From Isoetes taiwanensis (Eukaryota > Streptophyta > Lycopodiopsida > Isoetales > Isoetaceae), in the NCBI GenBank assembly GCA_021234155.1, contig JAJEKV010000038.1:4834847-4898846 (forward strand): a stretch of DNA of 64,000 nucleotides, given 5' to 3'. A program made the translations under genes and the position numbers. This document shows, one piece after another, positions 1-64,000 of this stretch. Below the pieces are notes generated by a model. The model was not told the DNA's origin and did not search any database. It worked only from the letters and a program-made list of their open reading frames with translations. Position 1 is the stretch's first letter. Every line of letters starts with the position of its first letter.

Positions 1-1070
1 TTTAGCAGCTAAAATCTGCGTATCAAATCTGAAAGTGAGAAGTGTCTTTCCAGGCATTGCTATTAGCAAGCGTCTTATATTGCTAAGTAAGGACTGCCTT
101 TTGTTGCCCTATATTTGCCTTTTGTTTCCCATACTGTATTAGGCTTTTCTTTTCTTCAAACATGTTTTGCAATGCTGGAGGAACCCAACTGTTCTTTTTG
201 CTAATATTAGCATCTGGTAAACAGATATGATGGCAGATATGTGCAATAGTTTTCCTGTTGAAACGAAGTATTTGAAAAAGTTATAGTTGAAACTCAAGTA
301 CGGTTATGTCAACTAGCGAAAGCAAGTTTTATGAATGTTGATCCTTAACTTCTGTGTTCTTCATACTTCCAGGTAAGAGGATCAAATTTTCTTCACTCAG
401 CTATGTCAGCAGACTGTGAAGGCTGTTAAGGGCAAGAATAACCCATCTGGCTTAAGCCTATGGCGACGCGACTTTTTCTTCGTAGCTGCCCTTTCGTTTT
501 GCTCCATGTTTTACATAGTTGGTGTAAAAAGGTATATGATAGTTTCCCTTTATTTGCTTTCTGTTTGGATAATGAATTCATGGTATGTGCATTTAGGAGT
601 ACACAGCGAGATTGTTTACAATAATAGGAGGTATGTACAGAGCAATTGTATTAGTATGTGCATTTAGGAGTAGCTATGAAGATTGTTTACAGTAATAGGT
701 GGTATGTACAAACCAATTGTATAATTTGATATCAATATATGTTCGATTGTCCAGCCTTTTGTATTTTCAAATCGAGTTGTCTTTTACAAGCAATCTCTTT
801 TGCAATAATGTTAAGCGTTTCATTACAAGGCTGCTCAAGTCATTCTATAATCCCGGACATGACTTGCAATTCATAAATATTTGTAGATTAAATGATATCA
901 AGCATAAGCCATTTGAGGGTGCAGGCCAGACTTCTTCTGTTACTCAAGCAACAAAATGCTATGTGCTTTCTGAACAACAAGACTTCTGAGGCGAGACCTC
1001 CTCTTCTGCCATCTCTTCTTCTTGTTGATAACCTTTGCTTCCTGAATAGTGATCTCATAGCGTCATATTT
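1..1070. other. Unassigned AT-rich flank, no supported gene
   Basis: I see no coherent coding sequence here. The short open frames (for example 416-667 and 699-989) have no recognisable motif and low-complexity AT-rich composition. The only structure is the short tandem duplication listed separately. It may be intron or intergenic DNA. Confidence 0.5.
583..721. repeat. Imperfect tandem duplication, about 70 bp unit
   Basis: Positions 583-650 and 653-721 are two imperfect copies of one segment. Both read GTATGTGCATTTAGGAGTA near the start, then GATTGTTTACA, AATAGG and GGTATGTACA, and end CAATTGTA. No function is evident. Confidence 0.8.
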
Positions 1071-1228
1071 TGTAACGGGCCCATGGTAGACCGCTCGAGT
1101 ATTCGATCCTTGAATGTGCCTGTGGGGCGTTCCCGAGACACCGGCATAAATGGGTAGAAGCGACTACTCATAAACGTCTAGACGGTTTTGCCCAGTTGGC
1201 TAAGGGCATGTCGTTTAGGAACGTCACA
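1071..1228 (+). repeat. 5' LTR of TRIM
   Basis: This 158-bp LTR runs from TG to CA and differs from the 3' copy at position 1214 only. Confidence 0.95.
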
Positions 1229-1230
1229 GT

Positions 1231-1242
1231 TGGTATCAGAGC
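1231..1242 (+). promoter_or_regulatory. Primer-binding site of TRIM (tRNA-iMet)
   Basis: TGGTATCAGAGC is complementary to the 3' end of plant initiator tRNA-Met. It lies two bases after the LTR end. Confidence 0.93.
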
Positions 1243-1366
1243 AGGTCTCGAGTTCGAGTCTCCATGGGTGCCTATATGCATGGGTAATTTGCAAAGACTT
1301 AGTAATTATTGTGACATGGTATAGCCTTGGATGCTCGAGGACGAGCATAGTTCTAGTGGGAGAGAC

Positions 1367-1524
1367 TGTAACGGGCCCATGGTAGACCGCTCGAGTATTC
1401 GATCCTTGAATGTGCCTGTGGGGCGTTCCCGAGACACCGGCATAAATGGGTAGAAGCGACTACTCATAAACGTCTAGACGGTTTTGCCCAGTTGGCTAAG
1501 GGCATGTCGGTTAGGAACGTCACA
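1367..1524 (+). repeat. 3' LTR of TRIM
   Basis: This 158-bp LTR is followed directly by the TATTT target-site duplication. Confidence 0.95.
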
Positions 1525-1529
1525 TATTT

Positions 1530-2404
1530 TAAGCATGTGAAAATCTTATTAATGTATTCAGATAACCTTATGCTTCTTAGATAATCATCTTCCAGTTACT
1601 AAAATGAACTAGAATGCTGACTAAAAAAGAGAACATTACTAATAGCCTTTCTGTAACTTCTTGACAATAGCTATGAGATTCCACTCTAGGTCTTGCAATC
1701 ACTACCAGCATTTAAATATATAACTAAGTTGAGTGTGGGTTTGTTTCTTGAGATGAACTGAAGTGCATCGGAACTGACTCAAACTCTTTTGGCTTTGGTT
1801 TGGGCCTTTGGTTAACGAATTCAACCTTCAATTCTTTCTTGAACTCTAGATCATGCATGCAAGAGACCATAAATTTGTATATGAATTGAAGTCCAAAACT
1901 TATTTGTATATGAATTGAAGTACAAAAATTACAGGCAATAATTGGCCCCTAAATTCCAAAATTGATTCAACGCGCAGACCATATATCATGATGATCAAAT
2001 AAAAGTTCACGCAAAAGATGAACAATCAAAGTAGCACTAGGCTCATGAGAAATTAAGAAGAAATGCAAGAAAGCAAAGTCAAACTATTGCTCTGGATATA
2101 AAAGAACTGCCTATTGAGAACCATACGAAAGATGTGTGAAGTCGATTTCAGTTGTAACACAAGGTTGCAAATTCGATTATGAACGAGCACTCGTCATCTT
2201 TGTATTGAATGTTTTGTTTTAAACAAATGGAGACACTTCTTTAGTCTAGATGAAGATGTCAATCTAACATTTTCTTTCCACGGCCGACCATATCACTACA
2301 TTGTTAGGCGTGCAAAAGTTGTGTCAAGTAGTTGTTCCACTTCTTATTCAGATTGCTTTTCTGAAGTTCTTGGATTAAATTGCGCATTGATGCAAATTTG
2401 AATT
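1530..2404. other. Unassigned DNA, no gene seen
   Basis: The stretch is AT-rich, with no coding frame or repeat that I can name. It ends at the GAATT target site (2400-2404) of the gypsy element. The same sequence resumes at 10579. Confidence 0.5.
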
Positions 2405-2961
2405 TGTTAGTCCTGTGCCTCCTGGTACAGGACTATTCATGCATACGACGGACCAAGTCAAGCTCAAGGATCCGCAGTCAACCACGGGTCAGCCATCCAA
2501 GGCCCCGCAGAAGACCAAGCAGCAGCCTATCAAGAGGCGCCGCTCAGACAAGTGACGGGCCGTCACCGCCCGCGTCAGCGTCAGCGTGATCCCAGGCACC
2601 TCAAGAGGCACCGCCAATATTCCTGCAAATCAGGCCTCCTTCCAGGAGTCGGCACCGAGATCAGTCAGAGTGTCTATATTGGGCCAAAGGCCATTGTACT
2701 ATATATATGAGTAGAGCTAGCACAGGAGTTTTTTAGAGGAGTTTTGAGTCTTGTCTCTCTTCAGTCTTCTCTCGATTGCGAGAGCTCATGTATGTTCATC
2801 ATTGATAGCAAGGAAGCTTATCTGTTCTCTTTGGTTCTCTTTTCTTCTTCTTGTTCTTTTCTTGCAAATCCCGCGTGACATAGTCCCCTCGATTCTCTGT
2901 TAGATCAAAGGGTCCTCACACGAGGGCTGTCTTGCGGAGTTCCCGACCCGCACCCCAAACA
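2405..2961 (+). repeat. 5' LTR of gypsy element
   Basis: It matches 10008-10578 with scattered substitutions and indels, mostly around 2555-2690. It contains a TATA-like tract (ACTATATATATGAG, about 2698-2711), probably the promoter. Confidence 0.93.
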
Positions 2962-3009
2962 CCGCCGCCAGCTGCCGGTCTGGATTCGATTTTCCTTTCT
3001 TCTGTCGCC

Positions 3010-4863
3010 ATGTTCCGTCCCGGAAACTTCACGCCGGAAGAACTTTTTCCCAGGCGCCTCGCTTGGAGCGCCATCATCGAAGGGAAGCTGTTCGTGACAT
3101 GTATGGATCGGCTTATGACATTGAGGGAGGCCACATTCGGTCTAGGGCTCAGTCGGCGCCACCCACCCCTCGTGTCATGTCTCGTCCAAATTCTCCGCCT
3201 CAAGCGTGCAAACATTGCTCCGCACCTCGATCTCCTCATCACTATCGGGGAGCCATATCAGGCTCAACCTGCTCAACCTTACTTTCATACCCCAGAACAT
3301 GCCTTCATCCATCCGTCTTCTGGCCATACGCCTCTGCCTTCACAACCATCATCTTCTACGGGTGGACAGGGATATCCACATATCTCTTTTGCTCCTCCCC
3401 ATGAATTTCCCTTCCCTACCTTTCCCACCGCTCTTCCTGTTTACAATCTTACAGACCTCAAACCCAATGATCAGGCACTTCCAGTACCTCCACCTCAGCC
3501 ACCCCTTGAGCAGGGTCTTTCCGGCACCATACCACCTCCAACTCCACCTCAATATCCTCACTATCATGTTCCCCGTCCACGCCCAAAGCACTTTTACCTC
3601 TACCTTTCGGACCCTTAAGTAAGCTTTATCCCACCTTTGGCAACACGAAGGCAAACCTTTAGACCAAAGTGCTCAGGCCCACATGGAAGAATTTGAGGCT
3701 CGGCTGTCCCGAATGGTCATGCGAACCTCAACTACCACAGTCGTGGCTCCCTCATCAATGGCTCATGTCCAACAAAAGCCACTTTGGAAATGCGATTGGT
3801 CCGAAATGAAAACTGCTTTTCTTTCTCACTATGGGACCACGGATGATGATCAACTTCATCTCAAGCAACTCAATGACCTTCAACAAGAGCCCACGGAGTC
3901 CGCCCGGGATTTTGCAGATCGTCTTCACATTCTGCTCAGCAAACTCAAGGAGTACCCCACACAGAGCGGATCTTGGTCCGGTTTCTCCGAGGACTTCCTC
4001 CGCCTATCCGACTCATGACCGAATACTGCGCCAAGACTTTGGAGCGGGCCATCGACCTTGTCAATCACTCGACCAATGTTTCCTCCCGTATGCGTGGCTC
4101 TTCTTCAGAGATCCCTTTCATTCCACCCGTCCATGGTTCCCCGTGATCGCTGTTCAACCTCAACATGCCAATCCGGCGGTAGCGATTTTGGTGCCATATC
4201 TGCAAATATCAAGGCCACTTGGCGAATGAGTGCAACTCCACCAATGGCCCGCCTCATTGTAAAAGATGCAACATGTGCAATCATGCCACGGAAGAGTGCA
4301 CTCGCACTCATCCTACACCTTTCCGCAACAAAATGGTTTATCAAGTGCAAACCACACCTCAGCACCAATCGCAATATCAGCAGCCACCACTGCAGGCGCA
4401 ACCCAATCAACTCTATCAGCAACAGGAGCAACAACGGGGACCCAACACACGTCCTCCTTTTGATCCTTCGAAAGCTCAGTGTTACCACTGTCAAGAATGG
4501 GGTCATACCACCACGGCGTGTCCTCAACTTCCACAAGTTCAGGTGCAGCTTCCTGGCACAAATCAGACCACATCGGTCCGCCTCACGGCTTACCAACTCT
4601 GGATTGCTAATGGCAAACATGGCCCGCGGCCCCGTTTCTTCGAAAAGCCACCTCGGCGCCTCGAATCACGCTATCAACCAGCTCCCCGCCAATCAACCTC
4701 GATGGATCAACAAGCACAGGAAGAAATTTTTCGTGCTCTTAATCCTCCCGGCCCAGCCATCAAATTGGGTTGGTTTGGTTTCATGCCGCACCGTATGCCA
4801 CGCCCCTTAACCATTATTCCTAACGCACGCAAACCTGCCTTTTGCCGTCGACACCATTCCTCA
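3010..4863 (+). pseudogene. gypsy gag (capsid and nucleocapsid), frameshifted
   Basis: Gag would form the particle that packages element RNA. The probable start is the methionine of MFRPGNFTPEELF at 3010. The reading frame then jumps several times. 3683-4018 encodes the capsid core, with the typical stretch LKQLNDLQQEPTESARDF, and ends in a stop. From about 4215 a third frame gives three CCHC zinc knuckles: CHICKYQGHLANEC, CKRCNMCNHATEEC and CYHCQEWGHTTTAC. Proline- and glutamine-rich linkers lie before and between them. The knuckles mark the nucleocapsid. The broken frame rules out a functional Gag from this copy. Confidence 0.85.
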
Positions 4864-4885
4864 TGAAGAAGCAAAAAGGTTCACT

Positions 4886-7319
4886 TTGCACCCCGACTTG
4901 GAGAAACTCATGCCGCATGTTATGCCTAAAGTTCGCCAAAGCATTTTGAACCTCATGCAAGCTGCTGAAGGCCGCACGTTGGCTAATGTTCATGCCACCA
5001 CTAGAGCTCAACAAAGACAAGAAGCACCTTCCATGTCTCAACCTCCACGCTCTCAGCCATATCCAAATATCGCTGCTGAGGTAGACCTACTCAAAGAAGT
5101 TGCTGCTTCCTTACCACGCACTCCAGCACCTGTGGATCCCGTAGATCTTTTTTCTCATGTGCCTCTGGAACTCCAAGAAGAGCTGGCAAAAATCAAAATT
5201 CCTCTCAGTCTTGCCACAATTTTGAAACTCTGTCCTGCTCTCAAGGACCAGTTACCCCTCCCGACTGTTATGGTTGGGGCTGTTGCTACCTCTACACCCA
5301 CGGTACATGCCACGGTGGGCAATCAACAAATCAATCATGTTCAAATTGACGGAGGTAGCGCGGTCAATCTCATCACGGATAAACTCCGCAAACAAATGGG
5401 CATCCAACAACTCTATCGTGCCCCATATGACATCAAATTGGCCAATGGCCATATCACGCGACCTCAAGGCGTCACGCCTCTTCTTCACATCAACATTGGT
5501 GATCTCAGATTCCCCTTGGAATTTGGTGTTTGGAAGGCTGGCGAAGATCCAGGTGATTATGAAATGTTGGTCGGCAGACCTTTTCTTCGCCAGGCCAAGA
5601 GTATCCATTACTGGGCCACGGATCAGTTAGTCATCACAGATGGTCACCTCAATGCCACCATGGACTTGGAAACCGGCAAAATCATTTCCGTCGACAATGC
5701 TGAACCCTCTCTCTCCGACACCGATTCTGAGGACGCCCAAAATATCTATCAAGTTCAAGCTCCACCTGCGAGTCTGCCTCTGTCATCCTACCCCGAATAT
5801 GCTGATCCTTGGGGAGACATGACCCTTGATCCGGACCAGGCTGTGGCTGCTTTGCTAGACCCTTACCTGGCTCCTTGCAATAGAATTCAACGGGTTGATC
5901 ACTTTTCAGATGTGGACTCTCCTGCAGCTCCTGTAGATGTCCACGCTGTCATGAAGCAACCTCTGCTTGATGAAACTCAGCAACCTCTCTTTTTCACCAC
6001 GCAGAGTGCCACGCATCCTGTTATGCTTCAACCTCCTGCTCATATTGTCCAGGACATGGAAGTTATCCCCCATATTCAGACTCCTGACGTCGAGATTGTG
6101 GACATAGGCAACAATCAGCCTGTCCGAATTGCTGCAAATCTTCCGACACCCTATCGTAACAGGGCCGTCACGCTCTTCAAAAAATTCAAACACATTTTCG
6201 CCTGGAGCTACAGAGATCTTCGGGGGATCAACAAAACCTTGGGGGAACTCACCATTCCTACCAAGTCTGATGCACGTCCAGTCTAGCAACGACAGTACCG
6301 GCTCAACCCTAATTACCGTGATCGCGTCAAGGCAGAAATTGACAAACTCCTTGCTGCAGGTTTGATCTATGAGGTCAAACATTCTGAATGGGTGAGCCCC
6401 ATCGTCATTGCACTCAAACACAATGGTAAGATCCGCGTTTGCATGGACTACCGAAAACTCAATCAGGCCACGGAGCGTGATCATTTTCCACTTCCCTTCA
6501 CGCACCCGGTTCTGAAGAGGTTGTTGGACATGAGATGTACTCCTTCATGGATGGTTTTTCTCGCTACAATCGATCTCAATCAAAGAATCTGATCAACTCA
6601 AGACTACTTTCACCACCCGTGGGGCACTTTTTGCCTACAAGGTGGTTCCTTTTGGATTATCAAACTCTCCATCCACGCTTCAACGTATCATGCTCTCGCC
6701 TTCCATGATTTTATGAAGGAAAATCCTTCTTGCAAATTTTTCAAGATGACTTCTCTCCCTTACAGCCCATGGCTGACCATTTGGATAAATTGGAACTAGT
6801 CTTTCGTAAAATGTGATGAGTCCCAAGATTAGTCTCAATCCCGAAATGCACCTTTAAGTCCACTTCCTGTTCTCGTTAGGACATGTGGTCAGCAAAGCAG
6901 GTATCACCACGGATCCTGCCAAAATCAGCTGTGTGCTCAAGGCTCAAGCACCAGCCAATATCAAGGAAACCCGCTCTTTCTTGGGTAAGGTCAATTATTA
7001 CTCCACTTTCATTCCTGGACTTGCCGCCATTGCAGATCCCATTCATAAACTCACGGGTGATGAATCCACCTGGGCTTGGAATTCCCAGGCGGATGCTGCT
7101 TTCCAACAGTTGAAGCTCTTACTTACTCAGGCCCCGGTTCTTGTTCCTCCTCAATGGGACAAGCCCTTTCATGTTCATGTCGATGTCTCGGCATTTGCTA
7201 TTGGAGCTGTTCTTTCTCAAGAATATGATGCGCACACTGACAAACCAAACCGATACGCCAGCCGGAAACTCAATTCTGCTGAGCGCAACTACTCGCCACA
7301 GGCGAAGCCTTGGGTTTAA
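4886..7319 (+). pseudogene. gypsy pol: aspartic protease, reverse transcriptase, RNase H (broken)
   Basis: The open frame 4886-6286 carries the retroviral-type protease with VQIDGGSAVNLI (near 5341), where DGG stands in for the usual DSG/DTG. It runs into the start of RT and is cut by a TAG at 6284-6286. RT continues in the same frame after the stop, with RVCMDYRKLNQ near 6430, and is lost at a stop at 6590. From 6590 to 6885 only shifted fragments remain. These include a degraded counterpart of the catalytic YxDD region (FFQDDF, near 6739). RNase H resumes at 6885, with LGKVNYYSTFIPG and FHVHVDVSAFAIGAVLSQ, and ends at a stop at 7317. These enzymes would process Gag-Pol and copy RNA to DNA. 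This copy cannot do so without help. Confidence 0.9.
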
Positions 7320-7403
7320 TCTTTCAAGGCCCAACGCCTCCGCCACTATCTTTTTTAAGGGCGGTCGATCAAATTCTTTGTTAACCACCGTGCACTTCTT
7401 TAT

Positions 7404-8816
7404 TTGATCAACAAATCCACGCCCACGGGCCGCATTGCTCGTTGGGTCCTCCTTCTGCAAGAATTTGCACCTTTTGAAATTGTTCACAAGGCCGGCAAAT
7501 CTCATGTTGTCCCGGATTATCTTTCACGCATCCACACAGATGATCCCTCCACTGGAGTCTCAGACGCCTTTCCTGACGCTCAACTCTTTCTGGTCACGGC
7601 AACACCTCATTGGTTTCATGACTTTCAGCAGTATCTCCTCACAGGCGCTCTTCCACCAGAGGACGCCACGCTCTCTCCAGCCAAGCGCCAATCCCGTCGC
7701 CATCAATTTCTCCGAGAGGTCCGTGACTACACCATGGTTGCAGGCCATCTTTACAAAAAGGGTAAGGATACCATCCTTCGACGCTGTGTTCTCCCTCATG
7801 AGGTCCCAGATATTGTTCGAGAAGCCCATGAAGGGCTCGGTGGTGGTCATTTTCATGGTGACACCACGGCACGCAAAATCCTTCTTGCTGGTTATTTTTG
7901 GCCCACGCTCTTCAAAGACGCTCACGCCCACGCCCGCACGTGTGATGCTTGCCAGCGTGTGGGACGGCCCACGGCCCGTGACGCTCTTCCCTTGACGCCG
8001 GTCGCCACGCCACTTCCCTTCAGCAAATGGGGAATGGATTTTGTGGGACCCATCGATCCTCCTGCGCGGCACACCCGTGCCCGCTACATTCTGGTTCTCA
8101 CTGACTATGCTACCAAATGGGCGGAAGCTTGCGCACTTCCAGACAACACTGCGGCCAGCACAGCCAAAGTCATCTATCAACAAATCATCATGCGATTCGG
8201 CTGCCCCACGGAGCTAGTCAGTGATCGTGGTGTCCATTTTATCAATCACACCATCAAGGAGCTGACGGATTATCTCCTGATACATCATCACAAGAGCACA
8301 CCTTACTATCCTCAAGGGAATGGTTTGGCAGAAAGCACGAACAAAACTCTGGTCACAATTCTCAAGAAAATTTGTGACGCTTCTCGCACTGACTGGCAAA
8401 CCAAACTTCCTACGGTTCTATGGGCTCAGAAACAGAAAATTCTTGATGACGCGGAGATTGCCGTGCTTCGACTCCATGCTCCTGGGCAATCCTCCTCACA
8501 GGTTAACACTTCTCAGAAAAGGGTCCGTGACCAGTCACGCCTTCTGTTAGAAAAGGACCACAGGATCCGTGATCTCGAACAACAGCTACAGCACGCTATT
8601 CAGTATGCTGATGAGGCTCAGACCAAACTAGACGGCTATATCACCATCGTTAGCAACCTGCCGGTTGATTTCCCAGTTCCTTCCTGCTATCTGGATTATG
8701 TGGTTGCCCGCCGCCACCTCTTTCTTCTGAAGTGGCATGGGGCTGATGGTCCCGTGGATATTCCACTGCGCACTGCAGATTTTCTTCGGATTTGGCTGTG
8801 CCCTTTTAGTCTTTGA
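7404..8816 (+). pseudogene. gypsy RNase H tail and integrase, with abnormal C-terminus
   Basis: The 470-residue frame begins inside RNase H (NKSTPTGRIARW). It then shows an HHCC zinc-binding domain (ends RTCDACQ) and the integrase core. The three acidic catalytic residues are present in MDFVGP, VSDRG and GLAESTN. Integrase would insert the cDNA into chromosomes. After LPTVLWAQ the usual gypsy integrase tail (normally LPTVLWAYRT...) is missing. It is replaced by a charged, coiled-coil-like stretch (about residues 355-400, DHRIRDLEQQLQHAIQYADE), then an unrelated tail ending at a stop. Whether this is a family-specific extension or a deletion junction cannot be told from one copy. The 5' end lacks its own start because the upstream frame is broken. 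Confidence 0.85.
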
Positions 8817-8819
8817 TCT

Positions 8820-10007
8820 CATTCACTGCGAAGATCCGGATTTCATCACCTTCAGAGTTGTTCAGCCCATGGCTTACATTTTTCATGATTTCTATCTGGG
8901 TGATACACAGGAGAGATTTCGGGATGGGCCAGCATAGAACTATCAGGGTGACCCCACCCTTCAATGGTTGCTTGGGGATAACAACCCCCTACCGGCTGAT
9001 CATGCTCGTCGGAACACACGCTCTTCATCAAGAGTACATGCCTGAGCTTGCACATCATTTACCTCTCTGGCAAGCGGAAGTGCTGCAACAAATAAGGAAG
9101 TATCTGGGACATCCCAAGGATCTTCCCTATGCATAAATTTATATGCAACACCTCGCCGGTTACAATCAATTACGTGCTCTTCTGGATAGCAAGACAGTCC
9201 CCCATTGGCCGGATAGCCCTCCCACAACTCTCTCGCCTCTATCCGGGATCGCTTGGTGTAAAGCTCTTGACCCGCCCTTGTCGGTGGAATTCGGGAGCAG
9301 GCTCAAGAACCCACGCCCACCCGCATGGTTCCCTCTCCCTATGCTTCCCTGGGTGTTCCTCCACGCCCCCGTTTCCCGACTTCGATTGGCGCCTCCCCTT
9401 TTGGACAAAGGTCATGGATGGCCATCTTTGGATGGACTCCACCTCAGATCTCGACGGATCTCCCAAGTGGGATCCCCGCTTTGTTCGCCCGCCCCATTGG
9501 GAGGAGGGTGCCACTCTTGATAACACCAATGAATTGGATCTATATTGCTAATGGCGTGGTTGGCAACGCCGGCGATGGTCTTGACACCTTCTTGCAATGC
9601 CGCCACCTCACCGGATCCTTGATCCCACCTTCAAGCGGTTTTGTGCTGCTCTCAAATGCATCTTGCTCAGCTCCTTAAATCGGCAGCGTCCCATTTTTCT
9701 TGCAATCCGAATGCGGTGTCGGTACCTTTGGCCTCGGGCCCGCCTGCCATGGAATGTCGGGTTTGTTTCTTCCGACGCCCATGCCGCCCTTTGAAGACAT
9801 GGTGCGATCTCGTTTTCTCATTGATGCAGATCCTGCCCTTGGCCTCAACACTCCTCCTGCTCTTCAAACACGCCAGGATCTCATTGGCCAGTACCATAAT
9901 GGTGCCCGTCCTCATTCCCGTGAGGATCACTTTCAGACAGATGGCTTCCCGCCCTCAGAAACTCTTCCTCCTTTTCTTCACTCTGAGTGTCGTTTGGTGG
10001 GGGGGAG
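8820..10007 (+). other. Long 3' internal region of gypsy element, fragmentary ORFs
   Basis: About 1.2 kb separates the integrase stop from the 3' LTR, long for a gypsy element. Fragmentary frames (8737-8937, 9129-9551, 9325-9678) show no motif that I recognise. Composition is GC-richer than the flanks and matches the rest of the element. It could be a decayed extra gene. It ends in the G-rich polypurine tract at about 9996-10007. Confidence 0.5.
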
Positions 10008-10578
10008 TGTTAGTCTTGTGCCTCCTGGTACAGGACTATTCATGCATACGACGGACCAAGTCAAGCTCAAGGATCCGCAGTCAACCACGGGTCAGCCATC
10101 CAAGGCCCCGCAGAAGACCAAGCAGCAGCCTATCAAGAGGCGCCGCTCAGACAAGTGATTCGGGCGTCACCGCCTGCCGCCGGCGTCAGTGATCCTGTGC
10201 ACCTCAAGAGGCACCGCCAATATTCCTCAGAATCGGGCCTCCTTCCGTGAGTCGGCACCCTAGATCACCGAGTGTCTATATTGGGCCAAAGGCCATTGTA
10301 CTATATATATGAGTAGAGCTAGCACAGGAGTTTTTTAGAGGAGTTTTGAGTCTTGTCTCTCTTCAGTCTTCTCTCGATTGCGAGAGCTCATGTATGTTCA
10401 TCATTGATAGCAAGGAAGCTTATCATTTTCCTCTCATTGTTCTCTTTGGTTCTGTTTTCTTCTTCTTGTTCTTTTCTTGCAAATCCCACGTGACATAGTC
10501 CCCCGGATTCTCCTGTTAGATCCAAGGGTCCTCACAGAGGGCTGTCTTGCAGGAGTTCCCGAACCCAGACCCCAAACA
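10008..10578 (+). repeat. 3' LTR of gypsy element
   Basis: Homologous to 2405-2961. It ends CCCCAAACA and is followed by the GAATT duplication. Confidence 0.93.
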
Positions 10579-10583
10579 GAATT

Positions 10584-11330
10584 GCAAATAGCAGAATATT
10601 GTTGTATTATGATGCAGGATGGACGCACCTACAAGCGAGGTCCGCATCGCGGCCAAAGATGACTTGCTTCCATTGCGCAGATAATGGTCCTCGCATGGTG
10701 TCTTACCCAGTTGTTGATTTACATTGTAAAATGAAGGCATCGTGTTTTTGTAATGCCCATAGTCATTTTGTTCAAATGGCTCTCCTTTTGGGTATAGAAT
10801 GTTTTTTAGATTCGGCAATATGTGAACTCTACATAAATTTGCCTGCTAGATAGGCCTTGGCATTGGGGATTGAAACTACCAATTCCATAAGTTTCCAAAA
10901 GGAAGGCCATTGGAAACAGGCTTTCAGCATGACACTTTCCATGGCATTGGACCATTCTTATTCTATTGACGAAGAAACTCTAATAAACAATAGCGAGCTT
11001 CAGACTGCTCGAGGAAGTTAATCGAGGGCACTTGTGGACGGGCTTGTAGCGGCTTGTAATAAGGTGTAACTGGATTTATGAAACTTATTCTAAAAGTATG
11101 GTAAGGGTCTGGCTGAATTTGGATAATTGATTGTACAAATATGGTAGGGGGTTTGACTGAATTTATAGAATTCAGGGTACATATATGGTAGGGGGCGTAT
11201 TTTGAGTTTCTAAAAAATTTCGTGTAAGGGGGTTTTTTCGTGGGTTTTTAACCGTATAAGGGCCTTTTTCTTTAACCCTGTGCACGCACATGCCATATAG
11301 ACCTTACATTAGCTGCACCCCCCGGGGCAG
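10584..11330. other. Unassigned DNA with short TATGGTAGGGG repeats
   Basis: No gene is supported. Between 11095 and 11200 the motif TATGGTA(A/G)GGG recurs three times about 50 bp apart, alternating with GGCTGAATTT or GACTGAATTT. Otherwise it is featureless. The left end of element A, which would carry an inverted repeat, is not found here. Confidence 0.45.
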
Positions 11331-11588
11331 TTGGCAATTCGCGCGTGGCGTGTATTCATGCTGACAATTCGCGGACGAATACACGCCAGGCGCGAATTGG
11401 CAGCATGAATTCACGCCAGGGCGCGAATTCGCGCCTGGCGTGGCAATGCACTGCATTCGCGCCTGGCGTGTATTCGTCCGCCTGATGAAAATGCAATTCA
11501 TTGGCAATTCGCGCGTGGCGTGTATTCATGCTGACAATTCGCGGACGAATACACGCCAGGCGCGAATTGGCAGCATGAATTCACGCCA
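11331..11588. repeat. Direct and inverted repeat cluster rich in CACGCC / GGCGTG
   Basis: Positions 11331-11418 and 11501-11588 are two copies of an 88-bp segment, 170 bp apart. Each copy contains inverted halves around AATTCGCGGACGAATACA. Between them lies a near-perfect palindrome centred on GCGCGAATTCGCGC (about 11417-11440) and further GCGCCTGGCGTG motifs. It lies just 3' of the splice donor at 11697-11702 of the leftward gene of element A, so it is probably intronic. Confidence 0.9.
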
Positions 11589-11702
11589 CGTCTTGAATTG
11601 GCTACACACACATGCCGGACCTAGTCTACTACTGTTATTGCTACTTGATATATCCGACTCTATTCCACCAAATATACTAACCTTTTATAAAGAAAGACTT
11701 AC

Positions 11703-13389
11703 CCCATTTCGCTCAATGTTGCACTAATCTCCGCCAGGTCCTCTCTTGAGGGTATGGGGAGCTTAGAAACCCACACCTCCTCATGGTTGTAATGTAGCGT
11801 ATACATTGTTTGTCCGGTTTGCTTAGCCTGGTTGGATAGGGATCGTTGTGCCTCAATAGAATGCTGTCCGTCAATAATAAGGAAGCATACATTAGGGTTC
11901 TCCACTATTAGCTCTTCTAGTGTTGTCCACTGGAGTGGAGCATCCTTTTTCTTATCCCAAGGAAGCACGCGTCACCGGCATAGGAACTTGGCACGGATTC
12001 CTCACCATCGCCCTCAATATTTCTCTTGCATGCTCGTGGTCATACCTCCCCGCTAACAAGACTTGACTTATGTGATCTCACCAGGCGGTCAACATGGATG
12101 GGATGTGTAAAAGATTGGCCAAGTGGGTAGTTGTTTGCATACTTGACTAGCCTACTCATTGCCTCCAAATGCAATTTCTTTTGAGTCATTTTCTGCCAAA
12201 ATGCCATCAATCATTGCGTGGGGATGTCCTTTCCTAAGTCCAAATCTTCGTACATCCCCGATATCATTTTGATGCTTCATCTCCTCCGGTAGTAACTTGG
12301 AGAAGGTCCTCATAAAGCTCTCCTCACCGCAGACACCCCTTCACTAATAGAAACCGGAGTGAGGACATGATTTTGAGGCCATCCGTACTTGAAACACGAC
12401 TCAGCACTCACGTCCTTCTTCATCAGACCATCTTTGAAAGCAGTTGCCCTGGCATGTGTAAATCTGACGAGATCTTTCTTGTGGTTCTTCACAACCTCCA
12501 CTAGGAGTTGACAACATATGTCATCCTGCTCCTCACAAGTGATAAGAATACCTTGTTTCTTCATAAGATCGGTCTCTTTCTTTCTGGAGTGTAACACAAG
12601 ATCCACCTTACCATTTGTTTTGCCTACATCAACATACCACTCCGCACTATCATCCATCTTCTCCTCGGGGCATGGAGGATCTGTGTCTGCTCTGATAATG
12701 GATCCGCTATCATCCATCGACAATGCATAGGATACTGCGTCCTCATTGGGCTTTCCCTTCTTCTGTGAGCTGGAGCTCGCTGGAGTATCTTCCGAGCCTC
12801 TTGCTTTCTTAGGAGGAGGTGTAGGAGCTACTATTCGGTTTTGTCTCTTCTTCCCTGCAAACGAGGGTGCAATACACGCTTAGCGCGATTTCGGGTGGTC
12901 ATCAATTCCGGCCAGACTAAAGTACAAAATGGCATACAGTCCCCAATTACAGACATGCACTCATAAGGCGTGCCAATTACAGCATGCCGAATAGACACTC
13001 GAAGGTAGGCCAACTAAACATGGTCATACTACTTTACAAATTATAGACAGAACAGTTAATCACGAGAAGGACAATTTAACACAGGAAGGACATTTATTAT
13101 GCAGATGCAAATACAAGTCACTGCAGAAATGAGCAGCTAAAGAAATGATAGACAGGAGTGTGAGCAGCTATAGAAAGTTAAGTCACTGCTACAGAAATAA
13201 TAGACAGGAGTATAGGCAGAAGATACAAAGCAAATACAGTAAATACAGTAAATACAGAGCAAACACTGCACACTAATCAGAGCAATGAACAATGAATGAA
13301 TAACACACAGAATGATGACAATACTGACCTTCAGCACCTTCTCTCGCGGCCCGGCCTGAGTTTGGAGCAGCACGACCTTTGGGCGACAT
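11703..13389 (-). pseudogene. Leftward gene of element A, ParB/DGQHR-like, two exons seen
   Basis: Exon 1 (13389-13329) begins MSPKGRAAPNSGRAAREGAE and ends at a GTCAGT donor. Exon 2 starts after TTTGCAG (12856) in matching phase, with a basic PPPKKARG stretch and then WYVDVGKTNGKVDLVLHSRKK. This aligns with element B (WHVDLAKTNGKLDLTLFSRKK). Near the end it reads LPWDKKKDAPLQW, then NVCFLIIDGQHSIEAQ, and stops at a GTAAGT donor (11697-11702). The IIDGQHS-EAQ motif resembles the xVxDGxHR signature of ParB/Srx-fold DNA-binding or nuclease proteins; this is a tentative match. Stops near 12315 and 12130 and at least three frame changes make it a pseudogene. It shares a short divergent promoter region with the rightward gene. 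Role unknown; a DNA-binding partner of a transposase is my inference. Confidence 0.6.
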
Positions 13390-13502
13390 CTTCGCGATGA
13401 TCTTGAGCACCTCGGAGTTCTTGAGTTCTTGAGCGCCTCGGAGTTCTTGAGCGTCTCGGAGCAAGTCGACAATCAAAAAGCAAGAAATGGAATTCAAAAA
13501 CT

Positions 13503-13510
13503 TATATAGA
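13503..13510 (-). promoter_or_regulatory. TATA-like box for leftward gene of element A
   Basis: On the minus strand the sequence reads TATATAAG about 115 bp upstream of the probable ATG at 13389. Position and sequence fit a core promoter. Not tested. Confidence 0.5.
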
Positions 13511-13556
13511 TTTCCATAAGGCGATTAGGTCGGCTTTCGATCGACGGGTTTCATTC

Positions 13557-13686
13557 GGATCGACTTTTGATCGACGGTCCGATAGAAGCGAGCGGTTATT
13601 AAAATTTCGCGGATCGACTTTTAATCGACGGTCCGATAGAAGGGAGCGGATATTTAAATTTCGCGGATCGACTTTTAATCGACGGT
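13557..13686. repeat. 54-bp tandem repeats in the divergent promoter of element A
   Basis: GGATCGACTTTT(G/A)ATCGACGG recurs at 13557, 13611 and 13665, giving two full 54-bp units and a partial third. The array sits between the leftward start at 13389 and the rightward first exon, so it is a candidate bidirectional regulatory array. Each unit contains a palindrome-like TCGA...TCGA pair. Confidence 0.9.
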
Positions 13687-13742
13687 TAGCAATCTTACGA
13701 TTGGGCCTAATGGGCCGGGCCCGATCGATTTGCAAGCGATAA

Positions 13743-14268
13743 ATGGCTCTACGACCGCCCGTATTGTCAAATCCCATAATTAGATTTCACTCAGCGGCTA
13801 GAAAAGCAGTACAATTAACGGATAATTTGAAACTACCACCTAATCTTGCCGCCAGCCTTTCTTGTCATTCAACTCGAAGAACTTGGAAGAACTCTCGAAA
13901 AGAACTCGGAAGAATCGAAGAAGCCGGCGCCGAAATGATGTCGAGCGCCTTCATGTAAGTTCATCTACTCTTCCAGAACCCAAGCTCCAAATTAATCCCA
14001 TGGTCTTGCGACATTGAAATGCAGTTGGAGAAGAATGCTACATCTTGGCGAAATTTGAAGAGGAGGGTGGGAAATTGCAAGATAGAATCACGATCCGGAA
14101 GCAATCGCCATGGAGTTCCTCTTGAAATGATCATGTGAAGATTCTAGTAACCGGTTGCCATTTCAACGACGGCATTACCCGTAAGGCATCCCCGATGGAG
14201 ACACAAAGGGTGAAAGCATCTAACCTTTGTTGCATGGCCAAGAATTCACTTAAAGAAGGTGAGTTTCA
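13743..14268 (+). pseudogene. Rightward gene of element A, first exons with DUF8039-like module
   Basis: Exon 1 ends at a GTAAGT donor (about 13955) after MMSSAF. A second exon starts after GAAATGCAG (about 14024) and ends near 14268 at GGTGAG. The second exon reads NCKIESRSGSNRHGVPLEM and later FVAWPRIHLKK. It aligns with 27200-27450 of element B (HGIPLGDKYVRV and FVAWPRNRLKK). This pattern resembles the DUF8039-type module seen in plant transposon-associated proteins. Copy A has stops in the middle, so it is non-functional. The gene presumably continues, after a 2.5-kb intron, into the exon at 16748. Confidence 0.55.
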
Positions 14269-15215
14269 TTTTCTTGGAAGACATAGAGGAAGATTGAGTG
14301 CTCATACTTGATTATGCTATATGTATGAAATTAAAACGCTTTGCATGCCGACCATTCATTCAATATTGCAAAACTATAAGGCCTCGCAGACCCGAGCATT
14401 CAGGAATTTAAAAAACACTGTATTCTTTACATGGATGGGATATTCTTTAAAAAACCTGCATTCTTTACATTGTTTTAATTACATCTGTGTGTTATTCATC
14501 TATGTGTTATTCATCTGTGTGTTGTTCCTCGAGTCTCAAATCTTTGGCACAATAGTCTCAAATGTTTGTTGAAAAAGATAAACCGCATACAAGATTCCGG
14601 CAAATAAGATGGTGCAAAATATTGGGATATTACACAAAATGGCTTCGAGGTCCGCAACTCTAATTATCAGCTTAGCATTCTCCATTTCAAGCCCCTCCGA
14701 GCCTCGACACTACTCATTGAATAAGCTTATGCTTGTAGCCTATGCCGCACAGGAGGAACTTCGATTGAATACGGCGCCCGCGTATGTTCGCTTGAATCTG
14801 GCGCCCACGCGAATTCATAAATCTGTAAGTTAGAGAGAAAAACAAATTAGTGATTTCGCGCCATGAGCTAATACCATTCACTTGTAATTTAAATGCCATG
14901 CGTGTATCCTGTATTGTACTTTAAAAGCGTCTTGTAATTTCTTCCGAAAGTCATCATTGTAATTTTTAAATTTGAGAGAGCTGAAGTGAAATCAGCGCCG
15001 AAAATATGTTTGTGTGCAAAATGTTTACATTATGCGGTCCTAATACACACGGCGGAACTGCATAAAGCTAATTATCAGTATGCAATTCACGCCAGGTATT
15101 GGACTGCTTGACAATTTAAACATTTGCACACCTAACATATTTTCAGGCGCTAGGTGATCCACTTCAGCTCTCTCAAAATTAAGAATAAAAGAGCCGAATT
15201 CAAAAGCGAATTAGA
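14269..15215. other. Intron-like AT-rich DNA of element A
   Basis: No gene is seen. The segment 14470-14525 has three short repeats of GTGTTATTCATCT. It contains the isolated motif TTCACGCCAGG (about 15086-15096), related to the palindromes of element B. It is probably part of the large intron of the rightward gene. Confidence 0.45.
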
Positions 15216-15468
15216 AGAAATTACAGTTATGCTTTCAAGTTAGAGTTGACACTAAAGAAACATATTGCAGTCATTAAATCCTTGTATTGCCATTGAAAAT
15301 TTTTACATAGGGCCTTTTATTAGAGTTGCCAGAATTCAAAACAGCTTCTGCAGAAATTACAGTTCTGCTTTCAAGTTAGAGTAGAAACTAAAGAAACATA
15401 TTACAGTCAGTAAATCCTTGTATTGCCATTGAAAAATTTTACATAAGGCCTTTTATTAGAGTTGCCCA
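15216..15468. repeat. Tandem duplication, about 115 bp, in intron of element A
   Basis: Positions 15216-15330 and 15353-15468 are near-identical. Both run from GAAATTACAGTT through CTTTCAAGTTAGAGT and AAATCCTTGTATTGCCATTG to CCTTTTATTAGAGTTGCC. They lie just downstream of the antisense acidic gene. Confidence 0.9.
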
Positions 15469-15615
15469 AATCACGTGTTTACAAAATTACAGAAGTTCTA
15501 GGCAGTTTAAGGAGATGCCTAGCTCCATTCATAATCCTCATTTGAGGCCTTTTTTGGAGATGCCCAGCTCGCTCTTCTGAACCAAAAACTAAATAACAAA
15601 AACACAAAAAAAAAA

Positions 15616-16152
15616 TCAGCCCTCTACCTCCTCCTCTTCTTCCTCCTCCTCTTCTTCCTCTGAGCTTTCATCTGCCATCTTCGTCAGGATGTCTTCGGCA
15701 GCATCTTCGTCTTCGGAGGAGGAGAGGGCGTCCATAATCAGCTGCTTTTTTTCTTCTTCTAATTCTTCCCGCCATTCTTCATCTGCTTCCTCCATTTCTT
15801 CTTCTTTTTCAATCTCGTTCTCCATCTCCTCATCTGAATCAAGGGGAGTATGGGGGGACTCGAGCTCTTGGTCTTTGGTGCTCAGATAATCTTTTCCCGG
15901 GCGAAGCTTGCCCTGCAGAAATAACTCCTCGCAATTATCCAGACTGTGGTGCGGAAGGCAGCCACAGCGGCATCTGCAGGAGGGGGGAATGGATTTCTTT
16001 ATCAATTTTTTTATCTGCCTCTTCGCCGAGTCCGGCGAGATGGAGCGGGACGAGGCCGGGCAGCATGGCTCACCATGGTAGAAGGCGCTAGAAATCAATG
16101 AAGGCGCTAGAAGGAAGAAAGGATTGGCGGTTGAAAGAATGGAGGGTTTCAT
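15616..16152 (-). CDS. Acidic Glu/Ser-rich protein, antisense gene inside element A
   Basis: An intact 178-residue frame on the minus strand. The first 30 residues are hydrophobic and Ser-rich. A basic KRQIKKLIKKS segment and a cysteine cluster (CRCRCGC, about residues 60-66) follow. From about residue 100 the protein is almost all Glu, Asp and Ser (SSEDEDAAEDILTK, then a poly-Glu run of 11). I do not recognise a family. Element B has a comparable antisense acidic gene at the same place, which argues for a real conserved gene and not a chance frame in a CTT/CTC repeat. Acidic tails of this kind often bind histones or basic DNA-binding proteins; that is inference only. No intron is needed. Confidence 0.55.
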   Translation of the reverse strand: MKPSILSTANPFFLLAPSLISSAFYHGEPCCPASSRSISPDSAKRQIKKLIKKSIPPSCRCRCGCLPHHSLDNCEELFLQGKLRPGKDYLSTKDQELESPHTPLDSDEEMENEIEKEEEMEEADEEWREELEEEKKQLIMDALSSSEDEDAAEDILTKMADESSEEEEEEEEEEEVEG

Positions 16153-16184
16153 GCAAAATGCGAGGTTTCTTATAGGCGCGGTTG

Positions 16185-16500
16185 TAATTATGATTCCATC
16201 ACATTATACAAGATTTATATCATATACGAATTACCTATCATTACTTCTATTGAATTAATTACGCCCTAGGTTATCATTAATTCTCTATAGAATTACCCAC
16301 ATGTCAGCTATACTTAAACCCTATGTTTTCATTAATTTTGTATAATTACCTAGACCCCAGCTATACTTACAACCAACTTTGGCCCATCTAGATTTACGAC
16401 TTATACTTACCTCATTAGTACTACTAGCATACACCCTATGTTACCATTAATTTTGCAATAATTACCTACACCTAAGCTATACTTACAACCTATTTTTGGC
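16185..16500. repeat. Degenerate tandem repeats upstream of DUF7869-like exon
   Basis: The phrases AATTACC(T/C)A, AGCTATACTTA and CCCTATGTT(A/T) recur at roughly 100-bp spacing, about three times. They appear decayed. They lie between the acidic gene start and the exon at 16748 and could include its promoter or intron sequence. Confidence 0.55.
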
Positions 16501-16747
16501 TGCACTTACAACATATATTTGTCCATTTAATGGTTTTTTTGGTATTTCTTAAAGTTCCCTTTAATCGGTTCTCAAAATTACTTTGTCCTTTTTTCGAATT
16601 AATATTAAGACATTTCACTTTATATAGGTGAAGCGTGTGGATCCTAAAAAGGGTAAAAATGTAATACCTATCCCCCCAACATGTTTCAACATTGTTACCA
16701 CATGTTCTTATCACATTGTTACCCCATTGTAAACATTGTTCTTGTAG

Positions 16748-19600
16748 GTCAATGCTGTGGACCACCCAAAGGGTGTTGAGGCTGAGACTACTAAGCAAAT
16801 TATCCTCTCAAATGGGTTGGATTGGAAGAATAAGAAGGTGAAACTGAAGCACCAATGCAATAAGGAGCTAGTAGGTGAAGGAACTATCATACTAGCTGAT
16901 CCTATCCAGGCTGTCAATGATGAAAGGTTAGGAGAGGATAAAGTGGGTGTGGCTATAACAAGTTTAGAGGAAAAATGGAAGGAAAAAGGATCAAATCACC
17001 AGGATTGCACTGCTTGTATTAAACAATTGGAGGTTCCATGCATCATGCCATGGCCTATAGCCTGCATTGAGTTTATAGGAGAATTCCTTTTACTAGAGCC
17101 AGAGGTTGTGGATGACACTGATTTTCTTAATGCACCTCCAATAGCTGCCAGGACCACATTTTCAGAGAAGAGGGCACACTCAGTGGTGAAACATTATCCT
17201 AGCAAGAGGTCCAAGTCAAGTAGTGATTGTTCACGTGAAGCTCTGACTAAGGTAAGGGGAATGGAATGTTGTTGGGCTAATTGTGTTCAGAAGTTTGAAA
17301 TTGATGAATTGGTGGAAGCAAGAGCCACCTTCCAAGAGTATACTTGTGATGAGAGGAGGACTTACATGTACTCCATTCATGAGCTTGCACTTCAAGATGA
17401 AAAATTTCCAAAGAAAAAAAAATACCCACTGCTAGGGACATGGATATGTAAAGTTGCATGGATACATATTCATGGCATTCCAATTTCATCTTGGCAAAAT
17501 TGGCAAGCAAGTCATGCAAAGGGGAGTAAAATTGCATTAGATGGAAATATGTTGAGGCCAACTTCTAGGATCCTGGCTGCTAGGGAGGTTTTTGAAAAAT
17601 ATGTTGAATTCAATGCTGAGAATATGCCACATAAAAGTAGGAAAGATCAACAGGGAAAAATAGTTGTCGAGAAGAGATTGCCATCCCATTGTACCCAGAA
17701 GAGCATATTGGAGGAAGTGAATGCTTTGCTTCGAGAACTACAGGTACCTGCAATATCTCAACACAGCTTCAGTAGACTATGGAGCAAGCACTTCAAGCAT
17801 GTCACTATAGACACTTCGAACAATTTTGCAAAGTGCAACTTGTGTGCTAAGTTGAAAGAGATTCTTGATAAGAACAAGCAACCAAGCCAAAGGGCTAAGA
17901 TAAGGGAGCAAATGAAAGATCACATGACAGACCAACTATCATGTAGATCCACTTATTGGATGTGGAGAACATTATCATGTTTGGAACCCAATAACTATGT
18001 TTGCATTATACATGACAAGATGGATCAATCGAAGACTTGTTTGCCACAGTATAGTTACATACCCAAGCAAATCAATAGAGCTTATCCTTTGCAAGTCTCT
18101 CTGACAGGTGCAATAGTGCATGGCTCGGTGCCAATTTATTATGGCCATTTTTATTTGCAATTGTGGAGTGATGGTCCTGATTTTCATATTGGAAGTGTGA
18201 TGAGGTGCTTGAGGAACTATGAGAGTGGTTATTCTAGTGACCTCCACAACCCTGGAGGTGGTAGCCAACCACTCTTCAGTGCATTGTTGGATAGAAAGCC
18301 TAATAATTTAGAGAAGTTTACTAAGGCAAGGTTTAGGAAGTCGGTGCTTCAACATGTTGGAGCCTCAAGTTCACGTCCCCAACCTCGAGATCTACCACCA
18401 GGTTCCTCCTCCAACTTGACAATTGTCTTTGAATGAGAATAAAAACAGGTATATGTTCTCATTCCTATCTTATTTAACAGCCGTGGGTGTCGTTGAAAGA
18501 GTGAATTTAGGGTTCTTAATGCCTGGACATACTCATGAGGATGTGGATGCATTGTTTGGGAAGTATAGTGCTTGCGGTTGAAATCTCAAACGCGTGACCA
18601 ATCTTCCTAGACTAATGGAAGTTCTTAGTGAATACATTTCACCTTCTCCTATAGGGTTGATCATACAAGAGGTGCCTGATTGGAAGAATTTTATCGAAGG
18701 TTATGCTCTTGATATGGAAGGTCAATCTAGACCTCTTCAGTACACTTTCTGGGTCATGGGAAAGAAGCCAATCATGCAATGGAAGATGAGACCTTCAGAT
18801 GATAAATGGAGGCCAGATGAGGGAGTACCTATATGGCACGAAGATGAAAATGGTAAACCTAAGATTCCAAGGGGTCAACCAAAAGCTCTTAAGCCTTTTC
18901 CAGAGGTGGATTCATTGCAAAGCACATTGGACGGCATTTTTGAATACATCAAGTATTGGAAAAATAACCCCGATGATACCAACCTTGCATTGATAGATTA
19001 TTGGACACAGGTACATGGATTATTGGGACAAGTAGACACATCCTCTGATGAACTCAAAGATGGATGGCTACCTAAGACTAGGTGGAGAGACTTGATAACA
19101 CCTGAGGAAGCTGATGATGTGGTTAGTAGTATTCGCAAGTCCATGGCTCCTCCAAATTCTTTGAAAAACACTATGTTGGTCCTAGGAAAGGAAGGCCTAA
19201 ATATCTCGGGCTGGAGGATTATGATCCCAAAGATGACTTGCTTTGCCATCAATTTGCACTTATAGTACCAGAGCGCAAAGAGATATACCCTGTGTGGATG
19301 GGTTACACCATCTCAGAGGTTTGCAAAGAAGTAGGTGACCGCAATGTGAACAAAGTTCGTGTGGAGTGGTGGTGTCCAGTGCACCAGTTAAATGCAGTGG
19401 CAGAGGAAGAAAGGTATAGAGACTGTTGGACAAAGAGATGGAAGAGAAACCCTATTGAAGGGGATGATTGGGTTGAGTTAGATACTATTTTGTTTTCATG
19501 GACCCCAAAGGTCATCCCAGACAAGACTGCTAGGGTTACAATACCCGTGGAAGTGAGGAAGAAAGCTATGATATCTCTAGGGGTCACTTCTGAGAAGTAA
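16748..19600 (+). pseudogene. DUF7869-like protein of element A (putative transposase), frameshifted
   Basis: The exon begins after a TTGTAG acceptor. An N-terminal module (NKKVKLKHQCNKELVGEG, ILADP, LGEDKVGVAI) looks like a second DUF8039-type repeat. Then come ECCWANCVQKF, EARATFQEYTCDERRTYMY, a zinc-finger-like KCNLCAKLK, CIIHDKMDQSKTCLP, and LWSDGPDFHIGSVMRCLRNY. After a frameshift near 18430 come NENKNRYMFSFLSYLTAVG and FLMPGHTHEDVDALFGKYS, the signature I associate with DUF7869. A stop (18579) and a second shift (near 19245) precede the C-terminus, which has a VWMGYTISEV...VRVEWWCPV module and ends TSEK. DUF7869 proteins are widespread, repetitive and uncharacterised. The DKMD, LDN and HEDVD acidic residues suggest an RNase H-like nuclease; this is my inference. 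Confidence 0.75.
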
Positions 19601-19734
19601 TTGGCAATATGTAACTCGACATGCATATAATTTTTAATGCAATCATGTTGTGCTGTTATAAAAAAAAGTCACATTCTCAATGCAAATTTACTAACCCGGG
19701 AAAAAGTTGCAGTGCCAAAATGGTCCAAAATCCT

Positions 19735-19766
19735 GACATAAATCCAATTTAAATGAATGATGGTTT
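19735..19766 (-). repeat. Right terminal inverted repeat of element A
   Basis: Read on the minus strand it begins AAACCATCATTCATTTAAAT and ends TTTATGTC. It matches both ends of element B with only a few substitutions. Flanking sequence after 19766 is unrelated to that of element B. Confidence 0.85.
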
Positions 19767-21056
19767 GGTTGAAAATGCACTATGATGCATTTCTGAGAAA
19801 GCTTTGACAGCTTTGCTTAGAGCCTTCAAAACCTATGGAGAAGTTAGAATAGCATTTAGAGGGATGAGACAAATAGAATTGAAGAGACAAGGAACTGCAT
19901 GCAAGGTTTTTGACCCAGGTGAAGATAAAGGTATATAAATTTCTTGCTGGAATGATAATATGAGGGGGGGTTGCCTGAATTGCCAGGCAAAAAAGGGAGT
20001 TTGTACAAATCTGGACTTTGTTTTGATACTTGACAACTACATTGTATTGCATGCAGAAATTAGCCATCGGTTTTAGGTTTTTATATAGTTCAGAGCTATA
20101 AAAGAGGGCATTTTGTCAGCTGTTCCAGTTGAGCTCTTTCACTCGTAAAGGAACAAGACATAAAGCATGGGCAAAATGTTTGTTACAGGGCAAGGGCCTT
20201 CTTGCAGAAAATGTATCAGATTTAATTTTTTCAGTTTTAGCTAAAATATCAGACTCACAAGATTTATGACCAGATGGGTAATACCAAGTAGACTCTATGA
20301 GCAACAAACAAATGAGCAATTACAGAATATAATTGTTGGGATACTACAGTAACTTGTCATGTTTAGATTAAGTAAGTGGCTACATATAATAAAAATGCAT
20401 TGGATATGAAAAGCTAGCCATGGCATGGCATGACTATAAGCAGGCACACGTCCAAATGGTATTTGAGAGAAACTTGTATTAACTACTCTTATGTTTTCCT
20501 GGCTCTCTAAGTTTCTTTCAGGACTTTTTCATAAAAAATGTAGCAGTTATGACGGTTCAGGAGGCTTTTGATTTTATTGTTGATCCCTCTATTTCAAATG
20601 AGTGATTATTTTGACAAGATACATCTTCCCTTCATATTCTTCATGAATGAATATGTAAATTTGGTGATTGAGAATGCATTGCTTTATCAGGATCAGGTCC
20701 AAGAAAGGATTCAGAATAGGGTATTGCAAAGTTCACACGATCAAGTTTCAGAGGCTGTGTTTGTGCAGGTAATGTGATTCTGACGCTGGGCAGGTGCCAT
20801 TATGCAAAAATGCTCAGTGATGAATAAAATTATTTCTAGCATTTATTCTAAAGATATTAGACCAGGTCGAGGACTATGAAAGCTTGTTGCCCATGTATTT
20901 ATAGATCTTGTAGACTTTCGTGGTCTAGATTGCGACCACAATTTATAAGCCAAGGCCTGGATTGATAAAAGCTAGATTATTTGGATTTGGTTGCAGTTTG
21001 AAGGTACTGCATTATGTAGATCTGCATGCATGTTAACTTCTACTCAATCATGTGAG
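19767..21056. other. Unassigned DNA, no gene seen
   Basis: AT-rich sequence with only short random frames. No motif, repeat or RNA gene is recognised before the SINE. Confidence 0.5.
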
Positions 21057-21280
21057 TCTAGCTTGGCCTAGTGGTTAGTCCACTCGTCTAGCACATTGAG
21101 GTTTCGTGTTCGAACCTCACTAGGATCTTGGCATCTTAGGATCTTTGGCCTCTGGTATCCTTGTAGGGGGCGGTGCTCTTGAAGGGGGATTGCAAGAACA
21201 TGCCATGTGCCATCGTATGTCCTAAGGGATGCTGGCTAGTGCTACGACGTAAAAATACACCTTCCTTCCTTCCTTAACTC
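21057..21280 (+). mobile_element. tRNA-derived SINE
   Basis: The head has both internal Pol III promoter boxes: an A box TGGCCTAGTGG (21064-21074) and a B box GTTCGAACC (21108-21116). Spacing and the DNA between look like a tRNA gene. An unrelated body follows, ending in a simple CTTCCTTCCTTCCTT tail (about 21260-21275). A real tRNA gene is ruled out by poor pairing in the expected stems and by the attached body and tail. A target-site duplication is not clear; ACTCAA occurs near both ends. It lies about 220 bp left of element B. Confidence 0.8.
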
Positions 21281-21501
21281 AACCCTCTTATTAGTTGGCG
21301 ATATCTATGTTGTCTCATCCTATAATCCTTATAGTTCACGGGTTGCATGAACACTTTGTAGCACTGGCAAAGGTTGCGGTGTAAAACATTTTTGCAGCAC
21401 TTATTCTTGGGCAATAGTAGTTCATATTTCCGTGGGAAAAGTGATGGAAGTTATTTTCTTTTAGCATCTACATATAGCTGACTTTTAATTTGTTCTAGTA
21501 G

Positions 21502-21533
21502 AAACCATCATCCAATTAAATTGGGATTATGTC
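21502..21533 (+). repeat. Left terminal inverted repeat of element B
   Basis: Begins AAACCATCATCCAATTAAAT and ends TTATGTC. It is the reverse complement of 33900-33931 with two substitutions. Confidence 0.88.
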
Positions 21534-24500
21534 AACTCCAAAATCACGCCAACCTGCTATTGTCTTCTAGGGGGTTTTTGTTTTTTTTAATCTTTTTTTT
21601 TGGACTTCAAAAATAACATAAGGTTGCGATTCACGTGTGACTTTTCATATGCGAATTGAAATATGCAGAAATGAAGAGCAAGTTGCTAACATAGATGAGA
21701 CAAATATTGCTTGCTCGATAGATGATAATATTAGGTTTGATAATAACAAATTGCATGGAACGCGAGGCACTTCCAGACTCGAAATTATCGATACATGGCA
21801 CAAATATCATACAAAAATATCATATATTCCAATAAAACATTAAGGGATCAATCCATGTTTTTCAACGTATTTAACAAGGTGTGGTTCCATGTCACCCGTT
21901 CTATCCAGCTTGGGTATGCGAATCTAACACTTCACCCAATCATCCCCCCATAGCCAAATTATGCATAATAGACACAAACTTCACCCGTAAAATCATCCGT
22001 CGCAAAGTTATTTGGATCGTAAGATGGTGGATTCAGGGCCTGTGTTTGATTGTAGAAGCATTTGAGAGCATCATCATCCACTATGATTATATCATCCTTA
22101 TTCTCGATACCAAGTTAGGCCCATCATGTTACTCAAGTGTTTGATGAAGATAGGCTTGCTGTTGGATCCTTGGGATTAGTGAACTTCACACATTTGTTCT
22201 GATCCCAAAGGGTCAACCAATGTCTCACGCATTTCCCCAGTGCCTCCAAAGTATCCTTGATGTTCCTTAGTTCCATGGATGACCAAATACCAACTCGAAA
22301 TAACCCAAATGCCTCGTCTAGCATCTCCTTCAAGTGCGACGGGATAGATCCACTTGGTGTTTGATTCTCACCGGTGTCTGATGAAATTGTTCTCTAGCTT
22401 CATGTGAATACACTTTATTTTTCGGAAAAGTCTTGCAAAGGACTCGTTTAGGTCGAACACCACAACCTTCTTAGAAACGCAATGGAAGTTGAAACATCAA
22501 ACATGTATCCGGTCAACAAGATACGATAACACAAACAATACAAACGCCGCAAGCGTGATTTGAAATAGTCATAACCAAATCGCTAAACTCGGTGATTTAG
22601 TTTGACAACGAAAAATAATCAAAACACGCTTGGCGATTTAATTCAAAGGTAATACAAATTAAATCCGCGGCGTGGCGCTATTTAAATGGGCAAGGCCATA
22701 CCTATCATCTTCGGTTTATTTTAGTCATCGGCCATTCTCCCTTCGCCACCCCCTTAATCTTAGTCTTCTTACATTTGTTAGAATTGTTATTTTCTATTAG
22801 TTCAACGTCCTTCACAACCGACATTATTTTACTATTGATTTGGCAAACACCGTGAATCACTAGAGCCGCCTTCCGTTGCCTTCATTTTTCTGCCCCACAT
22901 CAATTAGTTCATTGTTAACTTGTGAATCTACTCTATTGTTGCTTGCATCACCCATAATGTGGGCAAAATATTCCCTAAGTTCGCCATCACGATTACTTTG
23001 AGCAACCAGGTTTAGCAGCTATTTGTTCATTCTTGCTTTCCTTATCGGGCTCTTGATTACTAGTTCCCACTCCGAAGCAACGCCCACTTTCGAATTGGAC
23101 AAGTCTCACGAGACTTTTGATTCTTTGATGATTTCAGGTTGCCATAAGGGCCTTTAGGAGACTTGGCAAGCACATGCATGAGGAATGGTTCAAGAAAGTC
23201 TTTGGCCTGCTCATCACTCACAAAGCAAAGTGACATCTTCTTGCACCCATAAGAGCCTCTCGGGCAATATAACCTCCAACATGAAGCTCAAGCGTGTTGT
23301 ATCAATTGGAGCAAATGCCTCGACGAGGTAAGCAGCCATAGACGGGGAAATCCATTTTTATTTAAGGGGCCCTTCTCCTTAGTTTGTAGCTCGTGCCTTG
23401 ATTTCCCCACTTAGGAGGGGTCCCGATCCTCATCCTCTTCCTCGACTCATCCTCATTACGACCGATCCCGATCCGTATGAAAGAATATAGTTCTTAAGTC
23501 CGGATCATCTAGAAGAAAACATTCCCATGCCTTCGCTATTGTCACCCTTGGCCTTAGCAATATCATATTCCTCGTCCCCGACATGGATATCATAATAAAG
23601 ATCACATGTGCCATCTTCCGTTACGTTCAAGACTCATTATCCTTAACATCATATATTAGGCATCCCTCCCTAATAACTTTGAGGCACTCCGGATCATGAG
23701 CAGCCGAATAGTGCATCTGGATGTGACTCACCTCGAAGGACAAACGATGACAATAGTGAAGGACCTCTCGGTTGTCAATCCTATACGCCTGGTAAAGAAG
23801 CTCTTGTAGTCCTTCGGTTCATGCCCATATCTCCTCTCCCACCCTGTTTGTCCAACACAAAGAGTGATATATTTTTAAGGCCGGTTGAATCGGCAAGAGA
23901 CCTTTGTACCCAATGGAGACCCAATCTTTGGATGAGTGTCGTCTTCTCCGGTAATCTTCTTCACAAGGGCCACTTTTCTTCTCAACTCGGCCAAGCCTTA
24001 GGGGTAGAGTCTCCTTATGTTTTGTATTTTTAGCCTTCCAATTCTTTAGGAAGTCCTTTGACCGTAATACAAACTTCTTGATGTCATCATTCATGACCTT
24101 GTATTTGTCCGAAAATCCAATTTCGGATAATGCCACATCCCCGATAGCCTTTTTGTAACTCAGCTCCTACATTTGACTTCATTGTAATGTACATCCTTTA
24201 CATGATCATAAAGACTCAACGGGACATCCTATCCTTGGTGAAAGCACCCTTCTTGTATAAGACTTCCTTCTTTAAGCACCGGTCTAAAACCCAAATGGTC
24301 TCGGTGCCTAGCCCCTGAGTCTTTCTCATCTCTGTCACATTCAAGTCAAAGATGCTTACATCAACAGGAGGCACCCTACCCATAGTATCTGGCAGCTTCC
24401 CTTGTGCATAAGCGTCCTAGAATTCATTCCACTTGAGCCATACTGCCTCCTTACAAAACACAATCTTATACGAGTCTGTTGGTCCTGACTTGCTGGATGA

Positions 24501-24791
24501 GCTTTCAGAAGGATCTGCAATGTCATCACCACCTTTTTTCTTTGATTTTCTTGCAGTCTTCTTCTTCTCTCAGATAATTGTTCATGCGGCGAGTCCGCTC
24601 CAGCGGCTTGAATGCCTCCTGGACTTTGACCATGCAATACGGTGGGCAATGGGCAGCCATATTCCACCCATGTTGACGGCCGGCGTATGCGGTTGTTCAA
24701 CGTATGGACTGCAATAGTACGACATTGAATCAAGATCATAGAATAGAAACACGGGGTACTTGATTTGAATAGAATTGATGAAGAGAAAAAT

Positions 24792-25006
24792 CACGCTGGC
24801 GTGAAAATGAATAAAGTTACTAATGCAATTCCAGCCAGTGCAGCTTTCCAAATCAAACCAATTCACGCCCGGGCATGTTTTCAAATCAATGAATTCACGC
24901 GTGTTTTCAAATCAATTGGTTGACTTGAAAACACGCTGGCGTGGAATCGATTGATTTCAAACACGCTGGCGTGAATTGGTTTGATTTGAAAAGCACGCTC
25001 GGCGTG
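24792..25006. repeat. Cluster of CACGC-N2/3-GCGTG palindromes (intronic)
   Basis: Perfect copies lie at 24792-24803, 24932-24943, 24962-24973 and 24994-25006. Degenerate copies lie between them (CACGCCCGGGCATG, CACGCGTG). Spacers share ATTGGTTTGATTT or its inverse, so the whole cluster is a nest of direct and inverted repeats. It sits in the intron after the IIDGQHS exon of the leftward gene. Confidence 0.9.
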
Positions 25007-26217
25007 AATACAATTTATAAAACCAGGTTGATTACCTTTTGTATAGAAATGTCTTCCCCATTTCATTCAAAGTTGCACTTATCTCACCAAATCTGCGAGG
25101 TGAAGTATTGGCATCCAAGATCGACACCTCCTATAATGATAGTGATTGTAGAACACTTTTTGGCCTGTTTGTTCTCGGCCGCTTTTGCGATGATGGCCTT
25201 TTGTGCCTCAACGAATGCTGCCCGTCGATGATGACATATTTAATATCATCACTTGATAATAGCTCTGGACGTTCCACCACACAAAGAGCTTGTTCGAGAT
25301 CATATCCCAAGGTAGCACATCCGGCATAGGCATTTGACTGGATTACTAATCATGCTCTCGAACAATCTCCATGGCATGTCTTTGGATCATATCTTACGCT
25401 AACATAAATGGAGCTTGGTGAACGGATGAGGACTTCACATGGATCGCAAAAGTTTCCTTAAGACCCAAAGGATAATGGTCGAGTATTTATTCAAATTGTT
25501 CATGGCCTCTAGTTTGCGCCACTCATCCTGTTCATTCTCAAAAAATGAAGCCTCCATGCCTTCGACAACCGGGTTGAACATCCTTCCCTAGATCTAGGAC
25601 CCTCTTAGAAGCTTTCAAGTCAGCTAATTCCCTAGCTTGCTGCAAATAGTGACTTGGTGTCGGGTTTAGTGAACATGCCTCACGCACATTTATGTAACCC
25701 CTTGGCAAATAGATATTGGCGTAATCGCTACATTGGTTGGCCAACCATACTTAAAACATGTCTCACCGCTCACATCCGTCTTCATGAACGTATCCTTGTA
25801 TCACGAGCTCTCTACAAAGAGTAAGTCCGAGCGCATCTTTCTTCCGCCCATGTAATCTCCAAGAGCAATTTGCGATTGGTGTCATCCTCTTCCTCACAAG
25901 AGATTAGGATCCCTTGTTTGGCCATCTTGTGCCGCTTCCTTTTTCCTCGAGAAGAGAGTTAAGTCGAGCTTGCCATTTGTCTTGGCAAGGTCAACGTGCC
26001 ACGGCACCCTCGTCCATTTCCTCTTGAGGCGGGGGTCGATTGGTTGCTATAAGAATCGCCCTTCATCATCTAAGGTGAGATCATATGGTACTGCATCCGG
26101 GTCGCCCGCCCTTGCTTTCTTGGCAGGATTAGAACCTGAATTAGTAGGGGTTTTCTTCCTCTTCAGCACTGCAAATGAAGATGAGCACTTTTTAGAGTAC
26201 TTTTCAGAACAAGAAAT

Positions 26218-26268
26218 CACGCTTGGCGTGCATTTAAACCTAAATTAGTACAAATCACGCTTGGCGTG
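26218..26268. repeat. Two CACGCTTGGCGTG palindromes in intron 1
   Basis: Identical 13-bp palindromes at 26218-26230 and 26256-26268 lie in the intron between exons 1 and 2 of the leftward gene of element B. An AAATTAGTACAAAT spacer separates them. Confidence 0.9.
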
Positions 26269-27099
26269 TTGGTATCTCCTATTATTGACCATGCTATGCG
26301 TTAATTTGAAACTAAATTATTTTGCATCCACATTTTAAGCTACATACCCTTCATGAATCCATATTTCACACTATTTAACCTCATTGAACATTGCTATCTC
26401 CAACTGTCTAACACCGCTATATTCTATATATAAAACAGAGCAAAATTATGTTCTACAGAACGGACAATCAGAGCATTAACTGATGTTAATACTTAAAATT
26501 CATGCAAAGCATAATAACTCAAACTCATGCAAAGCATATTATCTGAAGGCAAGGAAATATCTCAAATTCATGCAAGCATAATACTCTCCACACAGTGTGT
26601 ATTCTGTGGCAAATTAAATACCTTGAATAGGGTTCTGTGTATTCTGATCAACGTCCTCTGAAGCTTGAGAAGAGCCGGGTTTAGAGATTCCTCTTCCACC
26701 GCTTCCTCTGCCCCGTCCGCCTCGACCACCTCTGGTTTTAGAAGACATCTCCGGAGTCGCCTAGTAACAGAGTCGGAAGGTCGCTCGGATACGCGCTCGA
26801 GCTGCTCGAAGAAATAGCTTTTTCTACCTGTACGAGAAATAGAGAAATTTGAATTTCAAGAAAACACAAAATGCAGTTTCGAAATATTCTTGACACATAC
26901 AAATAATAATGACGAAGACCCGTCCGCCGACTTCTTTCATTAAGTTTTTAAAAACCAATCTACCCAAAAAGTATCCATGAAATTTATCCCGCCTAAACGT
27001 AGTTAACCTAATCTTTCTTCTAATTCGAATTTTCCCGACCGCCAGAGTTTCCATAGCGCCTTAAGCTTCTCAAATCAGCTTCAGAGACTCAAATCAGCT

Positions 27100-27450
27100 T
27101 CTCAAGAATGGCTACAGAATTCTGGTACTCATCTCATTCCAATAGCTTGAACATTAATTTCCAATAGTAGGTGTCTGAATAGCAATTTTCTGCGAGTTAA
27201 TCGAAGATGAATGTTTCATGTTAACTACAAATCAGAAAAGGAAAGTAGGATTATGCAAGATCGACTCCATCGATCCGACTGTAAACTGTCATGGAATTCC
27301 GCTCGGGGATAAGTATGTCCGAGTTACAGTGATTAACTGCTGCGCTATGGATGAAGCTTTACCTCGCAGACACCCCGGTGGGGATACGGTTGGAGAAAGT
27401 GTTGGAACATTTGTTGCATGGCCAAGAAACCGCTTAAAAAAGGTATGTAA
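27100..27450 (+). pseudogene. Rightward gene of element B, first exons with DUF8039-like module
   Basis: A short first exon probably begins MATEF at 27108. It shares the divergent promoter region (26749-27107) with the leftward gene. The second exon (about 27199-27450) is open: ECFMLTTNQKRKVGLCKI, NCHGIPLGDKYVRVTVI, MDEALPRRHPGGDTVGES and FVAWPRNRLKK, ending at a GTATGT donor. The pattern resembles the DUF8039-type module of plant transposon-associated proteins (from memory). This exon is intact in B but broken in A. The gene is thought to continue, after a 3.4-kb intron region, into the exon at 30824. Confidence 0.6.
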
Positions 27451-28250
27451 CATGTATTACATTGTAGAACTATAGAAGTAGACAAAATTTGTTGTATTCA
27501 TTGGAAAAAGATTACAATTGTATATAATCTGGATAAACCGGATAAACCGGACAAAATCCCGGACTCTTGTTTCAAGCCCGGTCTCTTGAGTAGGCTGGGC
27601 TATCGATCTCCCATTTCCATTGCAGGGGCATAGTGAATTCTTACGGTAAAACCCGGCAAAAACACCGGGCTCTAGCTCCACCACCCCGCTTTGCTCCACC
27701 TCCACCTCCTGCTCCTGCTCTGCTCCACCTCTGCTCCATTGGTTGAACCTCCAATGCATCATTATAACGCTTCTTGATAGTGGTTCCATTGGTTGAGCCA
27801 TCTCCATTGCATCGTTATACCTTTGTGATAGTGGTTCGTGTTTGGGGCATCCGGGCATAGAGGCTAACCACTAAGAAACGCATGACTCCTCATTTTGAAT
27901 CTCGTGGCGGATGCGAGATTCCTCTCGATCAATGCATGTACTTGCATTCTCGAGTGATTAGATAAGAGGCGAGCCTCCGATGCGATTGCAAGGGCCCCCC
28001 AGGCGAGATCTATCATTGCCTGGCGCTCTGCGCCATCATCATTACTTGATCCAAGTACTCGGGGGTTGCAAGATCGGTGCTCCAGCCAGAAACCGGTGCT
28101 CATTTGCGTTCAACCGGGATGGAGATTGGAGCCAAACTGGAGCCGGGCCGTGTGATTGCTGGCCCAAATGTAATTCCAATCCATCTTAAGTCACCAACCG
28201 GGTGATTAATGTAACACGGCATCTATCAATAGGAAGTGGCCGGAATATCG
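27451..28250. other. Intron-like DNA with a 46-bp tandem repeat
   Basis: Two minus-strand frames (27457-27858 and 27864-28103) have no recognisable domain. One contains an imperfect tandem repeat of CAACCAATGGAACCACTATCA (about 27715-27840). GC content is higher than in the flanks, which hints at an old coding insert. I assign no function. Confidence 0.4.
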
Positions 28251-28255
28251 GTATT

Positions 28256-28557
28256 CACGCTGGCGTGTTATATTTCTTTATTTATAAACTTAGAAACTAA
28301 GAGACCACGCCCGTGTTTAAGCGTAAAAGTTGAAAGTAGGGATACAATTGTTTGCACGCTCAGCGTGTAAACTGCTATATAGGAAAAACTATACACGCTC
28401 GGCGTGCATTCAGCAGCCAGCGTGTAAATAATTGCCTGGCCTTTATCTATTTACTTATCTAACTGTACAGGTTTTTTTTTTCTCCCTCCCTGCTGAATGC
28501 ACGCCGAGCGTGTATTCATGTTGAAGGCCAAGGCTACCATAAAACACGCTTAGCGTG
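28256..28557. repeat. Second cluster of CACGC-N2/3-GCGTG palindromes
   Basis: Perfect copies lie at 28256-28267, 28355-28367, 28394-28406, 28500-28512 and 28545-28557, with half-sites between. Central bases vary (TG, TCA, TCG, CGA, TTA) while the CACGC and GCGTG arms are kept. That pattern suggests selection or derivation as a binding palindrome. Confidence 0.92.
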
Positions 28558-29127
28558 TTTCAAATATTATCTTTCAGATTTTTCTAATGCTTTCTACTAC
28601 ACTTATTCATAATAGAAACTTGCATGCAATAGCATGATTAATTCAGGAAGAGAAACTCAAGAATTTACTCGAAACAAAAAGAAGCAGATGAAGTTTATAA
28701 AAAACTATTCTGGTTTTCATAAACATCATCTGCTTCCTCTGCCTCGAGCAAATGCAAAAGCTTGTCTTCTTGGATTAAACCTGCCATTGAGATGCAACTT
28801 AAAACTAAATGAAAACTAACCTTGAGTTCTGAGGCTGGAAGGATTCGAAGAACGGAGGACTATGCTTGTGGTTTTAATTCCGAGGCTTTTCGATTCATGG
28901 ACCTTAGTCCTCCGCTTTTGGTTTTAATTACGAGTCTCCGATTTCCTCTCACTCTGAGATGCTTTCTGAACAAAAGGCGGAGTCTTTTAGTAAGTTAGGA
29001 ATTGCCGAAACCAAACATCTAACATTGATGAATATAAATCCGCTCACCAAGATTTCGGGACGGCGGATCCAAACACAGCAGAAGCGCAACCGGCAAATCG
29101 TATGAAGGAAGGAAGAAAATGTAGGAA

Positions 29128-30480
29128 CTTTGAGAGCGTAAAATGGATTTATATAGGCACAATTAGAAAAAAGTTAGCGTGAATAATTGATTGCTTGAAT
29201 TAACACACTTTGCGTTCGGTCTTCCCTTGGGACATGACATGTATATGGTATATATGGAGAATATTGCATTTCATGCAATAAATTCTCACGGCATTTTATT
29301 CCATTTATTGCATTCGAAAAAATAGAATTTAGAAATTTTATATAGGCTAACTTAAAATTGATTTTAAAGGCAAAGTTATCAAGGCTAAAAAATGACTTGT
29401 AAGGTTGGGGAATTTTTTTAGGTCGTATAGGAAAATTTCCTATGGTTACTGTGATGCATCAGAGATTTCTCATGTGGTTGATTTATAGTGTTCCCGAGAC
29501 TTTGTTGAGACAAAATTTGCAGATACAAAATTCTAGAGAGACAAAATTTTAGAAAAAACTTGGAGCCAAAATAATTGGAGAATCTGATTTGATTTTATCC
29601 AAAAAATTTATGTACTGTAAAAAACTGTTTGAAGAAAAAACTGTTTGAAGACAAAGTTTATAAAGAAAACTGTTTGATTTCATTAAAAACAGTTGTATGT
29701 ACTGATGCCCAAGGCTTAGAAGCCTTGTTGCCCAAGGCTTTTCACACAATTCTGAGAAAAAAATGCCCGGGGCGTGTCCAAAACTTCTGTAAGAATGGAA
29801 ACAAAAAAATGGGCGCGCCGGATCTGCATCACTCTTCTTCCACGCCTGCAACAAAGAAGAAAAAGAAAGGTGTTAGAAAAAGAAAGAAAGGTGCAAAACA
29901 AAAACAAAAAAGAAATCACATGCAAACCGGGTTCATCTCTTAACCACTCCAAAAACTGGTGGTGTGATTGTCTTCCTCCTCCTTCTTCTTCTCCTCCTCC
30001 TCCTCCTCCTCCTCCTCCTCCTCCTCCTCCTCCTCCTCCTCCTCCTCCGAGATTTCATTCTCTGTTTCAGGGTCAAGCCAACCCTGAAGCAGAGCGGTCA
30101 TGTGCTCTTGGGAGGACATCTCCTCCTCTTCCTCCTCTTCCTCCTCTTCCTCCTCTTCAGAATCAGAGGAATCAGAGGAGCTCAACTCCTCCTCTTCCAT
30201 AACGAAATCAGAATCATCCTCTGAATCGGAATCAGAGGAGAATTGGGAAAGAAAATCAATGAGGGGGGGGGAAATGAGCGGGTTCTTCAACCCGACGTCT
30301 CTTTGAGGAGACCTCGGGTTCTTCATGAAGGTCGAGCGCTGAGGCTGAACGCTTCATGGCGGGCAGAAAAAAAAATTGGGACAGAATGGAGGTCTTGAGA
30401 GCGTGAACCGGATTTATATAGGGTTAATTAGCTCTTAGCGTGAATAATTTATTGCCTCAAATAACACGCCAGGCGTACGA
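29128..30480 (-). promoter_or_regulatory. Duplicated minus-strand promoter-like segment (29128-29215 and 30391-30480)
   Basis: Two segments of about 85 bp, 1.26 kb apart, share GAGAGCGT, GGATTTATATAGG, AATTAG and TTAGCGTGAATAATT. On the minus strand each offers a TATATAAATCC box. The right copy lies just upstream of the acidic gene start at 30357. The left copy lies upstream of a short minus-strand frame near 29104. They look like a duplicated promoter. Confidence 0.55.
29940..30357 (-). pseudogene. Acidic Glu/Ser-rich protein, antisense gene inside element B
   Basis: The frame from 30326 gives 128 residues dominated by Glu, Asp and Ser (SSDSDSEDDSDFVMEEEE, MSSQEHMTALLQGW, and poly-Glu runs of about 13 and 20). 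A better start is the ATG at about 30355: KRSASALDLHEEPEV, then SSKRRRVEEPAH, a nuclear-localisation-like basic stretch. It joins the acidic frame only if one base is lost or gained in the poly-C run at about 30264-30271. The poly-Glu tract is encoded by a CCT/CTC microsatellite. It corresponds in position and composition to 15616-16152 of element A. No family is recognised. Confidence 0.5.
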
Positions 30481-30823
30481 AATTCCCGCCAGCTATATTA
30501 TCTAGGGTATATTATTATGGATAATAAATTCTCACGTCTATTAGTTATATGTCTTTTCGTAATCATATATCCAAATTTTCGATAATTAAAATTTGGATAT
30601 ATTTATATAAATGTCATTTCCTTGTTGTTGCCATGAAAATTCTTGTTTTAAATGATCGTTTACGCCCATTGTTATTATTATATTAAACCTATTTCCAAGG
30701 AATTTCTTGCTTTTAAAAAAATTTGATTTACCTCTACATATTCCATAAATGTCGTTACTTTTTTATCTTATGGTGTAATAATTTTTTCTTACTCATTGAC
30801 TAAAAAGAGTGCAATTTGCCTAG

Positions 30824-33730
30824 GTCAATGGTGCCTCTCCAACTCAAGATGGTGTGCAACATATTGAAAAGAGCAATATCAATGAAAAACCAACTCCTAG
30901 CAAGAATGTTGAAGAAAAACAATTAGTCCTCTATAGTAGGGTGCAATGGAGGAACAAGAAGGTGAGAATCATGCACAAGTGCAACAAGGAAATAGTAGGC
31001 CAAGGAGTCATTGTGCTAGCGGATCCCGGTCAAGTCAAGTTAATGATGAAAGGCTAGGGGAAGACAATATTGGTATTGCAATTTCGATGTTGGAAGACAA
31101 CCGGAAGGTAAAGGTTTGGGTGACAAGGAATGTTTTGGTTGTGTCAAGCAATTGGAGGTTCCTTGCATCATGGCATGGCCTATAAGTAGTGTTCAATTTG
31201 TGGAGGATTATATTTTTCCGAGCCCGAGGTTGTTGGGGACAATGATTGTCTTGATATTGATCCATTGGCAGTTGGAACTCTAAACCTAGGCAAAAGGGGA
31301 GAAGTATCAGTTGCCAGACATTATCCTAGCAAAAGAGCCAAGTTGATTAGTGACACCAAACGTGAGACAATGGTGAAGGTTAGGGGCTCAGATTGTTGTT
31401 GGAGTGATTGTATGCAATTCTTCACAATAGAACAATTGGTGGAAGCAAGAGCCACTTTTCAAGAGTACACTGTTGATGAGAGGAGGACCTACATGTACAC
31501 AATCTTCGAGCATGCACTTCAAGATGAAAGAAACCCAAACAGAAAAAGATACCCTTTGCTAGGCAAATGGATATGTACAAAAGCATGGCAGAGTATCCAT
31601 GCAATTCCAACTTCTTCATGGCATAATTGGCAAAGAAAACAGGCAGAGGGGAACAGGATTGCTTTACATGGAAATAATGGTTTGTTGAGACCAACAGCTA
31701 GGACCTTGGCTGCCAGGGAGATATTTGAAAAATATATTGATTTCAATGCAGAGTCTATGCCACACAAAAAGCGTAAGGGATGAAAAGGGAAGAGCGGTTG
31801 TTGAGAAAAGGTTGCCATCACATTGTACTCAAAAAGAGTATTTTGGAAGAAGTGAATTCCCTACTCAGAATTGGGAATTCTTCCAATATCCCAACCTAGC
31901 TTTAGTAGGTTATGGAAGAAGCATTTCAATCATGTCACCATAGCAACTTCAAACAACTTTGCAAAGTGCAATTTATGTGCTAAGTTGAAGGAGACTCTTG
32001 ATAAGACTGTGTAACCTAGTCAAAGGGCTAGGATAAGGGAGCATATGAAGGACCATATGACTGACCAACTATCATGTAGATCATGTTATTGGATGTGGAG
32101 GACTTTATCTGCATTGGAACCCAATAACTATTTATGTATTATACATGACAAGATGGACCAGCAAAAGACTTGTCTTCCACAATTCAAGTACATACCAAAG
32201 TCATGTGGCGGATCATACCCTTTACTGATCTCAATGATCAAAGCAATCTTGCATGGGCAGAATCAAACCTACTATGGCCATTTTAGTTTGGAGTTGTGGA
32301 GCGATGGTCCAGATTTTCATATTGGGAGTATCATGAGGTGTTTGAGAAACTATGAAAATGGATACAATGGTCACCTCCAGGACCTTACAAAATAGCCGGG
32401 CACTACATAGAGCATTGTTAGATGGAAACCCTAACAATATTGAAAAGTTCAGCAAGGCAAGGTTTAGGAAGCATGGGTCTAATGAACATGTTGGAGCTTC
32501 AACTTCACGTGCTAAACCTCAAGATCTACCCAAAAGGTTTCTCTTGCAACTTGATAATTGTGCTTTGGCCAAAATAAGAACAGGTGGATGTTTTCTTTCC
32601 TATCCTACTTAACAGCTGTGGGGATATTTGAAAGAGTTAATTTAGGGTTTCTTATGCCCGGGCATACCCATGAGGATGTGGATGCATTATTTGGCAAATA
32701 TAGTTGTATACTTGAAGCAGAACAGAGACCAACTTTCCTAGGCTAATGGAAATCTTGCATGAATGCACTACTCCAAACCCTATAGCTTCTCTCATAGAAG
32801 AAGTGCCCGATTGGAAGAGCTTTGTGGATGGTTATACATTGGATCTTGAAGGTCATTCCAGGCCTCTGCAGTTCACTTTTTGGGTGAGAGATGGGATTCC
32901 AATCTTCCAATGGAAGATGAGACCTTCGAGGATGAGTGGAGAGGAGGGGAGGAAATATGGCGTGAGAGATGAGAATGGCAAGCCTATGATACCTCTAGGT
33001 CAACCAAAAGCTTTAAAACCTACTGAAGAAGTGAAGCAATTGGGATTGACTAAGGAAGGAATCCAAGACTATATAAAGCATTGGCAAACCAATCCAGATG
33101 ACACCAACCGTGCCTTGGTGGCTTACTGGAAGAAGGTGATTAACCTGCTGGGGGAGATAGACACATCCTCAGATGAATTGAAAGAAGGGTGGTTGCCTAA
33201 AACTAGGTGGAAGACCTTAGCAGGTGTTTGAGGATTTTGATGACACTTTGTAAGTAGCATTCGCAAGCAATATGCTCCTCCTCCTTCTGACAAACACTAT
33301 GTTGGTCCTAAGAACAATAGGCCAAAGTTTCTAGGCATGGATGCTTATGAACCTTCCACTGACTTGGAATGCCACCAATTTGTGGTAGTAAAGCCATCAG
33401 ATTTAGATACATATCCAAAGTGTGGTTGGGGTTCACTATCTCCGATATTTGCAAAGAAGAAGGTAATATTAACTTCAACCATGTGCGGTGGAATGGTGGT
33501 GTCCAAAGGCATCGCTTGACCAACGTGTCGGATAAAAGAAAGGTACTTTCATTGTTGGACAAAGAAATGGAGGAGAAATCAGAAAGTGATCCCGATCTTT
33601 GGCTAGACTATGAAAGTGTTTTGTACTCATGGACTCCAAACACTATTCCAAATAGAAATGCGAAATTACAATACCTCCGGATGTCAGGAAGAAGGCTATG
33701 ATATCATTGGGGGTGCTTGAAGAAAGTTGA
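30824..33730 (+). pseudogene. DUF7869-like protein of element B (putative transposase), frameshifted
   Basis: The exon starts after a TTTGCCTAG acceptor at a site equivalent to element A. It shows RNKKVRIMHKCNKEIVGQG, DERLGEDNIGIAI, SDCCWSDCMQFF, EARATFQEYTVDERRTYMY, an inactivated copy of the KCNLCAKLK segment, CIIHDKMDQQKTCLP, LWSDGPDFHIGSIMRCLRNY, then LQLDNCA. After a one-base shift come NKNRWMFSFLSYLTAVG and FLMPGHTHEDVDALFGKYS. The C-terminal part (32746-33231) has EVPDWKSFVDGYTLDLEGH and FTFWVRDG. At least six frame breaks are present (near 31055, 31780, 31990, 32395, 32575 and 33230). The protein would be about 950 residues. The assignment to DUF7869 rests on the DNC...NKNR and GHTHEDVD motifs and their spacing. 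Confidence 0.75.
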
Positions 33731-33899
33731 ATAACTATGTAAATTTTTGTTATCACGTTTTTATGATATGGTGCTATATTGTGAAATATTGACTATTTTG
33801 TAAATAACATGATATTACGTTTTCATAATTTTGAGGTGAAATGTGTGAATTTGAATATGCTACTAAAAACATGCAATATGAAATTTGTCCCAAAATTAA

Positions 33900-33931
33900 G
33901 ACATAAACCCAATTTAATTGAATGATGGTTT
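33900..33931 (-). repeat. Right terminal inverted repeat of element B
   Basis: The minus strand begins AAACCATCATTCAATTAAAT and ends TTTATGTC. It pairs with 21502-21533. Confidence 0.88.
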
Positions 33932-34749
33932 AGACATGGGCAATCCGCAAAAGCATTTAACTTCAATGTATTACTTGGGGCATTTAAGTAGTCATTTCTT
34001 GTTCATCTTATTTATTCTTCCACCCTAGACCTTGTCTTTTAAATTCTATTATTACATATCTGGTCTATCGCCTTATGGGTTCTTTTTTATCATGGTCTAA
34101 CACTGCCTCTCTTTTTTATTCTAGCTATGTTACCGTGTCTTTGCCAACAAAATTTGGATGAATACCTTCTTTTGGTTTCCCATATATCCTTTTGTTAGTT
34201 GTAGCCACATTTGGAGACATCATTCAGGATTGTTCGATGTTACATTGTCATGTTATAGAGCTTTTTTCCTATGAAGATTCCTTAGTTGATCAAATCTTCG
34301 CAGATTTTATCCTCCTACTACTTTGTACAAGCTTAAAAAAGCTTCTAGTGCCTCAGAAGGCAAATTGCGGTTTAATACTTGGCCTCAAGTCGAGATCTTG
34401 TTCTTTTTATCATATTATTTGAGGTCGGAGATTTCCATGTCACGATTAGATGATATTCTGGATTGCTTGCTCTAGCATGATGTATTTTGTGGGTTGCTTG
34501 ATTAGCTTAAGCTTTTACATTTGCTTGTTGTTTGTAAGATTTTAATCACGTTTTTGTTTTATTTCAATTTTCAGTTTCTTATTTGGGATCTAGTTATTGT
34601 TTCTACAATCTCGTGTGGATATGTGCTCCCTTTTTACCTTGATTCCTAGCTCTTGGTAGCATTCTAATATTAATAACCTCGTGTTCTATCCCATTCAAGG
34701 AGGTTTCTTTGTACAATACTTGTGGAATTTTCTAGATAGTCATATATAT
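33932..34749. other. Unassigned DNA, no gene seen
   Basis: AT-rich, pyrimidine-rich sequence with no coding motif. It may be intronic or intergenic. Confidence 0.45.
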
Positions 34750-35440
34750 GGTGCTTGTCTATTTCATCTTACAGCTCTGATTATGCAATTGAAGCCACTC
34801 ACCAGTTGAATTAAGCCTATAGAAATGTGTTGTAAAAGCAATATTTGTGCTAGTGTACATAACACACATCTAGTGGGATGTCACACGTTCATTGGGCTCA
34901 TAGTTATGGTTTTCCATTGGCCTTTTCTATCTATCTTTCTAGGTGAAACTGTATTGTAATTCAATCATTGGTGACAAAATACCCATTATTTTGCAAAACA
35001 TAGTTGTCTAGTCTTTGGTAAAGCAAACACTTGGTCTGAACTAGAGTTCGTTCATTTTCCATGTGCTTGTTTGCTTCATTTTACAGGTCTGATTATGCAG
35101 ATGAAAGCCACTCACCAGTGGAATTAAGTCCAATGTCTATAGAAATTTGTTGTTAAAGCAATATTTGAGCACGTGTACATGGTACACATTTAGTGGAATG
35201 TCACATGTTCGTTGGGCTCATGGCCGTAGTTTTCCATTGGCTTTCTTCTTATCTTTCTAGGTGAAACCGAGCTATGATTCAATCATCTTTGATTAAAGCA
35301 TTTTCCACCCATTATTGCAAAACATAGTTGTCTACTCTTTGGCAAAGCAAACAATCGGTCTGAGCTGGAGCTATCTCAATGGCTTTTTTTGTCTATCTTT
35401 TCCAAGTGAGACCTACATGTAATTCAATCAAACGTGCTAT
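34750..35440. repeat. Tandem duplication with about 310-bp unit
   Basis: Two copies start TG(G)TGCTTGT near 34750 and 35060. They share CTGATTATGCA, AAGCCACTCACCAGT, GGAATGTCACA(C/T)GTTC and TTTTCCATTGGC(C/T)TT. A partial third unit begins near 35370. There is no coding content. Confidence 0.8.
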
Positions 35441-36100
35441 GCTAAAAAAAAGGAACTATTGTGCATCAACCATTTAAATAAAAACTGCCATGACATAACT
35501 TTAGGTGGTTAGAAACTTCCCAAGTCATGTAAGAATATAAAATGTTGGTTCGAGTACCCTGGCATTTGGACGACTTTCATCCTCATAATTTTCTTCTCTT
35601 GGTTGATCCTTGTATCTGCCTTTGGTTGCCAAAGTGTTCCATTCTGCTGCTTTTAGACGTTCGAGTATGCAGAGGCTCTAGTTATGGTGTGGTTGGGTTT
35701 GTAGCAATCTGGTGGTCGCGATCTACGCAATGGTCATTATGCCATCTGAACTATATTGAGGTTTAGAGTAAAGCCTTGCTTACACCTAAACTTGGTTTTG
35801 ATAGAATCTCTATGGTGATGAATCAAGATAGAAATAGATACAAGAAGATTTAAAGTAGGCACCTAAGAGCTTCTGGCATAAAGTAAGTCAGAAGCCTGTT
35901 CATGGCCTAGCCAGATTTGATGTCAATAAGTGTTGCCATGTTCTCCACCCAAGCAGTATTGTAAAAATTCCAGGTCTATAATCTCAGCTAGAGGAATATG
36001 CAATCTTTGAGAAAAGCAAGAATCATCTTTCAGTCCCTTTAAGTTGAGCTAAAGATCATGACATCAAAACTTTTGCAGGTTCACTTGCTTTGGGAAGCGC
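35441..36100. other. Unassigned DNA
   Basis: No gene is supported. The open frame at 35542-35766 has no recognisable feature. Confidence 0.4.
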
Positions 36101-36119
36101 TTCTAAAAGTTGGAGGTAT

Positions 36120-36560
36120 TTTTTTTGCAGCATGCCCTCTCAAAGTCCAAATGAAGCTCTCCAGTTTCTCTCCAATTTATAAATGAAGGCCAAATAATAT
36201 AGGGGAAAGGGGACACCCCAATTTGTGAAAATAATTGCCCATTGATTTTCAACCCCATTACATTGTGATAAAGTCAGTACTAGGAGTTCCATACAGCTTT
36301 ATCATCTCATGTGCAATATCTTGGAAAAACCAACACAAATAGCTTGTTAAATAGGTATGTAATGATTGGTGCCAATGCCCCAATCCCATGTATAATAAGC
36401 TCAGGTTGAGGATCTTCACAAAAGTTCACAAATTGAAGAAGAAAATGAATGCCTTTACCCCCTTCCTTCAATTTTAAACTTGATATAGAGGCTACGTAAG
36501 CTGCCCACACCTGGACATTCTCGAGTAGGTCTATATCATTTATTAGCCGATGCACTGCTA
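36120..36560 (-). pseudogene. RTE-like LINE reverse transcriptase remnant
   Basis: The minus strand reads GALAPIITYLFNKLFVLVFPR (split here as GALAPIITYLFN and KLFVLVFPR, about 36310-36400), the conserved opening of non-LTR RT domains. Further on it reads NGQLFSQIGV, then frame-shifted FPPILFGL and KLER (about 36140-36250), matching the NGxxxxxxGVxQGCPLSPxLF block. Stops, frameshifts and an internal deletion show that it is long dead. It is probably an RTE-clade element because of the FNKxFxxGFP pattern. The adjoining minus frame 36536-36811 may belong to the same insertion but has no clear motif. Confidence 0.65.
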
Positions 36561-36811
36561 GAGAAAAGTTTCAGCATGTCCTCCCTAGCTACAATAGCAG
36601 GTCTGAAAGCCCAAGCGTGCTTAAGTTGCCTTTTGAGCAATCCCCATATACCATCCATTGTGTCACATAGAGCCTTTCCTTTTCTGCTTATATCATTTGA
36701 AAAGCAATTCCATTGGTTGCTCAGACTCAAAGTGATAGCCAAGTAGTGTGCTCTTTGCTTTTTGGTAAGAGTTCTGGTTACAGTAACACCAACCAAAGCT
36801 GCACGGTCCAA

Positions 36812-39800
36812 GGCCTTATTTGATAAAAGGTATTCACTTGAGCTAGTAACATAGTTTGAGATCTTTCCATCTTGGTGAAAAGAACATGTGTGTTTTGTAG
36901 ATTCTGGCCGCTTTTGAAATCCATTTAAAGTTTAAGAGATTATGGATCTGTGATAGTTCCCAAAGGTGACAGCTCACATATTCTGTCATTGGGAATTTGC
37001 TTTTGTCTGCAAAAGTGCTACATTCACCTGCTTCTATTTCGCATATATATAGTTGTTGGTATTGTCTGGGTCATACTTTGTCCTCCTTAACGAATACCAC
37101 ATGTGCTATGGTGAAGAATTCTCTTGACTGTTGCAAGGAACTTTAAAGCATAGTTTGTTTGTGAGCTTAGCTTTTACAAGAGAATAATAACATTTCATGC
37201 TTGAATCCGCTATTTTCAACCAAGACCTAATGCTTAATCCTTTATTAGGGACTGGATTGTTTTTCAGTTGGTAAATACAACCTTGGTTTGTGGAGTTTCA
37301 CACATGGGGCATAAGATGAGAATGGTGTATTACGGATGTAAGAGATTCATCCTCCTCCTAATGCGTTCTCTTTCTCCTTGCAGATATATGCTTCATGATA
37401 AATCAAGATCGGGTGCAGGTGGCTATAAGATAAAATGTCTAGAAGGCAAGTTCTGTATATGGAGTATGCTTGCTTAGTATATTTGCTTTTCTTTTTACGA
37501 GTTTGAACTTACAAGGCATTATTCCTTGTAGTATTATGTGACTAGAAATTGGTTTTTAACCATGGTCAGCACTTTAGAAAGTATAACTATCATTTTGGAA
37601 GTATATTATTTCTCTAAATTTCTATGTTCTTAATATTTCTGTTATGTTGTTTGATGATCCGCTTTGTTTACATGCTTTATCAGCCAAACTATTGACCTGC
37701 TTCAAGATAAAGTAACAGATAGACCATAGGTTTACATTGGCAAGGTTGTATTTGCAAAGATGATGGACTGCATTTGAGCAGAAAATGCACTCCAGATTTG
37801 ATCCCTATGCCAACTCCACTAACTTTCTCATAGCGATGTATTCGGTCGGGCCATCTCTTGGGGTCTCAAGCTGCATGAATGCTTTGATCCAACTTAGGAG
37901 TCCAAAAGCCAAAAGTGTATATTGTAAATTCTTTTTTTTTTTTTTTTTTTTTTTTTAAATATTGCTATGTTTTGTTGATCATTCTAGTTCATTTAATGCT
38001 AAGTCTTTTCAAACAGCTTGTTGCAGCTTGCTTCTTTCTCTAGTCAACATGCAGTAATTAGAACCATGATCCTGAAAAAGAAGCACCATATGTGGTGCCT
38101 TACAAGCACACATTTGAAGATTTTCTGAAGATATCCAAGATGAAGAAACAGTTTCGAAACTCCAACAAGAAATCCAAGGCAGAAACCAAGAAACACAGTA
38201 TCAGCAGCGATTCTTGGTTTTGGTATTGGAGAGGGCAGAATGCGGTCTGATGTAGATAAAATTGTTACAGACTTGGAGCTGTTGCAGAGTCGTGAACCCT
38301 GAATACTTCTTTTGCCCTGATTTAATAAGTTCGTTATGTCACTTTCTTGTTGATCCATTTTTCACAACTCATCGATTAATGGAATAAATAACTCCAGTAT
38401 TTTCATCATTCAGATTTGTGATTTCCATTTGGATTCTCAATCTGTTTTGTTAACTTAGTATTCTAGATTTCTTATTACATAATATTTTCAGTAACACAGA
38501 CCCGTCGACACAATGCCAACCGTACAAACCAAAGAAAGAACTTGATATGTAGCAAAATAATATGGGGTTCCAGGGGGATTTGATATGAATAATTCCCGAA
38601 ACCATAAACTATATATATCCCTAAAACAATTGAATAGGTTGTTATAAAAAAAAAACATAGATTCAAGATAAAAAATAATCACATTAGCTTGGATATTGGA
38701 TAAAGTAGTCTTATTAGAACATTGAGTTATTTTGGTAGAGGTTCGAACCCCCGTATTTCATATTCTAAAATCTTAGGCAAATGCGTATAGAGGTTCGATA
38801 TTCCTTCAAAACCTTAGGCGAAATCGTATTTCATATTTCAAAACCATTGGCGCATCCAAAACGAGAGATGCCCAGAGGCCCCGACATACGATCTGGGTCA
38901 CAGGATCGACAAATCCGATGACATTGGTAGTTCAGGGTGCACCTCGTTTAGAATACCATGAAAACCATGAACCATAACGCTTCATGCAACCCAAAATGGT
39001 GTGAACTATATAAGACCTATACAAATCAACTCTACCACGACGAGAGACAAAAATAATAAAATATGCCTACCCAAGGAATCCAGCCCGATATCTTAAGAAA
39101 TCTTCAAAAACTTCGAAGTCCACCATTAGGGGAGGATAAAAGATAAATGCAATTATGGAGCATACAACCCACGAAATTTCAATTTGAAGAGAACAAGAAA
39201 TGCATAACTTTGGCAGTTTTGCAACCCATGGAATACCCAATACCATCATCTATTAGAGATCAAACACGCCTATAAGGGGTCATAATAAAATTGTCTGCAA
39301 GAGGGCATGAGGTGAACACGATGTCAACTAAAAAAACTTGAATAGCATCATTAGGGAGAGGACGAAAAACTCGGTTTGGGGCATGCAAACCTATGAAATT
39401 GCACTTTCAAGAGAATACAAAGTGCAAGGGAGAGGGTAACACAAGCATCCGAAGCATACCAAGCACTACAAGTTCTCCTGAAAAGTTTGCATCATGGAAC
39501 AGACATGCATTAGGCGCATAACGAGGGAGTGCTCTCAAGAATTCAAAGTCAGGATATTATTAAAAGGGACATGTGGATAAATCATACATACAATGGGGAT
39601 ATACAACATACAAGGCCCATGATAAACCCGTCTCATTAGGTACTAGAACAAACATACCTCTAAGTGGCTCAATTGATCATTTACTATAACAAGCATGTAT
39701 TTAAGGGCCAATCTTCATAATGTCATGGTATCAAATTGAAGTAACAATTTTGATTGATTGTGAAAATATAAAATTGAAGTATGATTTTCACCCTCAGGCC

Positions 39801-40084
39801 ATGGAGGGCAACCCTCCGTGCGCAGCACCTTGTTTTTAGTAAAAAAACCTGAGCCGTTGGATTCAACCATGGACTTGAAGTAAGAAATTTACTATCGTAC
39901 ACGTGGCATCGATCTGTCTATGGTCTCTGGCAAGAATACTCTGCAAAACACAACTGTCTCCATGTTTCTATACTTAATCACAAGCTGACAGCATAAAGTA
40001 CAAGCTCAGAGCTTAAATCTGCTAAACTCCACTAAAATCCAGCATAAATCCACTTAAGTCCACTGCATTCCACTACCACTGCAC
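36812..40084. other. Long stretch without a supported gene
   Basis: Several short frames have no recognisable domain. Positions 37930-37956 are a poly-T run of roughly 26 bases. The plus-strand segment near 38090-38230 (VPYKHTFEDFLKISKMKKQF and a Lys-rich sequel) could be a terminal exon of a host gene. It has no family signature and is too weak to call. Confidence 0.4.
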
Positions 40085-41661
40085 TCCTCAGACCTTATGG
40101 GTGTAGACATGATATGGGTCCTCATGGCTGTATGTGTGAGTATGCTCCTCATGGGTGGTTGAGCAATGGATGCTTAGTAACATGGGAATTTTCTTGAACA
40201 CATAAGGGTTGTACGTTCGAATTCATAGTAGATGTAGTGAGCGTAGTAGATCTAGGTAACCTCCCAATAGGTGATAGTTTGAAATTGATAGTCGGTGTAA
40301 TAAGTGTGAGTCAACTTTTAATGGGTGTGGAGTTGATAGTAGGTGTAAGTAAACTCCCAATGGATGATATTGGTAGTAGGTGTGTATGCAAGGTTGAGTA
40401 GGCTCTTAATGGGTGATACTTCAGACTTGGTAGTAGGACTACATGGGTGGGCCCAAACTGACGCGAGGCCCTGGAGGTGGTAATGGAATCGGGGGTTGAC
40501 GAGTATGTATGAATAAGGATGTGAAATGCTCTAGAGTACAGTAGGTGTGAGTAACATCCTCATAGGTGATACTTTAGTATAGGGCATGTGTGTATGTGAA
40601 CTGGCATGGTAGTAGGTGTGAGTAACTCCTTATGCATGGGTCCGCATGGGTGTAGATATGGTGTGGGTCCTCATGGATGTATCTGTGAGCATGCTTCTCA
40701 TGCATGATACTTTGGAATTAGTAATAGGCATGAGTGAGCTCCTTATAGGTAGTTGAGCAATGGATGCTAAGTAACATCGAAAGTTTTTTGAACATATATG
40801 GGTTGTAATTGGAATATAGAGGCGTGAGTAAACTCCCCTTTCATGGGTAAAGGTCCTCATGGGTAAAGGTCCTCATATAGAGACGTGGTAAAGGCCCTCA
40901 TGGGTGTAGACATGATATGGGTCCTCATGGCTGTATGTGTGAGTATGCTCCTCATGGGTGGTTGAGCAATGGATGCTTAGTAACATGGGAATTTTCTTGA
41001 ACGATCTTGGCTGTTTACAAGTGCATCCATCCAAAAATAGCAACTTTTTAAACATGTGACAGAGAGACAGTTGTAGAGGCCCTAAAACTTTGGAAAAACT
41101 CAAAATAGAGTCTTCTAGAATGATCCAGATGCTCATGGGCACTCAAAATAGAATGTTCTAGGATGTCCCAAATGCTCCTAGGCAAGCACCTCAGTCTAAA
41201 AGTAGCAAGCTTTTTGGAACTTTGGAAATGCTCAAAGTAGAATATTGTAGAAAACTCAAAAAAAAAATGTTTTAGAATGTTCCAGATGCTAATGGGCAAG
41301 CACCTCAGTCTAAAAATAGAAAGTTTTTTGGAACTTGGAAAAGGCTCAAAGTAGAAGGTTTTGGAAAACTTTACGAACACTCAAAATAGAATATTCTAGA
41401 ATGTTTCAGATGCTCAGACGCAAGCACCTCAATCCAAAAATAGTGAATGTAGTAGATGTGCCTCATGGGTGTAGATATGGTACGGTTCCTCATGTGTGTA
41501 TGTGTGAATATGCTACCCATGATTGATACTTTGTTGGTAATAGAGTCGGGGGTTGACGAGTATGTATGAATAAGGATGTGAAATGCTCTAGAGTACAGTA
41601 GGTGTGAGTAACATCCTCATAGGTGATACTTTAGTATAGGGCATATGTGTATGTGAACTTG
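40085..41661. repeat. Minisatellite-like region with CATGGGTGTAGA repeats (left part)
   Basis: Long duplications fill the region. 40085-40200 recurs at 40889-41002. 40491-40600 recurs at 41547-41657 (offset about 1056 bp). The short phrase (T/C)ATGGGTGTAGA(C/T)ATG(A/G)T is repeated throughout. The second long copy is interrupted at 41661 by the copia element and continues at 51245, where it matches 40604 onward. There is no coding sequence. Confidence 0.85.
41080..41440. repeat. Tandem repeats, about 120-bp unit, AGCACCTCA(G/A)TC(T/C)
   Basis: Roughly three degenerate units contain TAGAATGTTCCAGATGCT, GCAAGCACCTCA, AAAAATAG and TTTTTGGAACTT. The units accumulate substitutions and indels. Confidence 0.75.
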
Positions 41662-42374
41662 TGTTAAAATGCAGTTATCATGTGATATTAGCAGAATTGT
41701 ATGAATAAATTTGTACAGTTGAGTTGATCAGTGATTGAAATTCTACAGGTAGCAGGATAACTATAATACAAGGGGATGAGTGACCACATCTTGGCTCCCC
41801 TTGTAGAAAACATGAAGTGCTTGGGCTTATAGTTGTGTGGAAATAGGTTAAGGTTGTTTGACCTAAAGGAAATGAAATATTGAATAATGTAAAGGTTCAA
41901 TGGTCGAATAGCTCTTTTTCATTATCAGGCCTGTGGGATATATGTCTGTGAATAGAATCCTTTGTAAGGCAAGTTTATCCTGCCCATAACCGCCGGATCT
42001 GCTCCCATAACCATCGGAGTTTGAATATATAACATAATTTGAAGCTGATGAAGTATATACACAGGGGGAACAATGCCGGATGCTGACGAATAGGCTGAAA
42101 CTTGAATCCGGTCAAAGAAGCTACAGTAACAGGGTCAATCCCGTTGCTACAGTAACATTTAAATTTTGGATTCAATGGTTTAATGACCATTAGAATAATT
42201 TGAAGTTGAATTGTGAAGTTCTAAGGTGGCTATAGACTTGGAATTTGTTGTTGTGGAAATATTCTTCTTATAGTACAATTGTGAAGTATCTATAGCTTAA
42301 ACAATGAATTGAGCAACTTTGATCTAGTACTTATCTAGGTAAAGTGAAGGCTTGTAGTGTATTAAAAATCATCA
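41662..42374 (+). repeat. 5' LTR of copia element 1
   Basis: A 713-bp LTR. The 3' copy lacks about 95 bp corresponding to 42170-42265 and carries a MITE. The two are otherwise closely similar. Confidence 0.93.
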
Positions 42375-42375
42375 T

Positions 42376-42387
42376 TGGTATCAGAGC
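42376..42387 (+). promoter_or_regulatory. Primer-binding site of copia element 1
   Basis: TGGTATCAGAGC, complementary to the initiator tRNA-Met 3' end, one base after the LTR. Confidence 0.93.
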
Positions 42388-42410
42388 AGCCAAGTTCCTG
42401 TCCTGTGATA

Positions 42411-43385
42411 ATGACAACCAGATTTGGGGCAAATTTGTTGAATTCCATTGAAGTTTTTATCGGAGATGGAGGATTTCAAATCTGGAAGGAAAGTATTAGA
42501 GCTGTGCTAGAATTTGAGAAGTTATGGTATTTAGTTGATGGCAGTTCCACACATACTGTAAGTGCAGGTGCATCTAGCTCAGGAGGATCAAGCCCTGCTG
42601 CTAGCACAAGTACTAAAACTGATGGTGACTCTGCAGCTGCAGGTGTAACTGATGCAGGGGGAAGTCAGGCAAGTGTTGCAGGTGATGATGCTAAGATTAT
42701 GGAAGCTCAAGCCATAATCATGTGCAAGGTAGGCACTGCTTTAAAATTCAAACTTCGAGGCATGAAGCCAAAGGAGACGTGGGATTATCTCATGAAGCAT
42801 TATGAACAAAAAAGCTCTTCACAAATTGATATGTTGGAAAAAGAGCTAAGGAAGATGAAGTTGTTTGAGAAAGATAACTTAACTGACTTTCTAGAAAGAT
42901 TTGACTTTGTTATTGCAGATCTTGAGGGAGCTGGGAATATACTAAATGAACAATATCAGATATTGGCATTAGCAAGGTCTGTATCTCATAACAATCAGCT
43001 GGCAACTTTGCTCAGGAATGTAGCTACATCTAAAGAACATGCTATTAGGATGATTCATACAGAGTTTGAGCAGTCTAAAGGGAGGCAGGAGGAAGCTGAA
43101 CATTTTACAGAAGTATTGTATACAGGCAAGTCCAAAGGAGGGGGTTTTGTAAAATTTCAAAAGGAAAAACTAGGACCTTGCTATTCGTGTAATCAATATG
43201 GTCACTTTAAAAATGAGTGTCCAAATAGTGGCGTGAAGGAGTTTAGATGCTTTAATTGTGAGGGCAAGGGTCACTTTGCTTCAGATTGTCCAAGTCCTAA
43301 AAGGGAAAGGGAAGAGGGAGATCTGGTGGAAACAGAGGTGGCAGAGGAAGAGGGAGCTTCAGAGGTGGTGCAAGCATTAATGTAA
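42411..43385 (+). CDS. copia 1 Gag with two zinc knuckles
   Basis: The intact frame starts at MTTRFGANLLNS (42411); the earlier in-frame methionine at 42375 overlaps the primer site and is unlikely. The typical copia Gag core follows, with GGFQIWKESI near the start, KSSSQIDMLEKELRKMKLF and a UBN2-type fold. Two CCHC knuckles, CYSCNQYGHFKNEC and CFNCEGKGHFASDC, lie near residues 260-300. Gag binds the element RNA and forms particles. The protein is about 324 residues. It ends in a stop just before the protease frame; the ancestral element probably read through as one polyprotein, so this stop may be a lesion. It is closely related to Gag of copia element 2 (53009). Confidence 0.88.
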   Translation: MTTRFGANLLNSIEVFIGDGGFQIWKESIRAVLEFEKLWYLVDGSSTHTVSAGASSSGGSSPAASTSTKTDGDSAAAGVTDAGGSQASVAGDDAKIMEAQAIIMCKVGTALKFKLRGMKPKETWDYLMKHYEQKSSSQIDMLEKELRKMKLFEKDNLTDFLERFDFVIADLEGAGNILNEQYQILALARSVSHNNQLATLLRNVATSKEHAIRMIHTEFEQSKGRQEEAEHFTEVLYTGKSKGGGFVKFQKEKLGPCYSCNQYGHFKNECPNSGVKEFRCFNCEGKGHFASDCPSPKREREEGDLVETEVAEEEGASEVVQALM

Positions 43386-43429
43386 TAGAAAAACAAGACA
43401 ACAGTGAAGGTGAATTAGAAGATGATACT

Positions 43430-44089
43430 GTGGAGGTAAGAAAACATTTGGCTTGTAATATCTCTTTGTCTTCAAGAAAGGATAATAACAAGTTTGTTGT
43501 TATAGATTCAGGAGCAGAGAAAAGTGTAATGTGTGATCTGCATATGCTTAAAGATTGGCAGAAGAAAGAAGGGCATGTCCAGCTTGGGGATGGAGGCATC
43601 AAGAAAATAGAAGATTTTGGAGTTTTAGAATTGTTTGATTTAAATGGCAAAATTGTCAAACTAAGAGAAGTCCTGTGTGTACCTAGTCTAGTAAGGAATC
43701 TTATATCTGTTTGCCAACTAGTGGATTTGGGATACAAAGTGCTGTTTGAGCAACTTCAATGTAAAGTGTTTTTTAATGGTGAATTGAAGTTTATTGGAAA
43801 ACGTGTTGGAAATCTATTTGGACTTAATGTTGAGCATCTTCATGAAATTAATTTTGTAGAATATCCAGATCTGAAACTCTGGCATAACAGACTTTGCCAT
43901 GCAAATTCTACAATTATAGAAGCACTTGGAAAGAAGGGGCTGATCTCTGCTAGAACAGAAGAAGGAAAATTTTTGTGTGGTGGTTGTCAATTAGGGAAGC
44001 AATCGAGATTGCCATTCAAAAAGTCAAATAAAAGAGCAAAAGGTATTTTGGATTTAATACACACAGATTTATGTGGTCCTATAAATTGA
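43430..44089 (+). pseudogene. copia 1 protease and integrase N-terminus
   Basis: The frame contains the aspartic protease signature FVVIDSGAEKSV (near 43495). The GAG-pre-integrase zinc domain follows (LWHNRLCHAN, GGCQLGKQSRLPF), and then the integrase start IHTDLCGPIN with the first catalytic Asp. A stop follows at once. Compared with element 2, about 15 residues (the stretch equivalent to ASVSGKRYYISFI) are deleted, which also breaks the frame. The gene continues at 44092 in another frame. Confidence 0.88.
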
Positions 44090-44091
44090 CT

Positions 44092-46420
44092 TTAGTAGAA
44101 GAACCAAATGCTACTATTTAAAAACAAAGGATCAAGCAAGTGATGCCTTAAAATTGTTTACTGCTGAAGCAGAGTTAGAAACAGGGAGGAAGATAAAATG
44201 TATAAGGTCAGATAGGGGAGGTGAATATGTGTCTGATGAATTCAAATCATTTTGTGCAAGTAAGGGAATCAAGAGACAACTAACGTGCAGGTATTCACCA
44301 CAACAAAATGGAGTAGCAGAGAGGAAGAACAGAACTTTGCTTAATGCTGTGAGATCCATGTTAAAATATTCAAGGCTTCCAAATTTTCTATGGGATGAAG
44401 CTATTAAAACAGCAGTATATGTACAAAATTTACTACCATCTTCAAGCATTAAAGGAGCCATTCCAGATATGCTGTGGTCAGGTAAGTATCCAAACTATGA
44501 AAATTTAAAGGCTTATGGATGTTTATGTTTCGTGCATGTTCCTGAAGAATTAAGGAAAAAATTGGATGATAGGGCCTACATAGCATATCTTGTAGGGTAT
44601 GACTTAAATTCTAAGGCCTTCAGATTATATGATCCTGCAAGAAGAAAGATCATAATTAGCAGAGATGTTGTCTTCAATGATAAGGAGTTCTATAGGAAGA
44701 TCCCTAAGATAAATTCAGAAGATTTATCTGAATATAAAAAAGAAGTGTTGACAGAAATAAAACAAGAGTTAAATGAAGAAGAGGAGAAAATTAAAAGTCA
44801 AATGGATGTGAGTGATTCTGATAATGAGTCTGAAATAGCTCCAGAACCTGTTGAGCCAGAAATTGAACCTAGGATGAGTCAAAGTATTGAAATTGAAGAG
44901 GAAGAAGTTACTAAGCCAGACAAACCCAAAAGGAAACCAAAAAGGACAGAAGCTCAAATTCTGGCAGATGAAACTAAACATGATGTGGAACTGCATGGCA
45001 GAACTGAGGTTGGAAAAAGCAAAAGATTTAAGCCAACTGAAGGTGAGATTCATACAGTATTCGACATACTAGTGCTTGAATCTGATAAAGTACCCCAAAG
45101 TTATACTGAAGCCATTAATGACTTTAATGCCAAACACTGGAAACATGCAATGGAAGAGGAAATGAGGGCTTTTAAAAGAACAGATACTTACACAGTAGTA
45201 GATATGCCCTTGAACAAAAACATAGTTGGAAATAAGTGGATATATCGAATAAAACCTGGAGTACATTTAAAGCCAGACTTGTTGCACAAGGGTTTACCCA
45301 GAAAAAAGGATGAAGACTTTGATGAAACTTTTTCACCATTAGTCAAAATAAACCGTTTGAGGATGCTTTTGGCCATTGCTAATGCATGCAGTTTTGAAAT
45401 ACACCATATGGATGTGAGCACAGCATTTTTAAATGCCAAATTAGAAGAAGAAATTTATTTGAAACCTGCAGCTGGTTTTGAAGAAGAAAAGGGCAAAGTT
45501 TGGAAACTAAATCGAGCAGTGTATGGCCTCAAACAATCTCCTAGAGAATGGTACAAATGCATGGATGGATATTTGTTAGAGCAAGGGTTTGAAAAACTTA
45601 ATGGTGATGGGAATCTGTACAGATTTAATTTGGAGGATGAATGGTGTATCATTGCTTTGTATGTTGATGACAACATTATGGTGGTTAAAAGCAATAAAGT
45701 ATTAAACCATTGTAAAGATATCCTAAAGAAAAGATTCCAGATGAGTGACCTTGGGGAGTTAAAAAGATTTCTTGGGATTGATGTATACAGAAATAGAAAT
45801 CAGAAAATACTTGCTTTAAGTCAACAAGGTCATATCAAAAATATGTTGAAGAAATTTCATATGGAGAATTGTAATATGGCAGCTACTCCCATGGTACCTG
45901 GCCATAAAATATCCAATGAAATGTGCCCAAAAACTGAAAGAGAAAGTACACAAATGGAAAGGGTGCTCTATAGAAGTTTGATTGGATGTTTATCATATGT
46001 AGCAAACTGTACTCGACCTGATATTGCATTTGCAGTCAATATACTTAGCAGGTACAACAACAACCCTGGAAAAGCACACTGGAATGCAGCCAAAAGGATC
46101 CTGAAATATTTGAAAGGTGCAGTACAATTTGGCATATTATTCAATGATACTAACTTGCAACTACAAGCCTATTGTGATGCTGACTGGGGAGAGACTTGGA
46201 CAAACGAAAATCCACTTCAGGGTATGTTGTATTATTAGGTGGTGCTCCAATTGCATGGAAATGCAAAAAGCAATCTAGTATTGCACTTTCTAGTGCTGAG
46301 GCTGAGTATAACTGAGCATCATTATTGACAAAAGAGTTAGTTTGGGAGAGGAGAGGAGACTTATGAAAGAGTTAGGCTTTACACAAGTAGGACCAACAAT
46401 CATTTACTGTGACAATCTTC
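44092..46420 (+). pseudogene. copia 1 integrase, reverse transcriptase and RNase H
   Basis: It continues from DFSRRTKCYYLKTK. Integrase catalytic residues lie in CIRSDRGGEY and QNGVAERKNR. A chromatin-proximal linker rich in Glu and Lys follows. RT includes WIYRIKPG, a short compensated frameshift at LKPDLLHKGLPRKK, HHMDVSTAFLNA, and the catalytic YVDDNIM (near 45660). RNase H starts [11 protein letters not shown] and is shifted at about 46210. It continues [15 protein letters not shown] and a stop, then reaches IYCDN, where the Helitron interrupts it at 46415/46416. The main frame 44154-46238 (694 residues) is long, so decay is moderate. Confidence 0.9.
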
Positions 46421-46653
46421 TTTTTTAAAATGGTAAGGAGTTGGTATTTGTGCCAGGAACGCCGCAGTGCAGACCCTTTGCCCCTTGCGGGACTCTGAGG
46501 GTCGTCTGCGTCTAATGCAAAACCGTCTATTCTCATTCATATCTTTGGCGGCCTTCGATCAAATGGACGACTGCTCTAAGCAGTTCTGTAGCGGCGTTAG
46601 CATCTTTATTTTTCTATAAAGCTCCTCTTTGTCCACAGAAAGTTCCCCCTTTT

Positions 46654-47060
46654 TTGTTTCCGTTTATTTGCTTAAGGTTTAGAGCGTCCAGACTTCATTT
46701 CCATGGCATAGTTAAAGCTGCTTTTTCGCCTCTTCCAGATTTCAGCAAAGCTCACGAATTCGAGTCTGCTCCACGTGTGTCCATATGGGAGTATGTTACT
46801 CTTTTCACAGATGAAGCAGCCAATGTTTCCATCTGGGAGTACGTTACCCTTTCTGCATTGGTTTTGGCAGTTGTCTTTTACAGAATGTTTGATATGGATC
46901 TCTATTCCCAGGCATCGTGTAAGGTAACCAATCTTCATGTTCTCTTTCTAATTTTATTTGATTTTCCTTTTATATGGAGTGAGATATTCAAGTTCAACTC
47001 TAAAAGCCTTGCGACAGGAATATTCGTGCAAGAAGAGTGCAAGAAGACTAAATAGCAATG
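46654..47060 (+). pseudogene. Gene fragment probably captured by the Helitron
   Basis: The frame 46654-47055 includes VSIWEYVTLFTDEAANVSIWEYVTL (two near-repeats of VSIWEYVTL) and a hydrophobic helix-like SALVLAVVFYRMF. It reaches a splice-donor-like GTGTAAGGTAACC. The donor-like block ATCGTG(T/C)AAGGTAACC recurs at about 46914 and 47100, and related sequence follows at 47360. This suggests exon-intron fragments duplicated within the Helitron. I do not recognise the source gene. The GC-rich 46440-46600 segment could be its 5' untranslated region. Confidence 0.4.
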
Positions 47061-49560
47061 AGTGCTTCTCAATTGCAAAGTCATAGTTCCAGCTGGAAGC
47101 ATCGTGCAAGGTAACCCATCCTTATGTTTTCTGCTTCGTTGCCTTTTTCTGATTTCAGAGAGCCCCTTTCTATTTTTCTTTGTCTGGATTGCTCATCTTG
47201 AATAAGCCCATCCTGCATGCAAAGAAAAAATAGAGACTCTTGAGAGTTGAGCAGCTGGTTTATGTCTATGTGTAAAAGTAATTTAGCATTCTCTATGTCC
47301 TCAGATAAATCTTCATTTGTAAACTGGAGCAATTGAATATTTATCGGTTTACAATTCTAAAAGCAGGTAAGGTTTATCCACATATCGTTGCCTTCTATTT
47401 CTCCAATATTTCCAATGCTGTTTTTTTCCTCTGTTTCTTTGTCTATATTGCTCATGCTTGAAAAAGCCCATTACTCGTTAGTTTTAGAATTTGCAAGCAC
47501 TTGCTCTTAGAAGTAACATTGTCGTAGCATATATACGTTAACTGCAGCAACAAACCAGAAGCTTCATTGCATACTGATCTATCTTTCATTCTGGATCCGA
47601 GGTATATAGATCTCAATTTGGTACCTTAGAGCTAAGTAGAACCAATTGGTGAAATAAAACATGTGTCACCATGTGTGGTTACAGGTAATAGCAGAGCAAA
47701 CATGAGGTTTCTTATCATTTGTCATCATTATGTTAGAAGCAAAAGCACTTAACAAGCATTATTCCACAATATTTTGGACAGGGTTCATTGTGCTAGACCT
47801 GGAGGTCTGCTTTTATTCACAATTCTACAATATTGTATTATTTAAAATGCATAATGTCTAGAAAAAGCATTCTTAGTTTGATGTTGGAGCAGCCTTTAGA
47901 CCTTGGCTGAATTTAGCATTGTCCTTCGTGTTTAGGGTAAAAACCAATTTCTTTTGCATGGTTGAATTTAGCTGTCCTTATCAATGTGCTCAGGGTAAGA
48001 ACGATTTCTTTTGCATGTTCTTTTGCTCTCTACTTTAGTGTTACAATGATCTACATTGTTTGTCCATGTGTACAGGTTATGAACAATGGATCTATTACAT
48101 GTTTTGTGGAGTTGGATTAGCAAAACAGAGTAACTAAGAGAGCTGGTTTGTTCTTGAAACCTATATGTGTACCTTTAATTTTACATATATGGCTATGTCA
48201 ACTTGGTATTATAGTATGTGTGTAAAGCTCAATTCCTCTTTTTGTTCACGTTTTGCTACTGTGGCTTCATTTTCTGCTGTCGTATTGTATTCCAGCTAGG
48301 GTATGGCTTAAAAATCACCTACTCCACAAGGTACCATTTAGTTTCTTAGATTATATTATTTTCAAAGCCGTAGGATATATTTTTATAGAGAAAAGATAGA
48401 AATGGAGCTGGAATTAAAGACCATAATGAAGCTTATTGAAGATCTTCTAGGGATATTTAAGAAGTCCAAATATTGGACTTAATGGCATGCTGATACATTG
48501 TCGCATACTGGTATATATGTCATAGTGTTTCTTTTTGAATTGTGCTACATGTGCCTGAGGGTCTACAAGGAACAAGTACAAATTTCCTTGCTTTTCTTTT
48601 AATTTAATGTTTGTGTTTGCATTAAATCTTACTTATCAAGACTCCCCATAATGGGGCAGAGTTGCTGCTTCCTATTATGCAAGCTATTGAATTGTATAGA
48701 CTTGCATGAATAACATTTTTAATAAAAATGCTTATTATTTTGATTCAACTGTTTTACTGATTATTATTTCCTCTTAATTGTAAGCTGGTCTTAGTCACGG
48801 AAAAAACAATTGCACATGCCATTTGTATCAAACATTCACAAAGAACTCGCATTGATAATAATCATACTACAGATTTAAGTCAGTGCACAAAAGAGGCAAT
48901 TGTGTAATTTATTTGGACACACGACACTCATAAACAAGGCACATAGACAGCGCACAAAGATTGTGCCTAAATATGCCCGTACTACATGCACACCCATGCA
49001 GATAGCTATACACATAGCTAACATTGTCGGGCACCTCTATCCAATAGACAACCAATAGAATAGGATTTTTGGGTCTAGGGTTTATGGATTTAGGTTGCAG
49101 GGTTTATTAGATCATCCAATCCAACAAATGGAATATTTAAGATTTATCAAGTCAAGACACAACCACTAATACCCATTGGTTCAAAATTAAAGTTGACACA
49201 ACCACTAATACCTATTGGTTCATAATTAAAGGGTTTACGGATATAAAAGTAGCGGATTCAGGGTTTAGTATCATCATCATCATGATTTAGAAGAACTAAG
49301 AGGATGTAACATACATCTCATGGATCTCATGGATCGAGTATGCAATCATAGATATCCACGTCTTCACATCGTATAATATATGTTTCTTAGAAAAAAATTA
49401 GATGGGCATAGACATGGGTACATGGATGGCATGACTATGCATAATTAAAAACCCATTCTCTTACAACTTGCAGTCCATTATTCCTACCACACACCCAAGA
49501 ATATTGCTTGACATTCCTAAACCAACTTTTCACATTTTCACCTAATACATCCATTTCTTC
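47061..49560. other. Helitron interior without a recognised gene
   Basis: Intron-like, AT-rich sequence. Local duplications include GACACAACCACTAATACC at about 49155 and 49195, and pieces near 47130-47200 that reappear near 47390-47470. No Rep or helicase motif is seen. Confidence 0.5.
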
Positions 49561-49606
49561 CACACTTTCAAAACTATGCCCGGCATCGCCGGGCACACGT
49601 TTCTAG

Positions 49607-49880
49607 TACCAGCTACATTGCCATGACAAAGAATCCAATTTTACATGAAAGATCAAAACATATTGAATTAGAAGTTCATTTTATCAGAGATATGGTGAAG
49701 AAGAATCAGGTACACCTAACTTATGTTAGCACAGTTGATCAAATGGCAGACATTCTTACAAAGGCTCTGCCAGTCCCAAGATTTCAGCAAATAAGAAAAT
49801 TGTTGCAATGTAGTGAATATCCCCGGGGGATCCACCTTCTTTATAAGGGATATGCCACCTGCGTGCGTAGGGTAGCCGGA
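49607..49880 (+). pseudogene. copia 1 RNase H C-terminus
   Basis: It reads IAMTKNPILHERSKHIELE, HFIRDMV and DQMADILTKALP, the conserved copia RNase H tail. At YPRGI the frame runs into the 238-bp MITE. It matches the end of copia element 2 (59640-59800). Confidence 0.9.
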
Positions 49881-50059
49881 AAACCCCTAGTATACGTGTT
49901 TCTGATAGGCAAATTTGACCCCTTTCCGTATGGTTTTATAACTAGAAGAACATTCCAAAACCCCTATGACCCCTAGTATACATACGGAAAAGGGTAAAAA
50001 ATCGCCCCCTCCCATTGATGCACGTGGTTTTGACAGGTTCCACAAGGCGACGCCCCCTT
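49822..50059. mobile_element. 238-bp MITE with 9-bp target duplication
   Basis: The sequence lies between two copies of GTGAATATC (49813-49821 and 50060-50068). The ends are weakly inverted: GGGGGATCCACCTT from the left against GGGGGCGTCGCCTT from the right. A 9-bp duplication suggests a Mutator-like source. It interrupts the copia sequence just before the polypurine tract and has no coding capacity. Confidence 0.65.
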
Positions 50060-50082
50060 GTGAATATCACATGAAGGGGGAA

Positions 50083-51244
50083 TGTTAAAATGCAGTTATC
50101 ATGTGATATTAGCAGAATTGTATGAATAAAGTTGTACAGTTGAGTTGATCAGTGATTGAAATTCTACAGGTAGCAGGATAACTATAATACAAGGGGATGA
50201 GTGACCACATCTTGGCTCCCCTTGTAGAAAACATGAAGTGCTTGGGCTTATAGTTGTGTGGAAATAGGTTAAGGTTGTTTGACCTAAAGGAAATGAAATA
50301 TTGAATAATGTAAAGGTTCAATGGTTAGAGGAAATTTGAGATCTCATTTCATCCCCATAAGAATCCTCCAATGGAATGGCTTACCCTCTATTAACTGCAA
50401 TTAATGTAGCACCAACAACTTCATTGCTCTTGTTTTTCCCCCATAACTTTTGATCCACTTGTCAAAATGTTGCGGCGTTTATTGCATTAGATGCGGAATG
50501 AAAAGATCTTTCCAATGATATATGGTTATGATGTATTTCAATATGGTCATATGCGTTAACCTTAAAAAAATATGATTTTTTGCTTATTTCTTATATATTT
50601 ATATCGTAAAAGATGTATGAATGGGTTATCACTAGATAGATCTTGTGAAGACGAACACATTGCTACAAAAAGTTTTTGAATCGGAGTTCTGGATCAAAAG
50701 TTATAATGAAAAAATGATACTACAGAAGTTAGTTGCAACTGCATTAATTACAGGCTGCCACATAATACTGGAATGAGATATACTGGAGCTCTTCTCTTAT
50801 TGGACAGTTTAAAAAGCTGACATGGCATTTTAAGCATCCCTTAATGGGACAAAATGTGATCTCATTTTTCCTCTAATGAATAGCTCTTTTTCATTATCAG
50901 GCCGTCTGTGAACAGAATCCTTTGTAAGGCAAGTTTATCCTGCCCATAACTGCCGGATCTGCTCCCATAACCGTCGTAGTTTGAATATATAACATAATAA
51001 GCTGATGAAGTATATACACAGGGGAAACAATGCCGGATGCTGACGAATAGGCTGAAACTTGAATCCGGTCAAAGAAGCTACAGTAACAGGGTCAATCCCG
51101 TTGCTACAATAACATTTAAATTTTGGAAATATTCTTCTTATAGTACAATTGTGAAGTATCTATAGCTTAAACAATGAATTGAGCAACTTTGGTCTAGTAC
51201 TTATCTAGATAAAGTGAAGGCTTATAGTGTATTAAAAATCATCA
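50083..51244 (+). repeat. 3' LTR of copia element 1, interrupted by a MITE
   Basis: Starts TGTTAAAATGCAG and ends AATCATCA before ACTTG. The 552-bp MITE splits it. It lacks about 95 bp relative to the 5' LTR. Confidence 0.92.
50325..50876. mobile_element. 552-bp MITE in the 3' LTR
   Basis: Termini are inverted: TTAGAGGAAA(T/A)(T/A)TGAGATC on the left and its reverse complement at the right end (about 24 bp with few mismatches). It is absent from the 5' LTR, which reads AATGGTCGAATAG across the site, so the insertion post-dates the copia element. The target duplication is unclear. No coding capacity; class not assigned. Confidence 0.8.
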
Positions 51245-51570
51245 ACTTGCATGGTAGTAGGTGTGAGTAACTCCTTATGCATGGGTCCGCATGGGTGTAG
51301 ATATGGTGTGGGTCCTCATGGATGTATCTGTGAGCATGCTTCTTATGCATGATACTTTGGAATTAGTAATAGGCATGAGTGAGCTCCTTATAGGTAGTTG
51401 AGCAATGGATGCTAAGTAATATCGGAAGTTTCTTGAACATATAGGGGTTGTAATTAGAATATAGAGGCGTGAGTAAACTCCCCTTGCATGGGTGCTCATG
51501 GGTAAAGGTCCTCATATAGAGACACTCCCCTTGCATGGGTGCTCATGGGTAAAGGTCCTCATATAGAGAC
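51245..51570. repeat. Minisatellite-like region, right part
   Basis: Continues the duplicated segment split by copia element 1 and matches 40604-40870 closely. It ends with two copies of GGTGCTCATGGGTAAAGGTC. Confidence 0.88.
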
Positions 51571-52029
51571 GTTTTGAATAATTTTACTAGAATAATTTTA
51601 ACGAATTTGTCTTCTTTTGTAAAACTAGATAAAAAGAAATAGAGTACATAAATGATATAAGAACCAACGTTTGAAAAGCTCATATGAAGGTTGTTTGCAA
51701 GGCACGATGACATTAATTTATACACATGATTACAAAAAGCACAAATAAGGTTGTCAAGCATGTTATTGGTACAATAAAATAACACAACCTATGTGTGCAT
51801 AGGATCTTGTTTTAGACAAAAAAGATTCAAATTACAAAACCCAACAAGATGTACAGGAGCAACAATCAAGACATCTAAAACTTGTTGTTACAACTTTTCT
51901 TCATTTTTGAGGGGATGTGGTTTGTATGTTATGTAATGGAGGTGTTTCAGGTGTAGATAAAGCTAGGACAACAATGATGAGTCTACTTAGAGAAGCCGGT
52001 ATACAGTATCAATCAATCCAGCAACTACA
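51571..52029 (-). pseudogene. Probable sulfate transporter gene remnant, left of copia element 2
   Basis: The minus strand of about 51990-52029 reads VVAGLIDTVYR in continuation of the exon at 60464-60542 (KAAKIG) once copia element 2 and one TSD copy are removed. The rest of the stretch to 51571 shows no further exon that I can recognise. Confidence 0.5.
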
Positions 52030-52986
52030 TGTTAGAATATTGATTTTCATGTCACAATAAAAATTAAGGTGCATGACCTACACGTAATAGGCCAGGTGGA
52101 AATAACAGAAAACCTTGAATCATAATAGAAAAGGAAGATCGAATGAAACAAGGCGTACACAGACAGATTGGCGGAAGGGTTTAGTCGACTCAAGTTTTTC
52201 TGACAGATGCCGGATTGATAAGAGAAGTATCGGACTTGGTAAGGAGACTTCCCAGAAGAGCTGGTTGTTGCACCTGTATCAGCCATGAAGAACAGCGCGG
52301 TTTGAAGCCCAAAAACCAAATGTTTTTGGCATTTTTTGGTCGATCTGGCTCCATTTTGCTTCAAATTTCTTCCTCTCTTCACTGATCTAGCATAAAAGAG
52401 GTAGATGAAGTGATTGGCAAGGTTTTTAGATCGAATCAAACTGCCCATTGAGCAGAAAGAACCAGTCGATTGAAATTTTTGCCCCCGCCGCGCAGGTTGA
52501 AGCCTGGTTTTTTGGCCACATTAACCACTTTTTTGGCCACATTAACCACCTGGCTGATATCGGATGGCCACATTAACCAGTGGTTAATGTGGCCTGGCCA
52601 CATTAACCCAAAATTTTTTGGCCACATTAACCACATCTCGCTTGAGATATACGGAGTTCCGTTATATGCTGATTGACTGCCAGACTGTTTTGCTGGAGTT
52701 CCGATTGCCCTGGCTTCTTCTAGCCAGACTATTTTGCTGCTATCGCTCTGGCTTATTCTAGCTGGATTGTTTTACTGCTGTGAATCACTATCGCTCTGGC
52801 TTATTCTAGCTGGATTGTTTTACTGCTGTGAATCACTATCGCTCTCGCTTATTCTAGCCGGAATAATCTGCTGCTGTGGATCACTATTTGCTAGACTGGT
52901 GGAGAGTCATATGCACAGGCTATTGCAGTGATTGTTTAAAGCATATGATTGTTTAAAGTACATACTATCCTTCTGAAATATCATCA
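52030..52986 (+). repeat. 5' LTR of copia element 2 (957 bp)
   Basis: Longer than the 3' LTR by about 360 bp because it contains a segment (about 52265-52680) with GGCCACATTAACC repeats. Near its end are three 48-bp tandem units (from 52741, 52789 and 52837) also present in the 3' LTR. Confidence 0.92.
52514..52634. repeat. GGCCACATTAACC repeat array in 5' LTR
   Basis: Five direct copies of GGCCACATTAACC and one inverted copy occur within 120 bp. A direct and an inverted copy form a hairpin (about 52567-52597). The array is absent from the 3' LTR. Confidence 0.92.
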
Positions 52987-52987
52987 G

Positions 52988-53000
52988 TGGTATCAGAGCC
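52988..53000 (+). promoter_or_regulatory. Primer-binding site of copia element 2
   Basis: TGGTATCAGAGCC, complementary to initiator tRNA-Met, one base after the LTR. Confidence 0.93.
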
Positions 53001-53008
53001 AATTCGGT

Positions 53009-53962
53009 ATGGCTAGTCGGTTTGGAGCTTCCCTGCTGAATGCAGTGGATGTGTATAATGGTGGGTCTGGATTTCAAGTATGGAAATCCAAAATTAAGAG
53101 GGTCTTGAAGACTGAAGGAGTATGGGACATTGTGAAGCCTCCGAAGGGTGCAGATGAGCTGCATAAGGCAATGGCAAAACTTGAGAAGCTGAAACTGAGC
53201 GATGAGGAAGTAAAAAAGGAGAAGAAGGCCAAAGACAAAGCCGAGCATCCGATACGCCCTCGAAAAATAAATGAAGCAAAAGGTATCATTTGTAGCAAAG
53301 TTAGTTCCAGCATTTTGTTGAGACTGCAAGGTTTATCACCGCAAGAGATGTGGCTGTATCTTCTCAAAAATGATGAAAGTAAGTCGTCTTCGCAAATTGA
53401 TGTTTTGGAAAAGGAATTAAGACGTCTTAAATATCATGATGGTGATAATTTGGAAGTATTTTTTCAAACTTTGGATATGATATTGTTTGATCTAAAAGCT
53501 GCTGGTGCTGTGTTATCCAAAGAAGCTGAGATATTAGCTATCTCAAGAGCTTTCTCATCGTATGATGAGCAGATTGCAATGTTTCTAAGGAATGTAGCCA
53601 AGAATCGTGAGCAAGCCGAAAGGATAGTTCGAACTGAAATTGAGCAAAAAAGGGTAGTACGAAATGATGATGAAGGGGCTGAAATTCTATATACGAGAGG
53701 TAGCAAAGGTAGAGGAGGTAAAATTGGTCCATGTTTTGTATGTAATGAGTATGGGCATGTAAAAGCTAATTGTCCAAAACTAAGCAAAGAAATATCATGC
53801 TATAATTGTGGTAGAAGAGGTCATATGTCACCAACTTGTCCTAGTCCAAAAAACAAAAGAAGAATTACAGGTCGAGGAGGAGCTTCACGAGCAAGAGATC
53901 GAGGCAGATCAAGCTCTCGGAATATAGTCATGGAACCCAATCGAACAAGAAGAAGACACTGA
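53009..53962 (+). CDS. copia 2 Gag with two zinc knuckles
   Basis: Starts at MASRFGASLLNAVDVYN (53009), equivalent to the start in copia element 1; the upstream in-frame ATG at 52949 lies in the LTR. The Gag core includes GGSGFQVWKSKIKRVLK and KSSSQIDVLEKELRRLKYH. Zinc knuckles CFVCNEYGHVKANC and CYNCGRRGHMSPTC lie near residues 240-290. A basic Arg/Gly/Ser-rich tail follows. It is intact over about 318 residues. It ends shortly before the protease, which is in a different frame. Confidence 0.88.
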   Translation: MASRFGASLLNAVDVYNGGSGFQVWKSKIKRVLKTEGVWDIVKPPKGADELHKAMAKLEKLKLSDEEVKKEKKAKDKAEHPIRPRKINEAKGIICSKVSSSILLRLQGLSPQEMWLYLLKNDESKSSSQIDVLEKELRRLKYHDGDNLEVFFQTLDMILFDLKAAGAVLSKEAEILAISRAFSSYDEQIAMFLRNVAKNREQAERIVRTEIEQKRVVRNDDEGAEILYTRGSKGRGGKIGPCFVCNEYGHVKANCPKLSKEISCYNCGRRGHMSPTCPSPKNKRRITGRGGASRARDRGRSSSRNIVMEPNRTRRRH

Positions 53963-53989
53963 GGTAACACCTAAGATCTGCATTAATAT

Positions 53990-55494
53990 TAAAAATACTC
54001 GTGCTAATTCCCTTGTGATAGATAGTGGAGCTGAGCGATCCGTAGTCAGCTCTCAAGATATGCTTGTTGATTGCTCAACGTCTGGACCGAGACATGTTCA
54101 ATTGGGCAATGGCAGCTTGCAGCAGGTTGAAGGAGTAGGAATGTTAGAGTTATTTGATTTGGAAGGCAAGCCTGTAAATCTGAAAGATGTCTTGTGTGTA
54201 CCAAATCTGATCAGAAGTTTAATCTCTGTAAGTCAGATAGTAGATTTGGGTTATAAGGTTGTATTTGAACAAAAATATTGCAAGATATTGCGTGATAATA
54301 AAATAGTTTTCTTGGCAAAAAGAATTGGTGACTTGTTTGAGCTAAGAAAAGATAGATTACTTGAAATGAATGCTACTTTGCTACTGCCTGTTAAGTTATG
54401 GCATGAAAGACTAGCTCATACTCATGTAAAAAACGTTGTTATGGCCAAGAAAGGATTAATAAACTGTTCAAAAGAAAACTGTCAGTTTGTTTGTCGTGGA
54501 TGTATGCTAGGAAAGCATACAAGAATATCTTTTAAGAAAAGCAATAAGCGTGCAAAGGATTTGCTGGAATTAGTGCATACTGACTTGTGTGGACCAATGA
54601 ATATAGCAAGTGTGAGTGGAAAAAGGTATTATATTTCATTTATTGATGATTATAGCAGAAGACGTAAATGCTATTTTTTGAGTGCAAAACATCAAGCTTT
54701 GGAAGCGCTTAAACAATTTGTAGCTGAAGTTGAATGTGAGACAGGGAAGAAGGTGAAATGTATAAGGTCTGATAGAGGAGGAGAATATTTGTCAAAAAAG
54801 TTTAAGGCTTTCTGTTCTGAACGAGGTATAAGAAGGCAACTCACTTGTAGATATAGTCCTCAACAAAATGGGGTCGCAGAACGCAAAAATAGAACAGTCT
54901 TGGATGCAGCTAGAGCAATGATAAAGCATGCAAAGATGCCTAATTTCTTATGGGCAGAAGCAGTAAAAACAACATTTTATATCCAAAACACCTTCAGTCA
55001 GCATAGGAGGATCTATCCCAGAAGAAATATGGACTAACAGAAAACAAAATTATGATAAGTTTAAAGTATATGGATGTTTAACGTATGTGCATGTTCCAGA
55101 AGAGTTGAGAACCTAGAAGATCGATCAACTGAAGCATTTCTAGTTGGCTATGATGAAGAAGCTAAAGGCTATCGACTTTATGATCCAAAATCCAGGAAGG
55201 TATGTGTTAGTAGAGATGTCACATTTGATGAATCAATACTATATAAAGATAGGAAACAAATACAAGATACTAGAATCCAGGAGGAGATTATAGAAAAATA
55301 TGTTAAGGCTGAAGAAGAGCCTAAAACATCCGTAGATATTGATGATAATGGTCCTAATGGTTCTACTATCTCTAGTGATGATCAAAGTGAAGTACCTCCT
55401 GTAGTTGATACTCATCCATAAAAAAAACGTAAGAGTGAAGTTGAGCGTTTAAAAGAGAATTTGCAAGTGGATGAAGAACTAATATGTAGCATTA
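53990..55494 (+). pseudogene. copia 2 protease and integrase
   Basis: Protease carries VIDSGAERSVV (about 54017). The pre-integrase zinc domain (LWHERLAHTH, CRGCMLGKHTRISF) and integrase (VHTDLCGPMN, FIDDYSRRRK, CIRSDRGGEYL, QNGVAERKNRT) follow, with all three acidic catalytic residues. The frame shifts at about 55000 (after FYIQNT). It continues as TYVHVPEELR, RSTEAFLVGYDEEAKGYRLYD and a charged linker. A stop at 55419 and the non-element sequence from about 55495 end it. Confidence 0.88.
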
Positions 55495-57465
55495 TAACAG
55501 GGGGTTTTTTTTCTGTTTTTGTACTGTTTTCTCTAAAGTTTTCATATGATTTGGTGGCCGTATTCATCCAGGTGTACTAAATAGTATTTCTAGAGTGCAC
55601 CCTTTTGTTAGCCGTTGATTTTAAAAAAGGGCAAATCCTGTGGTGGAGGCTTCTTTTGTGGTTTGTGGTTTTTTTTTAGGGTTGTGGGTTATAATGCTAG
55701 ATATTCGAGGTCTTAGTTTCTTAGTTTCTGAACTTGGCTGCGGGATACGGAGATCCATGGAAAGTGAAGAAGAGAGGGAGATGGCGAGACAGCGGCAAGC
55801 GGATGGCGGAACTATTCCTTCTGTGCTGGGATTTTTTCTTTGCCGAAAGTGCGCTTATAAGCGGCCACACGTCTCAATTGCTTGAAGCCTTCTTTCCTTG
55901 CTTTGCAAATCCGGCAGTACAACAGTTTTTCTTTTTCTGAGGTGGGTTCTCTGCCTTGCATTTCTTGTGAAGCAAACAATGAGGTTTATGTGTCATATTG
56001 GGATTTTTGGATTCTAAGGAGCTGGTAATTAAAGACCCAGATTCGAAAATACAAATCCACACACGGGGTCACAAATCACAGGGGGGTTATTTAATGGCAT
56101 GTCTGATGCAAGTTATGAAGTTCAAAAGGTACCATGTCTGTGGCATTTTGAAGGAAAGCAAGCGAACTCTGTGCTGGGGAAGAAGTCTTGATTCAGAAGG
56201 AGCAGGATCAACTATCCTTTCTTATCCTCCAATGTCCATGTCTCCAGGTGTATGCAAGCCGGAGTGCAAGAGGGGAACCTATAACGTAGTTTTTAAGGCA
56301 TCTAGGAAGGTAGGAAGCTTGTGTTCAGACCCAAATAACGGAATATGCGTTCCGTGCAGCCAAGGTTGTCCAGAGGGGATGATCGAATCAAGTCCTTGTG
56401 GTCCAGGTGGGGACAGAATTTGCACTTATAATTGTTCAGATCGTAAACATCAGAGATGCCCATCTGAGTGCCATACTAGAAAGAAAAGAAGTGTATCCCT
56501 TCAAGCACCCATTATCATTGGCGAATTGATCACTGCAGGTCTGGTTGTGGGCCTGCTTGCATTAGTAGGAATAATCTGGTACAGATACAGAGCGTCCAGA
56601 GAACCTCAGGCTGCAAGTAGACAAGGGTCTGTTAAAAAAGCTGTGGTTCATGCCCCTGCAGTTAAAAGGGCATCATTTAGGTCTTCTTTCCACAAGGGTA
56701 AAGCCGAGGTTTGGGCTCAGGAGGAGCTCAAAATTCCTAGGGCTGAGTCTTTCAAGTACCCAGAAATTGAACAGGCTACTGGAGGATTTGCAAAAGCAAG
56801 TGAAATTGGAAGAGGGAGTTTTTCGTGTGTTTTTAAAGGGGTCCTTGCAGATGGGCGAGTTGTTGCAGTGAAGAGGGCTACTCTGAGCTCCAAATAGCAG
56901 TATAACATCAAGGATTCAAAGGATTTTCACAACGAGCTGGACCTTTTATCTCGTTTGAATCATGCTCATTTGCTTAATCTGCTTGGGTATTGTGAAGAAA
57001 ATGGAGAGCGACTTTTAGTGTATGAGTTCATGGCACATGGAACCCTACATGAACATAGTGGCCGTCTCAGCTGGATTAGAAGGGTTAAAATTGCAGTTCA
57101 AGCAGCCAGAGGTCTTGAATATTTACACGGATATGCTTGTCCTCCCGTTATCCACCGTGATATTAAGTCTTCCAATATTCTTCTTGATCGTGATATTAAG
57201 TCTTCCAATATTCTTCTTGATGATGAATGGAATGCTCGGGTGGCGGACTTTGGCTTGTCTCTTTTGGGTCCTCCAGACAGCAACTCTCCTCTTTTAGAAC
57301 TCCCTGCAAGTACATTAGGTTATCTAGATCCTGAATATTATAGACTTCATTATTTGACCACCAAGAGCGACGTCTATAGCTTTGGCGTTCTCCTGCTTGA
57401 GATTCTCAGTGGCAGAAAAGCAATTGATCTTCAGTTTGATAAAGGCAATATTGTAGGCCACAATG
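55495..57465 (+). pseudogene. CRINKLY4-family receptor kinase fragment captured inside copia 2
   Basis: A receptor-like kinase in fragment form. The frame from 55998 holds one RCC1-like ectodomain repeat (YHVCGILKESKRTLCWG), a TNFR-like cysteine-rich region (GVCKPECKRGTYN, ICVPCSQGCPEG), a transmembrane helix (LITAGLVVGLLALVGIIW), and the kinase start (GRGSFSCVFKG, VVAVKRA). After a TAG at about 56895 the same frame region continues at 56955 with [53 protein letters not shown] and [19 protein letters not shown]. It stops after GNIVGH, losing the kinase C-lobe end. Most of the seven ectodomain repeats are missing. A 33-bp tandem duplication repeats DIKSSNILLDR in the catalytic loop. In the family this kinase controls epidermal and stem-cell fate; this copy cannot be functional. 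Confidence 0.88.
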
Positions 57466-57658
57466 CCTTATGCACAAGAACCTATAGATATGTACACAAC
57501 ATTCATACACAATTTTCATTGCCCCGAAGGGGCAAAAAAAATTTTTAACCTATAACACAAACCATTACATTACACGCATTAAAATTAAATTCCCCCTTAA
57601 ACCCCCTTTTGTTTGGGTGCATATTCACACGAGGGGTGACGTAGGGCAGCGAGAGCCC
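57254..57658 (+). repeat. Left arm of 400-bp inverted repeat
   Basis: Pairs with 57836-58241 in reverse complement. The first 205 bp encode kinase sequence ([18 protein letters not shown] onward). The rest is non-kinase sequence with TTGCCCCGAAGGGGCAA and TTTGGGTGCATATTCACAC. Confidence 0.92.
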
Positions 57659-57835
57659 TTATAATTATATTTTGCATGTATAAAATCAACACTATACAGT
57701 ATATTGCCTGAAATCTTATAGTATTTTTCAAATCTGGTTATACAGTATCACAATTTCTACACATCCATACCCCACAAACGAGGAATTGTATGTGCGGTGT
57801 AGATTAAGGAATAAGCGATGAATATGCCTATCCAA

Positions 57836-58241
57836 CAGCTCTCGTTGCCCGGAGTCACTCCCCGTGTGAATATGCACCCAAACAAAAAGGGGTTTAAGGG
57901 GGAATTTAATTTTAATGCGTGTAATGTAATGGTTTGTGTTATAGGTTAAAAATTTTTTTTGCCCCTTCGGGGCAATGAAAATTGTGTATGAATGTTGTGT
58001 ACATATCTATAGGTTCTTGTGCATAAGACATTGTGGCCTACAATATTGCCTTTATCAAACTGAAGATCAATTGCTTTTCTGCCACTGAGAATCTCAAGCA
58101 GGAGAACGCCAAAGCTATAGACGTCGCTCTTGGTGGTCAAATAATGAAGTCTGTAATATTCAGGATCTAGATAACCTAATGTACTTGCAGGGAGTTCTAA
58201 AAGAGGAGAGTTGCTGTCTGGAAAAACCCAAAAGAGACAAG
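57836..58241 (-). repeat. Right arm of 400-bp inverted repeat
   Basis: Reverse complement of 57254-57658 with few mismatches, separated by a loop of about 177 bp. It carries the same kinase segment in antisense, ending with GACAGCAACTCTCCTC on the minus strand at about 58220. Confidence 0.92.
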
Positions 58242-58244
58242 AAT

Positions 58245-59880
58245 CAGGAAAAAGTAGACGTTTACAAATGCTTTTGCTACCAGATGATAGTATTCCTGCA
58301 CTTATGGCATTGTTTGAACCTGGAGTACCTAACAATTTTGATGAAGCTGTTAGTGCAGAAGATGCAGAAAAGTGGAAAAGTGCAATGGAAGATGAAATGC
58401 AGTCATTCTTGCGAAATAATACGTATGAGCTTGTAAAGCATCCTGAAGGTAAAAACATAGTAGGGAATAAATGGATTTTTAAGATAAAGAAGGGTCCGGA
58501 TGGATGCATGCAAAAATATAAAGCCAGGTTAGTTGCACAAGGCTTCTCTCAGAAAAAAGGTATAGACTATGAAGAGACTTTTTCGCCCATTGTAAAACTT
58601 GCAAGTTTAAGAGCGAGCTACATCATATGGATGTAAGCACAGCTTTCTTGAATGCAGATATTGATGAAGAAATATATATGAAGCAGGCTCCTGGGTTCGA
58701 GCAAGGAGAAGATATGGTATGGAAATTAAAAAAGGCAGTCTATGGGTTAAGGCAAGCTCCAAGACAATGGTATATATGCATAAACAACTATCTAAAGGAG
58801 CAAGGATTCGAAAAGTTGAAGTCTGATGGTAATTTTTACATTTTTTGTGATGGAGATAGTTTTTGCATCATAGCTCTTTATGTAGATGATTGCATAATGG
58901 CATCAAACAATGCAAATTGTTTAGATCGATGCAAAACTTTTTTGAAGCAAAAGTTTAAGATGACAGATCTGGGTGAGCTTAAACTTTTTCTTGGTCTGGA
59001 AGTTGAAAGGGATAGAAAAAATAAAAGAATGACCATTACACAAGCAAGAAACATTCAAGGTATACTTGAAAGATTTAATATGACAGCTTGTAATTCTGTG
59101 AAAACGCCCATGGTAGCCAGTGCTAAGCTATCAGATGAAATGTGTCCTAAGACACGTGATGAAATAGCATATATGGAAAAGATACCATACAAAGAGCTCA
59201 TTGGTTGCTTGCTTTATGTAGCTAATAGCACCCGTCCTGATATTACATATGCAGTTAATTTTTTAAGCCGGTTTTTAAATAATCCGGATGTGCACATTGG
59301 CTCAAAAAAAACGAAGTTCTTAGGTACTTGAAAGGAACTCTTAATCATGGATTGGAGTATAAGGTGAGCAAAGAACCTAGCTTAGTGCTCAAGGCTTATG
59401 CTGATGCAGATTGGGCAGGAGACTTAGGGTCTCGAAAATCCATCTCTGGGTATGTCACTATGGTAGGAGAAGCTGCAATATCATGGCGAAGCAAAAAACA
59501 ATCCTCAGTTGCAATGTCTTCACCGGGCGCAATATGCAAAGAAAGATTCTAGTAGCAAAGGAAATAGTGTGGCTCAGGGGTCTATTACTCGAACTTGGAA
59601 TTATACAGGATAATGCAATGCATATATATAGTGATAGCATGAGTTGCATAGCTATGACAAAAAATCCAGTAATGCACGAAAGGACCAAGCACATTGAGCT
59701 ACACATGCATTTTGTTAGAGATTTGGTCGTGAAAGGATTGATACAGGTTTTATATGTGTCGACCAATGATCAAATGGCAGATTTATTCACAAAACCTCTA
59801 CAAGAAGACAAATTCAATAAATTTAAACTTGGACTTAGCATTGGAAACCCTTGTGACATGAAGGAGGAGTGTTAGAATAT
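58245..59880 (+). pseudogene. copia 2 reverse transcriptase and RNase H
   Basis: Resumes with [20 protein letters not shown] and [14 protein letters not shown] motifs are [37 protein letters not shown], and MDVSTAFLN after a small deletion and frame change at 58610. The catalytic YVDDCIMA is near 58880. RNase H shows AYADADWAGDLGSRKSISG (59397), a frame change near 59520, then SDSMSCIAMTKNPVMHERTK and QMADLFTKPLQ, ending at a stop at 59873. Three lesions inactivate it. Confidence 0.9.
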
Positions 59881-60463
59881 TGATTTTCATGTCACAATAA
59901 AAATTAAGGTGCATGACCTACACGTAATAGGCTAGGTGGAAATAACAGAAAACCTTGAATCATAATAGAAAAGAAAGATCGAATGAAACAAGGCGTACAC
60001 AGACAGATTGGCGGAAGGGTTTAGTCGACTCAAGTTTTTCTAACAGATGCCGGATTGATAAGAGAAGTATCGGACTTGGTAAGGAGACTTCCCAGAAGAG
60101 CTGGTTGTGCAGAGACGGCCGATTTATTGTGTATCCACGTATATCTTGATTGATCGCGGACCGCTTTTAGCCGAGTTCTGATTGCCCTGGCTTCTTCTAG
60201 CCAAACTATTTTGCTGCTATCGCTCTGGCTTATTCTAGCTGGATTGTTTTACTGCTGTGAATCACTATCGCTCTGGCTTATTCTAGCTGGATTGTTTTAC
60301 TGCTGTGAATCACTATCGCTCTGGCTTATTCTAGCCGGATTAATCTGCTGCTGTGGATCACTATTTGCTAGACTGGTGGAGAGTCATATGCACAGGCTAT
60401 TGCAGTGATTGTTTAAAGCATATGATTGTTTAAAGTACATACTATCCTGCTGAAATATCATCA
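59870..60463 (+). repeat. 3' LTR of copia element 2 (594 bp)
   Basis: Starts TGTTAGAATATTG after AAGGAGGAG. It contains three 48-bp tandem units (from 60218, 60266 and 60314) and ends ATCATCA before CTACA. Confidence 0.93.
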
Positions 60464-61084
60464 CTACACCAATTTTTGCAGCCTTAGCAACATAATCATG
60501 AGAAAGCGACCCAGGATTTATGCCCTTCTTAATGTGATTGACCTACATTCAAAGAAGAGAATAAAGCTAAATCCAAAAGTTCGATAAAAGAGCAATAGTA
60601 ATGGAGAAACTTCCTAAAACAAAAGCCAACTCACAGTTTGCACTCCATGTTTGTCAGCTCCTGAAAACTTGACAAACACTGTTGCTAGGATGACTGATAG
60701 CAATGGAGCTATAGCTGATACCCAAAAGAACTGTTTCTTCCTCTTGCTCTGTAGAAATAATTAATATATAATAACCTACCCAGAAAGCAAAACCATGCAA
60801 CTGTGGGAGGTGACAATGTAAAGTAACTATAGAACTGTCAAGATTTAAGGAGGAAGAACTAACAATGAATGAACTTTGCGATAAGCAAAAATGATAGAAA
60901 GAAGGCCCCGATCATAACTGTCTGCCAATTCCACTGAAACAAGGAGGATAGATCAACACCTATACTGCTTACTATCATTAAAAACTATAGAAGTAATAAC
61001 AACCTCATCTATTCTTGTCCACACAGATTTCAGGATTACAACTATATCTGTTTTAGTAGTGAAGGTATGTAATCCCATGAAACC
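60464..61084 (-). pseudogene. Sulfate transporter (SULTR-type) gene, four exons, interrupted
   Basis: Minus-strand exons encode the membrane region of a plant sulfate/proton co-transporter. 61084-61004: GFMGLHTFTTKTDIVVILK and SVWTRIDE. 60933-60864: WNWQTVMIGAFFLSFLLIAK. 60748-60635: SKRKKQFFWVSAIAPLLSV, ILATVFVKFSGADKHGVQT. 60542-60464: VNHIKKGINPGSLSHDYVAK, AAKIG. These match the conserved SULTR blocks (WNWQT, FWVxAIAPLxSV, ADKHGV, HIKKGINP). Introns of about 70-115 bp have GT-AG ends. The phase between the second and third exons does not fit, so a small lesion is likely. Copia 2 cuts the last exon, and an LTR element abuts the first. It was once a host gene and is now dead here. Confidence 0.85.
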
Positions 61085-62699
61085 TGTGACGTCCCCTACT
61101 CCTTATACGATGCCCACATCGTACTCGAAGGAGGAGCATTCCCCCTGGCAGCTACACTGACAGGGGGCCCACTGACTCCACTCCCATCCGGGATGAGCCA
61201 GCAAGGGAAGAATGGATGTGTCATTCACCCGTCTTCCATCGGGTCGACCTATCTGCGGAAGCGTGAATAAACAAACGTGAGCACAACTAACAGTAAACAA
61301 ATACAAGTACCTCGAGAGGTGAATACAATACAACATCACAGAGTAGCAATACCATAGAAATAACATCATCACATAACATAAATAACAAGAGGGGAGATCC
61401 TACCTGTGGCTCGACTCGAGGGGGATGACTGACGGCTAGGGTCTCCGTGAGTTCATTGCGCATGTAATTCATGGCAATGGATTTGGCTGGCATAGAACAT
61501 GGCTTAGGTAGTCCACTCCATCCGCCCCCCCCGTGCACACTTTTGCGCAGTAGGCTGAAAAAGTGTTGGGACTTGGCCGTAGGCCTCACGGTGAATAGCC
61601 GAGGGGGCTACTACTACCGGGTTGCATCTCCCCAGCCCCGATGAGGCAGAAGAGAGTTGCCTCCCTCCGCAGGCATCCATGCTCATCACAGCGCTAGAGG
61701 GCCACCGCCTTTATTCGACTTGAACTCACCGGAAGGTCATATTCACCACCCCACGTGTGTCGAGCTCATGCCTTGCCCACACGCAAAGGACAAGCCATTA
61801 AGCCTAGCCCACGAGACCCCCGATAGGCCTTTACTACCCGGGGGGGTCAAATGATGAGACAAGTTCCTCCTTATCAACCGCCTAGCCCCTTCACCCACAA
61901 CCAAAGGGTTCCCTGTGCATCGGGCAAGATATAATTGGGAACTAGTGGTGCTACCTAGGATCATCTGCTACACAGCTTTAGGTCTCTACCCCCCTTCCCA
62001 ATACATGGAGATCACAGAGTGAAATACATACAACATCACAGAACTGAAATAGAGAATATCATCTAATCTATCTACCTAAACAACAGAGTTAGGTTCCTTA
62101 GTTAGGGCTTATGATCTCGGGATCTATAAGGCCTCTAGAGTTGATCTAACATACTAAACCAGCCTATTGCCTTGCCCAAAGACGGCTTTGCACAACAGAA
62201 CAACTAGATACCTGCTCCTTGACCCGCTCCCCGACCCTCGGGGCGTCCATGCTCCCCGATCTTGTCAAGATGGCTGCTAATCGATAATCACAGTAAATCC
62301 GCTTTCCCGAGCTCAAGAATGCGGATTGAAGTCCATACTTGGCCGAAATGGCTCAAGAGAACCCCTGAACTCGAGAGAGGAAAGGAGCTCTAGGAAAACC
62401 CTAAAATGCAAAGAGAAGAAAGGTTTAGGGTTTAAGGGGAAAGCCCTTTTATAGAAACCCTTAGGGTTAGGTTAGATATTGGCCAAATGGGATTTAGCCA
62501 TTTGGCAATGGGGTCCATGGGGTTATTAATTGTGTATGTTTATTTAACATGCACAACATTCAATGTTGCCCCCTAGGTGCAACCCTTGCCCCTAGGTGCA
62601 ACCCTATATCGCCTCAAGCAAGTACATGTCATCCGTGACATGTACGGGCGACGGGTAGTATAATATACGATTCGGGCGATATTATGTTGGAACGCCACA
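61085..62699 (-). repeat. 3' LTR of a minus-strand LTR retrotransposon
   Basis: Read on the minus strand it starts TGTGGCGTTCCAAC (62699) and ends GGGGACGTCACA (61085). It is preceded by a polypurine tract AAGGTGGGGAGAA (62712-62700). Its length is 1615 bp. A TATA-like ATAAAAGGG and a leader with repeated CCTAAACCCT-type sequence (about 62400-62460) suggest the transcription start. The flank AAACC (61080-61084) is the likely target duplication; the other end lies outside the window. Confidence 0.75.
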
Positions 62700-64000
62700 T
62701 TCTCCCCACCTTGACTTGATGTCGCCCTCAAAGATCACGCCAGCTCTCCCCACCTTGGAAACCCCGCAATCACATTTTAATACACATAGGATGTATAGCA
62801 AAATTACCCCAAGGTAATATTTAAGTTTTAATTTCTATAACACATCCTTGTTTAATATCATACTATGGTAAGGGAGTCTTTCACCCTCTTACTTTATCAT
62901 CTATTATTATTCACAAAATTTTTATAGCTTACACCATTATTATTATTAACATAGTTCCAAAATTTCCTACTTAAGGTTCCACATCGCTTCCTTACAACAC
63001 ATCGTGACAAAATTATGTGTTGCAAGTCTTTGCAAGCAGGACCTTCCTCCCCAGAGACTCCCTATTGGCTTGCAGGTCCACACTACGCTAGCATACATTT
63101 AATTATTATAGATATTGGTTGTTAGGGAACCACCCATTAAATACAATTATATGGATGCAAGGCATATCTCCCAAGATAGGAAGATTATGTTTCTTCCATC
63201 ATGGCCGTGGAGACAAATGCCCTATCATGCCTATATGCCACTCATGCCTACACTCAGAAGTTGGCCAACGGGGAGATAGGGTCCTTCCCGTATATGGGGC
63301 GGAAGGGCCCTCCCGTAGGGCATTGACTAGAGGTGCTTTTCCTATCATGCATTCCCCTAATGACCTCTTATCTCTCGAGGTCGTGTACTTCCGTGGGGAC
63401 AAGTAGACCTTCTAATCTACCTCCCAACTCGCGGCAAGCAAAACCGCCGGTCATGCCTACAATGACATTACACCACGCCCTAGAGATCACCGTAGTGGTC
63501 TCATCATCATCGGGAACAACGCATGCAACCCATACCTAGCATAGGCTGCATGCGTGATTAATCTTAGCTACACATGAAATTTAATCTAAACCCAAATCGA
63601 CATGCCCGAGCCGATTTCTTGGGTGTCGATGTCGACATTTCTATGGACGAAATGACCATTGCATTGCTCCATGAGTTATGGTAATCGCTTCTCAAGATCT
63701 ATTTGTAGTGCCCACGTGGCGCCTTTCCACTTGTAAGTGTCTCTTTCACTGGGTATTGGAGGATTGAGATCTTCTTGTCTTCTTATAGGATCTGACAAGA
63801 AGAACCTCTGGAACAATCTCAAGGTGATCGCCCATTGTTTCCAGTAACTTTGGTCTCTCCAAAGATTTCCTCCGGATTAGAATGTGTTTCTTTAGGAGAC
63901 TTAAAACTCTTTTGGTTATCCTAATTGTCCAGCCCACCTTGGAGCAAGCTTCTTGTCCATTATCGATGCAGAAGCTTCAATTGTCGATGCTGTAATCGCC
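62700..64000 (-). mobile_element. Internal 3' part of the minus-strand LTR element
   Basis: Sequence between the polypurine tract and the window end belongs to the same element. Only short frames are open. The minus frame 63937-63746 contains GWTIRITKRVLSLLKK and could be a decayed integrase C-terminus; this is weak. No clear RT or integrase motif is inside the window, so the superfamily is not assigned. Confidence 0.4.

Follow-up and report, generated by a model that had tools for sequence, protein, structure and literature searches.

The locus considered here, in a 64,000-nucleotide stretch of Isoetes taiwanensis DNA (the window), raises the question of whether a unit of some 12 kb lying between inverted copies of one short sequence (element B) is a mobile element and, if so, what kind of transposon it is. 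The end sequence AAACCATCAT occurs three times in the window (at 21502 on the forward strand, and at 33931 and 19766 on the reverse strand) against 0.39 expected, and no further end of this type is present there when up to nine substitutions are allowed. The two 32-bp ends of element B agree at 30 of 32 positions. An earlier note had taken all 32 bp as the inverted repeat of both ends; the repeat is real, but the boundary lies one base further in on each side, because the outer A/T at each side is part of a 4-bp target duplication. Element B therefore reads AACCATCAT...ATGATGGTT and spans 21503–33930, or 12,428 bp (about 12.4 kb had been estimated), with terminal inverted repeats (TIRs) of 31 bp that are identical at 29 positions; Sola elements likewise have TIRs. 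The features are collected in Table 1.

Table 1. Features of element B and the neighboring element A, in window coordinates.
Feature	Position	Strand	Evidence
Element A, by its sequence a diverged second copy of the element B family	11600..19765	+	right end 19765
Left target-site duplication, TAGA	21499..21502	.	flanks; one TAGA in empty sites
Left TIR, 31 bp	21503..21533	+	sharp boundary at 8/8 fetched left-end loci
FCP1/NIF-like (HAD) phosphatase gene, broken here	21850..22496	-	PF03031; beside left TIR
Middle leftward segment, broken here	23080..24660	-	open frames in copy L082
Palindrome cluster 1, four CACGC-N-GCGTG sites	24792..25006	.	
ParB-like gene, main exon, broken here	25040..26184	-	open frames of about 400 aa in other copies
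Palindrome cluster 2, two sites	26218..26268	.	
Possible first exon of ParB-like gene, MSSKTRGGRGG...	26620..26748	-	reading frame; join putative
Palindrome cluster 3, five sites	28256..28557	.	
Acidic reading frame	29940..30353	-	frame; like place in element A
Probable DUF7869 transposase gene, broken in this copy	30870..33730	+	DUF7869 profile; colinear with element A at 72%
HDKMD codons with two invariant Asp (putative first catalytic Asp)	32147..32158	+	alignment
QLDN invariant Asp codon (putative second catalytic Asp)	32553..32555	+	alignment
GHTHEDVD codons E, D, D (one of these the putative third catalytic residue)	32672..32683	+	alignment
Right TIR, 31 bp, 29/31 identical to left	33900..33930	-	sharp boundary at 30/30 fetched right-end loci
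Right target-site duplication, TAGA	33931..33934	.	flanks; one TAGA in empty sites

Copies of element B are numerous in the assembly that contains the window (1,658,258,908 bases in 1110 contigs). With the 199 bp of the left end, 35 of the 40 places scored (the best 40 of 1016 first-look candidates) are identical along the full 199 bases (one of these 35 is the window copy), and the other five are identical over bases 2–199; with the right end, all of the best 40 of 1172 first-look candidates are 100% identical. Because only the best candidates were scored these are not copy numbers, and the copy number of the family rests on the two loose first-look counts. Both ends were sought for 14 other copies and 10 gave both; nine of the 10 are flanked by an exact duplication of 4 bp (TATG, CTAC, CTTA, TTGA, TATA, AGTA, ACTA, CATA and ATGA), as does the window copy, and in copy C1056 the ends were located without a common 4-bp duplication. 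The right ends of copies C457, C155, C1026 and C1105 were not found in the stretches fetched, even with up to eight substitutions. Three full copies of 12.26–12.45 kb are 90.6–92.7% identical to element B along their length, and a fourth is 87.9% identical over 8.2 kb. Pairwise identity among 11 copies over the right 6 kb is 87–94%, and the family is therefore not the product of one very recent burst.

Unoccupied sites are also present. Joined to each other, the flanks of the window copy find junction-crossing matches at four other places (two over bases 2–200 at 90–91% and two over bases 39–200 at 85–87%), and the two best of these paralogous empty sites read straight through with a single TAGA. 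For copy C55, 39 junction-crossing matches at 81–84% were obtained among the best 40 of 227, the fortieth being the right half of the filled site; the three empty sites fetched are contiguous, one with a single TATG and two diverged at the junction. The check proposed in the earlier note has thus yielded many copies with common ends and different flanks at every fetched locus (30/30 right-end and 8/8 left-end), together with target duplications and empty sites. The duplications, differing flanks and empty sites refute the alternative that element B is not mobile but a segmental duplication or a chance inverted repeat, a reading for which no supporting point was found and to which we give practically no weight. 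With the TIRs, they strongly support the proposal that this is a mobile system, a real DNA transposon.

The divergent gene pair described previously is present, both genes being disrupted here by stop codons and frameshifts. The rightward gene had been called DUF8039/DUF7869-like, of which the DUF7869 part stands. The element B piece matches DUF7869 (PF25273) at E 1.7e-4, under the cutoff, and window pieces alone score 15–21.6 bits against a cutoff of 26; intact relatives reach 125.6 bits (L067) and 126.4 bits (L068) against the same cutoff (E 2.3e-36). DUF8039 (PF26133), on the other hand, has no match at E ≤ 1 in the window or the scanned Isoetes frames. The frames scanned gave no match to a Pfam integrase model or to that of any other named transposase; the one obtained for this gene was DUF7869. 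Database protein searches gave at least two matches with the element A frame as query (best of 7998 candidates) and 32 matches out of 2597 candidates with a region of a longer frame. These database proteins have the same HDKMD and QxDN motifs as the Isoetes protein but are not annotated as transposases, and 10 of the 32 contain DUF8039. Both motifs are invariant in the aligned DUF7869 proteins, GHTHEDxD is present in 24 of 26 aligned, and the modelled core of the homologues is predicted to be RNase H-like, D, D and E/D/D being suitably placed in it (the third being E or D). From alignment and model, then, the rightward protein is likely to be a DDD/E-type transposase. The viral and bacterial/archaeal contigs scanned with the transposase alignment contain no relatives, and Foldseek comparison with the PDB and viral models gave no match at E ≤ 0.001.

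Two of the database proteins deserve mention in their own right. P0003 (459 aa, JGI source) is a near relative outside this assembly; over half of the query its identity with the Isoetes transposase is 82%. The model of the homologue P0005 has Tudor/KOW-like and BAH-like folds (residues 1–196 and 934–1049); a Tudor domain in a transposable element, of the Gypsy type, is called a first report in the cited sections of a study of Ectocarpus (PMC12477816).

On the opposite strand the principal gene had been described as ParB-like. Its motifs are in line with this, but the profile match is weak: two of three frames match DndB (PF14072) at E 0.055–0.061 and 12.8–13.0 bits against a cutoff of 29.1, and because this stays under the cutoff the gene is named by motif. 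The main exon encodes about 400 aa ending in RRYDPxHA...PxDVLPW...IDGQHS and is open in four fetched copies, one of which has IDGHHS; the genome has at least 131 match rows (the best-scoring of 4166 first-look candidates), many without internal stops. The IDGQHS motif and the residues preceding it are shared with the DndB/ParB-like (DGQHR) family, from which the Isoetes protein differs in belonging to a plant element and in lacking an outside homologue in the searches made: none was found for a composite of the leftward gene among the best 7989 database candidates, and an alignment of the ParB-like protein found no relatives in the viral and bacterial/archaeal contigs. One part of the middle leftward segment resembles methyltransferase motif I by eye; a methyltransferase assignment found no support in Pfam, NCBIfam or the PDB, and is hypothetical, leaning on the Ectocarpus precedent discussed below.

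Beside the left TIR lies a further leftward gene, absent from the earlier note, whose frame-joined reading in the window copy matches the FCP1/NIF-like phosphatases (PF03031; E 8.7e-8, 32.4 bits, cutoff 21.8). A PDB sequence search with this piece gave no match, and those with the leftward proteins gave none below E 0.1. There are at least 150 match rows in the genome (the best-scoring of 5131 first-look candidates), many of them open frames. Motif I reads DLN rather than DxD in all four frames compared and in the window, and since DLN replaces the DxDx catalytic motif phosphatase activity is uncertain. Among frames chosen for being open, dN/dS is 0.24–0.54 for the FCP1/NIF-like gene (six pairs from four frames) and 0.41 and 0.47 for the ParB-like gene in the two unsaturated pairs, four of six pairs being saturated. 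The antisense acidic frame noted earlier is present; it is recognizable in four of 14 other copies scanned, and also at the like place in element A.

The genes are linked. Neighbors within 13 kb were counted among the scored places of the transposase (115 of 115), ParB-like (123 of 131) and FCP1/NIF-like (149 of 150) genes, leaving out eight ParB-like second fragments of listed places and one FCP1/NIF-like place (C1035:16173319), which has no listed transposase or ParB-like place within 13 kb. Because the lists hold the best-scoring places only, the counts are lower bounds. At least 15 ParB-like/FCP1/NIF-like pairs were found, all 15 on the same strand and 14 with the FCP1/NIF-like gene 3.0–8.5 kb downstream; at least 10 transposase/ParB-like pairs, 10/10 on opposite strands and nine with the ParB-like gene 4.5–11.5 kb behind the transposase; and at least nine transposase/FCP1/NIF-like pairs, 9/9 on opposite strands and eight with the FCP1/NIF-like gene 8.4–12.9 kb behind. 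Chance would give 0.2–0.3 pairs for each pairing. The exceptions are one ParB-like/FCP1/NIF-like pair and one transposase/FCP1/NIF-like pair, each joining element A with element B, and one transposase/ParB-like pair at C1018 with another arrangement.

Element B also contains 11 CACGC-N(0-3)-GCGTG palindromes in three groups, for which a first-order Markov model predicts a mean of 0.013 and a largest value of 1 in 300 runs; the other tested stretches of the window have none. Counts in three other full copies are 7, 10 and 5; these copies are close kin of element B and therefore not independent. Element A has no full palindrome; eight half-sites of a variant form (11347–11587) correspond in place to palindrome cluster 1, although half-sites alone are nothing special because positions 1–10579 have 15 too. 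The palindromes are candidates for the sites to which the ParB-like protein would bind. At 11331–11602 in element A, perfect 27-bp inverted repeats are densely clustered together with a 102-bp direct repeat, and variant CACGCC-N-GGCGCG sites occur there.

The right TIR of element A lies 1.7 kb to the left of element B, and its end, which had been noted as the same as those of element B, matches the right end of B at 30/32 and the left end at 28/32 positions; no left end was recognized within the window. Over 2.8 kb the rightward genes of A and B share 72% identity, and what is left of the leftward genes lies in colinear order, so that by its sequence element A belongs to the family of B as a diverged copy. 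The rest of the window holds an LTR-flanked element with gag-pol-like frames that adjoins element A (2405–10578; LTRs 2405–2961 and 10008–10578, 92% identical), two copia-like retroelement readings with flanking repeats in common (42366–46238 and 52949–59875), the second with protein-kinase-like frames inside it as judged by eye (55983–57548), and a 395-bp inverted repeat with 97% complementary arms 181 bp apart (57262–58232).

To which superfamily does such a transposon belong? We give a probability of roughly 65% to the reading in which element B, at 12.4 kb, is a DNA transposon that moves by cut-and-paste, has a DDD/E transposase and belongs with or next to Sola, a placement made by duplication, predicted DDD/E core, size and gene layout. 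Element B fits Sola because of its 4-bp duplication, TIRs and predicted DDD/E core: in the cited sections of PMC10741241, Sola elements have 4-bp duplications, a DDD transposase and TIRs of 11–1124 bp, a range that includes the length seen here. The same sections give a size of mostly 2–9 kb, below the 12.4 kb found here, with some above 15 kb, and describe no accessory genes. They place Sola in the moss Physcomitrella and as seemingly uncommon in flowering plants; SOLA is abundant in Azolla according to the cited part of PMC6786969. A closer parallel is Sola1-1_Ec32 of Ectocarpus, as described in the cited part of PMC12477816, a large (21.5 kb) DNA transposon with a gene opposite the transposase strand for a 1104-aa ParB-like and DNA methyltransferase protein. 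In element B the ParB-like gene is without a demonstrable methyltransferase and is accompanied by an FCP1/NIF-like gene and an acidic frame. The claim that no named superfamily has this combination must therefore be qualified: duplication, predicted DDD/E core, size and opposite ParB-like gene all have Sola precedents in these sources, but the full set of ParB-like gene, FCP1/NIF-like gene, acidic frame, palindrome clusters and DUF7869 transposase was not found in the literature searched, and a term search of the main text of Isoetes genome papers found no mention of Sola or "DNA transposon".

The DUF7869 transposases could instead form a DDD/E lineage of their own, with only the 4-bp duplication and TIRs in common with Sola, which would make element B a member of an undescribed superfamily. 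DUF7869 is a Pfam domain of unknown function that no paper found in the literature searched names, the contigs scanned contain no bacterial or viral relatives, and ends and duplications alone point to no single named superfamily; against these points, the Sola precedents just listed lead us to consider this possible but unlikely. Duplications near 4 bp are also made by Ginger, Chapaev-type CMC and Academ elements, and are 4 bp or so in some IS481EU. Membership in one of these other superfamilies is compatible with duplication length alone, but the frames scanned gave DUF7869 and no Pfam match to an integrase or named transposase, and it seems most improbable.

For an element with or next to Sola, we infer the following course of catalysis, DNA binding and accessory gene action. 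The DUF7869 transposase would cut the element out after binding its 31-bp ends and reinsert it by way of a staggered cut of 4 bp. The ParB-like protein, encoded on the opposite strand, may bind the internal CACGC-N-GCGTG palindromes and act either as an accessory to transposition or as a marker of the element's own DNA, with the FCP1/NIF-like phosphatase and acidic protein perhaps being further linked cargo. Elements A and B are both dead because their genes are broken; copies of the family with open frames exist elsewhere in the genome. A bolder proposal, speculative and on balance doubtful, is that of a self-marking land-plant transposon in which a ParB-like (possibly ParB-methyltransferase) protein binds parS-like internal palindromes and modifies DNA or pairs the ends, insertion is steered by a transposase that has Tudor-like and BAH-like chromatin-reader folds, host transcription is the target of an FCP1-like phosphatase, and the whole set is inherited together as one accessory system.

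Linked ParB-like and phosphatase-like genes have rarely been reported in transposons. For DUF7869, a domain of unknown function, acting as a DDD/E transposase becomes a likely role, and elements of this type are abundant in a lycophyte genome. Accessory genes of the ParB-like kind have been reported for algal transposons, and the present element suggests that a vascular plant has them too.
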